This document shows, one piece after another, positions 1 through 64,000 of a stretch of 64,000 bases of DNA. The DNA lies in contig JAJIRX010000622.1 of NCBI GenBank assembly GCA_023853785.1, positions 248,001 through 312,000 of the forward strand, read 5' to 3'. Numbering within the stretch: position 1 is the stretch's first letter; every line of letters starts with the position of its first letter. The notes beneath the pieces are model-generated. The model was given only the letters and a program-made list of their open reading frames with translations. It did not search any database and was not told the origin of the DNA. The position numbers and the translations under genes are program-made. Source of the stretch: Psilocybe azurescens. Lineage: Eukaryota; Basidiomycota; Agaricomycetes; Agaricales; Agrocybaceae.

Positions 1-1555
1 GCTGGCAACTGACTCTAGTGACAACACGGCCTCTCAAAGTTCTGTACTTCGATGGGAGTAGCGCCGCCAAAATGTTCGGGGGTCCTATGGACAGCCAGGA
101 TCTTGCTATATGGGGAGAAGTCAAGCCAGAACGGACGATGCAAGAGAAGGAGAGGATCGTGGAGATTTGTAAATGGGGGGAGCAGTACGGACTCGATGGT
201 TTTCTCAGGTGAATAAAGGCTTTCAAGTTTGCATTATTCTAGTTTCTAAACTTGTTTTCCAGGATGGAAATGGACTTGTGAGTCTCTTCGTTCTATACTT
301 GACTCTTTACCTTCGCTAAATTCAAGTCAGCGAAATAATGCTCTGTGACTTTACTGCCGGCGTCCAGACCGCCTCTTTTGTAAGTTTAGCTCCTGCTAGA
401 GGAGGGCCACCAAAATGGAATCCTCCACCACAAGATGACCCTCATCCAAAGCCATCATCGCCACATCCCCCAACTCGTTCTCCCATGTTCTACGCCACTT
501 TGTATCGAGTGATGGAATCCGGCAGTTGGCACAATCACTTCCCAGGAGATATCCGCATTGTTCTCGATTATTCGCGTTTGATATCGTTCTACGATACGGC
601 AACTTTTCCCAGTCTGCAGACGCCCCGGTTCGGACAGAAACGACTAGAACACCGATTAGACAAGATCAGCAAGGATGATGCGAAGGTACTGCAAGCGCGT
701 CTCAAGGAGGCCCTCTTGGAGACTGCAGAAGGCTCTGGGAGCGGAGTAAACTGGAAAGGACTAATGAAGGTCGTGACCAATCGTTATGCGGAGCGATTAG
801 AGGTTCTCCAGTACATTCTGAACTCAACGGCCTCCTCCACATCTCGCCTTGACGCCGACATCAATATCAAAAAAAGCACATCGTCATATTAGAAGTATGT
901 TGGTACCTTATACCCTGTACTCTGCCGTTCCTCCGGAGAGGGGGATGCTCTACGGACAGACAGCCAATCTTGGGCGGCGCCTGTGTTTGAGCTTTGCGCT
1001 ACCATGCACACCAGCTACATGGACAGTACAGCGTTCGCAAATCTGATGACGCCTTCCGAGAGTGTAATTCTCGACTCGGTCAAGGGCGTCACAAAGGAGA
1101 TATGTCGTGTACTCGTCGGCATGTGGGCAGAGGGAATGGAATATGGTCTCTCTGACCCGGAGGTCGATACATACCAATCTCTCCAGGGCGAATCTTCCCA
1201 AAATTCTCAGGAATTGATCACCCGATGGTCTACAAAGGTTGCAAATCTCATGGGATGGTTGGACTGGAGTCATTGGCTCAGATGCCGACCTGCTTGTAGC
1301 TATGAGGTAATCCATTCCATTCTTTAGGACTCTGTGCCCTGTTAATGATCCTGGAATTTAATAGGAGATGTGTTACCTGCCTACATGGCCGTTTATCTTT
1401 TCCAAAAACCATTTCCGAAATTATTACTCGGGTCATTTATGTCCTGGATTGAGGAGCCTCGGCACATGCCCGGAGACAAAGGGGTATGGGATGAAGACAG
1501 ATGGGAAGATCCGCAACCCATGTGTGTTAGACGCGTAGAGCCTTTCGCGCCATAA
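1..1555 (+). CDS. 5'-partial conserved agaricomycete secreted-family protein, frameshifted
   Basis: The window opens inside this gene: the frame is open from base 3 and matches the paralogue at 10,131-11,981 (both contain TTRPLK, YFDGSSAAKM and DGFLR). Downstream exons give MLCDFTAGVQ, the block ESGSWHNHFPGD, then RYAERLEVLQYILNST, VTKEICRVLVGMW and RPACSYE, followed after an intron by EMCYLPTWPF. The end is set by the frame that reads DPQPMCVRRVEPF, matching the paralogue's NPQPKCIRRLESF. Three frame changes are needed: at an A7 run (869-875), near a G5 run at about 938-942, and near an A5 run at about 1,403. The family is one I recall only as conserved, uncharacterised agaricomycete proteins; the paralogue starts with a signal peptide, so secretion is inferred. 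Function unknown. Whether it is a pseudogene or carries sequence errors cannot be decided here. Confidence 0.6.
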
Positions 1556-1689
1556 CTCTATCCTCTGGACTTGCTGTCAATGCTCTCCGCACCCATTGAG
1601 GATTCGTGCCACGCGGATATTTTATTTCTTCTATATTCTGGATCTCCTGCTAGAATGAATCCTCTCGAACCATTAATATCTTAATTGCG

Positions 1690-2570
1690 AATGTTAAGAT
1701 GTTGGAGCTTGAGTCACTGTAAGTTTTTGTGTCGGTTTTCTCTGTGGTTCGAATGTGGCTGTAGTATTAGTTCCTCCTTTCCCCGGTTTCCGACGAGGAT
1801 AGCGTTCCCGAACTCCGCAATCCGAACACGCCTTGATCCCAATTGCGGCCTCGTAACATATTGGGCCACACAGAAACTCGGCACATGGATATGTTATATT
1901 ATCGCATACACTCTTCGCAAACGCCCCATAGTATCGCCAAATGGACGGCGACCTGGACCCGGAAGCTGAAGCGCTGAAACGTTCTCTAAGGCCTGAAAAC
2001 CAGCCTCAGTTTGAAGCATCCCTCCGATTCACTGTAAATTCGCGTGACAGATCGCATCAAATGTGGAAACATTGAGAAGCATGGGGTATGTCTGTACTTG
2101 CTCATGATGCTGAACAGTCGACACGTGTTCCTTTAGACAAATAGAGCTAGCGGATAGACCGTTACCTCGAGTTTATCCAGGAAACCCAAATTATATGTGA
2201 CTATCCTTTTCGACTATCAATTTTGTACAACTTATCCTGGCAATATCAGAAACGATTACAAAAAGGCGCGAGCTGACAGGGCTCATCAGCAAGCACAGCA
2301 GGAACAGTCTACTATATCGTCAAGAGTCACCACGCCTTCCTCTGGTCAAAGGTGAAAGAGCGTTATACTTCCTCTTATCAAATTTGTTGATACGTTTCTA
2401 TTTTGTGAAGTCGGCCATACTCTAATATCGCATTGCGAGGAGCGTCCTCCTCTGTTGGGGTAGCTCGGAAACTCATACGGCAGATTGATCAGACAGGAGT
2501 CATCCAGAAGGACAATAATCTCCCTCTCCTTGTCTATCTATTGCGGTACAGGTATATTAGACTGAGAAGA
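1690..2570 (+). pseudogene. Diverged copy of the repeat-borne gene also seen at 15,650 and 40,060
   Basis: Residues such as AIRTRLDPNCGLVTYWATQKL parallel AIETRLDPSCGLVTQRATDKL in the copies at 15.65 and 40.06 kb, and nucleotide similarity continues to about 2,570 (the stretch after AAGTCGG at 2,409). This copy keeps the frame through DGDLDPEAEALKRSL, where the two younger copies have lost a few bases, and it also reads GASSSVGVARKLIRQIDQ further down. It is therefore closest to the ancestral protein, but no intact full-length gene can be built. Function unrecognised. Confidence 0.4.
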
Positions 2571-3013
2571 AAAGTAGTTTAGTCACTTTGCTTGTCTATG
2601 GATCGTACCATCCTTTTACCTCCCCTCTATTCACATTTACATCTTTTAAACTACGTAACAATGGACATTCTAGAGATGCATTATTCCACTTTCTTAATTA
2701 GCATACCACTCTTTGTGGAAGCATTATAGCAAAAACTAGGACACTGAGAATACTTACGGGTGTAAGATGAAGTTGGTGTCCTAATTATACACCAAACGAT
2801 TGGCTGGCGGGATATACCCCATTATTAAATGCGGTGCCGATCAACGCCTGGAACGGAACCCCAAGATCTCTTTAACTCGATCTATCACGAGCGAGCAATT
2901 GGCAAGCAAGGATCCATGCTGAAAACTGAGGAGTCTATGGACGCTTCACTCGAGGATGTTAAGAGAAGAGGCCTCACATCAATAACCGAAGGTATATTTC
3001 AATATCTAGAACA

Positions 3014-4365
3014 ATGTTCAACGTGCATACCTCTTACTTCAGCATTGTGCTAGAATCGTACGAGGATCTGGTGCATTATTTTAAATACGCCTCTTCAGCT
3101 TATAGCTTGATATGCCCTCGTCCAAATGGAAAACACCTCGTTATGACGGTTCGTATGAGATTCAACGCCCAGGACGCCCCTATCTCTCACTTATACCATT
3201 TCCCATCGGATAGCTATCAAATCCTTTGACAGACATTCAGGGTTTCGTTGCTCGTGATGACCAACGACAAGAAATCATTATTTCGCTAAGAGGAAGGTAG
3301 ACTGCATGTCCATTCCTCTGATATCAAGCTGATACATTTCATCTTGACAGTGTCTCGTTGACAGACATCTTGTTGGATATACAGGTTGCTCTAGTTCCTT
3401 TCATTGCACCAGGGGTGAAATTACCAGGTACACGCTTTGCGTCCTTATTATCTATTCAAACCCAACACATCGTTCGTCATATCTTTACATGTTGCAGAAA
3501 GTGCCGAAGTACACGCCGGCTTTCTTTTCGCGTAAGAAAGACGCCCATTGGAAGATGCTGCTCGATTCTGAGTATTTCTAGCTGGGAATCCATTGCTTTC
3601 CAAGTCCTCCTTGTCGTCGAGAAACAAATAGAAGAACATCCCGGATATACGATTGTCACGACAGGGCATTCTTTGGGTGGTGCGATGGCACTTTTCGCTG
3701 CAGTCAATTTACAACAGAAGTTCAAAGACATGTCAGTCGTTACTTTCTTTGTCTGATCCACTCATATAATGTGGTAGATAGACCAGTTCGAACGTATTCC
3801 TATGGTTCACCACGTTCAGGAGTATGCAAGTCTTCTCAGCTATTGTGGCTCTTTTGATCGAATGATATTCCAGAACAAAAGTTTCGCTGATTATGTGAAT
3901 GCCACTTTCGGAGAGAATGCACATCGAGGTATGTTCAATCATGAAATACTACGATCCTAACGACTTATTGTACGGTCCTTAGTCGTTCACGGCGATGATG
4001 GGTGAGATATGAGCCCGGTTCGATATGTGCACTTGACTAAATATATGATGCGCAGGGTACCCACAATGATACCAAGGCTTCTAGGCTATCACCACCATGG
4101 CAAGTACTTCCTGACCTCTCCGTTCCACAAAGTTCATCGTAGGACAGGTATTGAGTATTGGCAATACACACATCCTGCGTCCGGTGATACAACTGCAAAG
4201 TGTGACCCCGAAGGCGAAGACCCTTGCTGTTCCGCCTCGGTTCCTTCTCAAGGTGTCACTTTGGCACATACTAATGTAAGTGATGTTAACGATGTGTTCA
4301 TTGAATTCCCGGCTCAATCAACATAGTATTTCGGGATTATGGCCACCACTCCCTTTTGTCTGTAA
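3014..4365 (+). CDS. Fungal class 3 lipase (alpha/beta hydrolase), multi-exon
   Basis: The core HPGYTIVTTGHSLGGAMA holds the nucleophile elbow G-H-S-L-G of class 3 lipases, which hydrolyse ester bonds of acylglycerols. In order: YEDLVHYFKYASSAY and CPRPNGK (N-terminal block), GFVARDDQRQEIIISLRGS, VHAGFLFA, the elbow, VRTYSYGSPRSG, FADYVNATFGENAHR, VVHGDDG (acidic triad region), then HHHGKTGIEYWQY where the triad histidine is expected, a cysteine-bearing segment (CDPEGEDPCC) and TNYFGIMATTPFCL ending at TAA 4,363-4,365. Introns are about 50-70 bases with GT-AG ends; for example the splice 4,104-4,142 restores GKTGIEYW. The ATG at 3,014 is in frame with the first domain exon. The upstream ATG at 2,829 splices out of frame. 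No signal peptide is visible, so a 5' exon may be missing. All catalytic positions look present. Confidence 0.7.
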
Positions 4366-4754
4366 TGCAGCTCTAGTATAACTTATCAATGAACCATTGG
4401 AGACATTGATCAAATGTCGAAGAAGACACTCGTGGATGTAATTCGAGGATTTCACATAACAATTCTGGACATCAACAATAAAGTTTCCGTCATTAGTGTC
4501 CATCATTGCGTCACTGAAAAAAATGTCAACTGCTGAGTAGGATTACAGGACGCAGCCATCATCATATGAAGACAGCGGTGTATGATGTACTGCAGTAGCA
4601 AGATTCGCTGCAATGCTCCTGACTAAGCTATTTCGGAAATCGATTGTGCGGGTATTACCGGAGATGGTTCGTCCCGGAATCCTCATCGCATTTCTTGTTT
4701 GTAAATTCTGTCTTCCAGGGTATTTCTTATTTGTGAACTCTGTCTTTGAGGGCT
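4366..4754. other. Intergenic, lipase to LRR gene; contains outer edge of inverted repeat arm A
   Basis: No gene seen. From 4,503 the sequence matches the reverse complement of 52,177 downwards, including CAACTGCTGAGTAGGATTA, so the edge of the duplicated block lies here. The last 250 bases would be the promoter of the LRR gene. Confidence 0.5.
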
Positions 4755-6317
4755 ATGAGCACCCGTATTTCACCCCTTGTGGACGATCAGAATCCTCTCT
4801 ACTGCCCAGGAATCACTGCGGATGCCTATCTACAATCTCTGCGAACTAGGATCAGCTCAGTTTCTCACAATCAAGATCTTTCTCAATCTTTTGCACACAT
4901 CTTCGGAAGGCTTTCTCATCAAGAAGACTCGAGTTCTGATGCTGTGGAAAATACATTCAGGTTCCGACGCACAGAACGGGTTTCTAGCCAGTCTCCTTCT
5001 GAAGATTTGCCACCGTACTCTCCAGTACCTTCGGCTCGTATGAGTCGAGGAAATGCGCGGCTTGTAGGGGCTAGAGCCGGCATCGCTTTGAAACGAAAAT
5101 GCTCCTTCAGTGATTTAGACGCCCCTCCAAAGTACGCTCGGTCTCTGCAGTCGCCTCCTGACAGCTCTTTTGATGTCGAGATTTGCCACGAGTCACTTCG
5201 CTATGATGCTAAAGGATCAACTCCAGAGTCCAAGGAAATTTCTCCGGTGCGAGATGACGACGATATTGCTACTTCAATCGGAAAGCTTGATGCCATTTTT
5301 CCTGGTATACGTCTCAGGGAAAGACTTCTCAATCTGGACTGTGCCACCGCACAAAATATTGTCGACCTCTTGGCTGAGAATGGTATCTATACGACATGTC
5401 TCTAGCGCTATAGACTGATATATGCGGGACTACAGGGTATATTAACGAGCAGGCGCTCAAAATATTGCGTTACACCGCTGTCAAGTGCATCGTCTTCGCG
5501 CCGTCCATGTTTGACGAAAATGGCCTTAACCTGGTGGGAGATGACATATATTCCAGTAAACTTTGCCAATCTTGCTCGTCGACAGTATCTTTAACCACAT
5601 TGGTTTAGTCTTCAGCTATGCAGACAGTTTCCGTTCTCTCACCGAACTATCCTTTGCTGGCATTCGCATTCAAAACTCGGATCTTCAGCATATTCACCAC
5701 CTACCAAGCCTTTCTGTTCTTCGTTTGAACGAGACCGGCATCGGGAATGAAGGGTAAATCGAACAACATCTCGTCTCTCAGTCACTAAATAAATGCAGAG
5801 TGTTTCTTCTGGTGTCTCTCAAACGCACTCTTACGAAACTCTTTCTGACGGCAAACCACGATATCAGCAATGATGCCGTTCCTGCAATCCTTTTCCTCAT
5901 CAATTTGTCTTTTCTCTCGATACTGGACACCGGTATTGACATGATTGGACTACGCCGACTAGCAAAACACATGCATGAAGAAGACCATGTCATGGATATC
6001 GAGATACCTTTTGCCTGTGAAGCTTATGTTGACAGTATGTCGCTCATCCATCATATTTGAGCGCATATATTCAACTTCGGACAGACGTTACGTCTCACTA
6101 TCTCATAAACCCTCTCCCACCATTGATCACAAACCCGCATATATGTGGCCACTTATCGTCCACTGTGCTCAAGCGTAATCTCGAAGCCCATGCCGCGTAT
6201 AACCCTTCGATTGTCACGTCTGGGACACGTCCTGAAATGCTCGAAAGGCTTTCGAAAATCCTGGAAATCAGGCAGCTTGATCTCTTGGTTTTAGGAATGC
6301 TCGAGGGAAATTGCTAA
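4755..6317 (+). CDS. Leucine-rich-repeat protein with disordered N-terminus (copy A)
   Basis: It starts at the ATG of [12 protein letters not shown]. The first exon (4,755 to about 5,386, roughly 210 residues) is Ser/Pro-rich and low-complexity, with a basic stretch around LKRKCSF, and ends in a helical segment ([20 protein letters not shown]) that resembles the lead-in of LRR/F-box-like proteins. Later exons give [17 protein letters not shown], then LRRs of the form [34 protein letters not shown] and [19 protein letters not shown]. The last exon reads [19 protein letters not shown] and stops at 6,315-6,317. No membrane segment or signal peptide is visible, so it is probably cytoplasmic or nuclear. 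LRRs suggest protein binding; the partner is unknown. It lies 361 bases upstream of the kinase gene on the same strand, and the pair was duplicated together. The exon model is approximate. Confidence 0.65.
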
Positions 6318-6677
6318 AAGGGTACCAGTCATGGTGCCAGAATTTAGAATCGCATTTTTGGTTTAGTCTGATTGGACTGTTTTGCCTGTTTTGCCTGTTT
6401 TGCCTGGTTTTTTCACATGTATTGGCCTGCCGCGTTGTATATTATATTTACATATAAGCATCTGGTTCGTTGACCGTGTCTACTGTAATTTGCTTCGCTT
6501 TCTGTTTTCATTTCGCTTCCTTTTCTTGGTTCTGGCGATCGAGCTTAGAAGTCATTATGTGTTTTTATTCATTTGTTGCTGTTTGTTTCTCGATGTCCTC
6601 ACCACCATTTTCCTCGCACGACGCGTAACCTGATAATAATTCGTGTGAGCAACCTTCTCTGCCTCTAAGCGATTCTC
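6318..6677. other. Intergenic between LRR and kinase genes, with TTTTGCCTG tandem repeat
   Basis: No gene. At about 6,378-6,408 the unit TTTTGCCTG is repeated three times; the equivalent place in arm B (about 50,293-50,315) has only two units. This is a slippage difference between otherwise similar arms. The rest is the kinase promoter side and is CT-rich. Confidence 0.6.
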
Positions 6678-8784
6678 ATGCGTCACCTCATCCATACACT
6701 GTATCTCTTGCCCAGCATCTCGAACCATTTGCTCGCGGTTTTGGCCCAATCCTCGGACTTGCACTCTCCTCCTTCCGCTTCATATTTGCAAAATATCAAG
6801 CTATCTCATGGACCGGAAGATATTTGGAACAGCTCAGGGCACTTTGACTCGTATTACACTTCCTCGGAAAGCGAACATGTGGAGATTACATTGTCTTCGA
6901 CCAGGTTTCTTTCATATAAGCGCGTTGTCCGCCATGTCGTGCATCTAAAGCCGCGTGGGTCACGGACGGCTTTCCCTTTGGGATCCAATGGCGAACATCT
7001 CTCTGCTGCTACGAGAACGATAGGCGTATTGCCAATTGAGATTAGCCTTTGGGCGACCTTTCGTATCGGGTATCGTTTTCTCATCCTTACGGTTGTGTAT
7101 CTCCTCTGGGTATTCTCTTCAGCGTCAGGGATATGTTATGCTCTCAGCGGATCGTTTGCTAAGGCATTGTGGGCGCTTGTTTTTGTTGGTCGTCTTTTCG
7201 TGCGCTCCTTAATTTCTGTTATCCGCTGTTTTTGGGACATGATCATCTGGGTCGACAAGTCAGTAGATCATGTCTTTCCATGGCTTATGCAAACTTCTAG
7301 CTTCTTGATCTCGCCATTCACTCAATTCCAAGAGCGAATGAATGCTAGAGAGCGCGAATGGAGAAACCTCAATTGCATCCAACGCAAAGTGTCGAATCCC
7401 AGACCCAATTTCAACAGGCCATGTGGACAGAGATCAGCCACTCCATTGTTCCGGGACCAGGCGCATGAGTTTGTTCACCATCTCTATCTTCCAGAAGAGC
7501 GAAATGACCTTGTGAGGCACATGCATGACCCTCGACACTTTAACCATCTGAAGAAGATCGGCGCTGGCGCTTTTGGTAGCATCTACCTTGTCGAGCATAG
7601 GATCACCGGGAAGACGATGGCTATGAAGACATTACTTAGGAGAGAGAATAGTAGTGAGGAGATTGGTCTAGAGATTCGTGCGTTAATTCGACTTCAAGGC
7701 AAAGCATGGTATCCGAAGTTGTTGAGTACTTTCATGGACCCTATGAACTTCTATATCCTTATGGTATGTTTGTTTTATGAGCTCGCCACTTTCTGTGCGT
7801 CTTATCAGACCTATCTAGCCATTTTATGCACATGGGGATTTATATTCGGTCATGAATTCTTGTGGGGGTTGCTTGAGTCGGGAACTTGCCAAGTTCTACC
7901 TTGCCGAGCTGGTACGTCCTGCTCACATCTTTCAGACTCACTCAAACGTATTTTTTAGATTGTGGCAGTACAAAGCCTCCACAAAGCAGGGATATTGCAT
8001 CGTGATATCAAGCCAGACAACATCCTGTTTGATGATAAGGGTCATCTAATCGTTGCCGACTTTGGTGTTGCACACGTTTTCAGTACTGACGATGAAGATG
8101 ATACGTTCATGGCCGATGAGTATCCTCTTTGGGTAGAAACGAAAACACTTGACAATGACGGGTATCCGCTCCTGACACCTAGCATTGACAACCCACACAC
8201 GATCAAAGGCGTAGCTGGGACACCTTTCTACGCTGCGCCTGAGATTCTGGCGGGTCAGGAATATAGCTACGGGGTGGATTATTATTCTCTAGCAATCGTT
8301 TATCATGAGATGGTGACAGGATATGTCGGTATCTCCCACAATACGTATTGATTGGAGCTGACCAACCTACGTTGCAGGTCCCTATACAGTGCGGGCCCTG
8401 TAAGGAAGGGGAGTCCGAACCTACTATCTGTCTCGACCTCGGAAGGAAGGATGTTCATCTTCAGCCCATTTCCGTTTCCGACTATGACCTCCTATGTCAG
8501 GTAGGTGGCCAGCCCAACTGTCTTCGCTACTAGTATGAACTTCGGCACACAGATGTTGGACGAAGACTTCTACATGCGTCCAACTGTGAAGCAAATGAAG
8601 AATCATCTGGCCCTTGCAGGCATGTGAGTTTTGAGTAAGACGAATTGTGTTTCTCGAGCTTACACCACTTACTAGCGACTGGGACAGGCTATCTCGGCGC
8701 GAAAATCCCGTACCTCGAGTGCCCGGGCTGAGAAAGAGGGTTCCAATTAGCCCAGGCTTTGAAAGGTGTTTGACGGAAAGGTGA
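6678..8784 (+). CDS. Membrane-anchored AGC-like serine/threonine protein kinase (copy A, intact)
   Basis: A 615-residue model closes in frame over six exons: 6,678-7,763, 7,819-7,911, 7,959-8,324, 8,378-8,500, 8,553-8,623 and 8,676-8,784. The first 26 residues are hydrophobic (signal or anchor), and two hydrophobic helices follow at about residues 133-185 (FLILTVVYLLWVF and WALVFVGRLFV). The kinase domain starts near residue 293: KIGAGAFGSIYLVEH (glycine loop), AMKTLL (ATP lysine), GDLYSVMNSCGG, HRDIKPDNILF (catalytic loop), ADFGVAH (DFG), GTPFYAAPEIL (APE) and DEDFYMRPTVKQM. The C-terminal tail IDWDRLSRRENPVPR resembles the AGC kinase tail. All catalytic residues are present. The domain should face the cytoplasm if the helices span the membrane. 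It is a neighbour of the LRR gene; a joint signalling role is inference only. Confidence 0.8.
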
Positions 8785-10130
8785 GTGTTTAGAACTGTCT
8801 TCCACGGTCATTCCGGCGGCGTTGACTGCATGCTGAATGGGCCTATGCATAGTTCTCAAGGGTCGCCTTGATCGTAGAGCTGCTGGCTATCCTGACTCTG
8901 TGACCTGTTTGTATTCCAGTCTTTTCTTAGTCGTGTGAGCTCTTTTGTTTTGTCAACGATGATGTAGATACCTATCTTGCATGGAATTAAAAAGCACGAT
9001 TCTCTCCTACTGAGTCTGCATTCTAGGTCAGAGATTTCGAAGTTAAATTATTTACAACCTCGCCATCTTTAGCACGGCCCGATTCATTCGACGATCCATA
9101 GGTAAGCAATCATATTTTGGGTCGGATTGTTATCATGCTGTAGCAGCCGTACGCTACCATGCGGCATCATCTCAACATTCTTCATATTGACCTATCGTAA
9201 CTGTGAGTTTTTGGCTTGCTTTACTGTGCAGGGAGTCGTTCCCGTGAGTGGAAATACAGCGTAGAGGCAGGATAATATACTTTCAGACGACTCTGAACCA
9301 ATGAGGACCAACCATTATACACAAAATGAACTGGGATTTTATGCCTAGTTGATATCATTACGTTACTTATCGACGTCGTACAACGAGCCCTTAAACATCA
9401 GACACCGGATAAATTCAGTTTAGAGGCAGGAGGCAAAATCCGTGATGATTGAACTGACTCATAGGCGAACACCATCTTCGTTGAAGGGGACGCTGGATGC
9501 TCGACCCATTGACAGAGTATGCTTTATTCTTGTGCGTGAGAAAGAGTATAAGCTTTAACAGTACTCCAGATGATAGTAATTTGTGAAGTTCAGTACGGAA
9601 GGTCTAGCGCCCAATTTAGTAGTGTGACGAGGCTACAAGCGCCTCGTCAAAACATAAGGTTGACACCAATATGTCGATCAAGCGGAAACCCGGAAATAGT
9701 ACGGAGACTGGGACCGACTGCCGAGATAAGCGATACTGAAGGATATCTACAACACGGTTGAGTGGTGTATAAAAAGGTTCTTGAAATTCCTGAATGCCTC
9801 AGACCTCAGTTCTGTACGACCAACTTTCCACACATATCTCACACCAAGGCTCATCACGATATACGAAAGGCTTACTTTAATGAGTTTGCACTTGTTGTCA
9901 CCAAACCAACGCCGGTATCTGTCCCGGTTTCAATTCGGGATTGGAAATGCAGTTCCAGAGTTAACTGGGGAGCTGTAGGCGCTTTCTCTCAGCAGTCCCG
10001 GTTCCCCGACTATTATGGGAGTCTGAAATCGTGTTCCTCAAGTATTCCTTCAAGTCTGAATCTATCTTTATTTTTTAAGATCTATTCGGGAGGCATTATA
10101 CCGACTTCCTGATAATTATGAGATTGGTTA
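8785..10130. other. No convincing gene
   Basis: Short open frames at 9,570-10,112 lack recognisable motifs, splice partners or repeats elsewhere in the window. The stretch lies 3' of both flanking genes, which converge here, so it mainly holds two 3' regions. No repeat or RNA gene was recognised. Confidence 0.4.
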
Positions 10131-11981
10131 TTAAGTGTCGAATGCAAAGGATTCTAGTCGGCGAATGCACTTCGGCTGTGGATTCGTTTTCTCTTCTTCC
10201 GTGAGGAAGAACGGCCACATGGGAATATAGCACATTTCCTGCAAGAAAGTGAGACTGAGCATAGAGAATGCACCCCGTTCATATACCACTGACCTCGTAT
10301 GCACAGGCAGGGCGACACCTTATCCAGTAGCTCCAATCCAGCCAGGCCATCAACGTTTCGATTCTGCTCTTCCACAGGCCACCCATGTCGCGAGAAGGAT
10401 CCTGTGCAATTTGAAGTGAGGGTAGCTCAATATCAGGCTCATCTAACCCAGCAACCATCCCTTCAGACCAAATTCCGACCAGCGCGCGACATATCTCCCT
10501 CGATACTCCTTTGATCGATTTGACAATGAGTTGTTCTGAGTCTGAGATCTTGAAGAGTCTATCCGTCCTAATATCTTTGACATGTGCATTACTGCAGTGA
10601 TTAAAGACGGGCACCGCCCAAGAGTAATCTTCGGACGACCGGTCGTCTATTCGGGATACAGACGTCCACAATATATATGGGGCAATCATGCTGGAGACTT
10701 GCCGATGAGCCTGCTTCAGAGTGGCAATATAATCAGGCTGGTAAGCAGTTGAGTTGAGAATATAGTGAAGAAGCTCAAGTCGCTCAGCGTATCGGTTCAT
10801 AATAACATCCAGCAACGTCTTCCAATCAATCCCGCTGTCTGAGTTCTCACCGAGACCCTGACTTAACACTTCCCCGAGACGAGTCTTGAAGACATTTGTC
10901 TCTTCAGGAGTAATCTCGTCCAGTCTGTGAGTCCGGCGGTCATTTTGCGTACGCGTGAGATGGAGAACGGGAAATAAAGACGTGTCGTAGAATGAAATCA
11001 GGCGCGAGTAATCGAGGTGGACGCGGGTCTCCCCTGGGAAATAGTTGTGCCAGCTTCCGGACTCCAACACTCTGTATGCTGTTGAAAGGCGTAATGGAAA
11101 TGTCTTAGGATTCTTGGGATTCTCAGGGTATGGTTGTAATGATTTGTGTCGTGCATTGTCTGCGGATGCGATGTTGAGAAAGGAGGATACTTTGACTCCG
11201 GCAGAGAAATTGCAAAGCATAATTTCACTATATGTCAGTGAGGCATGAATCTAAAGAGTGGGCGGGCTACTTGCAAGTTGATAGTCATTCTTTCAGACAC
11301 TCAGTGAGATAACGGGAATGATTTATCAAATAAAGGCGACCCTACCTGAGAAATCCATCGAGCTCGTATTGCTTTCCCCATTCACAGAGCCTCCAAATCC
11401 TTTCTCCTTCCTCTAGAGTTTTATCTGGCATGACCTTGTCCCAGACCAGCAGGTCTTGACTGTCCATCACTCCGTCAGGCATCTTGGCGGCACTACTGCC
11501 ATCGAAATAAAGAATCTTTAGCGGACGAGTAGTAATCAGAGTCAAGTGCCAGCATCCCGAATCCTTCGACACGCTCCGACAGAAGCTAAATGAATGTTCT
11601 GGGTCGGTGGACACCCAGTCAGGCTCCCTTGGTATTTCATTTTTGAATGTGCCGTGGAACAACAAGGTACCGACGGGCACTCGTGCAGGCACGACAGTGT
11701 GCCCTGGAAGGAGACTTCAAGGACTGTCACCATGGAGAGAATCAAAGGAACTAACCATTCCGGTATCGGGTGTTGGGCCAGTGCTGAAGAAGGGAAGACA
11801 CTGTGTTGAAGATCAAGTTGTCCGTGGAGTTTAGAGGTGGCTGCTCCGACAGGAAACGTCTCCCTGGAACATGGAAAGCTTGTTGTCCGGGATCAAGCGC
11901 TGCCGATACATGTATAAACGTAGTTATGAGTGCCAGATAACAGTGCATTCCCCAAAGCCTTGCACCGAGGCAAAATAACAT
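10131..11981 (-). CDS. Conserved agaricomycete secreted protein, function unknown (full length)
   Basis: Translation starts at 11,981 with a clear signal peptide (hydrophobic run GMHCYLALITTFIHVSAA). Exon 1 is 11,981-11,756 and exon 2 is 11,703-11,346; their phases fit and give RNGHTVVPARVPVGTLL. Exon 2 contains WVSTDPEHSFSF and TTRPLKILYFDGSSAAKM. A tiny exon follows, then a long exon (11,220 to about 10,290) with MLCNFSAGV, ESGSWHNYFPGETR, HLDYSRLISFYD, RYAERLELLHYILNST and GVSREICRALVGIW. The last exon reads EMCYIPMWPF ... KCIRRLESFAF and ends at TAA 10,131-10,133. It is the intact paralogue of the gene at 1-1,555, in opposite orientation. No catalytic motif is recognised. The GSWHNYFPG and YFDGSSAAKM blocks are the most conserved between the two copies. 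Confidence 0.75.
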
Positions 11982-12476
11982 AGGTGAAAGGTCACAGACG
12001 AGCGACAGTCAGAAGATGCAAATCCGGATGTTTCTGGACTTGAGAAAGCAGACCTGAATGCACCGATTTCTTGCGCAGACCTGGACCAGGTAGAATGAGT
12101 CAGTTGGCTTTGATCAAGGCGAGGCAGCGCTATCTAAACAACTACAACTATGGCGGACTAATCCGCATGGTCCAGTGCCGGAATCGGTATGTCTGATTTT
12201 TTTATTCTTAGATTTCTCACCGAATGTCAGTGTCCCAGAACTTGAGTTTTTGGGATTTTGTCAGATTTTGTACTAAGTTTATATGTCAAGGACTAAGACT
12301 ATATGTCAAAGCACGAACTGCTATGACTGTTTTCTGACGTGGGTTAAAACACGGAAATGCTCTCAAATATGTAGGTATTCAAAAATATCATGTATCGATT
12401 CAAAGGGATTCTGAACTACATACATGCGTACAAGTATATCCCGAACTGAGGCGTTTGAATATTGGTATGGGTATAT
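11982..12476. other. Intergenic; nothing recognised
   Basis: This is the upstream region of the secreted-protein gene and the 3' side of the DUF4139 gene. AT-rich segments only; no open frame with family similarity. Confidence 0.4.
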
Positions 12477-14762
12477 TTAGTGACGGTCGTGACGATCTTG
12501 AGTCTCCACCCAAGCATCTTCTCCAGGGACTTTGATTTCCCACTCTGCCTCAAGACTGACTTTGGCGCCGCTGCCAACTTTCCATTTCCATTCATACCTT
12601 CCTTCCTTCTCACCTCCCTTCCCATCAACCAGAGATTCCCATCCAACACGAAGCCCATTATCCTTGAGGTCAACAGAATCGCCGTCTTTGGCATCCGCCA
12701 AACCTGCAGGCTTACGAAGGACGATAGTGGCGTTTTTATCATCGCACGTTGGAATGACGTCGCGGACCACAAGGTCTGTGATTGCGAACTGGTGTTTGTT
12801 TTGGATGGATATTTTCGTTTTGTAGGTGGTGGTATTGGTAGCCTCGGAGAAGGTCCCTCTGTCGGATTTGACGGTTTTTGCGGTGCGTGCGTAGGTAACT
12901 TTGGTGGATCCATCGTCTCCGAGGGTGCATTCGAAGTCATCCCCGGTGTTGACGTCCTGAATACATACACGATGTAAGTTAAATGATGATGTCCAACTTA
13001 ATATTGTGGTCAAACTTACGTTGATCGAGGTCTTTGATACATAGCTATCGTCGAAGATAACAGTAACGGGTCCTGGGAGGAGACGATATTCACTGGTGTT
13101 CTTTACAATGCACTAGAAGAATAAACAGTATCTGTGAGTATGAAAATAAATAAATATGAAACGTGATGACTGACCTGCAAGAAAACTCTTGGATCGATGC
13201 GAGGAATACAGATATACGAAATAGTGGCTTCAAATGGAAGCACGGCCACGGACACCTGATGCTCTACGCCATCGCTAGGAATGGTTGACTCTCCATGTAC
13301 AGAGAACGAAATAGCAACAGGTGTCTCAGAGACCACCGTAGTGGGCTCGGCAATGGCTCCGGGTCCACCAACTTCCTCATATTCATCCTCGCCGTTGTCA
13401 GAGACTGGCGAGTATCCTGGATGATCACCGTCTCGATCTCTCTCCCGCTCACGATTACGGTCTGATACTTGGCTGTGACTTTCCGGTGCTTGCCATTGTG
13501 TAAGTCCAACGCTTGCTCCCATTGCTCCCGACCCAAATAAGGCAGCCGCTTGTGGGGGGCAGACGCGCCAAATAGCCCTCCACGTCCGCCACCGAACAAC
13601 TGTTGTTGCGGTTGTTGGACCATATATTGTTGTTGTTGCTGCTGCTGCTGCTGAGGATCGGTAGAGCCGAAAAGATTGGTCTTTACATTGCTGTTGTTGT
13701 TATTGGAAGTAATCCATGTGCCGCGTGCTTTCTGGAATAAAACTTTTGGCCTGACTTTGACCGAATAAAGCTCAGGGATACGTTTAACGACAGTATCAGA
13801 TGCAATTGTGCTGAGAGTGAGAGTGGTGTTGTTCCAGTCCTCCCCTGTGCTTTGGAGCACCCTGGCGCGATAGTGTAAAGAAACGGAGGACGAGGGTTTC
13901 CCATTGACGGTTGTTGCGTGGAGCTCGTAGGTAGGGGTCCATTGCACGTTGCTGACAACTAGATATACAAGAGTCAGATGTCACAGAAAGGAAGATTGAG
14001 TAGGACTTGTAACGAACTGTATGTCAATTTGAGCTCAACTGCACTGTCCTCATCGGCGACAATGACAATGTCGACTTGGCCTAATGCAGTACCCTTCCTG
14101 GTGGCAGTCTTTGTATCCTCCAAATCGATCTTTCGAGTAATCTCGACGATTTGCTCATTGAGGTCGGCGACCTAAACATATGCGTAAAATCCTGTTAAAT
14201 ACTTGAAATATCTATGAGATAGAAAATAAGCCCCTTACAGCTAGTAGAGTCTTGCGACCCTGTTCGACATAACTTTCCAAGAAAGCGCCCATCTGAGTTG
14301 GGGTTACATGTTCTCCGTTCAAAGTCTGAGCGTACTGCCAGAGAAGCTTTGACTCTTGTTCTCTGACGCCTCTCTCACTCTCAAGTGCTGCCTTCTTTAC
14401 TAACAGAGTACGCTTGATCTCAGCAGGACTACCCGGGAGTGACAAGGCAGTCTTGCTGTTTGCACGAGTGCAGGTAACATCAAACAGACGAGCGTCACCC
14501 AGACCAGAGACTCGGATCGTCTGCGTATCAATAAAACTCGAAAGTCCTCTTATTTCGATCTTATTCTGTCCTTTCTGTTACGCCACGACCATAATTGAAT
14601 AACACGATTCACATTGATTCCTTGGTTGATTGTACGATGATATTGAAAACTTACCTTCAAGTCCAGTGAGAAGCTACGAACTACCTCAGCTTTGGATGAC
14701 TTGAAGACAGTCACCGACTTGATAGCGTGTTCAGAGGCTTCGATTGTGAAGGTAGATGTCAT
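12477..14762 (-). CDS. DUF4140/DUF4139 domain protein (MuiA/F37C4.5-like), one-base frameshift
   Basis: Six exons on the minus strand: 14,762-14,655, 14,574-14,239, 14,171-14,018, 13,958-13,175, 13,112-13,020 and 12,956-12,477. The N-terminal half (TIEASEHAIKSVTVFKSSKAEV, GQNKIEIRGLSSFID, a coiled region ALESERGVREQESKLL) fits DUF4140. From VSNVQWTPTYEL on it fits DUF4139, ending VSLEAEWEIKVPGEDAW. A Gln-rich linker (CAG/CTG repeat at 13,628-13,653) lies between. Exon 4 is one base short: 1+784 bases leave the wrong phase, and the frame breaks at the G6 run 13,554-13,559. One more base there gives PPQAAALFGSGAM and a 651-residue protein. The biochemical function of the family is not established. 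Promoter side is 14,763-15,140. Confidence 0.85.
13628..13653 (-). repeat. CAG-type trinucleotide repeat encoding polyglutamine
   Basis: A run of TTG/CTG units on the plus strand translates to nine consecutive Gln in the linker of the DUF4139 protein, followed by a second Gln-rich patch (QQPQQQLFGGG). It is a likely length-variable site. Confidence 0.8.
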
Positions 14763-15446
14763 GGTGGAGTGCAGGTAAGCATATTGATCCAATGGGGGTT
14801 TTTATATGCAAGGCCTGGGGACTGCTGAGTCACATTCGTTGTCTGGCAGTTGGCTGTGCTCGCGGTTGCGATACGACTGATGAGCCGAGTTCGAAGAATC
14901 TAGACCCCCATGAGTCACGCCGGCACTGTGCAGCAATACCCATGGAAGCAGGTGTCTCAAAGATATTGGACTTCCGCAATGAATGTTGAATGCGTTAAAA
15001 ACTTGAAAATTTACCAGGGAAAGTTGAGCAACGAATTGGCCATAAGTGCATAAGTTGGCATTGCCAAGTTTCCAAGATAGTATTTGCGCATGTATCAAGT
15101 ACAAACAAAAGAAAATAAAGGGTTGGTGTTTAAACAATGGGCTGGTAGCCTAACTTTCAGCAAGACGATTGGACCAAAGAGTTCACCCGTGACTAGTTGA
15201 CTGACCAGTCGAGGCATCGCGCGACGCGGTCAAACCATTCAAGGACAAATTATCGCCCAACTACGGAATATTTATGTGTCGCGGCGGCTCCTTCACGACT
15301 GCGATCTTCGATTGCTATGCATGAGTTCTACGACGAATCTACACATGGCCTGAAGACAGGCTGAGAGCCGCACGAATTTTATCTCAAGCAGGAATCCGAT
15401 GCTTTCATGGAGAAGATGCACTATCATTCATCCACTTTGTACCGCC
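14763..15446. other. Intergenic upstream of the DUF4139 gene up to the tandem-duplication edge
   Basis: No gene recognised. The right edge is set by the start of repeat unit 1 (TCCGGAACTC at 15,447). Confidence 0.4.
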
Positions 15447-15649
15447 TCCGGAACTCTTTGCGATGTATTATTATAGTTGCAAATCAAGATATACATCGTG
15501 CAGTGGCTGAAATCCATGGTTCACTTCCTTGACGAGTTTTCACGGGCATTTACAAACCATATATCATTGACCCCAATCACACAAGGGCGTATCCTAACTC
15601 CATCTTCCTGGAGCCAACTTCAGATGACAGCAGCTATCCATACATAAGC

Positions 15650-16315
15650 ATGGCTCATCCTGAATCATTGTTCAACCTGGTTGTCGACGATTACAGTCGC
15701 TCCATTTCACTTCCTCCGTTTCCGGACAGCATCAGGTTCCCAGCGAGGGCAGCATTCCTGGACTCCGCAATCGAAACCCGCCTCGATCCCAGTTGCGGGC
15801 TCGTAACACAGCGAGCCACAGATAAACTCAACATATGGATATCTTATATTCTTGTATACGCTCTTCGTAGCTGGCCCATTGTATTGCCAAATGGTGACCT
15901 GGACCCGGAAGCTGAAGCCTTCTCTGAAGCTTGAAACCCAGCCTCAAATTGACGCATACCTACGAGTGGCTCCAAATGCAAATAACAGATCGCATCATAT
16001 GAAGCTTCTTAGAGAAGTACTGAGAAGCATGGGGTATGTCTGTACGTGTTCGATATAGCTCGTGATGCTGAACAATCTCCAATGTGTTTCCTTAGACAAA
16101 CAGAGCTAGCGGATAGGCCATTACTTCGACTTCCTCCAAAAATGCAGATTTTCTGTCTATGTTTTCTTTCACTATCTAACTTGCATGACTAATACCGGTA
16201 AATACAGGATCGATCCAGAGGACAAGGCACTGGCTATCAAAGCGTTTCATCAATTACGGCTGGAGAAATCTACTAGTCCGTCAAGAGTCACTACACCTTC
16301 CTCGGGTCAAAGGTG
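15650..16315 (+). pseudogene. Repeat-borne gene of unknown function (unit 1 copy)
   Basis: MAHPESLFNLVVDD opens a frame reading RLDPSCGLVTQRATDKL and VLPNGDLDPEAEA. Relative to the copy at 1.7 kb, a few bases are missing after the last Glu-Ala, and the protein continues in another frame (LETQPQIDAYLRVAPN, MKLLREVLRSMG). A further exon gives IDPEDKALAIKAFHQLRLE and SPSRVTTPSSGQ. The empty target site of the large transposon lies at about 15,668. No domain recognised. Confidence 0.4.
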
Positions 16316-18468
16316 ATGTGTGTTATACTTTCTCCTATCACTTTTGATACTATGTTTATATTTTTGTGAAGTCGGTCATACTCTACTATGGCGTTGAGAG
16401 GCGTATTCTCCTCTATTAGGTTTGCTTGGAAATTCATCTGGTAAATTGATCGGTCAAGAGGGGTCCATAAGCAAACCAATCCCCTCCCTTGGCTATCTAT
16501 CGCGAAGGCCATGCAAATGCATTAACATTGCAATGTTATTCTGTTTAATCGAGACCTACTCGGTCCTATCTATGGACCGTCTATGCTTCCACCTTTTGGT
16601 GTCGATCCTTCATGTTGTATCATTTTTAATCCTTTCCAGAAGGGTATATATACATTTAGTCCGATGCTAGATAGGCATTCTCGGCTATGCACATTCTGCG
16701 GGAGATACCCTGGGCCGTGTGCAGTATTGAGAACATCGCTGTGTGTGCGGCGATACCACCGACAGGGACGTTTGACGATCTTCTTTTGTATTATGAGCCG
16801 TACTTATCGTGGTGGGCGTCAAAGAAATAGTTGCGTGGTCCCTTCTAAGCCGCCGTTCTTCGCAGGTGAATATTCGGATATTTTGAAGCTCTTGTGTTTC
16901 CCGGGCCTTAGTTAAAACATACAATTCTCTGGCTCTTCTATCTCTTAATATGAGCTAGCCTTTCTACACTCTGTACGTAGGAGGTGGAATGCGTAGGTCA
17001 TGAGTCGGCCTGAAGCATTTTCAAGCAAATGGCTATATTATGAAGCACGCAATCTATTATACACACCAAATACACACTTCTGTGAGTAAGACTCGATAGA
17101 TCAGGGCCCTTCCATGTACTTAGAGATTAAATCTAGATTTTTAGGCTAGTATTGGCATTCACACGCACTGTCACTGCTGTATAAACTGTGTATACATCTT
17201 ATCACAAAAGAACTCGAAGTGCACACTTCAACTCCTAACAAGTACAAGAACATTTATGTCTGTTCCGCAATCGCCATCGGCAAAGTACTTGACGGTCTTC
17301 TGTTCTATCGTGTGTCAGAGATCGAACTGATAACACTAAATAGGGACCAATAATGCATCGATAACAGTGTAAAAAATCACACAGTTCGTCCACAGTCCCT
17401 TGTGGGCGTCAAAGACATCAAGATGGGCCGAAGTCACCGGACTAAACATAGAAATGAGCTCCGGCCTTTCTGTTCCCGTTATTGTTCTCGGTTACTCCGT
17501 TAATCAGCCGTTTGTGGGTGTCGAAGAAGTAGATGTCCAGTTGGAGAGATTGGCCGATTAAACGTGGGATCATATCCACCCGCAGTATATTGCTCTCGTT
17601 ATTATCGCTCCCATCCAAGAATGGCAGACTCGACGCTACTGTAAGTAGCTCTTTCCCAGAAGATGCTTAAAGGTGTGAACATTTCTCTCGTAGTTTACAA
17701 GGAATACGATAGGCCGATAGTAGTGAGAGGGTCCGTCCGGAAAATCAGAAGACTTCACCACGTATTAGAAGGTGATGGTCATCGGTGATATAGGTCACAA
17801 AATCAAGAATACAGACACGATATATTCAATTCTGAGTAAGTCTGTAAACCGTAGGACAGAAGAGAATCTGGCTACTAGCACGTTGTTTGGCCTCAGAAAA
17901 ATCAGTCAATTCTAGCCACCATCCTTGTGTTGTAAATACTCGCTCGAGTATAGCACAGTATAACTCGCGCTTTAAGTCCCTCCACCTTGAAATCGGATGG
18001 ATCCATTCACTCCAGTTTTGCTTATCCACGTAATGAGGTCAATCTCGATAAGTATGAGAAATGTCTCTAGCAGAATGAACTTACATGTTATTTCATTTCG
18101 CACTCCTAGCCTTCGGGTCGGGTGCCGGCAACATCATTAGAAGCCAAGACTCAAGCGACTCCGTATCTCAAGGTCTATCTATGCGTATCTGTGTGTATTA
18201 ACCGTATCTAGGCAACTTCCATTTTTCGAGACACATGCCAGTCTGTATTCAGCCCGGTACAATCACACAAGACCCAATTTTGTTCTTACTTTGCTGACAG
18301 TTTGATAAACTCCGTCACAAGGTACTCACATAAGGGATGTTCTTTCGATGCCCACCCCTACGAATTGCCGATTCAACAAAGATTGGGGCACAACTATGTC
18401 GCAAACCCTGACGACAATCCTATCCTATTACTCATATGCTCCGAAAGTGATTACATTGTATACGATAA
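16316..18468. other. Unit 1 internal region without a clear gene
   Basis: Several short open frames lie here, none with recognisable motifs. The whole stretch is repeated closely at 40,700-42,836. Part of it (about 18,055-18,468, around CTCTAGCAGAAT) also recurs at 55,540-55,956. Weak similarity links 17,266-17,330 to 58,130-58,190. This is probably decayed coding sequence plus the 3' region of the F-box gene. Confidence 0.4.
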
Positions 18469-20187
18469 CTATTGCTTGAAGATCATGGCAAAGTCTAACA
18501 CAGCGAACTCCGTATAATCTAGCACACCCCGTTCCCTTTGTTCAATGACATAGACAATCCGGCCAGAATCCTCGTCCAGGTGTGGTTCGCAAGCGGCAGG
18601 AATATTAAATAAAGTATACTTTCGAAATACTTCAGTTGGATTTCCCGGGGAAGCAAATCCCGGTGAGGTGTAGTTCATTATTGTCATATAACCACTCATG
18701 TCCATAGCAATGATGTACTTATGGCCAAGGAATGTTTGCGCATAGAAGAGCGGAGAGGGTCCCGGTGGGAGTGGCACAATATCGGGCATTTCATTGGATA
18801 CAGGGGAATTGTTGAAGGATACTGTGATTAAAGATGAATTGTTACCCAAGACAATTCGTGCTGTGTTCTTGGTGAGGAAACAACCGGATCCTTTCATACA
18901 TGTGTGGCCTTTGACTTGCCATACAACGGGAAATGAATAGCGTGTGGAATCCGGCAGGCTTGTGGTTTCCGGGGTGATGGAATAGTCGCAAAGAGAGAAA
19001 CTGTTACTTGACGCGACAAGAAGCCTACTACCCGGTAATAGGTGTATGTATCCCTAGTGACTCGATGAGCCACCTAGATACTAGCAAAGAATGAACATAT
19101 CACTTACTTGAGGCATCGTCCGTTGGACCACTCGCCACGGATACTCCAGTGAATTGCCATTGGCTTGCGTCCAGTCGACAACAAATGCGTACGTCTCCTC
19201 GTCGGTAATAGAAGTAAAGGCGATCATTGGTCCAAGAAGAGAAAGTGACATAACCCCAAGTATCTCAGGACGATGTGGAAACGACGCGAGGAATGTAGCT
19301 GTCAGCCCTACAGCATGTCGCGTGTCATCTAAAGCGACGTCAACGCGCCAGATTTGGACTGTGCGTCGATATCTTATGGAAGTTAACGATTCCTCCCAGG
19401 GAGCTCCGTCTTGAAGAGATAAGGCTATTGCAAATTCGAGGACTGGGGAATGTGTAGCATAGTCGAGGGTCATCAAAACTCGAGAATTGTTCCCAAATTC
19501 CATTTGATCTGGGATAAGCCGGACTCCCGAGATCGTCTCTGCATCAAGGTCATAACAGCTCACTGCCCCGGTTTGCTCCACGACAAGAAGCCAGCGTCCT
19601 CCTTTGATGAGGTGTATCAATTTGTCTGATGCGCCGTATGGGCCGTTCCCAGTCCTCGTGCCATAACCAGTCTTCACGCCAACAAATGTGCGTTCCCGAG
19701 AAGGTTGTAAGGTACTCGCTTCTAGTCCACGGTCCGCGCTCTTCCAAAGAAGTAGAAGGTGTTCGAGCTCTTGGGATGAATAGGTCTCAATTGGGCGCTC
19801 GAGCCTAGGTGGATGAGGATTGGCCAAAACGTGTTCATTGACCAGGTGCGTCCAAATATATCTCGTTCTCGTCGCTTCTGCGAGAAATCTACAAACCTAA
19901 AGTTGGCTGCTTAAGTCATTTGGAAGAATTACCGTCAAGACATCATTAACGTACGCCCCGAACTTGTAATACATCTTTCCATGCCAACAGTTTGAGAATT
20001 TCGGTAAGCAGTTCCGCTGGTAATGTTATGAGCGTCGAGGAAGCCTTGCCTGAATCTTCCTGATCAAATATGCCATAAATTGTCAAGATATAATTGAATC
20101 TGAGCGATAGCTGGTTGGCAAGTTTACAAGAAGGTAGACCTTGAACCAAGTGCCGAGTCGTTGAGCAATGGTGAAAAGCGCAGTCAT
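18469..20187 (-). CDS. F-box protein with beta-propeller-like C-terminal region (copy A, intact)
   Basis: Four exons close in frame to 512 residues: 20,187-20,128, 20,059-19,955, 19,896-19,108 and 19,053-18,469. The F-box is LITLPAELLTEILKLLAWKD followed by VLQVRGVCRFLAEATRTRYIW, the usual basidiomycete F-box signature. The rest has repeated short strands (GRWLLVVEQTGAVSCYDLD, VLEFAIALSLQD, RRTVQIWRVDVALDD, LPGSRLLVAS), as in F-box proteins with propeller-like substrate domains. F-box proteins bind Skp1 in SCF ubiquitin ligases; the substrate is unknown. Paralogues lie at 42.8 kb (broken), 55.9 kb (intact) and 47.6 kb (fragment). Confidence 0.8.
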
Positions 20188-20372
20188 GATAGAAGAAGGT
20201 CCAGGTAACCTGAACCTTATGTTGGACCTTGACGGAGTGAAGTACGACCGTATCTGGTGGTCAGCGGGTGAAGGGGTGCTCTCATGCAAGGTCATCCGTT
20301 GACTTTGAGACGCAAAAACCATGTGATTTACTGATGTAGTATTTATATATAGATTCTGTACTACTTACCTAA

Positions 20373-20596
20373 TCCGGAACTCTTTGCGATGTATTATTAT
20401 AGTTGCAAATCAAGATATACATTGCGCAGTGGCTGAAATCCATGGTTCACTTCCTTGACGAGTTTTCACGGGTATTTACAAACCATATATTCGTTGACCC
20501 CAATCACACAAGGGCGTATCCTAACTCCATCTTCCTGGAGCCAACTTCAGATGACAGCAGCTATCCATACATAATCATGGCTCATCCTGAATCATT
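20373..20596 (+). repeat. Tandem duplication, unit 2, left part
   Basis: Repeats 15,447-15,670 almost exactly and is interrupted after ATCATT by the terminal repeat of the large transposon. The unit resumes at 40,053. Confidence 0.85.
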
Positions 20597-21355
20597 TAGG
20601 GTGTTTCACGATGGCGATTTTCAGTCACTTTTTAGCCGCTTTTGGCGGTGATTTTCTTCTCGCTTTTCTCAAAATCAGAATGAAAATCGGCTCAAAATCG
20701 AGGCCAACGTGAAACCCCAAGAATTTATTCAGAATTTATGGCATGTATCTACTAATATCTTAGCAAATGTGTTCAATTTCTCCCATTTGAGGGGTTTTAT
20801 TTTAACTTTTGTGGAGTTAGAGGTAGGTCTGCGTTTCTTTTCTCACTAAATATTTAACCATAGCCAAAGGAGGGATAAAGCCAAGGTTGTTGAGAGTGTA
20901 AGCCTGGCGCCCCAGTCTTACTACACACTGCTGGCACAGGGTTATTTATGTCAACGAAAAATGATTCAGAAAATTTATTAAACGTGTTTGCATTTTTGCC
21001 TGCTTTTACGATATATAAAATTCATTTCGAACTCAATATTTCTTAATACAGAAAATCTGCTAAAAAAGTTCCCTTTTAAAGCATTTGTTTGAGTTAAAAT
21101 TGAAGAGTTTGCGTAAGATTTATAAATTTCAAAACCATTTCAGGAAATATTTCCTTTGTGGAAGAAATTATGCAGATAAAAAACAAGATATTTTTGGGAG
21201 ACATGAATGTAACACAAACCAAGTGTTTTTGTTGTGTTTGTCGAGTTTTTAAATGAAAGATAACATTCAACATTGATATTATGTTTTAGGCAATATAAAA
21301 TAATTTCTAAAACTATACATTTTAGGCAGGATAAAATAAATCGCACGCTGAGGGA
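20597..21355 (+). repeat. Left long terminal inverted repeat
   Basis: Pairs with the reverse complement of 39,180-40,052. Shared blocks include the outer TAGGGTGTTTCACGATGG, an internal CACTGCTGGCA, AAAAATGATT, ATTAAACGTGTTTG and the inner edge AATAAATCGCACGCTGAGG (21,336-21,354). The transposase stop codon lies about 50 bases further in. Confidence 0.8.
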
Positions 21356-23170
21356 GTCACTGCAAGGTCCACATGAGTGAGTCGCTTGCCTACATTATCG
21401 GGTCAGTCTCCGGCAAGGGGGAGACTTACACGGGACAGGGATATCATGACCATTAAATCCTCTTCTTCCCATTGTAAAGGTAGGTAGGCAAAATGGGAAA
21501 GAATGTCATCCAGGCGAAACAACTCTAGCTCTCCAAGTTTCCGACTCCAAAGCTGTGCTTGAAGTAGAGGGAAAGAGACAAATGGATCAGCACACACATT
21601 GGCCAGCTTGTATTTCCGGGCAGCAACATAAGTTACAGTACACGGGTTGTCATTATCTTCAAAGTTGACTTGCGTGATATAATCAATACGTGCCAGCAAA
21701 TATTTGTTTGGAGAACCAGAATGGAGTAGTATAGACGAATTACCGAGATGCTTCCAGGATGTCGAATACGTTATGCCATTAATCGCAATATGCGACAAGA
21801 CAGTCGCATCCAACAGCTGATCAAAGGATTTGACAAAACACGCCTCAAGTGCTTCTGGAAGAGGTGTTGCTGAGTGCTTTTTCCGAGCCATAAAATCCTC
21901 CACCTGCTCTTCGTCATTGTGTCCTTGGTCTTGTGAGAGGCTGAGAATATCAGTCACGAGAGTACTTCGGACTTCTGGGTTGATGAGGCTTTTCAGCATG
22001 GGCTCGCAGTTACGGATGACCTCTGGAGTTCCAACTCTATGAAAGAGATTCCGTAGGTTACTTGCTCGCATAAATGAACATGAGATAGTTTCTTCATATT
22101 CGCCTAGAACTTGTCAGTACAGTCATAAAGAATTAAAATTCAAGACCTACTTGGCTTATAATTCGTCGAGATTCGTTGCAGCATGCCAATAACCCTTTCA
22201 AATGGAAAGGTCCACCATGAATGAACTGGACCATAGAATACAAGGTATTCATAGAGATGAATGGCCATGTGTTGATTCGGAACGAATTTGTACTCTGGGA
22301 ACAGTGCCTTCAAGCCATAAAGGTACGCAAGAATGTGGTTGAGGTAAGTTTCTGCATGCGCGGCTGAGGTGACACGAGAGGTGGCAGTGACAACTGCAGA
22401 AACAAGGTGGAGGGTGATTTCAAGGATGCGGCAGCACCTCTCAGAACGGTTGTCGGTTCCATCAGAATTGGACCAGAGGCGAGTCAAGGTAATAGGTAGG
22501 AGAGTCGTTCCAAGAACACGCCATTGGTCAGCCTTAAGCTTTCCATGACTGCTCAAACCAAGTTTGGCTGGCAGGGATGTCAGCCATGACGGTCGAACCA
22601 GGTGTTGAATGTCGGAATGTATTTCCGCGGCCTCCTCCCGTGTGAGAACGTGCCCGCACTGGGTGCCTGATGCCAAATGACCCTCTGGATCATAGTTGAC
22701 TTCAGTTTTATACATTCGCTGGAAATATAAAACATAAGAAAATGAGATGACAAGGAATGAAAGGAGACCTACCCAATAAAGAATGCCACGAGAATAATCT
22801 GCACGGTTTGGCTCCTTTGTCTTGCGTATATCGGTTGTAATCGGCTTACAGCCAAGCTCAATAGCTACCACCCTCAAAACTGAGAGGTGCTGTGAAGAGA
22901 ATTGCTTCTGCCACATCAACCTCCCTGCCTCTGTCCGAAGGTCCCGACACATAGGATGCTCCAACCAGCGGATAATCCGCCTCATTGATGCACATTCACC
23001 CTTACTCATCTGCTTCCATGCATCAGAGATTTTGGCATTGAAAACGGGTGGTTCCTTCTCGGCTTTAGGAACTCGTAGCCCTAGAATGGTATCAAAGTGT
23101 TTGCGGATGAGGCCAAGGAAAAGGTTGTGCATTGGCGTCTACAACAACAAAGCGCGATGGATCAAAATAG

Positions 23171-24391
23171 GAGGTCTTTACACTCCCCACAGGTACTGAT
23201 CGGAACCGGTCAGAATCCGGTTCGACCGGAATTTTATTTGGCAGTGTCCCTGCCAAATTAGCAGTAAATGTCCAAATTTTTCCGACCGGATTCTGACTGG
23301 ATTCCGATCGGAACCACCAGTACCGACCGGTTCCACTGTTAACAAGTCCGACCAAAATCCGATCGGAATCCGACTGGAATCCGACTGGAATCCAAGTGGA
23401 ATTCATCAAATTGGAAACCCAATTAGACCCAATTCCGAGTGGAATCTGAGTGGTACCAAGCGGAACTATATTATGTCAGCATACTATTTACAGCTCAGCA
23501 AGTAGTAACACAAAAAATATACATAGATCTCAACAGTTTGTGACAAATTTGGTATTGTTAGAATTGTAAAATTGAGGAGAATATGTTTATGTAATAGTTA
23601 TATAAAATTAAAAATTTCTAATAAAGAAATACCTATTTTTCATATAAATCTGTGCTTATATAATCTAAATGTCTTGAATAAAATTAATCTTTGTATTCCA
23701 TTAATTTATATTATTGTAAAACTATTAATATATAGCTAACAGAGTGCTATTTTGTTGCAAAATGTAGTTTACAATATCTATATATATTCAAATTTACAGT
23801 ATTTTGTATATTGAACATGCTGACATAATATTATGATGATGGTGTAATTACAGATGCATTGCCCTCAATTTTCTGATCATTTTGATATATAATATGTGGG
23901 TATAGCTTCAGAGGAAGTGCCAGAATATATTATTGGGTGTTGTAAAGAATGGTATATAATTCATAAAATGTTGAGAATACCACAAGCAATAATAGTGTAG
24001 TTGGTAATGTGTGTATAGAATTAATATATATGAAGCTGTTGGTTCAATTCCTGTTGAGTGCATTTTATAATTTTGCATTTATTACAAATATCATGTGACC
24101 TGAATGATTACTTAAGAGCTTATATAAGAAATATTATGTAATACTGACTAAGCAGACTATATCATGTGATTTCAATACATTATTTATAAGCTTATGTAAG
24201 CAATTATTATGTAATGCTGACTAAGCATTGTATTATACACTGAACAAGTACATTATGAGAAATTCCGACTGGATTCCGACCGGTTCCAAGTGGGTCTGAG
24301 TGGATTCCGATCAGATTCTGACCAGTTCCGATCGGTTCCGACTGGGTCTAAGTGGTTCCGACCGGTACCCATGGGGCACTGTAAAGTACTG
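23171..24391. mobile_element. Non-autonomous hAT-like element (1.22 kb) nested in the transposase
   Basis: It is flanked by an exact 8-base duplication CAAAATAG (23,163-23,170 and 24,392-24,399). The ends are imperfect inverted repeats (right end inward CAGTACTTTACAGTGCCCC, left end GAGGTCTTTACACTCCCC), continuing into GGTAC and GGTCGGAACC-like sequence. Both subterminal regions (about 23,191-23,470 and 24,250-24,375) are packed with variants of TTCCGACCGG/CCGGTCGGAA. The middle is very AT-rich and has no long open frame. The 8-base duplication and CAG-type ends fit hAT elements; transposase must come from elsewhere. Confidence 0.8.
23986..24058 (+). other. tRNA-like sequence with Pol III A- and B-box matches
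   Basis: TAGTGTAGTTGG (23,993-24,004) fits the A box with one change, and GGTTCAATTCC (24,041-24,051) fits the B box with one change, at roughly normal tRNA spacing. Acceptor-stem pairing is only about five of seven and the T-stem pairs poorly. It would be a decayed tRNA or SINE-type promoter inside the AT-rich core of the hAT-like element. No functional tRNA is claimed. Confidence 0.3.
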
Positions 24392-26419
24392 CAAAATAGG
24401 AAGTCGAAGGAGCTGCGACCAGCGAATGCCGGTGCTAGCGACAATTCCATCAGCTGTAGGATTTGAACCAGCCCTTCCGAATTGTTTGGCTGTTTGTCGA
24501 CAGCTTTCGTTAGTTCTCCGATGCCAAGAGGCATAATCGAGATGCCCATATCCGTGCGTTTTGAGGTCACACTCGCAAATTGAACAGAAATGAGTATGGG
24601 CACTGACGCAAAGCCTGCTGTTTTCCGGGCAGCAGGCAAGTCACAGACAATACACACTATGGCGCATCGCACCAATCGCCCATCCGGATGACCGTCAGTT
24701 CGGCTGAAGCGGACACCAGGATTCCAGAACTTGAGGAAGTCGTCAACTAAGGGTTTGAGGAAGTGATTGATCGCAGACAAAGGAGGTTCGTTTGGCCCAG
24801 GAATCACACCAGCAAGAAACATGTTCTCAGGCTTATAGCGAATATCAGGGGGTAGATTAAGGCAAACGAGGGTGACAAGACCAATTGAGACTTTCTTTCC
24901 TGCTTGTTTGTTGCCCAGCGGGTTGAAGAAATCGATCGATAGAGAGAAGACATAGCGTCCCTCACCATTCCCTACACTGAAATGAGTACCATCTGGTCCT
25001 TTGAATTTGCGGAGAACATCGCCGTCAAAGATGTCGCGCGATTGTGCGGGCAACTCCTGGCGGGGTCTTAGACCTATCCCACGATTTGTCCATATCTGCT
25101 TCAACTCCAGGGCGTGAAAGAAGTCGTCCAAGCCAAGTGATGGGGTTGAAGTAGACGAAAGGTTTTATCGGCGTGTAGATTGTACGCTTCTCAACCACTC
25201 GAGGACGTAGGAGCTGTTCATTGCACCGTCTGCCCATATGACGCGCTTTGCAGCAGGATGGGTATATAGCGACGGGAGACCCATCTTTGTACTTCGCGGC
25301 GTATGTGGCTTGACATTTGTCATTGGGGCAGACTGCATAAATGACGGTGTCAGCCTCCAGGTCGAGAGAGTTCTTAAATGACCGACAATCGGATGGAAAG
25401 TCGGATAGCACCTTTTGGTCAGCGTGCAGACAAATCGGCATTGGTTCGCATGAACGATAGTTGTACTAGGTATTGCAACATTTCCATCAGGGCAGATGTG
25501 CCACTTCGACTGACGCTGAAAAGTGTCTGGAATATGATGGCTATGAAAATAGATAACTGAAGGATGGGATCGACACAAGCAAGCAGCGGATTGAAGAAGC
25601 GGTCTATATGTTCGATATTAAATTCAGAATGTCATGTATGTGATTGTGATCTGTCTTACCTGTAGAAAATTTGATACCAGGAGTTTCTGCATCCTGCCGT
25701 GAATTCGATGTTTTCCTGTTCCTGACCCAGGATAGCTTTGCCTCCTCCAACTTTTCCGCAATATCGTCCACTTTGCCTGAGACTTGACGTTTCATGGCAG
25801 TGACGGGCACCGCCGTGTACACAACTTTGCTGAGATCGGTCTGGATGCGGATACACTCAGCATGGTGGTGCCTCAGTGGAAATGCATTTGTAAGTGGAAT
25901 TGTGTGTAGTTTCTCGAGTTCGACAGCTACGTTGGCAGCAAGAATATCCACAGCAGATTTGATCTCAGCAAGACGAGAAAGGAGGTTGCGAATAATTTGT
26001 TGACGGGAAGATTGTGGCTTGGAAGACGACGACACCGAGGAATTTTCGTCATTGTCGCCTGGTTGCGACCAGAGTCGATCACCTGGAGCCGACGATGGAG
26101 CAGGGATGGAATCGGAGACGGCCAGGGAGGCGAAATGTTGCCCGACTTTCTCGATTTCATCGTCAAGAACTTGCTTCGAATCTTCAGCAAGTTTGTTGGC
26201 AAAACGCCCGATCCTTGGCGGAGATGGTTGTTGTAGGTGCGAATGTCCAGCTCTACTCCACCTTCAACAAGCCCGCATTGGCTAGTGGAGCATGTGCACG
26301 TTCGAGTGGGCATTTCCTGTAGTTATATCGTCAATCAGAAAACATCTAACAGTCTGAGAGTGATCGAGTGACTGACGAGAAACCGAGTCAGCTAGAAAGC
26401 GCGTTTATGGAACAAGAAC

Positions 26420-27120
26420 GTGTTCTGGGCACCCAGAACACAGGGGACGGGGAGAAAGACGGGAAGGGTGTTCGTGTTCTGTGGTCTCTTAAAGTAAGCA
26501 TCGCGTCGACTTAGAGAACAATAACGCACTCACCATGGTGACCTTGTCGCACTCATTCACTCAACAAGTAGGCACAAAAGAAAACCTGGACACCCAGGTT
26601 TCCATTAGAGCGTTGCAAAGGCAACACAGAGTACAACGCTGTTCTGGGCACCCAGAACAACATTGAGTAAGAGTGGGTTAGAGAGAGCGGATTAGAGCAG
26701 GTTTCGATAAGCGTGTCTGTTTGGCTTGAAGCCCCGTAACCAAACAATCATGCAATCAGTCACATTTGTTTGGCTTCAAACCTATAGCCAAACAATCACA
26801 CACGCTCTCACGATGACACACGCTCTTATCGTCTCTAACGTCCACAATCCTTTCGAGTGTCCTGGGTGTCCAGGACACTATCAACATCTCTTCAACTTGA
26901 GAACAATCTTCCTCAGAGTGTCCTGGGTGTCCAGGACATGCTACTTCAGACGATCTTAGCCTGATTCGTATTGTTGACATTTTGGTGGTCCACGCTCTTC
27001 GATCGATTGCTAGTTATGCACTAGGTATGCACTCTTTCCCCAGCCTATTGTCACCACCTAACTGTCTCTCTTCTGCTCAAACTCAGGCCTACTCAGAGTG
27101 TTCTGGGTGCCCAGGACACT
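26420..27120. repeat. Left cluster of covarying palindromes (six copies)
   Basis: Copies of a 20-24-base dyad with core CTGGGYRYCCAG lie at 26,420-26,441, 26,581-26,600 (AAACCTGG/CCAGGTTT arms), 26,640-26,659, 26,856-26,879, 26,919-26,938 and 27,097-27,120. Arms differ between copies but remain self-complementary within each copy. A second dyad, TGTTTGGCT with AGCCAAACA or a near match, lies at 26,718-26,746 and 26,766-26,793. The cluster begins about 105 bases upstream of the transposase ATG. Confidence 0.85.
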
Positions 27121-27302
27121 CTGCCTTAGTCCACTGTCTCTGGCGTTTACTTTTTGTTGTCGCTATCATGGTCGATCAACGATTCAAATATTCTCTAGGT
27201 ATATACAATTTTCTTTGCCTATTGTCGCTATCTAATTGTCCATCATGATTGCTGGTAGAACTATAGCGGGTTTTGGCTGGAGGTCAATTTTAGTACTCTT
27301 GC

Positions 27303-30300
27303 TCAGGCCAGCGTACCAAGTTGCGTCGTAGAAGTTCTCTGGCAATCCTGGAATTGCCCTCGAGCGGCTAATGATCCCCCCATCCTTACACGCTGCCTAG
27401 CCGGGTTCTCTGGCACAGGGTTGCCCAGCCCAGTCCTCTTGTTCATATCACGGTCAATGATTGTCAGGTATGGAATCAATGCAGCGCTGCGCCACTGTCG
27501 GATCCTGATTGTGAATTTACGTTCTTCAGGTCCACTCTCGTCAGAAGACATGCCCTCCGTGGTCAGCATGTGTGCTACTTGGTACAGAAACTCCCAAGCA
27601 GGATCCGCCTCCTCCCTTTCGATTGTCGTTGGCGGTTTCGGGAGTCAGTTACTCGACAACTAGAATTGCATAAGTCTCCCAAAATGTAGAAAATCGAAAA
27701 ACAAACCCACCCCACGGCGTTGTGTGTCCCGGGCGCGACCTCGCCTTCTTACTTTTTTGATTTTCTCCACCCGTTCACGAAGTCTGCACTTCATCTTCTC
27801 CCTCTTTCGGCTTCGTCCTTTTACAAACGCCCTTGAGGATCGTGAAACATTGTTTAACAGCGGCATAAGCGACTGGCTGGTCTTCAGATTGAAGGCTATG
27901 CTTCAACAAGAAGGACTGCATGAACTGGTTGACCAACTCCTCGTTCCATGGATGATTGTGTTTGACTTCAAGCAGAAATTCAGCGGAGCTAGGCTTGGAC
28001 AGCTGACCGGATTTTCGTCAATTCGCGAATTTTTCGACAACATTCAGGAGAGGCGGTTTGACGCCTAGGATCTGGTCATCCTTCTTGATTCCAATAAGTG
28101 AATTCATGTGGAGCCGAACTGCTTTCTAGATAGATACGCATGGTGGGTTAGCCCACATTAAGATTTGAATGTGCTATGAACTTACCCCGATTATCTTAGA
28201 TGGACTGTTAGAGGCTTTCGTAGCCGGTTGTTTCACCAGTGCTGAAGCGTGTTTCTGTCTTCTGGCTGGTGTCCGTGGTGCACTTGGCAATGCACCTGTG
28301 GTCGCCAAGACCGAAAGAACTGTTTTTGTAATTTCCTTGACTTGCGCGAACGTCAACATTGCCGCGAATAATTTGTTGTCCAGGACTGTTGGAGGTAGAC
28401 AGTGTTGCAGGCTCATTGTCACCATAGACAGCTTTCAGCCGGGGCCTGCCCCACCCCGTGGACGTTTGAATTTATATGGTGGTGGGACACAATGAGGAAG
28501 CCCTTCATCGTCCTTTCAATGCGTCAGCATGACTATAAAATTAGGAACAGGATGGCTCACCTCGTTGTCATCGTCATCAGATACGACATGGTCGAACTCT
28601 TCCCCCGAAGCTTTCATCAGCAACAGGAGCACGAGCCTTGCCCTTGTCTTTGGAAGGGCTTTGTGGGTTTTCACCCATCATTGCGTCGTTGTCTCCTTGC
28701 CGACCCTCTCCGGGCGCTAGATGTGACTGTCCACTACTGGAGGCAGTATGCATGTCGAACATTGGAGTGGGAGTAAGTGTAACTTGCGGTGCCGCTGTGG
28801 TAAACATGACCTGTGATACCTGTTAGAAATAGACAATAATGCACAAATCAGTAGCTATACTGATGAGTCTAGAGTCTCTCAAATGCGCTGACAGTATGAG
28901 TGAAAATAGTAAATTGCTTCTGTAGACTCCAAATCTTGCTCTAGTGTCTTTGTTTCCTCAGACATAGTAGGAATACTGGTCTTTTACATGGCTAAGTGTC
29001 TAAAAATGGCGTGACTATAGGTGTCCTGGACCTATAATTACGTGACAAATTATATATCACCGGAACCGTCTCAATGAGGATTCCGGATCAGTGATCAGGA
29101 ATTTGTAACTTTAGTTATTGCAGTGTGCGCGTCTACTGTGCATTTGTACAAGTCCAAATATCAAGTGTGAACATGATACTACCGTGGTCGCGCTCTATTG
29201 GAGCAGGAGGCTGACCTTGTGGATGATTGTCCATATCTACATCGCCTCCTTCCTGATGACTATGGCTGGATACCTGAGGAAGTTGCCCGCTGGTTGACGG
29301 GATAACACCCTCCGTAGTAGGAGTGGGGAATGGTAATCCTAGATTGGTCAACGTAAGTTTGTGTTTTAAATATTTCGGAATATGAAGTCTTAAATACCTG
29401 ATGGTGCATTTACAGTAGTGCGTGCATGTTCTTCAAGCTGTCTCCGTTCCCTTTCCAATACACACAGCTTCTCATGATATTTGCGATTTCGCTTCTCCTC
29501 CGAACTCCTGCCGTTCCAGACATTCCCTCTCGAACTGTGCTTCTGTTGCTTTCAACCTATCGGCACTGTCCTGGTTTACCTGACGTTCGTGAAATCGCTT
29601 CTCTTCTATCTTTCTGTATTCTTTGCATTCTTTTTCGAGCTGCGCTTCTGTCGCTTCCAACTTAGCAGCATGCTCTTTGTTTGACTGCTCCAAGGCCAAT
29701 AACCGCTCCAAGACTTCGTTGAAGTTGTCCTGGTGTTTGTCCATCTATTATTATATGGTAAGTCTGATATACTCATCAGGCAGCAGTTTGATTACTCACT
29801 TTCTCCTTCATCCAGCAAATTTCTTTGTCCTTCAGGTCCAGCATCTGCCTTGTGGTAAAATCACTTTGCTCGATGACCCGTGTTTTGATCTATTATGAGG
29901 TGAGCCTTGTTAATCTAACAGCAGGAATGGTTAACTTACACATTCTGTGTCTTTTTCCGTGTTTTGTAAATAAACCCCAGGTTCATCATTGCGCCGCTTG
30001 ACCAACGTGTCCGCTGAACCTTCCTGCCCAGGCCCTTTCCGCCTTCCAATCGATATTTGATGCTTAGTTGGTGTCGGTTTTAATGTGAATGCGAACGGCT
30101 TCAACGTGAACGGCTTCGGTACCAGCGACTGAGTCGATGGCTGAGGTATGTGTTCATATGTTGGCTCGATGTTTCTGTGAGGATCATTGGCAAATTGCTG
30201 TTGAGGAAGCCGGCGGGTGTATGTTGGAGGTTTGCAAAACGGCTTTGTTGCCTAGGAGAGGATCTACTTGACCTCACGTTTTCGTCAAGGTTCATATCAT

Positions 30301-30786
30301 TTGGATATGAGATGTGTTGTTGCTCGCTCCGTGGGGTGATGGGCAGTTCTTGATCCGGCATAGACTGGTTTGGGTTGGTGGCTGTATTGACGGCCATGGC
30401 AGTTATGCCTGGGATAGCCTGGCTTGTTCCGGTACTGGAGGGTTCTATTGTTACTGGATTCACGGCAGGGAGAATGGTACCTTGAGCAGGCTCTAAAGGA
30501 TGGCTGGTCACGGGTATAAGTTTGGAGCGTTGTTGCAGGGCACCAGGCCGATTCTGCAGATCAGTTAGCTCAAAATAACAACTTTACAGTTAATAAATAA
30601 AATATGCACTGCGTCAAAGTTATCCATTGAAACGTCTGCATTGGGTTGAGGTTGGGGTTGAGGTTGTGTATTGAAGTTGAATAGGCTGAACATGTCAGAG
30701 TTGCTGGTGGCGGTTGGCGACTCTAGGTCAATGAATTTATTGAAAGTTGTTCGGCCATTGTGGCCGGGAGTGAATGTGATGCCCAT
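27303..30786 (-). CDS. Transposon-borne coiled-coil / low-complexity protein (model approximate)
   Basis: I read this as one multi-exon gene. Start MGITFTPGHNGRTTF (30,786), then a QPQPQPQPN stretch; SHPLEPAQGT and PSTQSLVPKPFTLKPF (proline-rich); IEQSDFTTRQMLDLKDKEI; a long charged coiled coil at 29,744-29,410 (VLERLLALEQSNKEHAAKLE and EKLCVLERERRQLEEHA); acidic and Pro/Ser-rich linkers; KAVRLHMNSLIGIKKDD; and an end block GMSSDESGPEERKFTIRIRQ, WRSAALIPYLTIID. That last block resembles the C-terminus of multicopy agaricomycete hypothetical proteins (recollection, not searched). Two or more one-base frame changes are needed (near 29,500 and 28,610). It could be two genes. The coiled coil suggests self-assembly; an accessory role in transposition is speculative. 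Confidence 0.5.
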
Positions 30787-31365
30787 GCGGGTATTTACTT
30801 ATTGGTGATTAGTCCGCTTCAAAATGCACAGGTGCCATTACTGAACTCCACTTCGCTCCATTTACTGAATTGTCTGACCCCACTAGCTCAAGTACTATGG
30901 CAACTGTATTGTTGAGCAGCTCATAAAGAGTCCAATACATGAACCTCGAAATGCTGCATCTACAATAGCTAAGTTCTGGTAGTATCTATCCTCTGTACTC
31001 AATGCTTGGAGTTTTGCTAATTGTTAAGTTCGATATGGCTTAGATGCTTAGACACGTTGAAATTATTGGAGTAAACTCATCATCGGTATGAACTGAATTC
31101 AATTGAGTGGCTGATGGTGGTGGGGTGCTAATTACGCCAGTAGGGTGCTCAGCACATCTACAATAGCTAATTAACTCCATTCACCAGTAGTATTCTCCAA
31201 TTCTTATTTGAACAGGGGCCTCTACTATGGCAACTTTATTGTTGAGTGGCTTGGAATAAATTTATTTCACTTGAATACCGGCTCACAACCAATCCAATAC
31301 TTTTAAGAGATCGAAAACTCAAAGCTCCAATAACACTACTCCCTCCAATAGTAATCTGTGCTGCC
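30787..31365. other. Divergent intergenic region inside the transposon
   Basis: Shared upstream region of the minus-strand coiled-coil gene and the plus-strand small gene. The phrase CTACTATGGCAACT (variant AGTACTATGGCAACTG) followed by TTATTGTTGAG recurs at about 30,892 and 31,222, and CATCTACAATAGCTAA recurs at about 30,957 and 31,156, pointing to an internal duplication of roughly 200-330 bases spacing. Confidence 0.45.
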
Positions 31366-31944
31366 ATGCCACATAAGAAGCCTATCCACAAGTCTCCGAA
31401 AGTGAGTACGACGATGGAGTGTCATACAGTCATACTTACAGTTATTAGGCAAAACATTATGCCTATACTGGTCGCCTTTTCCGTCACGACGTCGCGAAAG
31501 CCATTTTTTCTCTCCCTTTATTGCTTGGGATGATAATAGGACTACATTACTTCAACAAACACATCAGATTTTCAAAGATCAAGTCGCAAATGCCAAGATT
31601 TACAACTTTGCTGTTACTCTCTTGGAAGGTAGCCAATCCCATCCCTTTCAGATATCGTGCAAGAAGCAGTTGATTGGACTGAAGAAGAACGAAGCACTCA
31701 GAAAGTTGGGGTGCAGTGGAGAGGAGACCTCTATGTCCTGCTCATCGGAGAGCGTAATCCTCTATATCCTGTTGATATGAGAGGTAAGGATGCAAAACGA
31801 GTTGCATATGTGGTTAAAAAGTAAGTACCAGCATAATACTACATTTTTGAAGACTTACCATGTCTATGGTCCAGGTTTCTTGCAGAAGTCGAGCAAGATT
31901 TGATTGGAGATGCACCGACAATGTTCCATTTTCGCAGATGGTGA
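31366..31944 (+). CDS. Small transposon-borne protein of unknown function
   Basis: A short first exon MPHKKPIHKSPK (ATG 31,366) ends at a GTGAGT donor. The best later coding stretch reads AVDWTEEERSTQKVGVQWRG, DLYVLLIGERNPLYPVDMRG and, after an intron, FLAEVEQDLIGDAPTMFHF, stopping at 31,942-31,944. Middle exons are uncertain. No known domain is recognised. It lies between the coiled-coil gene and the WD40 gene. Confidence 0.4.
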
Positions 31945-32054
31945 CCAGTAGGATGTTCTAAGAGGCCCTGGTGGTCACGTAGTAGCTTTCTTTAAGTTAT
32001 ATCAATGCAATCACCAAGTTTCAATGCAAAGAGATGATAATTCCAATAAGAACA

Positions 32055-32135
32055 CATATTACAATACTGTTCTGGGCACCCAGAACAACATTGAGTGAGA
32101 GCGGGTTAGAGAGAGCGGGTTAAAGCGGGTTGATT
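32055..32135 (+). repeat. Isolated palindrome copy with flanking repeat shared with 26.63 kb
   Basis: TGTTCTGGGCACCCAGAACA (32,069-32,088) is identical to the dyad at 26,640. The flanking text ACATTGAGTRAGAG and GGTTAGAGAGAGCGG is shared too, so about 80 bases were copied between the two sites. Confidence 0.8.
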
Positions 32136-32220
32136 AGACAATGTTGACCAAGTTAGGTCACTTGATCAAAGCATTGCCATGCAAGCACAACACACACAGA
32201 ATCTCTTGATATATACCCCC

Positions 32221-32262
32221 TTTATTTCTCTTTGTTGTCGACAATACAACAAAGAGAAATAA
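32221..32262. other. Perfect 17-bp hairpin with 7-base loop
   Basis: TTATTTCTCTTTGTTGT pairs exactly with ACAACAAAGAGAAATAA across the loop CGACAAT. It lies downstream of the small gene (plus) and of the WD40 gene (minus), so it could be a shared 3' structure or a transposon footprint. Confidence 0.7.
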
Positions 32263-32404
32263 GGAGTACAGTTCAGTACCAGAAGGCATTGTAGAATCAG
32301 ATGGAGTTAGATAGTATTCAAATCAGCGACCTCAAAAAAAAATTTTAATTCAAATAATTAATATTCAAAGTGTATCCAAACTATTCAAAGTGTATTCAAG
32401 CTAT

Positions 32405-34226
32405 TCAAAGTGTATCCAAACTATTCCAACGATTCCACTCTGCTTGATCATTCCACAACTCTTCATCATCATCATCATCCTGGACAATCATACCAACATG
32501 AACCCGCATATCATTTGGATCCCAGGTTGAATATCTGGCATTGCTGGTATGAACTTGTGGTTCAAAACCCCGGTTTATCGTGGCATTCATAGTGCTTAAG
32601 GCACTTTGAGCCATCTTATCCCATAAATTAGCAAGAATAATGGAGTAATTTTGTGCATACAAACCTTTAGTGAATATGGTAACCAGATTCCTGAAGACCA
32701 ATACGCAATGATAAAAATGATAAAGAAATTCAGGACCATAATGATTGCTTGATGGTATACGTTATTTTGGGCCTGTTTTCTGGAATGCATGGACTATTGA
32801 ATGTAAGCATAGTTCTTGACAATAAGGAGTGAGCTTACTGGTTTTTCCCATATCACAATATCAGAGCATTCAAGGGAAGCGCCACTGGCTATAAGATGAC
32901 AATCTTTGGTGGATGTTGTCTAATACAAGTCAATACCAGGCTTTTGGATAAAACATTTGCACTCACGCATATGGTCTGTATTTCTGTATTTTTACCAGCT
33001 TGCTTTAATATCTGTTTCGGTTCAGGAGAGGACAAAGAAAATGTGTATATTTTGCCATGATCACTTCCACAGACCACAACTGACGATCCTTCAGCAAAAA
33101 CACCATCTTTGATGCATCGTTTCTTTGTGAATATGGGAAAGCTATGTGAAGGTGATGAGCGTGGTAAATGGTATAGATCAAACCCTTTTGCAAGATTCTC
33201 TATGAGAAGTAATTGCCCATCCAGGCTAATGTCAGCGTGGCCACTTCATAAGAGGTCAGCATTGACATATGATATCAAAAGATCATGCTCACACTCCAGA
33301 CTTCAAGACCTTCCGCCAGTCCTCCCTCCCAGACTCGACATTTCGACAAATCCTGCCAAAGTTGAAAGAATAATAAATATGAATGTCTCATTAATTAAAG
33401 TATCGTCTTACATTTCCCCAGTTTCTAGAACAAAATTAAAAGCTTACGCCCGAGTCATAAAAGTGGACAGAGCTAGCTATGTAGGTATTTCCGTCGCTCT
33501 CCACATTGAAGGTCCAGAGCTGTAACATTGTCCCTATATCATCATAAGTCGCTGCCGCATTGTCTACAGAAAAAGATCTCACCATTTCTTCCGACTTCGT
33601 ACAAGGTAACATTGCCATGGTGACTACTGATAGCCAAACGTGATGTTTGAATATCGTAGTCTACTGCTTCAACAGGATCGCTAGGAGCAAATACCCGTGT
33701 AGTGGCAATCTCAACCATCGCAGTCTTTGTTTCCGAGTTGGTATATTTTCCCAAGTGTAGAGGCTAAATGCTTACATTCGTACGGTTCTGGCAGAAGATG
33801 ATAAGAAAGCCATGCCCAGTTCCGAAAGCTAGGTGTTGCAAATCTTCCTTGACTTTACCCCTAGCCAGACCAAACATGTAATCTGGCCCCATCGTTGACC
33901 AGGGTCCTCAAGGACTTCTTTGCATTTTCTAGTCGAAACATCCCAAATACGAACTGTTTCATCATCACCTATAAATTTTGCATTAGCATGTATGCAATAA
34001 CACGATACAACACGAGGGCATCTTACCACCGCTAGCTAGCAGCGCCTCCATCATGACTGAATGATAAGCAGTTTATAGGCCCTTTAAGACCCGAAAACCG
34101 TGCATATTTGGTATAAACCTGCGTACTTGGTTAAATAACATTAGAAGAGAAGAGATTTTTACTCACATTGTTACGTGGGGCCTTCAAAAAGTGCTTGAAG
34201 CCTTTGAGCAAAAGAGTGATAAGCAT
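32405..34226 (-). CDS. WD40-repeat protein with C-terminal membrane helix, transposon-borne
   Basis: The likely start is 34,226 (MLITLLLKGFKHFLKAPRN), then YARFSGLKGPINCLSFSHDG and, after a one-base frame change near 34,045, LLASGGDDETVRIWDVSTRK, a canonical WD40 blade ending in W-D. Further blades: RWGQITCLVWLG, LAFGTGHGFLIIF, VEAVDYDIQTSRLAISSHHG with NVTLYEVGRNG, LQLWTFNVESDG, LLLIENLAKGFDLYHLPR and VVVCGSDHGKIYTFSLSSPE. A hydrophobic segment VLNFFIIFIIAYWSSGIW (about 32,740-32,690) is a predicted membrane helix. The end is acidic (QDDDDDEELWNDQAEW). WD40 propellers bind proteins; a partner is unknown. Multicopy relatives in agaricomycetes are recalled but not searched. Splicing is approximate. 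Confidence 0.65.
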
Positions 34227-34517
34227 GAGTAGTACTGGTAATGAGAGCGATGGCGACTAACTTTGGCCAATGGGCAGCATACTTATGCAAGGAGCACCTA
34301 TTGTGAATGTAACGCTAATTGTCTTGATGTCCATGACGACAATGTTGAGCAGACTGCTCCACCCCGCTTGACCTGCTTGGATACCTACCCCATTTGGGAA
34401 CGATATACGGAGTCACTATAGGCGAAAGAACAATAGCGAATATATGCTTACGAGGCTGTTTGAAAAATACAAAGTAGCGAGGGTAGAACAAAGTAATGAG
34501 TATGCCTAGGAATATAA

Positions 34518-35303
34518 ATGAGATGGATCAAGCAATACACAACTCAAACCACATACCATGGATGCGCACATCACACGACACAAGCCGCTTCATCACTTGC
34601 AGGATCGTCTTCTCGCCCCAGGACATTTCCTCACCTGCTGAAGATCGCACGAAGAATGGAGTTTTCCTCCCTTATCGTCAAGCCAGGGAAGCGATCGGCC
34701 ACAAGAGAGAGCTCTACAATCCCAGATATTGTATACTTATCGGCACAGAGACAATCTAAAACTCCGGAAACCATTCAGCACAGCACAACGCAGAGAAGGG
34801 CTCCTACACCTAAGCGTGTTGCATTTAACGAGGATATGAACGTTGACTCCTCCCGATTCTCAGTCTGGAGATGAGGAAGATGAAGAAGACGAACTTGAAT
34901 CTGGGAGCAAACTTGTTAAATTAATCCCCAAGCCTAAGGGCGAGGCTGGGTGTCCTGGGTCAGGGGGCTATAATTTGCAAGAAGAGCTGGCCTGGAGTGA
35001 AAGAACTTATGAAGCGGTGGTAGTGAGTGCTTATTTTGATCATATGCCTGTAACTTACCGATGAATTCCGCAAGGATTTGGTACACGACCAAGCCAAGAA
35101 AAAGCACCTGGATCTATCGAAAAGCTATAGTAAACAGAACAAAAACTTATTAAGGAAATCTGCGACGAAGTTAAAAGGAGTACCGGGTCTTAGACGAGTA
35201 TAATAAACACTGGCCCATGCATGACATGCTGAAGCTCCATCTTAAGTACACCTCAGAGGCAGCCCGCCCGGCAAGGACTGCAAAGAAAATGAAAAGGGTG
35301 AGT
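34518..35303 (+). CDS. Agaricomycete transposon-associated protein of the IPKP/GRGGYNL type
   Basis: The N-terminal part (from 34,518) is basic and Ser/Thr-rich and ends RRAPTPKRVAFNEDMN. After a one-base shift near 34,850 it continues TPPDSQSGDEEDEEDELESG, LVKLIPKPKGEAGCPGSGGY and NLQEELAWSE. After an intron it reads KKHLDLSKSYSKQNKNLLKE and LDEYNKHWPMHDMLKLHLKY, then TSEAARPARTAKK. The blocks LIPKPxGE, GxGGYNL and a C-terminal LKYTSExAR are ones I associate with abundant agaricomycete hypothetical proteins. Function unknown; no catalytic motif. The acidic run suggests a nuclear, chromatin- or DNA-contacting protein (inference). Confidence 0.55.
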
Positions 35304-35559
35304 TCAAATGCAACACCATTGTATCGTCACTAACTTTCAAGAATGTTCAAGGTGGCTTCAGCGTTCAAAGAGTAGTGAAGCTTGGGCGTACATAGCTATC
35401 AAATACATTTTCCTTGAGAAGTGTCTATGCACGTTTATAGTTGATATATGACAGTACATACCGTAAGCAAGAACCTGAGCACCTAGCATATGGGTGTATA
35501 GGGTACATCAAAAGGTGCAGCGATAAGCATGAGTGCTGGGTAGTCGAGCAGTGATGTCG

Positions 35560-36150
35560 CGCTCCGGACACCCACAGCACAACATCAGCATGGACAACCT
35601 CAGTGTGGTGTGGTCTGGACACCCAGAACACGATAAGCACAAGTGGATGGTCGAGCAGGTTGTGCTCTGGACACCCACAGCACAACCTCAGTATGGACAA
35701 CCTCAGTGTGGTGTGGTCTGGACACCCAGGACACACTGTGGCTAGAAGATGGGTTGTTGATCAAACGTTGATCGCACCGAAGTCGCACCCTATGTTTGGT
35801 TCTCCCTTTAAACCAAACACGCTCATCACGTTCGTCGATATTTGTGCTTGTGTGACAACGCTTTGATCAAGTGATCGTGTGATGCATTCTCGATTTCGTG
35901 CGCGTGCTTGTCCTTGTGTGGCAAAAGCTTTGATCAATCTCAAACGAACACGCTTAAACGAACTCATTCCTCTCAACTCTCACCTTCATTGTCAAATTGT
36001 CAAAGTGTGTTGTGGGTGTCCAGAACACGCTATTCCTCTCAACTCCCACCTTCATCGTCAAATTGTCAAAGTGTGTTTTGGGTGCCCAAAACACGCTATT
36101 CCTCCTGTTTGAACCTTGACTCTTGGCTGTTATTTGGGTGTCCAAATCAC
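35560..36150. repeat. Right cluster of covarying palindromes and tandem units
   Basis: Seven more copies of the dyad: about 35,561-35,580, 35,609-35,631, 35,661-35,681, 35,711-35,734, 36,007-36,030, 36,073-36,094 (GTGTTTTGGG/CCCAAAACAC arms) and 36,129-36,150 (ATTTGG/CCAAAT arms). Those at 35.6-35.73 kb sit in a local duplication of about 100 bases; those at 36.0-36.09 kb sit in a tandem pair of about 67 bases (CTCTCAACTC...CACCTTCAT). The second dyad type, TGTTTGGTT/AACCAAACA, occurs at about 35,790-35,818. The cluster ends about 345 bases upstream of the next plus-strand gene. Confidence 0.8.
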
Positions 36151-36159
36151 GGTTTAGCT

Positions 36160-36352
36160 TGCCCGCATTTCTTCTATCCCTCGGCTCGCAATACGGCCAG
36201 CTCTCGATTGAATCAGGCTACTAAACGGCCGCATTTCTTCTATCCCTCAGCTCGCGATACGGCCAACTCTCAATTGAATCAGGCTTCAAACGGCCGCACT
36301 TCTATCCCTCAGCTCACGGTACAGCCAGCTCTCGATTGAATCAGGCTTTGAA
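36160..36352 (+). repeat. Three tandem copies of a roughly 62-66-base unit
   Basis: Each unit reads GCATTTCTTCTATCCCTC or a shortened form, then AGCTCGC, ACGGCCAGCTCT and GATTGAATCAGGCT. Copies start near 36,161, 36,228 and 36,293. The third has lost a few bases near its start. Confidence 0.8.
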
Positions 36353-36494
36353 ACGGCATAACTTCAACTTCGTGAGTGTTTTTTTGAGACCTTCCATCAT
36401 ATGTCGAGTTCTTAGGCTGATCTTGAGTTTTAAAGACCAATGTCTCAACAATCCTCACGTTTGGACCATTCCGAGGGCAGGGCCTTCATCAGCG

Positions 36495-39022
36495 ATGGAG
36501 ATATTTATTATTCACCTAACTGCTCACGCCAGCGTTTCTGTCCCAGATCAGAAGAGATCGTATCCATTCAGCATTGGAGCCGCATCTCTCAACCGGCATC
36601 ACGATCCTGAATGGTGGACCGACACCTATGGATTTTTGAGCTTTATCCCCAATATTCTGACATTCGAAGGATATGCGTTTGGCCACCTTTGCGACTACCT
36701 TAACGACATTCATGAAGTTGACGCATCTTGGGGTACAGGGTACCAGCTCTCACAATCAAAATCCTCAGTGTGGCACTATCTGGAAGACGTTTTAATTGTT
36801 ATCATCCATCTCCTAAAGGAAAATTTCCGTCATCTGCTAAAACCATATTTCCTCCCCCCTTCGCCCCTCTCTCCTTGGCTTCGATCAAGTATTTTATACC
36901 GCTCGTGGCACACGCTATCGAATTGGACGCGCACGCGATTGGTTCATCATTTGGATCGGCTTGTTGTCGTTCTATATTGCCTGCATTGAAGGAGTACCCA
37001 ACCCCTGAAGGTCCCGGAGTGGTTCAACTTCCTTGCCTCGGAAAAAGTAGATCAGTCGTGGCTCAGCGGGCTGTATAATATCATAATGGGTGCGTTCTGG
37101 AAGCCGACCCGTCAGCGCCCGGAGCGTTTCGTCGATCTCAACAGCAAAGGCGGCCAAGGTGCTGACCTTGCGAAATGGCTTTGCGTTTGGGACGTACCTG
37201 TGTGGTATCGTTGGTCGAAAGTCGAGCGAGATCAGACATATCGCCCGCTTTCAGCTATCTTCAACCCCCATCGGAGCACCTTCAGAATGCGACGACCATG
37301 GTTTATAGGTCTCCGTCTCCACCTTCTCTGCCATCTCCACACCCTGTCGCCTTGGAGGAGCAACCGCTGTCCCCACCCAGTCTTTCTCAGCTCCAAATCT
37401 GCTATTCTTGAAGACTTGGAATTCAATAAGGCCCGAGACACGTATCTTGCCTCCAAGCCATGGGAATCTTTCTTCGCTGCCCGAAAGATCATCAACGATC
37501 GAAGACTTGCGAATGAGACGCCGAAGGAGAGGGAAGTGCGTCTGAATCGAGAAAGGAACCCTCCTACTGTTTCAGCAGAAGTTTTTGTTTGGGATTGGAG
37601 CGACGAAGATGACATGTGCCTTGTCCACACTAGGGTCTTAAAAAGCAAACGTGCCGACAGAATTGATGATCATCCGGGGTCTCAAGCTCGCTACGACTCT
37701 GTCCAAAATGAATGGGATCTTTGCGAGTACTTTGCGACTCCGGAAGAACTTGCTTATGAGGAGAACGACTTGGACTTTTACGGCGAGGGACGTTCCACCT
37801 GCTCCTCATTCTTACCGACGAGGACGAAGTCTCCGGATTCTCAGCAGAAAAAAGTCGAGGGAATTTGTTGCTCAACGTGTCCATGCGTATGTGGGTGTCG
37901 TCCCATTACCAGCGCCCCTGTCGAACGAGAGTGAAAACGGACTTGATCTTATTCCCTCCCAAGCGGTGGACATCGTCGCATACCTTTCGGCTCACTATGG
38001 CTATCGACCCCTCATTGCTGTTCCTCTAAATCCCTCTACCCCCGACAAGGCAAGGTGGAACGATTTCGTCAAGACTGTGGGGCTTTGTGCCGGGATTTTA
38101 ACCCTCCACCAGTCGACTTCGGCCTATCATGTTTTGAGTTTCTTCAGGGCCTCCAAACGGCCAATGGCCCACCGCCTGCCATCTATGATCTCAAAAGTCA
38201 ATGTCCCATTGCTCTTGATGTTATAGCTTTGAGGCTTCTCTTTGAGAAGGTTGGCAATCTTTTCGTTCTTCGGGAAGCCGCCTTGAACTGAAGACTCCCT
38301 GGACAATTGCTCTGAAAACTGCTACAGACGCAGTCAAGGTGTTCCGCCTTCTACTCAGTCCTCAAAAACATTCTTCAACTTCACTCGCACGCTGCCTCCT
38401 GGAAATGGGTGTGTCATTCCACACGTTAATCCCACTTCACGATCAACCTTCTGTTGGACTCCAGGCCAACCGAAATCTTGTGCCTATCCGTGCTCCAGGG
38501 TATATTTTCTCAAAAAGGACTACGACGTCTATATACAGCACCGCTGACGACTCCTGTCATCTTCGGCCGGGCGAGCTGCATTGCTTGCTGGTGGCCTCCT
38601 CAGCCGCCTTGTGAAGGAACATATTGGCATTGATTCTGCCTGCTTTGGCCCATCGCCTGCAGTCACTGAACATCACCTTGGCCACCACTTCACGGCCAAT
38701 GATGGGACGGTCTATTGGGATGATATGCTTACCGACGAGGAGATGGATGTCATCTGTGGACTTCATAAGTGCTACACAGGTTTTTCATTTTTATTCTAAT
38801 AATTTTATTAATTTTAACATGACCTTCTTCCCCAGGATGTGCCCCCAACCAACTAGTTCACAAGTCTTGGTGGCCGAAGCCTCTTTATTGGAATAATCAG
38901 AAAGCAAATGGCCTCAATTTTGGACACTGGACGGAATGGGATGAAGAATGGTATCAAGTCCGTTTGTCTGACATTGTAAAAGGTACTGCCCAACCTGAGG
39001 CCCCGGATTTCTGGGCGAAATA
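36495..39022 (+). pseudogene. Agaricomycete multicopy transposon-associated protein (ALLxGG type), heavily frameshifted
   Basis: From MEIFIIHLTAHASVSVPD (36,495) the reading gives DWFIIWIGLLSFYIACIEG, VPEWFNFLASEKVDQSWLSG and MGAFWKPTRQRPERF, VWDVPVWYRW, then WESFFAARKIINDRRLANET and RNPPTVSAEVFVWDWSDED. Later: YRRGRSLRILSRKKSREF, GYRPLIAVPLNPSTPDK, FNPPPVDFGLSCFEFLQGL, ARCLLEMGVSFHTLIPL, GRAALLAGGLLSRLVKEHIG, WDDMLTDEEMDVICGLHKCY and, after an intron, SWWPKPLYWNNQKANGLNFG and DEEWYQVRLSDIVKG. The stop is near 39,022. At least five frame changes are needed (about 36,930, 37,005, 37,785, 38,085, 38,285). The ordered blocks match a family I recall as very abundant in agaricomycete genomes; its function is unknown. 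It ends about 160 bases inside the right terminal repeat edge. Confidence 0.6.
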
Positions 39023-39179
39023 AGCTTAGAGGTGCAGCTTCCTGGCGAAAAGCAACTGCTCGTCTTAATGCGGACTCGAATGCTCTTTTCTTGGCGGCAT
39101 AATTGTTATATAGTCCCTTGTGGACAATCTCTTGTCAACCCGCTGCTGAGATGTACCCGCTTATCGCCACTGTCAACGA

Positions 39180-40052
39180 GGGCCTCAGCGTGCGATTTAT
39201 TATTTCCTTTTATAAATACTTCAATTTTGTACAATTGTCCGCTCTGGAAAACTTTTCCAGAAATAATTCATTTTTGATGTTTGATAAATCTTTTGTAAAA
39301 TTTAAGACATATTAAGAAATTTGTTGTTCCAAAACATTCTTCAATTGTTGCATGAGACAATAGTAAACAAACTGAGCGTGTCAGTCAAATCCATATACAG
39401 TCAAAATTATATATAAATGTAAAGTCTTTTTGCTGCTAAAATTAGGACATAAAAGTTACCTTTAACAGGCATTTATAGATGCCAACAAGAAAGACTTTTA
39501 GATACATTTTATGATCGGCAAAATGGTCGAAAAAAACACAAACACGTTTAATTAATTTTTTCAATCATTTTTAGTCGCCTTAAATAATCTGTTGCCAGCA
39601 GTGACAGCCCCTTTCCACATTATCTTATCTATTACATTTACATACACGTGACCGTGACCGTGATCCCCAACCCATTCCTTCGACGTCGACTTCTCTCTTA
39701 CACTTAGACATTATGCACCGTACCCACCTGTAGCCCAGTCAGTCGTTCTATCAATATATCGTGGTCCTGTCATTCTCCGCGTGACTCTCAGTGAGCCTGG
39801 TGACGCCAGGCTTTCAGAGAGGCAGCACAAGATAACGACATATTGGACAGAATTATCTAATACATGATGTTTGAAAAGCGAGTGAAAAGTAGGGGAAAAG
39901 CGAGGTGAAAGCAGGGTGAAAGCAGCTCTTGCATACTTGAAAAGCAAGGTCCGCTTTTCAAAATCCTGATTTTGATCTTCGAAAAGCGAGACAAAAATCA
40001 TCATCAAAAGCGGCTCAAAAGCGACTGAAAATCGCCATCGTGAAACACCCTA
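39180..40052 (-). repeat. Right long terminal inverted repeat
   Basis: Reverse complement of the left terminus. From the outside: TAGGGTGTTTCACGATGG, many AAAAGCG motifs, CACTGCTGGCA, AAAAATGATT, AAACGTGTTTG, and the inner edge CCTCAGCGTGCGATTTATT (39,183-39,201). It is about 110 bases longer than the left one because of small indels. Confidence 0.8.
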
Positions 40053-40699
40053 ATTTTAACCTGGTTGTGGGCGATTACAGTCGCTCCATTTCACTTCCTC
40101 CGTTTCCGGACAGCATCAGGTTCCCAGCGAGGGCAGTATTCCTGGACTCCGCAATCGAAACCCGCCTCGATCCCAGTTGCGGGCTCGTAACACAACGAGC
40201 CACAGATAAACTCAACATATGGATATCTTATATTCTTGTATACGCTCTTCGTAGCGTACCCATTGTATTGCCAAATGGCGACCTGGACCCGGAAGCTGAA
40301 GCCTTCTCTGAAGCCTGAAACCCAGCCTCAAATTGACGCATACCTACGAGTGGCTCCAAATGCAAATAACAGATCGCATCATATGAAGCCTCATAGAGAA
40401 GTACTGAGAAGCATGGGATATATCTGTACGTGCTTGATATAGCTCGTGATGGTGAACAATCTCCAATGTGTTTCCTTAGACGAACAGAGCTAGCGGATAG
40501 GCCATTACTTCGACTTCCTCCAAAAATGTAGATTTTCTATCTGTGTTTTCTTTCACTATCTAACTTGCATGACTAATACCGGTAAATACAGAATCGATCC
40601 AGAGGACAAGGCACGAGCTATCAAAGCGTTTCATCAATTACGTCTGGAGAAATCTATTAGTCCGTCAAGAGTCACCACACCTTCCTCGGGTCAAAGGTG
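40053..40699 (+). pseudogene. Repeat-borne gene (unit 2 copy), split by the transposon
   Basis: The first few codons lie at 20,577-20,596 on the far side of the element. The remainder reads RLDPSCGLVTQRATDKL and VLPNGDLDPEAEA, with the same small deletion after Glu-Ala as the unit 1 copy, so that lesion predates the duplication. Later segments (LETQ, MKPHREVLRSMG, DPEDKARAIKAFHQLRLE) follow as in unit 1. Confidence 0.4.
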
Positions 40700-42836
40700 A
40701 TGTGTGTTATACTTTCTCCTATCACTTTTGATACTATGTTTATATTTTTGTGAAGTCGGTCATACTCTACTATGGCGTTGAGAGGCGTATTTTCCTCTAT
40801 TAGGTTAGCTTGTAAATTCATCTGGTAAATTGATCGGTCAAGAGGGGTCCATAAGCAAAACATTCCTTCCCTTAGCTATCTATCGTGAAGGCCATGCGAA
40901 TGCATTAACATTGTAAGGTTATTCTGTTTAATCAAAACCTACTCGGTCCTATTTATGTACCGTCTGTGCTTCCACCTTTTGGTTTCGATCCTTTATGTTG
41001 TATCATTTTTAATCCTTTCCAGAAGGATATACATTTAGTCCGATGCTAGATAGGCATTCTCGGCTATGCACATTCTGCGGGAGATACCCTGGGCCATGTG
41101 CAGTCTTGAGAACATCGCTGTGTGTGCGGCGATACCACCGACAGGGACTTTGACGATCTTCTTTTGTATTGTGAGCCGTACTTATCGTTGTGGGCGTCAA
41201 AGAAATAGTTGCGTGGTCCCTTCTAAGCCGCCGTTCGTCGCAGGTGAATATTCGGATATTCTGAAGCTCTTGTGTTTCCCGAGCCTTAGTTAAAACATAC
41301 AATTCTCTGGCTCTTCTATCTCTTAATATGAGCCAGCCTTTCTACACTCTGTACGTAGGGGGTGGAATGCGTAGGTCATGAGTCGGCCTGAAGCATTTTC
41401 AAGCAAATGACTGTATTATGAAGCACGCAATGTATTATGCACACTAAATACACACTTCTGTGAGTAAGACTCGATAGATCAGGGCCCTTCCCATGTACTT
41501 AGAGATTAAATCTAGATTTTTAGGCTAGTATTGGCATTCACACGCACTGTCACTGCTGTATAAACTGTGTATATATCTTGTCACAAAAGAACTCGAAGTG
41601 CACACTTCAACTCCTAACAAGTATAAGAACATTTATGTCTGTTCCGCAATCGCCATCGGCAAAGTACTTGATGGTCTTCTGTTCTATCGTGTGTCAGAGA
41701 TCGAACTGATAACACTAAATAGTTACCAATAATGCATCGATAACAGTGTAAAAATCACACAGTTCGTCCACAGTTCCTTGTGGGCGTCAAAGACATCAAG
41801 ATGGGCCGAAGTCACCGGACTAAACATAGAAATGAGCTCCGGCCTTTCTGTTCCCGTCATTGTTCTCGGTTACTCCGTTAATCAGCCGTTTGTGGGCGTC
41901 GAAGGAGTAGATGTCCAGTTGGAGAGATTGGCCGATTAAACGTGGGATCACATCCACGCGCAGTACATTACTCTCGTTATTATATCTCCCATCCAAAAAT
42001 GGCAGACTCCTTGACGCTACTGTAAGTAGCTCTCTCCCAGAAGATGATTAAAGGTGTGAACATTTTTCTCATAGTTTACAAGGAATACGATAGGCCGATA
42101 GCAGTGAAAGGGTCCGTCCGGAAAATCAGAAGACTTCGACACATATTAGAAGATGATGGTCATCGGTGATATAGGTCACAAAATCAAGAATATAGCCATG
42201 ATACATTCAGTTCTGAGTAAGTCTGTAAAACGTAGGACAGAAGAGAATCAGGCTACTAGCACGTTGTTTGGCCTCTCAGAAAAATCAGTCAATTCTGGCC
42301 AACATCCTTGTCCTCGAGTATAGCACAGTATAACTCGCGCTTAAGTCCCTCCACCTTGAGACCGGATGGATCCATTCACTCCAGTTAGGCTTTTCCACGT
42401 AATGTGGTCAATCTCGATAAGTATGAGAAACTTCTCTAGCAGAATGAACTCACATGTTATCTCATTTCGCACTCCTAGCTTTCGGGTCGGGTGCCGGCAA
42501 CATCATTAGAAGCCAAGACTCAAGCGACTCCGTATCTCAAGGTCTATGCGTACCTGTGTGTATTAACCGTATCTGGGCAACTTCCATTTTTGAGACACAT
42601 GCCGGTCTGTATTCAGCCCGGTACAATCACACAAGACTCAATTTTGTTCTTACTTTCCTGACAGCTCGATAAACTCTGTCGCAAGGTACTCACATAAGGG
42701 ATGCTCTTTCGGTACCCACCCCTACGGATTGCCGATTCAACAAAGATTGGGAACAAGTATGTCTCAAGCTTCGACTCGACGACAGTCCTATCCTATTATT
42801 CATATGCACCGAAAATTATTACATTGTATACGATAA
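40700..42836. other. Unit 2 internal region without a clear gene
   Basis: Closely parallels 16,316-18,468 with scattered substitutions and small indels. No open frame is conserved between the two units in a way that suggests coding. Confidence 0.4.
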
Positions 42837-44556
42837 CTATGGCTTGAAGATCATGGCAAAGTCTAGCACAGAGAACTCCGTATGATCTAGCACACCCCGT
42901 TTCCTTTGTTCAATGACATAGACAATTCGACCAGAATCTTCGTCCAGGTGTGGTTCGCAAGCGGCAGGAATATTAAACAAAGTATACTTCCGAAATACAT
43001 CAGTTGGATTTCCCGGCGTAGCAAATCCATGTGAGGTGTAGCTCATTATTGTCATATAACCACGCGTGTCCATGGCAATGATGTGCTTGTGGCCAAGGAA
43101 TGTTTGCGCGTAGAAGAACCGCGAGGATCCCTGTGGCAGTTGCACGATATTGGGTAATTCATTGGATACAGAGGTATTGTTGAAGGATACTGTGATTAAA
43201 GTTAAATCGTAACCCAAGACAACGCGAACTGTGCTCTTGTTAAGGAAACAACTGGATCCTTTCATACATGTGTAGCCTTCGACTTGCCATACAACAGGGA
43301 ATGAATAGCGTGGGGGTCCGGCAGGCTTGTGGTTTCCGGGGTGATGGAATAGTCGCAAGAGAGAAATTGTCACCTGAGGCGACAAGAAGTCTACTATCCG
43401 GTAATAGGTGTATATATCCCTAGTTACTTGATGAGCCAGCTAAATACTAGCAAAGAATGAACATATCACTTACTTGAGGCATCGTCCATTGGACCACTCG
43501 CCATGGATACTCCAGTGAATTGCCATTGGCTTGCGTCCAGTCGACAACAAATGCGTACGTCCCCTCGTCGGTAATAGAAGTAAAAGCGAACATTGGTCCA
43601 AGAAGAGAAAGCGACATAACCCCACGTATCTCAGGACGATGTGGAACCGATGCGAGAAATGTGGCTGTCAGCCCTACAACATGTCGCGTGTCATCTAAAG
43701 CGACACCAACGCGCCAGATTTTGACTGTGCGTCGATAACGAATGGAAGTTAAGGGTTTTCTCCCAGGGAGCTCCATCTTGAAGAGATAAAGCTATTGTAA
43801 ATTCGAGGACTGGGGAATGTGTAGCATAGTCGAGGGTCATCAACACTCGTGAATTATTCGCAAATTCCATTTGATCTGGGATAAGCCGGACTCCCGAGAT
43901 CGTCTCTGCATCAAGGTCATAACAGCTCACTGCCCCGGTTTGCTCTGCGACAAGAAGCCAGCGTCCTCCTTTGATGAGGTGTATCAATTTGTCCGATGCG
44001 CCATTCGGGCCGTAACCAGTCCTCACGCCGTAACCAGTCCTCACGCCAACAAATGTGCGTTCCCGAGAGGGTTGCAAGGTACTTGCTTCCAGTCCACGGT
44101 CCGCGCTCTTCCAAAGAAGTAGAAGGTGCTCGAGCTCTTGGGATGAATACGTCTCAATCGGACGCTCGAACCTAGGTGGAATAGGATTGGCCAAAATATG
44201 CTCATTGACCAGGTTCGCCCAAACATATCTCGTTTTCGTCGCTTCTGCGAGAAATCTACAAACCTAAAGCCAGCTGCTTAAGTCATTTGGAAGACTCAGC
44301 GTCTAGACATTATTGACGTACGCCCCGAACTTGTAATACATCTTTCCATGCCAACAGTTTGAGAATTTCGGTAAGCAGTTCCGCTGGTAATGTTATGAGT
44401 GTCGAAGAAGCTTTTCCTGAATCTTCCTGATCAAATATGTCATAAATTGTCAATATATAATCGAATATCTGAGCGAGTGCTGGTTAACAAGCTTACAAAA
44501 AGGTAGACCTTGAGCCAAGTGCCGAGTCGTTGAGCAATGGTGAAAAGCGCAGTCAT
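42837..44556 (-). pseudogene. F-box protein (unit 2 copy B), frameshifted
   Basis: Aligns with the intact 18,469-20,187 gene along its whole length. It keeps an ATG at 44,556, the F-box exon and the long propeller exon (NPIPPRFERPIETYSSQELE). One base is inserted near 43,755 (KPLTSIRYRR continues in another frame). The last exon has lost a T in TCTCTTTGCGAC near 43,355, with the frame regained around the G5 run at about 43,312. These are all one-base changes at or beside homopolymers, so error and decay cannot be separated. Confidence 0.7.
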
Positions 44557-44748
44557 AATCGAAGAAGGTCAAGGTAACCTGAGCCTTATGTTGGACTTGA
44601 CGAGTGAAGTACGACCGTATCTGGTGTTCAGCGAGTAAAGGGGTGCACTGGCTCATCCATTGGCCGTTGAGCTGTCAGCGGAGACTGAATCAGACCAAGT
44701 AATTTACTTATGTAATATTGGGTATAGATTTAGCACTACTTACCTAAT

Positions 44749-45910
44749 ACAACCGACCAAGGTTAACAAGGCAGATCCCGACTTATCCCGACAAGTACAA
44801 ATATGCTCCTGCTCGCTGAACTACTACGCATATGCATAGACTTCTTATTTCCGAAGATATTTCATGTTTTATCGAAGTGATTAAGTGAGAAAAGAATGGG
44901 AAAAATATGATTTCTTACTTAGTTGGTAAGGATATACTTGGCTTGCTTGTGTAATTACTGTGGATGGGGTTGGCAAAATATCTCCTTCAGTAATTATTCG
45001 GTATAAAGCCGGTCTCATGTCTATTCCTGGTTTGTAGCACATACTTCTGACTTGAATCTCGATGAGTTCAAAAAATTTCACCCTATGATGATTCTTATCG
45101 AGGTACGCTGTCTGAGATTCGAACAGAGATCCTGAAAGACGATCGTGTAAAGGAGCTAATAATGAGCCTCATGAGGCAAGTGTTTATTGTCCTTATAGTT
45201 GAGAAGCGGAATATCTATCGCCGAAGCTCAGTGTGAGAGAATACTGATAACACATCACAGTCCTTTTGTCGAATTAGTAAACGACCTTCTCCTTCGGTCT
45301 GACCACGTTGGTCAACTTTTTCTATCATTCAGGTTCTAGTAAGCGCCCACATGCCAAATTTAGAGGATTTGTTGCACTGATTGTAATGATAAGGCAACTC
45401 ATGACTACTTGGACTATTGAAATAATGGGGGAACGGGGTACTTCGTGGCAAACGAATGAAGGTAAAGTTACAAAACTACGTAGACTATGTACCGAAATAG
45501 GCCGAATAGTGAATATATTAATATGAATGTTAGGGTATCGATGGGGCCGATTACTAGACCAGCGAGTAAAATCCAACATGGACGTATAACAAAGCTTCTA
45601 TTTGGAGTGATTGAGCATGTGTTCCAATTCAAAATCATAGTAATTGTCCGATTTTGATTCTTTGCTATTTTTGGGATCTGTTTTGACTAGCGGTGTGCTA
45701 TGATGAGCCCGGAGAAGTAAATCAGAGAGCATGTGCTAATATTCCAAGTCACCACAAGCCCTTCAGCAGGGTTGGTTTTACATCATGCTTCCATTTGAAC
45801 ACAACGCCAGCGATTGCGATTCATGAAATGTTTAAAAGGACGATAGTAGCAACTATGTTTCAGCAATCAACACACTACTAGCTCATATCCTCATTGTTCA
45901 CTACTACCAG
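44749..45910. other. Unique intergenic stretch after the tandem duplication
   Basis: No recognisable gene or repeat. Short open frames at 45,308-45,579 and 45,693-45,881 lack motifs. The right end is the promoter side of the Crinkler-like gene. Confidence 0.4.
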
Positions 45911-47484
45911 ATGGACCACACAAGAAGTTCCAAGAAACCTAGACTGGGTCAAGACGCTGGTGGGTGTGATTGTGTTGAACTAAGCCCTGAGATATACATA
46001 CTTAAAGATAACACCTGAATACAACCTTTAGATCCAGCTCAGTCTTCCCGTCAAGAAGGTCGTACTATTAAGGCTACTAAGGCCAGCGCCAGCACCGGGC
46101 CCCCTTGGAAGCGCATGACTGTTGGATTCATCGCTTCTGACGATTACAAACCTCCCACTGGCACTGGCATAAATACAGTCTCGCTTCAGGCAAAGCTTGA
46201 TGTACTTAACAAGGAAATCAAAGACACTGAATGGGACTCGGTCGTTACCTTCAATGAGATTTCAACCATTTTGTACGAAGCGACTCAGGAGGTGACAACT
46301 ATGGCCAAATTTAAGGAGGAGAACCCGGGAGTTACAGTATCGGTTTGTCAAAATCTGCAATTATCACTGGATAATTTGTCTGCTAACGTTCCACAACAGG
46401 CGATATCATTCTCTAACGTCAAAGAATTTCATTACAGTGACCTAGGAATAATGATTCTGGACAGCAAAGTAAACAGCGAACAACTTCTCAAAGATGCAAC
46501 GGAAACCTTTAACCTAAAAGGTGGCCAGGAGTACATTGACTCTATTCAAAAATTTTGCATCGAACATAAGGCAACCGTCCCAAGAACTATCAAGAATGTA
46601 ATCACTTGTAGTGGTGAAAGGGTATGATTTACACATCTGGTCTTCAAAATAAATCTGACGTCATATAATTATAGCCTGAAGCAACAGGACGACTGCTGAT
46701 AGACCAGTTCATCCTTTTGATAATTGATTTCTTATTAGAGAATAAGGAGACACCCTTGTTATTTCCGGAGCTACGCTTATCCAGCAAAGAAATTCCAGTC
46801 ATAGTCAAATATGAAACACATGCGACATTCATTTCGGGAACTGTGGATTATGCTTTATTCGCGTATTCAGCTCGCGTCGGCCCACCCATAAGTGAGACTA
46901 TATCTACTATATAACTGATAGTGTATAGATGGCTAATAAATCAACTCGAAGCCGAAACAACCAAGATTCAATTACGAACTAGCAGTAATCTTCGTCAGAT
47001 AGGTGATCATCCTATCGACGACATGGAAACTATCAAATCAATGGTCATGAAAGACGATATGTACCTTTTTCTCGTGGAGGCTAAGCAGAAGAGCTATGAT
47101 TCAACACTTGAAAAATTAATTCCGCAGGTTGCTGCGGAGGCCCTGGCAGCGTGAGTATCCAGTTCTCTCCTTCATGCGAAGTATTGAAATGTTCAATGCA
47201 CGTGGCCTTACATTTTACTAGGATGACTGTGCTTCAGTGAGTCACGTACAAACCTATCTCCGCAGAGCAATGAGCTGAATGGTACTTACGCCATAGACTT
47301 GGCCACCTAGCATGGTGTCTGACAACAGGAACGGCCTGGATTTTTGGAGTTAGTAAAAAGGCTGCTGATGGTAAATGTGAAATAAACCATTCAGTCACTA
47401 TGGATCTTGGCTACCTGAAAGGTGCCACAGATACCGTGTGGCAAGAAAGGGTAGAGGTTTTGTTCCGGATAATTCTCTATTGGG
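45911..47484 (+). CDS. Crinkler-type protein with REase-like (PD-(D/E)XK) domain
   Basis: Exon 1 (45,911-45,959, MDHTRSSKKPRLGQD) splices to 46,032-46,621 (ASTGPPWKRMTVGFIASDDY and a helical region) and then to an exon at 46,675. That exon holds SSKEIPVIVKYETHATFISG and TVDYALFAY; the next exon has MYLFLVEAKQKSYDSTLEKL and IPQVAAEALA; the following one LGHLAWCLTTGTAWIFGV and ends at a GTAAGT donor after RIILYW (47,484). A D in TVDY and E-x-K in VEAKQ, separated by a helical insert, fit the catalytic pattern of REase-like domains in basidiomycete Crinkler-type proteins. Function is inferred only. A short last exon may lie at 47,545-47,780. The basic N-terminus could serve nuclear targeting. 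Confidence 0.6.
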
Positions 47485-47639
47485 TAAGTTGGTTTCACAG
47501 AAGTCTATTCCTAGACTTGTACCAGATGATGTTCATTCGATGATCAAGGCAACAACTAGCCCGTTACGTATATCTGCATTCATGAAAGCAGAAAGCATTT
47601 GAAGCGAATCCAAACTCTCAACAACAAAGGCCGTGAAAC

Positions 47640-48197
47640 TACCGCTGGGAAATTTCTGGATAAATTATCTGGGGCTGGGACTCTGGAACGAAATGGTTAT
47701 TTATGTTACCTGACACTGGGATGCGGTCATCTGTACAATCGATGTATTTCCCACCACAAAGACTTTACCACCAGGTAGAAGATTCATGCACGCCTAGTAC
47801 TTGATGAGCCGACTGAGAAGCAGCAAGAAATATCAACTGACTTCAGTAGCATTAGCAATGCATTGGACTGCCCACCACAGATTGTTCAAGGAAGTTGCAT
47901 CTGCCTCCGACCAGTCGACAACAAAGTGTGTACATATTTGAGTTGGCATAATATTTGACCTAAGAAAGGAGCAACATAGTCATAATTACCTCAGGGCGAC
48001 ATAGAAACGAAGTGGTGCATGTCGCCTTCAGTCCTACAGCATATTGCGCGTCATCTGAGTCGACACTAAAGTGCCAGATTTGGATCTTGCGCCGATGGTG
48101 GGTGGCAAAAGCCATTGGTTTTGTTGATTCCTTCCAGGGAGTAGCATCGAAAAGAGATAACGCAACGTTCATATCAGAAATCGAGATAGTCAGAGTG
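47640..48197 (-). pseudogene. F-box gene fragment (copy D), truncated at the inverted-repeat edge
   Basis: Minus-strand text TLTISISDMNVALSLFDATPW, RRKIQIWHFSVDSDDAQYAVG and THFVVDWSEADATSLNNLWW aligns with the propeller exon of the other F-box copies (VDWTQANGNSLEYPWRVV). The 5' half, with the F-box, is missing; upstream sequence switches abruptly to kinase copy B at about 48,198. It is clearly more diverged than copies A-C. Confidence 0.65.
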
Positions 48198-50023
48198 GCC
48201 ACCTACCTGACATAGGAAGCCATAGTCGGAAACGGAAGTGGGCTGAAGATGAACATCCTTCCTTCCGAGGTCGAGACAAATAGTAGGCTCGGACTCCCCT
48301 TCCTCACAGGAACCGCACTGTATAGGGACCAGCAACGTAGGTTGGTCAGCTCCAATCGATACGTATTGTGGGAGATACCGACATATCCTGTCATCTCATG
48401 ATAAACGATTGCTAGAGAATAATAATCCACCCCGTAGCTATATTCCTGACCCGCCAGAACTTCAGGCGCAGCGTAGAAAGGTGTCCCAGCTACGCCTTTG
48501 ATCGTGTGGGGGTTGTCAATGCTAGGTGTGAGGAGCGGAAACCCGTCATTGTCGAGTGTTTTCGTTTCTACCCAGAGAGGATACTCATCGGCCATGAACG
48601 TATCATCTCCATCGTCGGTAATGAAAACGTGTGCAACACCAAAGTCGGCAACGACTAGATGTCCCTTATTATCAAACAGGATGTTGTCTGGCTTGATATC
48701 ACGATGCAGTATCCCTGCTTTGTGGAGGCTTTGTACTGCCACAATCTAAAAAATATGTTTGAGTGAGTCTGAAAGATGTGAGCAGGACGTGCCAGCTCGG
48801 CAAGGTAGAATTTGGCAAGTTCTCGACTCAAGCAACCCCTACAAGAGTTCATGACCGAATATAAATCCCCATGTGCATAAAATGGCTAGATAGGTCTGAT
48901 AAGGCGCACGGAAAGTGGCGAGCTCATAAAACAAACATACCATAAGGATATAGAAGTTCGTAGGGTCCATGAAAGTACTCAACTTCGGATACCATGCTTT
49001 GCCTCGAAGTCGAATTAACGCACGAATCTCCAGACCAATCTCCTCACTACTATTCTCTCTCCTAAGTAATGTCTTCATAGCCATCGTCTTCCCGGTGATC
49101 CTATGCTCCACAAGGTAGATGCTACCAAAAGCACCAGCGCCGATCTTCTTCAGATGGTTAAAGTGTCGAGGGTCATGCATGTGCCTCACAAGGTCATCTC
49201 GCTCTTCTGGAAGATAGAGATGGTGAACAAACTCATGCGCCTGGTCCCGGAACAATGGAGTAGCCAGTCTCTGTCCACATGGCCTGTTGAAATTGGGTCT
49301 GGGATTCGACCGTTTGCGTTGGATGCAATTGAGGTTTCTCCATTCGCGCTCTCTAGCATTCATTCGCTCGTGAAATTGAGTGAATGGCGAGCTCAAGAAG
49401 CTAGAAGTTTGCATAAGCCATGGAAAGACATGATCTACTGACTTGTCGACCCAGATGATCATGTCCCAAAAACAGCTGATAACAGAAATTAAGGAGCACA
49501 CGAAAAGACGACCAACAAAAACAAGGGCTCACAATGCCATAGCAAACGATCCTCTGAGAGCATAACATATCCCCGACGCTGAAGAGAATACCCAGAGGAG
49601 ATACACACCCGTAAGAATGAGAAAACGACACTCGATACGAAAGGTCGCCCAAGGGCTAATCTCAATTGGCAATACGTCCATCGTTCTTGTAGCAGCAGAT
49701 AGATGTTCGCCATTGGATCCCAAAGGGGAGGCCGTCCGTGACCCACGCGGCTTTAGGTGCACGACATAGCGGATAACACGCTTATATGAAAGAAACCTAG
49801 TCCAAGACAATGTAATCTCCACATGTTCGCGTTCCGAGGCAGTGTAATACGAGTCAAAGTGCCCTGAGCTGTTCCAAATGTCTTCCGATCCATGAGATAG
49901 CTTGATATTTTGCAAATATGAAGCGGAAGGAGGAGAGTGCAAGTCCGAGGATCGGGCTAAAACCGCGAGCAAATGGTTCGAGATGCTGGCCAAGAGATAC
50001 AGTGTATGGATGAGGTGACGCAT
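48198..50023 (-). pseudogene. Membrane-anchored kinase, copy B (truncated, premature stop)
   Basis: Same exon layout as the gene at 6,678-8,784, beginning MRHLIHTLYLL at 50,023. A TGG-to-TGA change at about 49,529-49,531 stops the frame after SFAMAL, between the two hydrophobic helices. Two 3-base in-frame deletions occur (one Leu in LLSTF; Val in MVTG). The gene is cut after exon 4, so the DEDFYMRPTV segment and the AGC-like tail are missing and F-box fragment D follows. GAGAFGSIYL, HRDIKPDN, ADFG and AAPE are still readable. Confidence 0.8.
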
Positions 50024-50374
50024 GAGAATCGCTTAGAAGCAGAGAAGGTTGCTCACACGAATTATTATCAAGTTACGCGTCGTGCGAGGAAAATGGCGGT
50101 AGGGACGTCAAGAGACAAACAGCAACAAATGGGTAAAAACACATAATGACTTCTAAGCTCGATCGCCAGAACCGGGAAGAGGAAGTAAAATGAAAGTAGA
50201 AAGCGAAGCAAATTAATGTAGACACGGTTAACGAACCAGATGCTCAGAGGTGAATATAATATACAACGCGGCAGGCCAATACATGTGAAAAAACCAGGCA
50301 AAACAGGCAAAACAGTCCAATCAGACTAAACCAAAAATGCGATTCTAAATTCCGGCACCATGACTGGTACCCTT

Positions 50375-51921
50375 TTAGCAATTTCCCTCGAGCATTCCTA
50401 AAACCAAGAGGTCAAGCTGCCTGATTTCCAGGATTTTCGAAAGCCTTTCGACCATTTCAGGACGTGTCCCAGATGTGACAATCAAAGGGTTATACGCGGC
50501 ATGGGCTTCGAGACTACGCTTGAGCACAGTGGACGATAAGTGGATTTACGATCAATGGTGGAAGAGGGTTTATGAGATAGTGAGACGTAACGTCTGTCCG
50601 AAGTTGAATATATGCGCTCAAATATGATGGATGAGCGACATACTGTCAACATAAGCTTCACAGGTAAAAGGTATCTCGATATCCATGACATGGTCTTCTT
50701 CATCCATGTGTTTTGCTAGTCGGCGTAGTCCAATCATGTCAATACCGGTGTCCATTATCGAGAGAAAAGACAAATTGATGAGCAAAAGGATCGCAGGAAC
50801 GGCATCGTTGCTGATATCGTGGTTTGCCGTCAGAAGAGTTTCGTAAGAGTGCGTTTGAGAGACACCAGAAGAAACACTCTGCATTTATTTAGTGACTGAG
50901 AGACGAGATGTTGTTCGATTTACCCTTCATTTCCGATGTCGGTCTCGTTCAAACGAAGAACAGAAAGGCTTGGTAGGTGGTGAATATACTGAAGATCCGA
51001 GTTTTGAATGCGAATGCCAGCGAAGGATAGTTCGGTGAGAGAACGGAAAGTGTCCGCATAGCTGAAGACTAAACTATTGTGGTTAAAGATACTGTCGACG
51101 AGCAAGATTGGCAAAGTTTACTGGAATATGTGTCATCTCCCACAAGGTTAAGACCATTTTCGTCAAACATGGACGGCGCGAAGACGATGGACTTGACAGC
51201 GGTGTAACGCAATATTTTGAGCGCCTGCTCGTTGATATAGCCTGTAGTCGCGCATACATCATTCTACAGCAGTAGATATAGATCGTGTAGATACCATTCT
51301 CAGCCAAGAGGTCGACAATATTTTGTGCGGTGGCACAGTCCAGGTTGAGAAGTCTTTCCCTGAGACGTACACCAGGAAAAGCAATGTCAAGTTTTCCGAC
51401 TGAAGTAGCAATATCGTCCTCCTCTAGTACAGCCGGAGAAATTTCCTTGGACTCTGGAGTTGATCCTAGCGAAGTGATTCGTGGCAAATCTCGACATCAA
51501 AAGAGCTGTCAGGAGGTGACTGCAGAGACCGAGCGTACTTTGGAGAGGCGTCGAAGTCACTGAAAGAACATTTTCGTTTCAAAGCGATGCCGGCTCTAGC
51601 CTTTACAAACCGCGCATTTCCTGGACTCATACGAGCCGCAGGTACTGGAGAGTACGGTGGCGAATCTGCAGAAGCAGACTGGCTAGAAAACCGTTCTGTG
51701 CGTCGGAACCTGGATGTATTTTCCCCAGCATCAGAACTCGAGTCTTCTTCATGAGAAAGCCTTGCAAGGATGTGTGCAAAAGATTGAGAAAGATCTTGAT
51801 TGAGGGAAACTGAGTTGAATGTGATCCTAGTTCGCAGAGATTGTACATAGGCATCCGCAGTGATTCCTGGGCAGTAGAGAGGATTCTGATCGTCCACAAG
51901 GGGTGGAATACGGGTGCTCAT
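50375..51921 (-). pseudogene. LRR protein, copy B (frameshifted)
   Basis: Starts MSTRIPPLVDDQN at 51,921 and matches copy A. A 10-base deletion after CHESLR (near 51,465) shifts the first exon to an immediate stop, and a 14-base deletion near 50,540 shifts the last exon. LRR blocks [34 protein letters not shown] and [15 protein letters not shown] remain intact in between, as does the end MLEGNC. The deletions are too large to be homopolymer errors. Confidence 0.75.
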
Positions 51922-52603
51922 AACCCTCAAAGATAGAGTTCACAAACAAGAAATACCCGGGAAGATAGAATTTACAAACAAGAAATGCGATGAGGATTCC
52001 GGGACATCTCCGTTAATACCCGGACAATCGAATTCCGATATAGCTTAGTCAGGAGCATTACAGCGAGCCTTGACTCAGAGCTACTTAAGTACATTCCATA
52101 CACCGCTGTCTGCATATGAAGATGGCTGTGTCCCATAATCCTACTCAGCAGTTGTCATTTTTTTTCAGTGCCGCAATGAGGGCTGACAAAGATATGCTCA
52201 TTTACAAGATTTTCGTCACTTTTCCAGATATCTGCATACCTGAGAATGGGGAGATCTTGTCTATTGAAATGTAAGAAGGTAGCGAGATCGGCGTACACAT
52301 CTTAAATGCAGCATATCTCTCCAGCCTAGCGATCTGGGGATCTCGGTGATCAGTTCAAGTCGCAATTCTATGAGGTCCAATGTCATTTCCCCTAGTTCCT
52401 GAGACTATATGATGCTTGTGTACAGGGTGGTCGAGAGATATGGGAACTGCAGTTAATAAACGTTGGACAATGCTTGTTTGTTTTAACCTGCCACGACGCC
52501 TAAACCAAACACATGGCAGCGGTTTCCATTGACTCTCAAAAAGTCAGATTTCCGTTACAACCACAAACACCGATAGCTGGAGAATGGCGTAGGAATTGGC
52601 AAC
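51922..52603. other. Arm B edge and POP5 upstream region
   Basis: 51,922-52,177 repeats the region upstream of the LRR gene in arm A. The remaining 426 bases are unique and lie 5' of POP5. A short stretch near 52,320-52,375 (TCTCCAGCC, GATCAGTTCAAGTCGCAATTC) weakly resembles the F-box exon of the copy at 57.5 kb and may be a scrap of that family. Confidence 0.4.
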
Positions 52604-53292
52604 ATGGTTCGATTTAAAGTGAGCAACAGTGTATTGCTTATGTCTCCTGTATTGAGTTTAAAAAGCTTACAGAACCGTTGGCTTCTTGTTGAATTCATAC
52701 CAGTCACACAAGGGCACGCCCAACTCGGGAAATCTACCTTTGGAAACAATTCATCGCTGGATGGAAAAGCAATATGGGCAGCCTTGAAGCAAAGCGTGCT
52801 GACAAACTTTGGTGATACAGGATGGGGAGCTGTAGGGCTGTCTCTGACAGGTGTGTTGTACTACGACTATCCTCGCATTCGATACTAATGTCTTCAGTCA
52901 AATATTTCTCACCTACCACCAATATTTGTATCATACGCGTTGCTCGTGACCAGCATAATGTTGCGTGGGCTGCTTTGACGCTGTTGTCCGTCATTGAGGG
53001 GGTAAGGTACATACCGAATGTTGTTCATGTCTCAGGTATGTCGAATGTTAGAATACGTCAATGAGTGCTGACGGTGAGCCTAGGGACAATCAAACATGCT
53101 CAACTGTGTGCTATATCTCACAATCGAGAAGTCATTGCGCGATACCGAGCGTTGTCTAAGAACGCCGGTGCGGGATCTATAATCGTTGCTGTATTGTATG
53201 GACTGATGTTATTCTCCACCGCAGATTACGATGCCATATACGAAACTTATCTTGATAATAGTGAACGAGAGATCGAAACTCTTCAAGATTAA
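52604..53292 (+). CDS. POP5: Ribonuclease P/MRP protein subunit POP5
   Basis: Four exons close exactly to 179 residues: 52,604-52,618, 52,673-52,850, 52,898-53,035 and 53,084-53,292. The start MVRFKNRWLLVEFIPV is typical of eukaryotic POP5. Further family blocks: AALKQSVLTNFGDTGWGAVG, VKYFSPTTNICIIRVARDQH, SVIEGVRYIPNVVHVSGTIK, and HAQLCAISHNREVIARYRAL, ending SEREIETLQD. POP5 is an Rpp14/Pop5-fold subunit of RNase P (tRNA 5' maturation) and RNase MRP (rRNA processing), acting in nucleus and nucleolus. It should be a single-copy essential gene. No frame error, in contrast to many neighbours. Confidence 0.95.
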
Positions 53293-53781
53293 ATTATATC
53301 AGCTTCAGTTCCACCGTACTGCTATCGCCATCATTCAAATTTTGCGCTCTCCATCTTTTTTTTTTTTACCTCACAGCCATCTTCTAATAGTATCGAGGCA
53401 ACCGTATCTGCTCGAGGATACGGGCGTCCAAAAATTCTTAACATTGCATCGAATACTTGGAAAGCCTACTCTCAACCTATAAACCAAAGCCACTTTGAAC
53501 ACAGGGCCTGAATGGTTGGTTTTAATCGTATCAGAATCCATAAAGTTATAACCTTAACCTTAACGACTATGTGCTGAAAAAATGAGCAAACTTTCGAAGA
53601 ATATTTTTGTCTGCTCCCAATCATCAATTCTTTTGTTTTCGCTTCGGAAAGCTCACAAGAATCACAACACTTCATGCTTTGGGGTTACCAAGAATAGGAC
53701 CCGACGGAATCCGAAACCGGGGTTATTTTAGGACCTGAGTACTGAGTATCCAATCCACCAGGTTTCTTCCTAACCTTCAAA
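53293..53781. other. Intergenic between POP5 and the AON synthase gene
   Basis: Contains a run of ten or more T at about 53,356-53,366 and AT-rich sequence; no gene. The AON synthase promoter is at the right. Confidence 0.5.
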
Positions 53782-55231
53782 ATGGACGCTAAAAGTGCAC
53801 TCGCAAGCAGCCTTCAAGCAGCATTAGCTTCTCGCGACGAGAGATGGATCCGAAGACGACTTCCAGATCCAAGCACATCGTCCTCAAACTCGCCGTTGAT
53901 CGACTTCAACTCGAATGATTATCTGTCTCTCTCGGACTCATCAAAGTTACGTTCCCACTTTCTCAACAAGCTCGCAGCCGCCCCGGACGTCTTGGGGTCA
54001 GGGGGGATCGAGGCTGCTGGTCAATGGACGTGCGCACGTAGCTTTGGAAGCTCGTCTTGCGGAGTTCTTCCGTGCAGATACGGCGCTCTTGTTCAACTCT
54101 GGGTTCGACGCCAACGTCGGATTCTTCTCGTGTGTGCCTCAGGCCGGAGATGTGGTGGTGTACGACGAGTATATACACGCGTCTGTGCACGACGGCATAC
54201 GATCTTCGCGCGTTCGGGAAGCCCAGTATTCGTTCAGCCACAACTCGATGCCTGATCTCCGGCGGGTCTTGTGCCGCTTGCGAGAGGACAAGCCAGCTTT
54301 ACGCACGGCCGAAAGCAGTCTGTTTCTGTCTGTGGAAAGCTTGTATAGCATGGACGGTACGTTCGCGCCCTTGCAGGAGATCGTGGACATGCTGGACCTT
54401 CCCGCTGCAAAATGGGTATCTTGTGGTGGATGAAGCGCATTCGACAGGAATATACGGACCACAAGGGAGGGACGCGTTGCGATGCTCGGATTAGAGAATA
54501 GAGTGTTGGCGAGGCTTCATACATTCGGAAAAGCCCTAGCTGCAACTGGGGGTACGCGTATTTCTCTAGTCCTTTGTCGCTTTTCTTATGTGGCGTCGCC
54601 TTTATAGCTGTGGTGGTCACGAATAACCTTATTCGAGATTATCTTTTGAACTACGCGCGATCGCTTATTTATACCACATCACTCAGCTATGCTAACATCG
54701 TAGCTGCAGACTGCTCATTCGATATGCTGATAGACGGCACCGCCCAACATGTAAGTCTCATTTCTCCCCGCCGCCATATCGAAACTGATGATGGCCCAGC
54801 TATCCAACCACCTTCTCAAGCTATCCACGTACTTCGCCGATACCCTTCGCTCACTCCTCACATCCCAAAATATCCCGGCTACGCTCGTCTCGCTGCCGTC
54901 CCATCTACAACTCCGGCAGCCATCGTCATCCCATCTGGCTTCCCCGATCATACCCGTTCTAACTCCCCACCCGCGCCCGCTCTCGGCGTATCTCCTCGCG
55001 CTAAGCATGAATGCGCGTCCCATCACCTGGCCGACTGTGCCGAAGGGCAAAGACCGCGTACGGGTGTGCTTGCATGCTGGAAACACGAAGAGCGACGTGG
55101 ATAGGTTGATCAAGGGGATTGTAGCGTGGGCGTTGGAGACTATGAGCGGAGATGTGGGTAAGGAAGTTGGGAAGAGGGACAGACGAAGTAGACAGGACGC
55201 GGTTAATGGAATCCTGGAGAGTAAATTGTAA
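53782..55231 (+). CDS. 8-amino-7-oxononanoate (KAPA) synthase, biotin pathway; frameshifts at homopolymers
   Basis: PLP-dependent alpha-oxoamine synthase that condenses pimeloyl thioester with alanine in biotin synthesis. Exon 1 (53,782-54,551): IDFNSNDYLSLSDSSKLRSH, LGSGG then SRLLVNGRAHVALEARLAEF, LLFNSGFDANVGFFS, YDEYIHASVHDGIR, FLSVESLYSMDGTFAPL, NGYLVVDEAHSTGIYGPQGR and LHTFGKALAATG, whose Lys is the expected PLP lysine. Exon 2 (about 54,611-54,750): VVVTNNLIRDYLLNYARSLI and YTTSLSYANI. Exon 3 (about 54,799-55,231): LSNHLLKLSTYFADTLRSLL, PRPLSAYLLALSMNARPITW, GKDRVRVCLHAGNTKSDVDR. Exon 1 needs three one-base corrections: one G fewer in G6 (54,001-54,006), one base fewer near A4 (54,409-54,412) and one G more near 54,470. 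With these, the splice phase closes. Close relatives such as serine palmitoyltransferase subunits are larger. Confidence 0.85.
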
Positions 55232-55264
55232 AGCCTAGTGAATGCATTGTAGGGGCGATCAGAG

Positions 55265-55365
55265 TGCACGGTTTGGGCCGAGTTTGGGATAATTTTCGGA
55301 ACGGATTTTGGCGGAACCCGTCCCTAATGCTAATGTGCGGCCTATCCATTTATTTGGGTGCAATC
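55265..55365 (+). repeat. Short dispersed repeat, copy 1
   Basis: GGGCCGAGTTTGGGAT and GGAACGGATTTTGGCGGAAC, then CTAATGCTAATGTGC, recur at 59,190-59,275 with few changes. Confidence 0.75.
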
Positions 55366-55956
55366 TGCAGAATGGTCTGTTCGCATCTGTTGGGCAAGAG
55401 TTTTGTCTAACCAGCCGGATTTGGTAACGAGTAACGACCTACGTCGATATTAATAGTTTTAAGCTCTATCTGTTGATTGTATTGTCCTCACTGTCCTCCT
55501 CACTTAACCTAAATTATCAAAATCCTCATTATGATAAACTTTTCTAGCAGAATAAACTCGCATGGCATTTCTCACCTCATAGGCTTCGGATCGGATGCCC
55601 TCGGCGACATGCAGCTCAAGCGACTCGGTATCTCAAGATTGCTTTTATTCGCATTCGACATAGCTACTCCGTCTGTACTAGTGTACATGACTCTGTGTGT
55701 ATTAAGGAATGCACCCGTATCTAGAAAGCTTCGATTTTTCTAGACAAATGCCTGTCTATATTCAGCCCAGTACAATCATACTAGCCCTAGTCGATAGCTC
55801 GGCAGGCTTTGTCGCAATGTACTCACACTTAGGACACCCACTACGCATTGCCGATTCGACCAAGACTGGGATACAAGCATGTCTCAAGCTTTGACTCGAC
55901 GACAGTTCTATGCTATTAATCATATGTACCGAAAGTTATTACATTGCATACCAAGA
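55366..55956. other. Region 3' of F-box copy C, related to unit 1/2 sequence
   Basis: From about 55,540 it resembles 18,055-18,468 (CTCTAGCAGAAT, CTATATTCAGCCC-type phrases), so F-box copy C was duplicated with its 3' flank. No gene of its own seen. Confidence 0.5.
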
Positions 55957-57525
55957 TTATTGCTTGAAGACCATGGCAAAGTCTAGCACAGCGAACTCCG
56001 TATGATCTAGCACACCCCGTTTCCTTTGTTCAATGACGTAGACAATTCGGCCAGAATCCTCGTCCAGGTGTGGTTCGCAGGCGGCAGGAATATTAAACAA
56101 AGTATACTTTCGAAATACATCAGTTGGATTTCCCGGGGTAGCAAATCCAGGTGAGGTGTAGCTCATTATTGTCATATAACCACTCGTGTCCATGGCAATG
56201 ATGTGCTTGTGGCCAAGGAATGTTTGTGCATAGAAGAACCGCGAGGATCCTGGTGGCAGTTGCACAATATCGGGTAATTCATTGGATACAGAGGTATTGT
56301 TGAAGGATACAGTGAATAAAGTTAAATCGTAACCCAAGACAACACGGACTGTGCTCTTGTTAAGGAAACAACTGGATCCTTTCATACATGTGTAGCCTTC
56401 GACTTGCCATACAACAGGGAATGAATAGCGTGGGGGGTCCGGCAGGCTTGTGGTTTCTGGAGCGATGGAATAGTCGCAAAGAGAAAAATTGCGAGTTGAC
56501 GCAACAAGAAGCCTACTACCCGGTAATAGGTGTATGTATCCCTAGTTACTCGATGAGCCACCTAGGTACTAGGAAAGAATGAAAAAATCACGTACTCGAG
56601 GCATCGTCCATTGGACCACTCGCCACGGATACTCCAGTGAATTGCCACTGGCTTGCGTCCAGTCGACAACAAATGCGTACGTCTCCTCGTCGGTAATAGA
56701 AGTAAAGGCGATCATTGGTCCAAGAAGAGAAAGTGACATAACCCCAAGTATCTCAGGACGATGTGGAAACGACGCGAGGAAGGTGGCTGTCAGCCCTACA
56801 GCATGTCGTGTGTCGTCTAAAACGACGCCAACACGCCAGATTTGGACTGTGCGTCGATATCGAATGGAAGTTAACGGTTCCTCCCAGAGAGCTGCATCTT
56901 GAAGAGATAAAGCTATTGTAAATTCAAGGATTGGGGAATGTGTAGCATAGTCGAGGGTCATCAAAACTCGTGAACTATTCGTAAATTCCATTTGATCTGG
57001 GATAAGCCGGACTCCCGAGATCGTCTCCGCGTCAAGATCATAACAGCTCACTGCCCCGGTTTGCTCCACGACAAGAAGCCAGCGTCCTCCTTTGATGAGG
57101 TGTATCAATTTGTCCGACGCACCGTTCTGGCCGTAACCAGTCCTCACGCCGCGACCAGTCTTCACGCCAACAAATGTGCGTTCCCGAGAGGGATGCAAGG
57201 TACTTGTTTCCAGTCCATGGTCCGCGCTCTTCCAAAGAAGTAGAAGGTACTCGAGCTCTTGGGATGAATATGCCTCAATCGGGCGCTCAAATCTAGGTGG
57301 GTGAGGATTGGCCAAAACGTGCTCGTTAACAAGATGCACCCATATATTTCTCACTTTTGTCGCCTCAGAGAGATATCTACATGTCTAAGTAAGGTAATTA
57401 TGTCAATATAACAATTAGGAAGCAAGATATTAACGTACGCTTCTCGCATACAGTATATCTCTCCAGTTCAACCATTTGAGGATTTCGGTAACCAGTTCAA
57501 GTGGCAATTCTACGAGCTTTGACAT
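55957..57525 (-). CDS. F-box protein with beta-propeller-like region (copy C, intact)
   Basis: Three exons close in frame to 486 residues: 57,525-57,439, 57,384-56,596 and 56,541-55,957. MSKLVELPLELVTEILKWLN then WRDILYARSTCRYLSEATK is the F-box; HPPRFERPIEAYSSQELEYL follows, as in copies A and B. The last exon reads GYIHLLPGSRLLVASTRNF and ends DFAMVFKQ. Exons 2 and 3 have exactly the lengths of their counterparts in copy A (789 and 585 bases). The F-box exon is clearly more diverged from copies A/B than the propeller exons, as if the propeller part had been homogenised or recently copied. Role as in other F-box proteins: SCF substrate receptor, target unknown. Confidence 0.8.
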
Positions 57526-60515
57526 TTCTTCAGATTTTCGAGCACATATAATATGTTGCGTTGAGTTGTTGTCGTTGAGCAACGTGGCAGGAAGTGCAGG
57601 GATCAATGAAAAGTCAAAACAAAAAACTAGTGCCTTGAATCAAGTTGAATGTTTGCGTTGTCAGATGATCCACACTTCCATTTGATCTCCGCTCTAACCT
57701 TCTTGGTATGGCTCCAATAAAATGCCTACACTCTTTGGCGGCGTTTAACCGGAATATATTCAGAGACTTCCAATATATCTTCTATCACTTATGTTCAGTC
57801 TCAAACGAGTCCAAAATTTCTCTGTAACCATGTCAAGATATGTGCTTTATGACTCTTTTCTCATTCACAGCGCCCCAGCAGGTATGAACGAGAAAACATT
57901 TGGAAAACATCGCCAAGAGACAGTATGAAACAGATGGCTGAAGCAGAAACATAAAACCTGTTATGCACATTTATACGAACAAAACTTGAAAAATCTGGCA
58001 TCTTCTCATCGAGAACGATTTATCGATGTTGTGTAGATGTGTATAGTGTGTACACTTGCGTGTGTTGTATAACTAAATGACTGCATTTCACGTTATTTCG
58101 ACTCCAAAAATGTACAGGAAACCTTGCATGCGTTCCGCGATAACACTCGACAAGGTATTCGACGATCTTCTTTTCTAATTTATCCATGTCATTTTTTCTG
58201 ATTCCTGGAGGGATGTGTTGTGTCATCGAGGAATGAGGTTGTCAACAATCATAGTTGGGGAAGATCTTGGTAAGCTATAATCAAATATGAATGAAATTGG
58301 ACCCACAGCCGTACAATTTCGTGTTAACTTTCAGTGACTCGTTGCCAGTGTGGTAGTGGTACTCCGAAGCGGAGATCAAAAGACATCTCTCTTCCATATG
58401 GCAACGGCAACTACCAGCAACCTGATTGAGACGTGTAGTGTGTATCATGTTGAATTTTTTCCATTGATCTCCCAGACTCAGTAAGAATAAAATATTCAAA
58501 TACCTCGAAGACATGTTCTCACAAGGACAAGAGCAATTCAATCGACAATCGCTAGGAAGTGCATGGCCATTGCAGCATATTTCTCACGTAGGAGGCCCCG
58601 TGCTCTATCGTCCTTTGATCCAGATCCCCACTCTATGTCTTTGTCTTGGAAAGATATCCAATCAGCTCTCGAGCTTGTGGACCCGGCCTGTGCTTATCTC
58701 CCAGATCATATCTTAAGTACGACAGCTCTCCCATGTCTACTGACCTGGGGAAACGCATCGAAGTCTTAAAAGTCTTCTTATCTAATATGGCATATATAGC
58801 GAATGGTTCAGCCAGTCGCCATCATTAGCCAGATATCTACTTTGTACAGCACCTCTTGTACAGCACCTCATGGCCACTGCCGCGAACTCTGTCCCTTATC
58901 CTACGCTGATATCAGTGAGCCTGCTAATTGCCCACCAATGTTCATATATCTTAACCGGTTTTTCATAATTAGGTTGATCCCTTTATGTGAGAGTTTTATA
59001 AGCAGTCTAACAAAGCACTCACTAACCATCGAGATGTACTAGTCCTGCCGAGCAGCAAAGGTGAGGTTTCCATTCTATTTGAACGTGCCTTTCCTCTGAT
59101 TTTAAATGCTACGCAGGGAATTCACAATCGTTGGCAGTAAGCTATGGCCCTATCTCATGCCTGAAGTGCTTGCTGACTGCGAACCTGGGCCGAGTTTGGG
59201 ATCAGTTTTGGAACGGATTTTGGCGGAACCCGTCTCTAATACTAATGTGCAGCTTATCTATTTGGGTGTCATACATTATTCTAAACAACACTCTGTATCT
59301 GTGCCCTGGAGAAACTTGCAGATGTGACTGACACTGGATTGACATTCGTTAAAGGCTCGCTCGTCCGCCACAGGGCGCTAATGATTGTATTGTCGATTTA
59401 GAAAGGCACCGCGGTTGACCACTTACATCCAGGACTTGAAGAAACGTGATATCAATTATCCTACCAAACTCAATCGTTTACTGTTAAAGATTGGTGCCAG
59501 AACGTTTGGTCTATCGATAAATTTCTCCCTTGAATCTACCGGAATTTGACACCTTCACTTACCAGGTGAAAGGTCAGAAACCGTGCGATCATGACTGAGA
59601 GTGCAAAGGTGAAGGCTCTTTAATCCTCAAAATTTTTACAAATGCCTTCTTATAAAGTGTGTGATATTCATCGTTGGCTGATGTTACTCGTCTTACCTCC
59701 ATTCACCGTCATGTCTTGGAAAAGTCTGGGAGCGACTGAACAATGACAACCTGCATAACTTGAAGGCTGTTGTCCAAGATTTCAATGTTGCGGATTTCTT
59801 TGGATTGCCACAGTTACTCTGACCACTGTTTCTAATGTCTTTTTGACGACATAGTCGATCCAGTACCCTCTTTCAAACCTTCCTGACGGATGCAATGAAT
59901 CCTGAGGATGAGGCAGCTGTAGATGCGCACCCTGACTCCAGCAAACATTTGCGGCTATTACAATGGTTGCAACGTTGTCAATCTTTTATAAGATACCTAT
60001 CACGAAACTCTTGCTAGGTGCTATTGCACAGGGAAACTCTCCAGAAGAGCTTGCCGCATAGTCTTTCAGTACGCTTGGAGGCTTTGAAAGGCCTGTTAGT
60101 AAGTTGCTCAGTATACTCAGTACACCGCACTCAATTTCCTCATTGATTTGTCAGAGTGATAATCACTAATCCCCATTCACCGTAGGCGGCTATATCGCCC
60201 ATGCAAAGTCAATGAAGATAAATACCACATGGTGTTCAAAAGGTTCGTTATAGTCTTGCGGCGCAAGTGGCACCCAGTGTTTGTGTATACCTTGGGCGTG
60301 CCTGTAGCCTCCAAGTTCTAGACAAACTCGTACACCAAATGATCTTTTAAAAACCCTATGGAAAAACATGCGCTATTCTGGGTAAGATACGTGTATCAAG
60401 CGACATATCTCTGCGCTATTGTCTGTACATAATTCTGCCAGCCATTCATACAAGTTACATGTCTACTGCAAAGTGGGGCATCGCCTCAATGACGGGCGCT
60501 CATTGACGGGCGCTC
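57526..60515. other. Three kilobases without a supported gene
   Basis: Weak signs only. A minus-strand frame at 58,020-58,226 (MDKLEKKIVEYLVECYRG) resembles a stretch of units 1 and 2 near 17.3 and 41.7 kb. A plus-strand frame from 58,563 (MSLSWKDIQSALELVDPACA) looks mildly protein-like but has no known motif. 59,190-59,275 is the second copy of a short repeat. 59,890-60,070 has scraps such as ITKLLLGAIAQGNSPEELAA that could be a decayed gene. Confidence 0.35.
59190..59275 (+). repeat. Short dispersed repeat, copy 2
   Basis: GGGCCGAGTTTGGGAT and GGAACGGATTTTGGCGGAAC match 55,270-55,320; the match ends around TTATCTATTTGGGTG. Confidence 0.75.
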
Positions 60516-61786
60516 ATTTAAGGGGATTCCAGCCGCATTTGACAGCGATTCTTTCAACGGCCATCAGGCCCATATAAAATTGAGAATTACGACGCCACAC
60601 GCGCGAATCAAGACTTCCCGACTTCTTGATTTTGCCAACAAGAGCTTTGCATAATGCCAACGACTCAGCCGCAGTAGGTCTCTCATTTGGGTTTTCATTG
60701 TCATCAGTTCACTGAGTTCCCTGAACGCGTCAAGACCCTCGTAGTCCTGTTAATGATTTATTATCAGGTCTTAGACTCGTCATACATAACATCAACTTAC
60801 GTTTACGCATCTCTTTATCACGCTTCCAAATTGATACACGTCAACCATAAAGGGATTATACATGACCTCGTTCGACAGCTCAGGAACTGATTTATCTTGA
60901 CCTAGGGTACCAAGTACGAGGGCATCCTTTGATGCAAATTGCGAAGATAGCCCAAAATCAATGATGTAGTACGAGACCGGTCTGACTGACCACCGAGTGT
61001 TCCACTGGTAATCTTCCGATATCCCGTCGTGGGTTTGCCATTTGCGAAAATGATGCCCTTTTGGGACGACTTTGGTTGCGTCCATCATCAGATTCTCCCA
61101 GAATAAGTCTCTGACACAGGTTTCAGAAACCATTACAGAACACAAACGTGTGAGTATTTACCTATGCGCTATATCCTTTTCGTGCAGAAATTCGAGGCCC
61201 TAATACTCGTATATCAATACGGAACAAGAGAAGGAAGAACTTTATAGTTTACCCACCTCCAATATCTGCAATGTAAATTCACAGAATTCACCAAGAAACC
61301 TATAGGGAAGCACATGGAATCTCATCAATTGGGGCATTACTAGCAACGCTTCGGCATCATCGCCAGGAAGCATTATTACGTCCAATATGGGGACAGCACA
61401 ATTTCTCGGGTCTTGGTTGTTCATTTCAGACGATAAAGATACAGCAATAGTTAGTTCATCGGAGTTTGCCTTGACCCTCTTGAAAACGACTTTCTGACCA
61501 TCCTTTACTCGAATGGCGTCCAACGTAATACCCGACTATAGCTTATGAGAGTATGAAAATTTGAAAGAGTAAGAAACTCAACTGATTCTATGCAATCCTC
61601 ATAATCTGTGGGATACGGCGGTCTTTCTCCAGCCTTAACCTGAACTTGAAGCCAAGATGGTTTCCACTGTGGATCATATCTAGGACGAAGTCGGTATCCC
61701 TGAGCAAGGAGAAAGGGTTGCATATCAACCCAAAATCGTTCGGTTGGAGTAATGAGAAAGTCGCAAGACCAGTCGGGAAGCGACAT
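60516..61786 (-). CDS. Basidiomycete protein-kinase-like protein
   Basis: Starts MSLPDWSCDFLITPTERFWV at 61,786, with the family block LLAQGYRLRPRYDPQWKPSW. Next exon: LDAIRVKDGQKVVFKRVKAN (lysine of the small lobe), RNCAVPILDVIMLPGDD and VMPQLMRF. A short exon gives GLEFLHEKDIAHR, splicing to DLFWENLMMD (HRD-type catalytic loop, H-R-D present, with E-N in place of the usual P-x-N), then VSYYIIDFGLSSQF (DFG) and YNPFMVDVYQFGSVIKRCV. The last exon reads YEGLDAFREL and, after a one-base shift near 60,705, DDNENPNERPTAAESLALCK and ends KCGWNPLK at 60,516. No clear glycine-rich loop, as usual in this lineage-specific family. Kinase activity is plausible but unproven. Confidence 0.75.
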
Positions 61787-62388
61787 TTATGTTTGGATAT
61801 TGTCCATAGTGGGAATTGAAGTTCGAATTTACCGTCAGTTTATATAGTAAATACTGAATCGACTTTTCAAAGTCCGCCTGGGTCCGAACACATGCTATGT
61901 CCATGTGGGGCAACTTTCAAATTCCACGATGTCCATAGATTGTATACAACAACTGTGTACAACTTACTTGCCTGCACAAGTCCTTCATCTTCTCTCGGTG
62001 GAATGCTATCGGGTCCAATAATCTGAGTCACGAGAATCATGCAATTAGTGGGTTCAAGTTGAGGGAGGTCCGGCAAGAAGTAATAGAATACCATAAGCAG
62101 CTCTCAAGCGTCGAGACAAGTATATTAGTTTTACCTTGACGTAAATGTTGTGTGTATGCCGTGGAAATTTGATCACACACACCCTATAGAATGTGTACAC
62201 ACTCTCACGATAAGCATTACATGGAGGTTAAGTTTAATCCTCGAGGTTGTTTCCTTCTATTTTCGATGTTTTCGATGTGTCATCTTTCAACTTGATATTG
62301 CACGCAGAATTTGCTGTGCTATAAAAGCCCTGGTAAATTCTAGTCGTAAGTCAGAACATAACAGTTGACGGACCTACTTCCCCTCAAT
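61787..62388. other. Divergent intergenic region
   Basis: Lies between the kinase-like gene (minus) and the coiled-coil gene (plus). A minus-strand frame at 61,867-62,094 (MVFYYFLPDLPQLEPTNCMI) is open but has no recognisable motif and may be part of a longer 5' region of the kinase-like gene. Confidence 0.35.
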
Positions 62389-63897
62389 ATGCAAACGGAA
62401 CGACTATCTGATTCTCCTTTGCTCACATTATTCCTAGGACGTAAAGAAGCGAACAAGAAGCTCGACTTGCTTCTACGGATGATAATGTTAGCTCTTCTGC
62501 TGTATCCATGGTGGAAAAGAATGAAATGCTCAAAGCTACGAAGATTCAGGAATTCGGCAGGTGCGTGTTTCTAAGCTACAGATGTCCACCTTAGCATTGT
62601 TGATCCAATAAACTTATAGATTGGCGGACGAGATCAAAAAATTAAACAAGATAAATCCAGTCTGCTCTGGAATCCATTGAATAATGTTCGCAGTCAAAAA
62701 ATTGACAACGAGTTCTCAGGCACCGTACGGAACTATATAGTAAGTAAACAATCACATATACTGATAAAGCTCTAATTGCTGTTGTATTAGGAAAACACCG
62801 CAGATGTGGCTTCATTTGGTCAAGCATATTTTATACTATGGCACGGAAAAGAACCGTTACAGATGAATACTGAGACGGAACCAGTTGATAATAATGCTCT
62901 ACGTATGGTAATATGGACTTGAATTTTGGGTTATGCCATTTGATCTTAATTATCATTTGTGTGAAACAGGTTGGAGAGCAGATATTAGAAGTCGTTAGAA
63001 GTCAGTTGTTTACAACTCCCATTCCCACTCTTATGCTACTAAGTCATTTATTTTCTCTTCCAATTCGCAGAGGAGAGTTCTCCAAGGCAGGTGAGCTTCT
63101 TTGCAGGAATTTGAGATCAGATGTCTATGCTTACTATGGTTCAAAAACCCGGATTTGTACGACTGAATAGAACGATGAAGAAATCCAACGAAGACTTGCC
63201 AATGCATTCCCGCCCGCAACTTCACAAGGTATCTATTCTAGCAATTGATCCGACTTCCTCAATTTTAGCATACCTTTTAGTCATGGGAGAAAGATCTGGC
63301 TCCACACCTCACATTACTCGACACAGAATTATGCCATCGATCAGCACAGAATCCTCTCTGGCAAAGTTGCATGTCAGTAAGTTGTCAATATATTATTGAA
63401 CATGGGTGGTTTCTACAGTTTTTGATCTGTGATAGGGACAACGTCCAATGCATCCGGCCCAGGAATGATGTTAGCAAACTCTGGAGGTAAGCACATCCAC
63501 CTACCAAATTTTATTTAACTAATGCGCGATGCAGGATCCAGGTTGTCCAGTACCAGCACTGGCCACGAGAGCGTGTCCGCAAGTCTATATGCTGAGATCG
63601 GCCACGATGAAATGGATGAGGCCCCTAACGGTAAGAATCCTCAGACTGTTATATATCTTCGTCATTCTATTACAGATTATTAGGGGGCGGACAATTAAGC
63701 TCTCGTCAACAAGATCACAACTCCGGTAGCTCACCTATCATTTACGACCAGGAGTCCTTCCTATTATCCGAGGAAGCCTCTCAGATTCAACTCCCTCCAG
63801 ATTCTCGGAGTCGTCCTCATCCGAGGAATTCTCCCAGGTCGACCTCGTCTCCTCACTCATTGACTTCATCCGGAAGGGGATCAATTTATAAGTAAGG
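62389..63897 (+). CDS. Unrecognised multi-exon protein with a coiled-coil segment and Ser-rich tail
   Basis: The best coding readings are SEQEARLASTDDNVSSSAVS, MVEKNEMLKATKIQEFGR (exon end near 62,561), then LADEIKK and, if the A6 run at 62,636-62,641 had one more A, IKQDKSSLLWNPLNNVRSQK and IDNEFSGTVRNYI. After an intron: DVASFGQAYFILWHGKEPLQ, then MVGEQILEVVR. Later exons give SRLSSTSTGHESVSASLYAE and a Ser/Pro-rich end (SFLLSEEASQIQLPPDSRSR) stopping at 63,895-63,897. The charged heptad-like segment suggests a short coiled coil. The start is uncertain: the ATG at 62,389 is only the first one available in that frame and may not be used. No domain recognised. Confidence 0.45.
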
Positions 63898-64000
63898 TCA
63901 ATTCACTCGACGATTTTCCAAACTGCATACTGAGAGCACATTACCTTTCTTGACCCCATGGGTATGTCCATAGATGAATTATATTTACGGATCCCCAATA

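Follow-up and report, generated by a model that had tools for sequence, protein, structure and literature searches.

The window, a 64,000-nucleotide stretch of the Psilocybe azurescens genome, contains a CACTA/EnSpm element at 20926 to 39603, with CACTGCTGGC ends, a 72-bp terminal inverted repeat, a 3-bp target duplication, and a Tnp2/Transposase_21 gene, lying inside two nested MITEs (Table 1). The Transposase_21 domain of the left-edge gene is found in 24256 to 25164 (PF02992; E 6.9e-14, 52 bits, cut-off 28.6), and a DUF4218-like stretch at 22143 to 23138 scores 26.7 bits, just under its cut-off of 27. The right-edge gene has 28 homologs in the protein database, including proteins from Gymnopilus junonius, Agaricus bisporus, and Athelia, and the best of these (P0001, 832 aa) is a single uninterrupted frame. 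Pfam matches and protein homologs bear out an earlier, sequence-only reading of this DNA in that the left-edge Tnp2 gene and the right-edge gene, a member of an agaricomycete family, both face outwards. That reading placed the two stops no more than about 160 bases from the terminal repeats; the models end instead about 0.3 kb (21322) and about 0.5 kb (39023) inside the true repeats. The ALLxGG motif, assigned there to a separate protein, is present but lies in the C-terminal portion of the right-edge product.

Table 1. Nested repeats, element boundaries, genes, and private inserts, in window positions
Feature	Position	Strand	Evidence and remarks
MITE-1, left part	20597..20896	+	Copies elsewhere, end searches; left terminus in the earlier reading
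MITE-2, left part	20897..20925	+	MITE-2 ends TGTAAGCCTGGCG / TGAAAGCCTGGCG; GAGAG duplicated at sides
CACTA/EnSpm-type (Tnp2) multi-gene transposon	20926..39603	.	18,678 bp; ACA duplicated on both sides
Left terminal inverted repeat	20926..20997	+	Begins CACTGCTGGCACAG; self-comparison and end survey
Tnp2 transposase gene, several exons	21322..26313	-	Gene models, ends uncertain; split by insert 23171-24391
1.22-kb repeat within Tnp2 gene (private insert)	23171..24391	.	CAAAATAGGA at both sides
GMSSDE gene, spliced model	27303..28794	-	First exon 28893-28965 dropped (lies in private insert)
359-bp repeat (private insert)	28821..29179	.	Other copies mapped across the site run from 28820 to 29180 directly
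Coiled-coil gene, weak model, low complexity	29472..30786	-	Gene model; family copies
WD40-repeat protein, hydrophobic C-terminal stretch, weak model	32405..34031	-	Gene model
GGYNL gene	34656..35297	+	Head-to-head with WD40 gene; frame disrupted here relative to relatives
Right-edge gene, ~830-aa family	36440..39023	+	Homologs; PF28437 label in protein database
Right terminal inverted repeat	39532..39603	-	Minus strand begins CACTGCTGGCAACAG; self-comparison and end survey
MITE-2, right part	39604..39816	+	Numerous copies elsewhere, 89-98%
MITE-1, right part	39817..40053	+	Copies elsewhere, end searches; right terminus in the earlier reading

The count of six gene blocks inside the element stands, with two of them resting on weak gene models. 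Pfam beta-propeller models reach E 8.7e-7 on the WD40 gene, none scoring above its cut-off. GGYNL has homologs in Psilocybe cyanescens, Schizophyllum commune, and further records; the GRGGYNL-type protein described earlier is therefore present, although the motif in the window copy reads GSGGYNL. The GMSSDE product matches no Pfam family above cut-off and nothing in the protein database. It has relatives in its own genome, and its residues 1 to 26 match many repeat places. No clearly diverged relatives of the coiled-coil gene appear among the own-genome matches listed; own-genome counts of relatives for these and the other genes are lower bounds among those matches. The window copy is decayed, with the GGYNL and right-edge frames disrupted and the Tnp2 gene split by a 1.22-kb repeat that is missing from the other element copies listed and occurs at about 30 other places.

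The earlier reading had placed the boundaries further out, describing a 19.46-kb element with TAGGGTGTTTCACGATGG ends. Indeed, the 30-base outer ends at 20597 and 40053 are identical and inverted, with 0 mismatches at both, and the neighbouring ~4.9-kb repeat unit has the reported empty site at ~15669/15671. These same ends, though, bracket 479, 479, and 496 bp at three other places, the search with left-end DNA is interrupted between query positions 300 and ~329, and copies of the gene block end at 20926 and 39603. The inverted similarity, previously taken as one stretch of about 0.8 kb, separates in the window self-comparison into an outer pair of ~100 bp belonging to MITE-1 (20596-20690 versus 39951-40053, 83%) and the 72-bp pair at the true ends (20926-20997 versus 39532-39603, 82%, E 1e-12). 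Searches with left-end and right-end DNA likewise show the similarity of other copies running from ~20926 to 39603. Among the loci examined, window included, the CACTGCTGGC terminus of the element was found at 18 of 21 left ends and 14 of 20 right ends.

The element thus sits inside MITE-2 (~242 bp), which in turn sits inside the gene-free MITE-1 (~500 bp), and each nesting step is matched by an empty site elsewhere. A MITE-2 copy (L075) reads CTTACTACAGCCCC, with the gene block absent, and a MITE-1 copy on C713 reads GTTGTTGAGAGGCAGC without a break. At the flanks of MITE-1 itself, a candidate 3-bp ATT duplication fits the empty unit, but the three short copies carry TA on both sides instead. 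The inverted ends of the 242-bp repeat identify it as a MITE and rule out a solo LTR. Because the outer ends delimit small elements elsewhere and every step has its own empty site, the 19.46-kb version has next to no chance of being correct. The window is a cautionary case: identical long termini may belong to a small element hosting a large insertion.

DNA searches found further copies of the element, with eight others among the copies listed colinear over 24392 to 28820 (96-97%) and four over 29180 to 38300 (97-98%). One, on C528, is an end-to-end copy of 17,025 bp. In a second subfamily the middle block is inverted and the genes are retained; match strands show the inverted middle on nine contigs (C465, C472, C790, C489, C186:92-101 kb, C527, C201, C440, and C202). 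The gene set therefore recurs between the same termini, as the earlier reading anticipated, once the termini are corrected; its order is not fixed, since the middle is inverted in the second subfamily. Some copies share their flanks (L033/L034, L037/L039, and L063/L064), indicating that part of the copy number is due to duplication or is allelic. Such shared flanks would fit a host gene cluster that was hit by a chance Tnp2 insertion and then amplified by segmental duplication. Most flanks differ, however, and the ends remain constant at CACTG; further, 3-bp duplications match in both copies in which both ends are readable (ACA in the window, TTT in C528), and the empty MITE-2 site lacks the gene block. 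We consider a host cluster highly improbable. Carriage on such elements is largely what makes the genes multicopy in this genome.

To what extent the genes belong together can be judged from more distant relatives. Tnp2, WD40, GGYNL, and right-edge genes occur together within ~8 to 37 kb at six loci outside the DNA-defined family (C19, C248, C669, C515, C465:160-190 kb, and C497). C385 also has all four, and C714:76-88 kb lacks GGYNL only. Among the matches listed, WD40 and GGYNL are arranged head-to-head (divergently) in 13 of 13 diverged pairs. For these counts, one row per locus was picked by hand, at places outside the DNA-defined family only, after family copies and matches to the GMSSDE residue 1-26 repeat had been dropped; C715:77112 was left out of the gene-order and neighbourhood count. 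Some diverged loci are related to one another, C385 and C650 being likely copies with identical scores, so binomial P values for linkage are descriptive only.

The same survey also holds an argument for regarding the accessory genes as passengers, that is, host genes acquired by an ordinary Tnp2 transposon and without a role in movement. By hand count among the best candidates scored, no partner gene was detected at 36 of 65 PF02992 places. Moreover, the accessory proteins are without a known biochemical role, and in the window copy the GGYNL and right-edge frames are disrupted. Conversely, among the best candidates scored, a PF02992 match is missing from the surrounding 30 kb at 11 of 21 diverged GGYNL loci and at 8 of 17 diverged right-edge loci. 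Some of these loci, though not all, lie near contig starts. Against passengers, the set is found again where both Tnp2 and its partners have diverged, it persists through internal inversions, and the right-edge gene shows purifying selection between subfamilies.

The Tnp2 3' exons give dN/dS values of 0.20 to 0.35 against seven subfamily-B copies, 0.55 to 0.94 against four partial copies, and 0.72 to 2.70, from few changes, against nine close subfamily-A copies. For the right-edge gene, dN/dS is 0.33 to 0.59 in comparisons with the 11 copies whose dS is 0.067 or more. Its pooled ratio of 0.50 contrasts only modestly with the 0.89 and 0.65 obtained in the two wrong frames, and in one short copy (L067) the ratio is lower in a wrong frame. 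Judged from these substitution ratios, the comparisons show purifying selection on Tnp2 and the right-edge gene between subfamilies.

Together, the recurrence of the set in copies and beside diverged Tnp2 genes upholds the idea of a single transposon of the Tnp2 type that carries several genes; passenger cargo is an unlikely explanation. Since the copies are dispersed and the set holds together despite internal inversions and in diverged families, we favour a single multi-gene unit: 20926 to 39603 is very probably a CACTA/EnSpm element of the autonomous type, now decayed, whose unit comprises Tnp2, PF28437-type, WD40, GGYNL, and GMSSDE genes, joined here by the coiled-coil gene.

Maize En/Spm encodes TNPA and TNPD, and its Tnp2-type transposase acts with a non-transposase partner. 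The present element has the same type of transposase but more partner genes, and no subterminal repeat array was found, as no exact 9- to 12-mer exceeded shuffled sequence in the outermost 400 or 600 bp. Starships carry a tyrosine-recombinase captain gene at one edge; they are ruled out, with Tnp2 and PF28437-type genes at the edges here and no recombinase listed when 10 reading frames and five models were scanned against Pfam. Fungal EnSpm/CACTA elements, as described in excerpts of PMC12730594, have 5'-CAC..GTG-3' termini, 3-bp target duplications, and an EnSpm-type transposase, all in common with this element. Fungal DNA transposons with extra genes are also known from that source (TET/JBP dioxygenase), a further point in common. 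The partners here are WD40, GGYNL, PF28437-type, and GMSSDE genes, with no dioxygenase family at E<=1 in the same Pfam scans; the word "WD40" is absent from its main text. Plavaka elements, with 5'-TGT..ACA-3' or 5'-CATCA..TGATG-3' termini in the same excerpts, are ruled out by the CACTG..CAGTG ends. Fungal CACTA (TRC) elements share Transposase_21, with similar sequences in the Coprinopsis and Phanerochaete genomes, and the excerpted text of PMC1636069 describes no fungal multi-gene set. In the red alga Chondrus crispus, enlarged En/Spm families of 16 to 20 kb have 4 to 5 ORFs instead of 1 to 2 (excerpt of PMC6431247, citing Kojima et al. 2013); compared by description only, these are alike in size and multi-ORF content and differ in lineage. 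Large multi-ORF EnSpm elements have thus already been reported, and, as far as these excerpts extend, what is new is this gene set in a mushroom. The set was not found in titles and abstract starts of the open PMC literature, a search scope that leaves Repbase and most subscription journals outside.

By analogy with Tnp2 biology, the transposase would cut at the CACTG ends and insert the element at a target cleaved with a 3-bp stagger. With less certainty, the accessory proteins may be partners of mobility or persistence. GGYNL is a putative TNPA-like protein that may bind element DNA; its relatives contain a GRPGSGGY stretch that we take to resemble an AT-hook. The WD40 protein could serve as an adaptor to host chromatin. 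A stronger proposal, on which we are evenly divided, is an agaricomycete CACTA clade in which Tnp2, WD40, GGYNL, GMSSDE, and PF28437-type proteins are an obligate set forming a transposition or anti-silencing complex, the genes being linked despite ~30-50% identity and with their order inverted more than once.

These results link a number of mushroom gene families, unannotated and multicopy, to a single mobile element; annotation would then mask them along with other transposon genes and no longer score them as host genes expanded in a particular lineage. They also provide a defined gene set for asking whether, in a eukaryotic CACTA element, a transposase and a single DNA-binding helper are enough. 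If true, the obligate-set proposal would account for several large mushroom families of "hypothetical proteins", whose members would be components of a transposon.

Self-comparison of the window identifies a host unit of ~4.9 kb that is present twice (15671-20373 and 40055-44748, 92% identity), with a 97% match between 15447-15669 and 20373-20596. The second unit is interrupted by 20597-40053 and the first is uninterrupted at about 15669/15671; the empty site that the sequence-only reading had placed in the neighboring repeat unit is therefore real. Translated frames of the two units (15447-20372 and 40054-44748) contain a stretch, LPAELLTEILKLLAWKDVLQVRGVR, that we take to be F-box-like. A third, partial match to the unit lies at 55692-57517, and a 4-kb inverted repeat (4500-8511 and 48196-52182, 93% identity) has a spacing of about 40 kb.

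The same reading had taken the 30-base outer ends of this interval as the termini of a 19.46-kb Tnp2 transposon, which is not borne out. The window occupies C529:248001-312000 of a genome of 70.37 Mb in 937 contigs. A search of this genome finds the terminus, with at most 3 mismatches, at 14 places including the window's own two, and six of these form three inverted pairs with spacings of 496, 479, and 479 bp. These short copies, MITE-1, have TA on both sides, while ATT fits the window's empty unit. The MITE-1 copy in contig C713 is unbroken where the window copy holds a second small element, MITE-2, and reads GTTGTTGAGAGGCAGC. MITE-2 has ends TGTAAGCCTGGCG and TGAAAGCCTGGCG and GAGAG flanks on both sides. 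Its window copy is interrupted at ACA, a point where another copy, at locus L075, is continuous (CTTACTACAGCCCC). The insertion splitting MITE-2 at ACA is the large element.

DNA searches with each end of the large element show similarity to other copies beginning at about window position 20926 and stopping at 39603. Of the loci examined, window included, 18 of 21 left ends and 14 of 20 right ends carry the terminus CACTGCTGGC. Flanks of CACTGCTGGC-ended loci mostly differ; the few pairs with common flanks may be alleles or duplications. Window self-comparison pairs the two ends as an inverted repeat of 72 bp (82% identity). In the two copies with both ends and flanks readable, the 3-bp target duplications match, reading ACA for the window element and TTT for the one in contig C528. 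The element measures 18,678 bp in the window and 17,025 bp in C528, and two inserts together make up most of the excess. The larger occurs at about 30 other genomic places at 91-96%, with CAAAATAGGA flanking both sides; a short stretch of the smaller encodes residues 1-26 of the GMSSDE model and matches dozens of genomic places.

Features of the window element and its nested MITEs (gene models from our own splice script, approximate; window coordinates unless a contig is named)
Feature	Location	Strand	Remarks
Tnp2	about 26313 to 21322	minus	Transposase_21, 52 bits; DUF4218 just under cut-off
GMSSDE	27303-28794	minus	model; no Pfam family above cut-off in a Pfam scan of the model
Coiled-coil gene	29472-30786	minus	model
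WD40 protein	32405-34031	minus	beta-propeller models to E 8.7e-7, all under their cut-offs
GGYNL	about 34656-35297	plus	model
Right-edge gene	about 36440-39023	plus	28 homologs (protein search)
Insert 1	23171-24391		1.22-kb repeat, absent from other element copies mapped across site
Insert 2	28821-29179		359-bp repeat, absent from other element copies mapped across site
MITE-1, window	20597-20896 + 39817-40053		two parts
MITE-2, window	20897-20925 + 39604-39816		two parts, between MITE-1 parts
MITE-1, short copies	C713:408586-409081; C122:16863-17341; C477:1639489-1639967		paired inverted 30-base ends

Decay is evident in the window copy, in which an insert interrupts Tnp2 and the frames of GGYNL and the right-edge gene are disrupted. 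The best right-edge homolog, P0001, has 832 aa in a single frame. A precomputed PF28437 label is carried by 18 of the 28 homologs, and a Pfam search of three of them (P0001, P0004, and P0026) did not return this family. Degenerate tandem repeats lie between GGYNL and the right-edge gene (35521-36365, self-comparison).

The data support the gene set as a single unit. Alignments cover window 24392-28820 in eight other copies (96-97%) and 29180-38300 in four (C581, C528, C92, and C170; 97-98%). Strands of DNA matches place the middle block opposite to the adjoining end block in nine contigs at 89-94% (C465, C472, C790, C489, C186:92-101 kb, C527, C201, C440, and C202); in C465, protein searches locate GMSSDE relatives with the inverted block on one side and the right-edge gene on the other. 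The family has the same genes in two internal orders.

Protein searches of the same genome also find relatives outside this DNA-defined family, mostly 25-56% identical, with one WD40 stretch of 39 residues reaching 72%. Tnp2, WD40, GGYNL, GMSSDE, and the right-edge gene occur in matching order and strands in C248 and, reversed, in C515 and C465:160-190 kb; C19 and C669 read Tnp2(-) WD40(-) GGYNL(+) right(+). In a second, compact arrangement of ~8 kb (C497:7915-16369 and C385:10853-18920), Tnp2 points the other way, and GGYNL and WD40 together are inverted with respect to the right-edge gene. One diverged set lacks GGYNL (C714:76-88 kb), and in C715, C670, and C153 the WD40 gene lies within about 5 kb of the contig start with no Tnp2 detected. 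WD40 and GGYNL are head-to-head in all 13 pairs, 0.9-2.5 kb apart (among 14 WD40 and 21 GGYNL loci). Within 30 kb of a PF02992 place (n = 65) are 9/17 right-edge, 9/14 WD40, 10/21 GGYNL, and 5/6 GMSSDE loci, against a chance expectation of about 5.5% each; P values are descriptive only, since independence does not hold for every locus (C385 and C650, for example, have the same protein-search scores). By a rough hand count among the matches listed, at least one partner gene is near 29 of the 65 places and none was detected at 36.

Comparison of the window Tnp2 3' exons with 20 copies gives dN/dS of 0.20-0.35 at dS 0.08-0.11 for seven subfamily-B copies, 0.72-2.70 on few changes for nine close copies, and 0.55-0.94 for four partial copies. 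For the right-edge gene (17 copies, frame set from homologs), the ratio is 0.33-0.59 in the 11 copies whose dS is 0.067 or higher and 0.42-1.20 in the six closest; pooled over all pairs it is 0.50 in frame, and the two alternative frames give 0.89 and 0.65. The window copy is common to every comparison. We read these ratios as reflecting constraint during spread, followed by decay.

With its ends, target duplications, dispersed copies, Tnp2, and linked gene set established, the element would move by Tnp2 cut-and-paste at its CACTG ends. Less certainly, the partner proteins may aid movement or persistence. GGYNL is a putative DNA-binding, TNPA-like helper on the basis of a GRPGSGGY stretch in its relatives, presumably AT-hook-like; a search near the element ends found no repeated subterminal motif. 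The fold class of the WD40 protein suggests a putative adaptor to host chromatin.

The element agrees with CACTA/EnSpm transposons in all three features giving a clear test result: transposase family, CAC ends, and 3-bp duplication. Fungal EnSpm elements are described with CAC termini and target duplications of 3 bp, a TET/JBP gene being present in some of them (PMC12730594). En/Spm families of 16-20 kb with 4-5 ORFs are reported from Chondrus crispus (PMC6431247), which gives multi-gene CACTA elements a precedent. Our search of open PMC papers found no description of this gene set. A protein search places the window among Agaricomycetes, with relatives of its proteins in Psilocybe, Gymnopilus, Agaricus, Athelia, and Schizophyllum.
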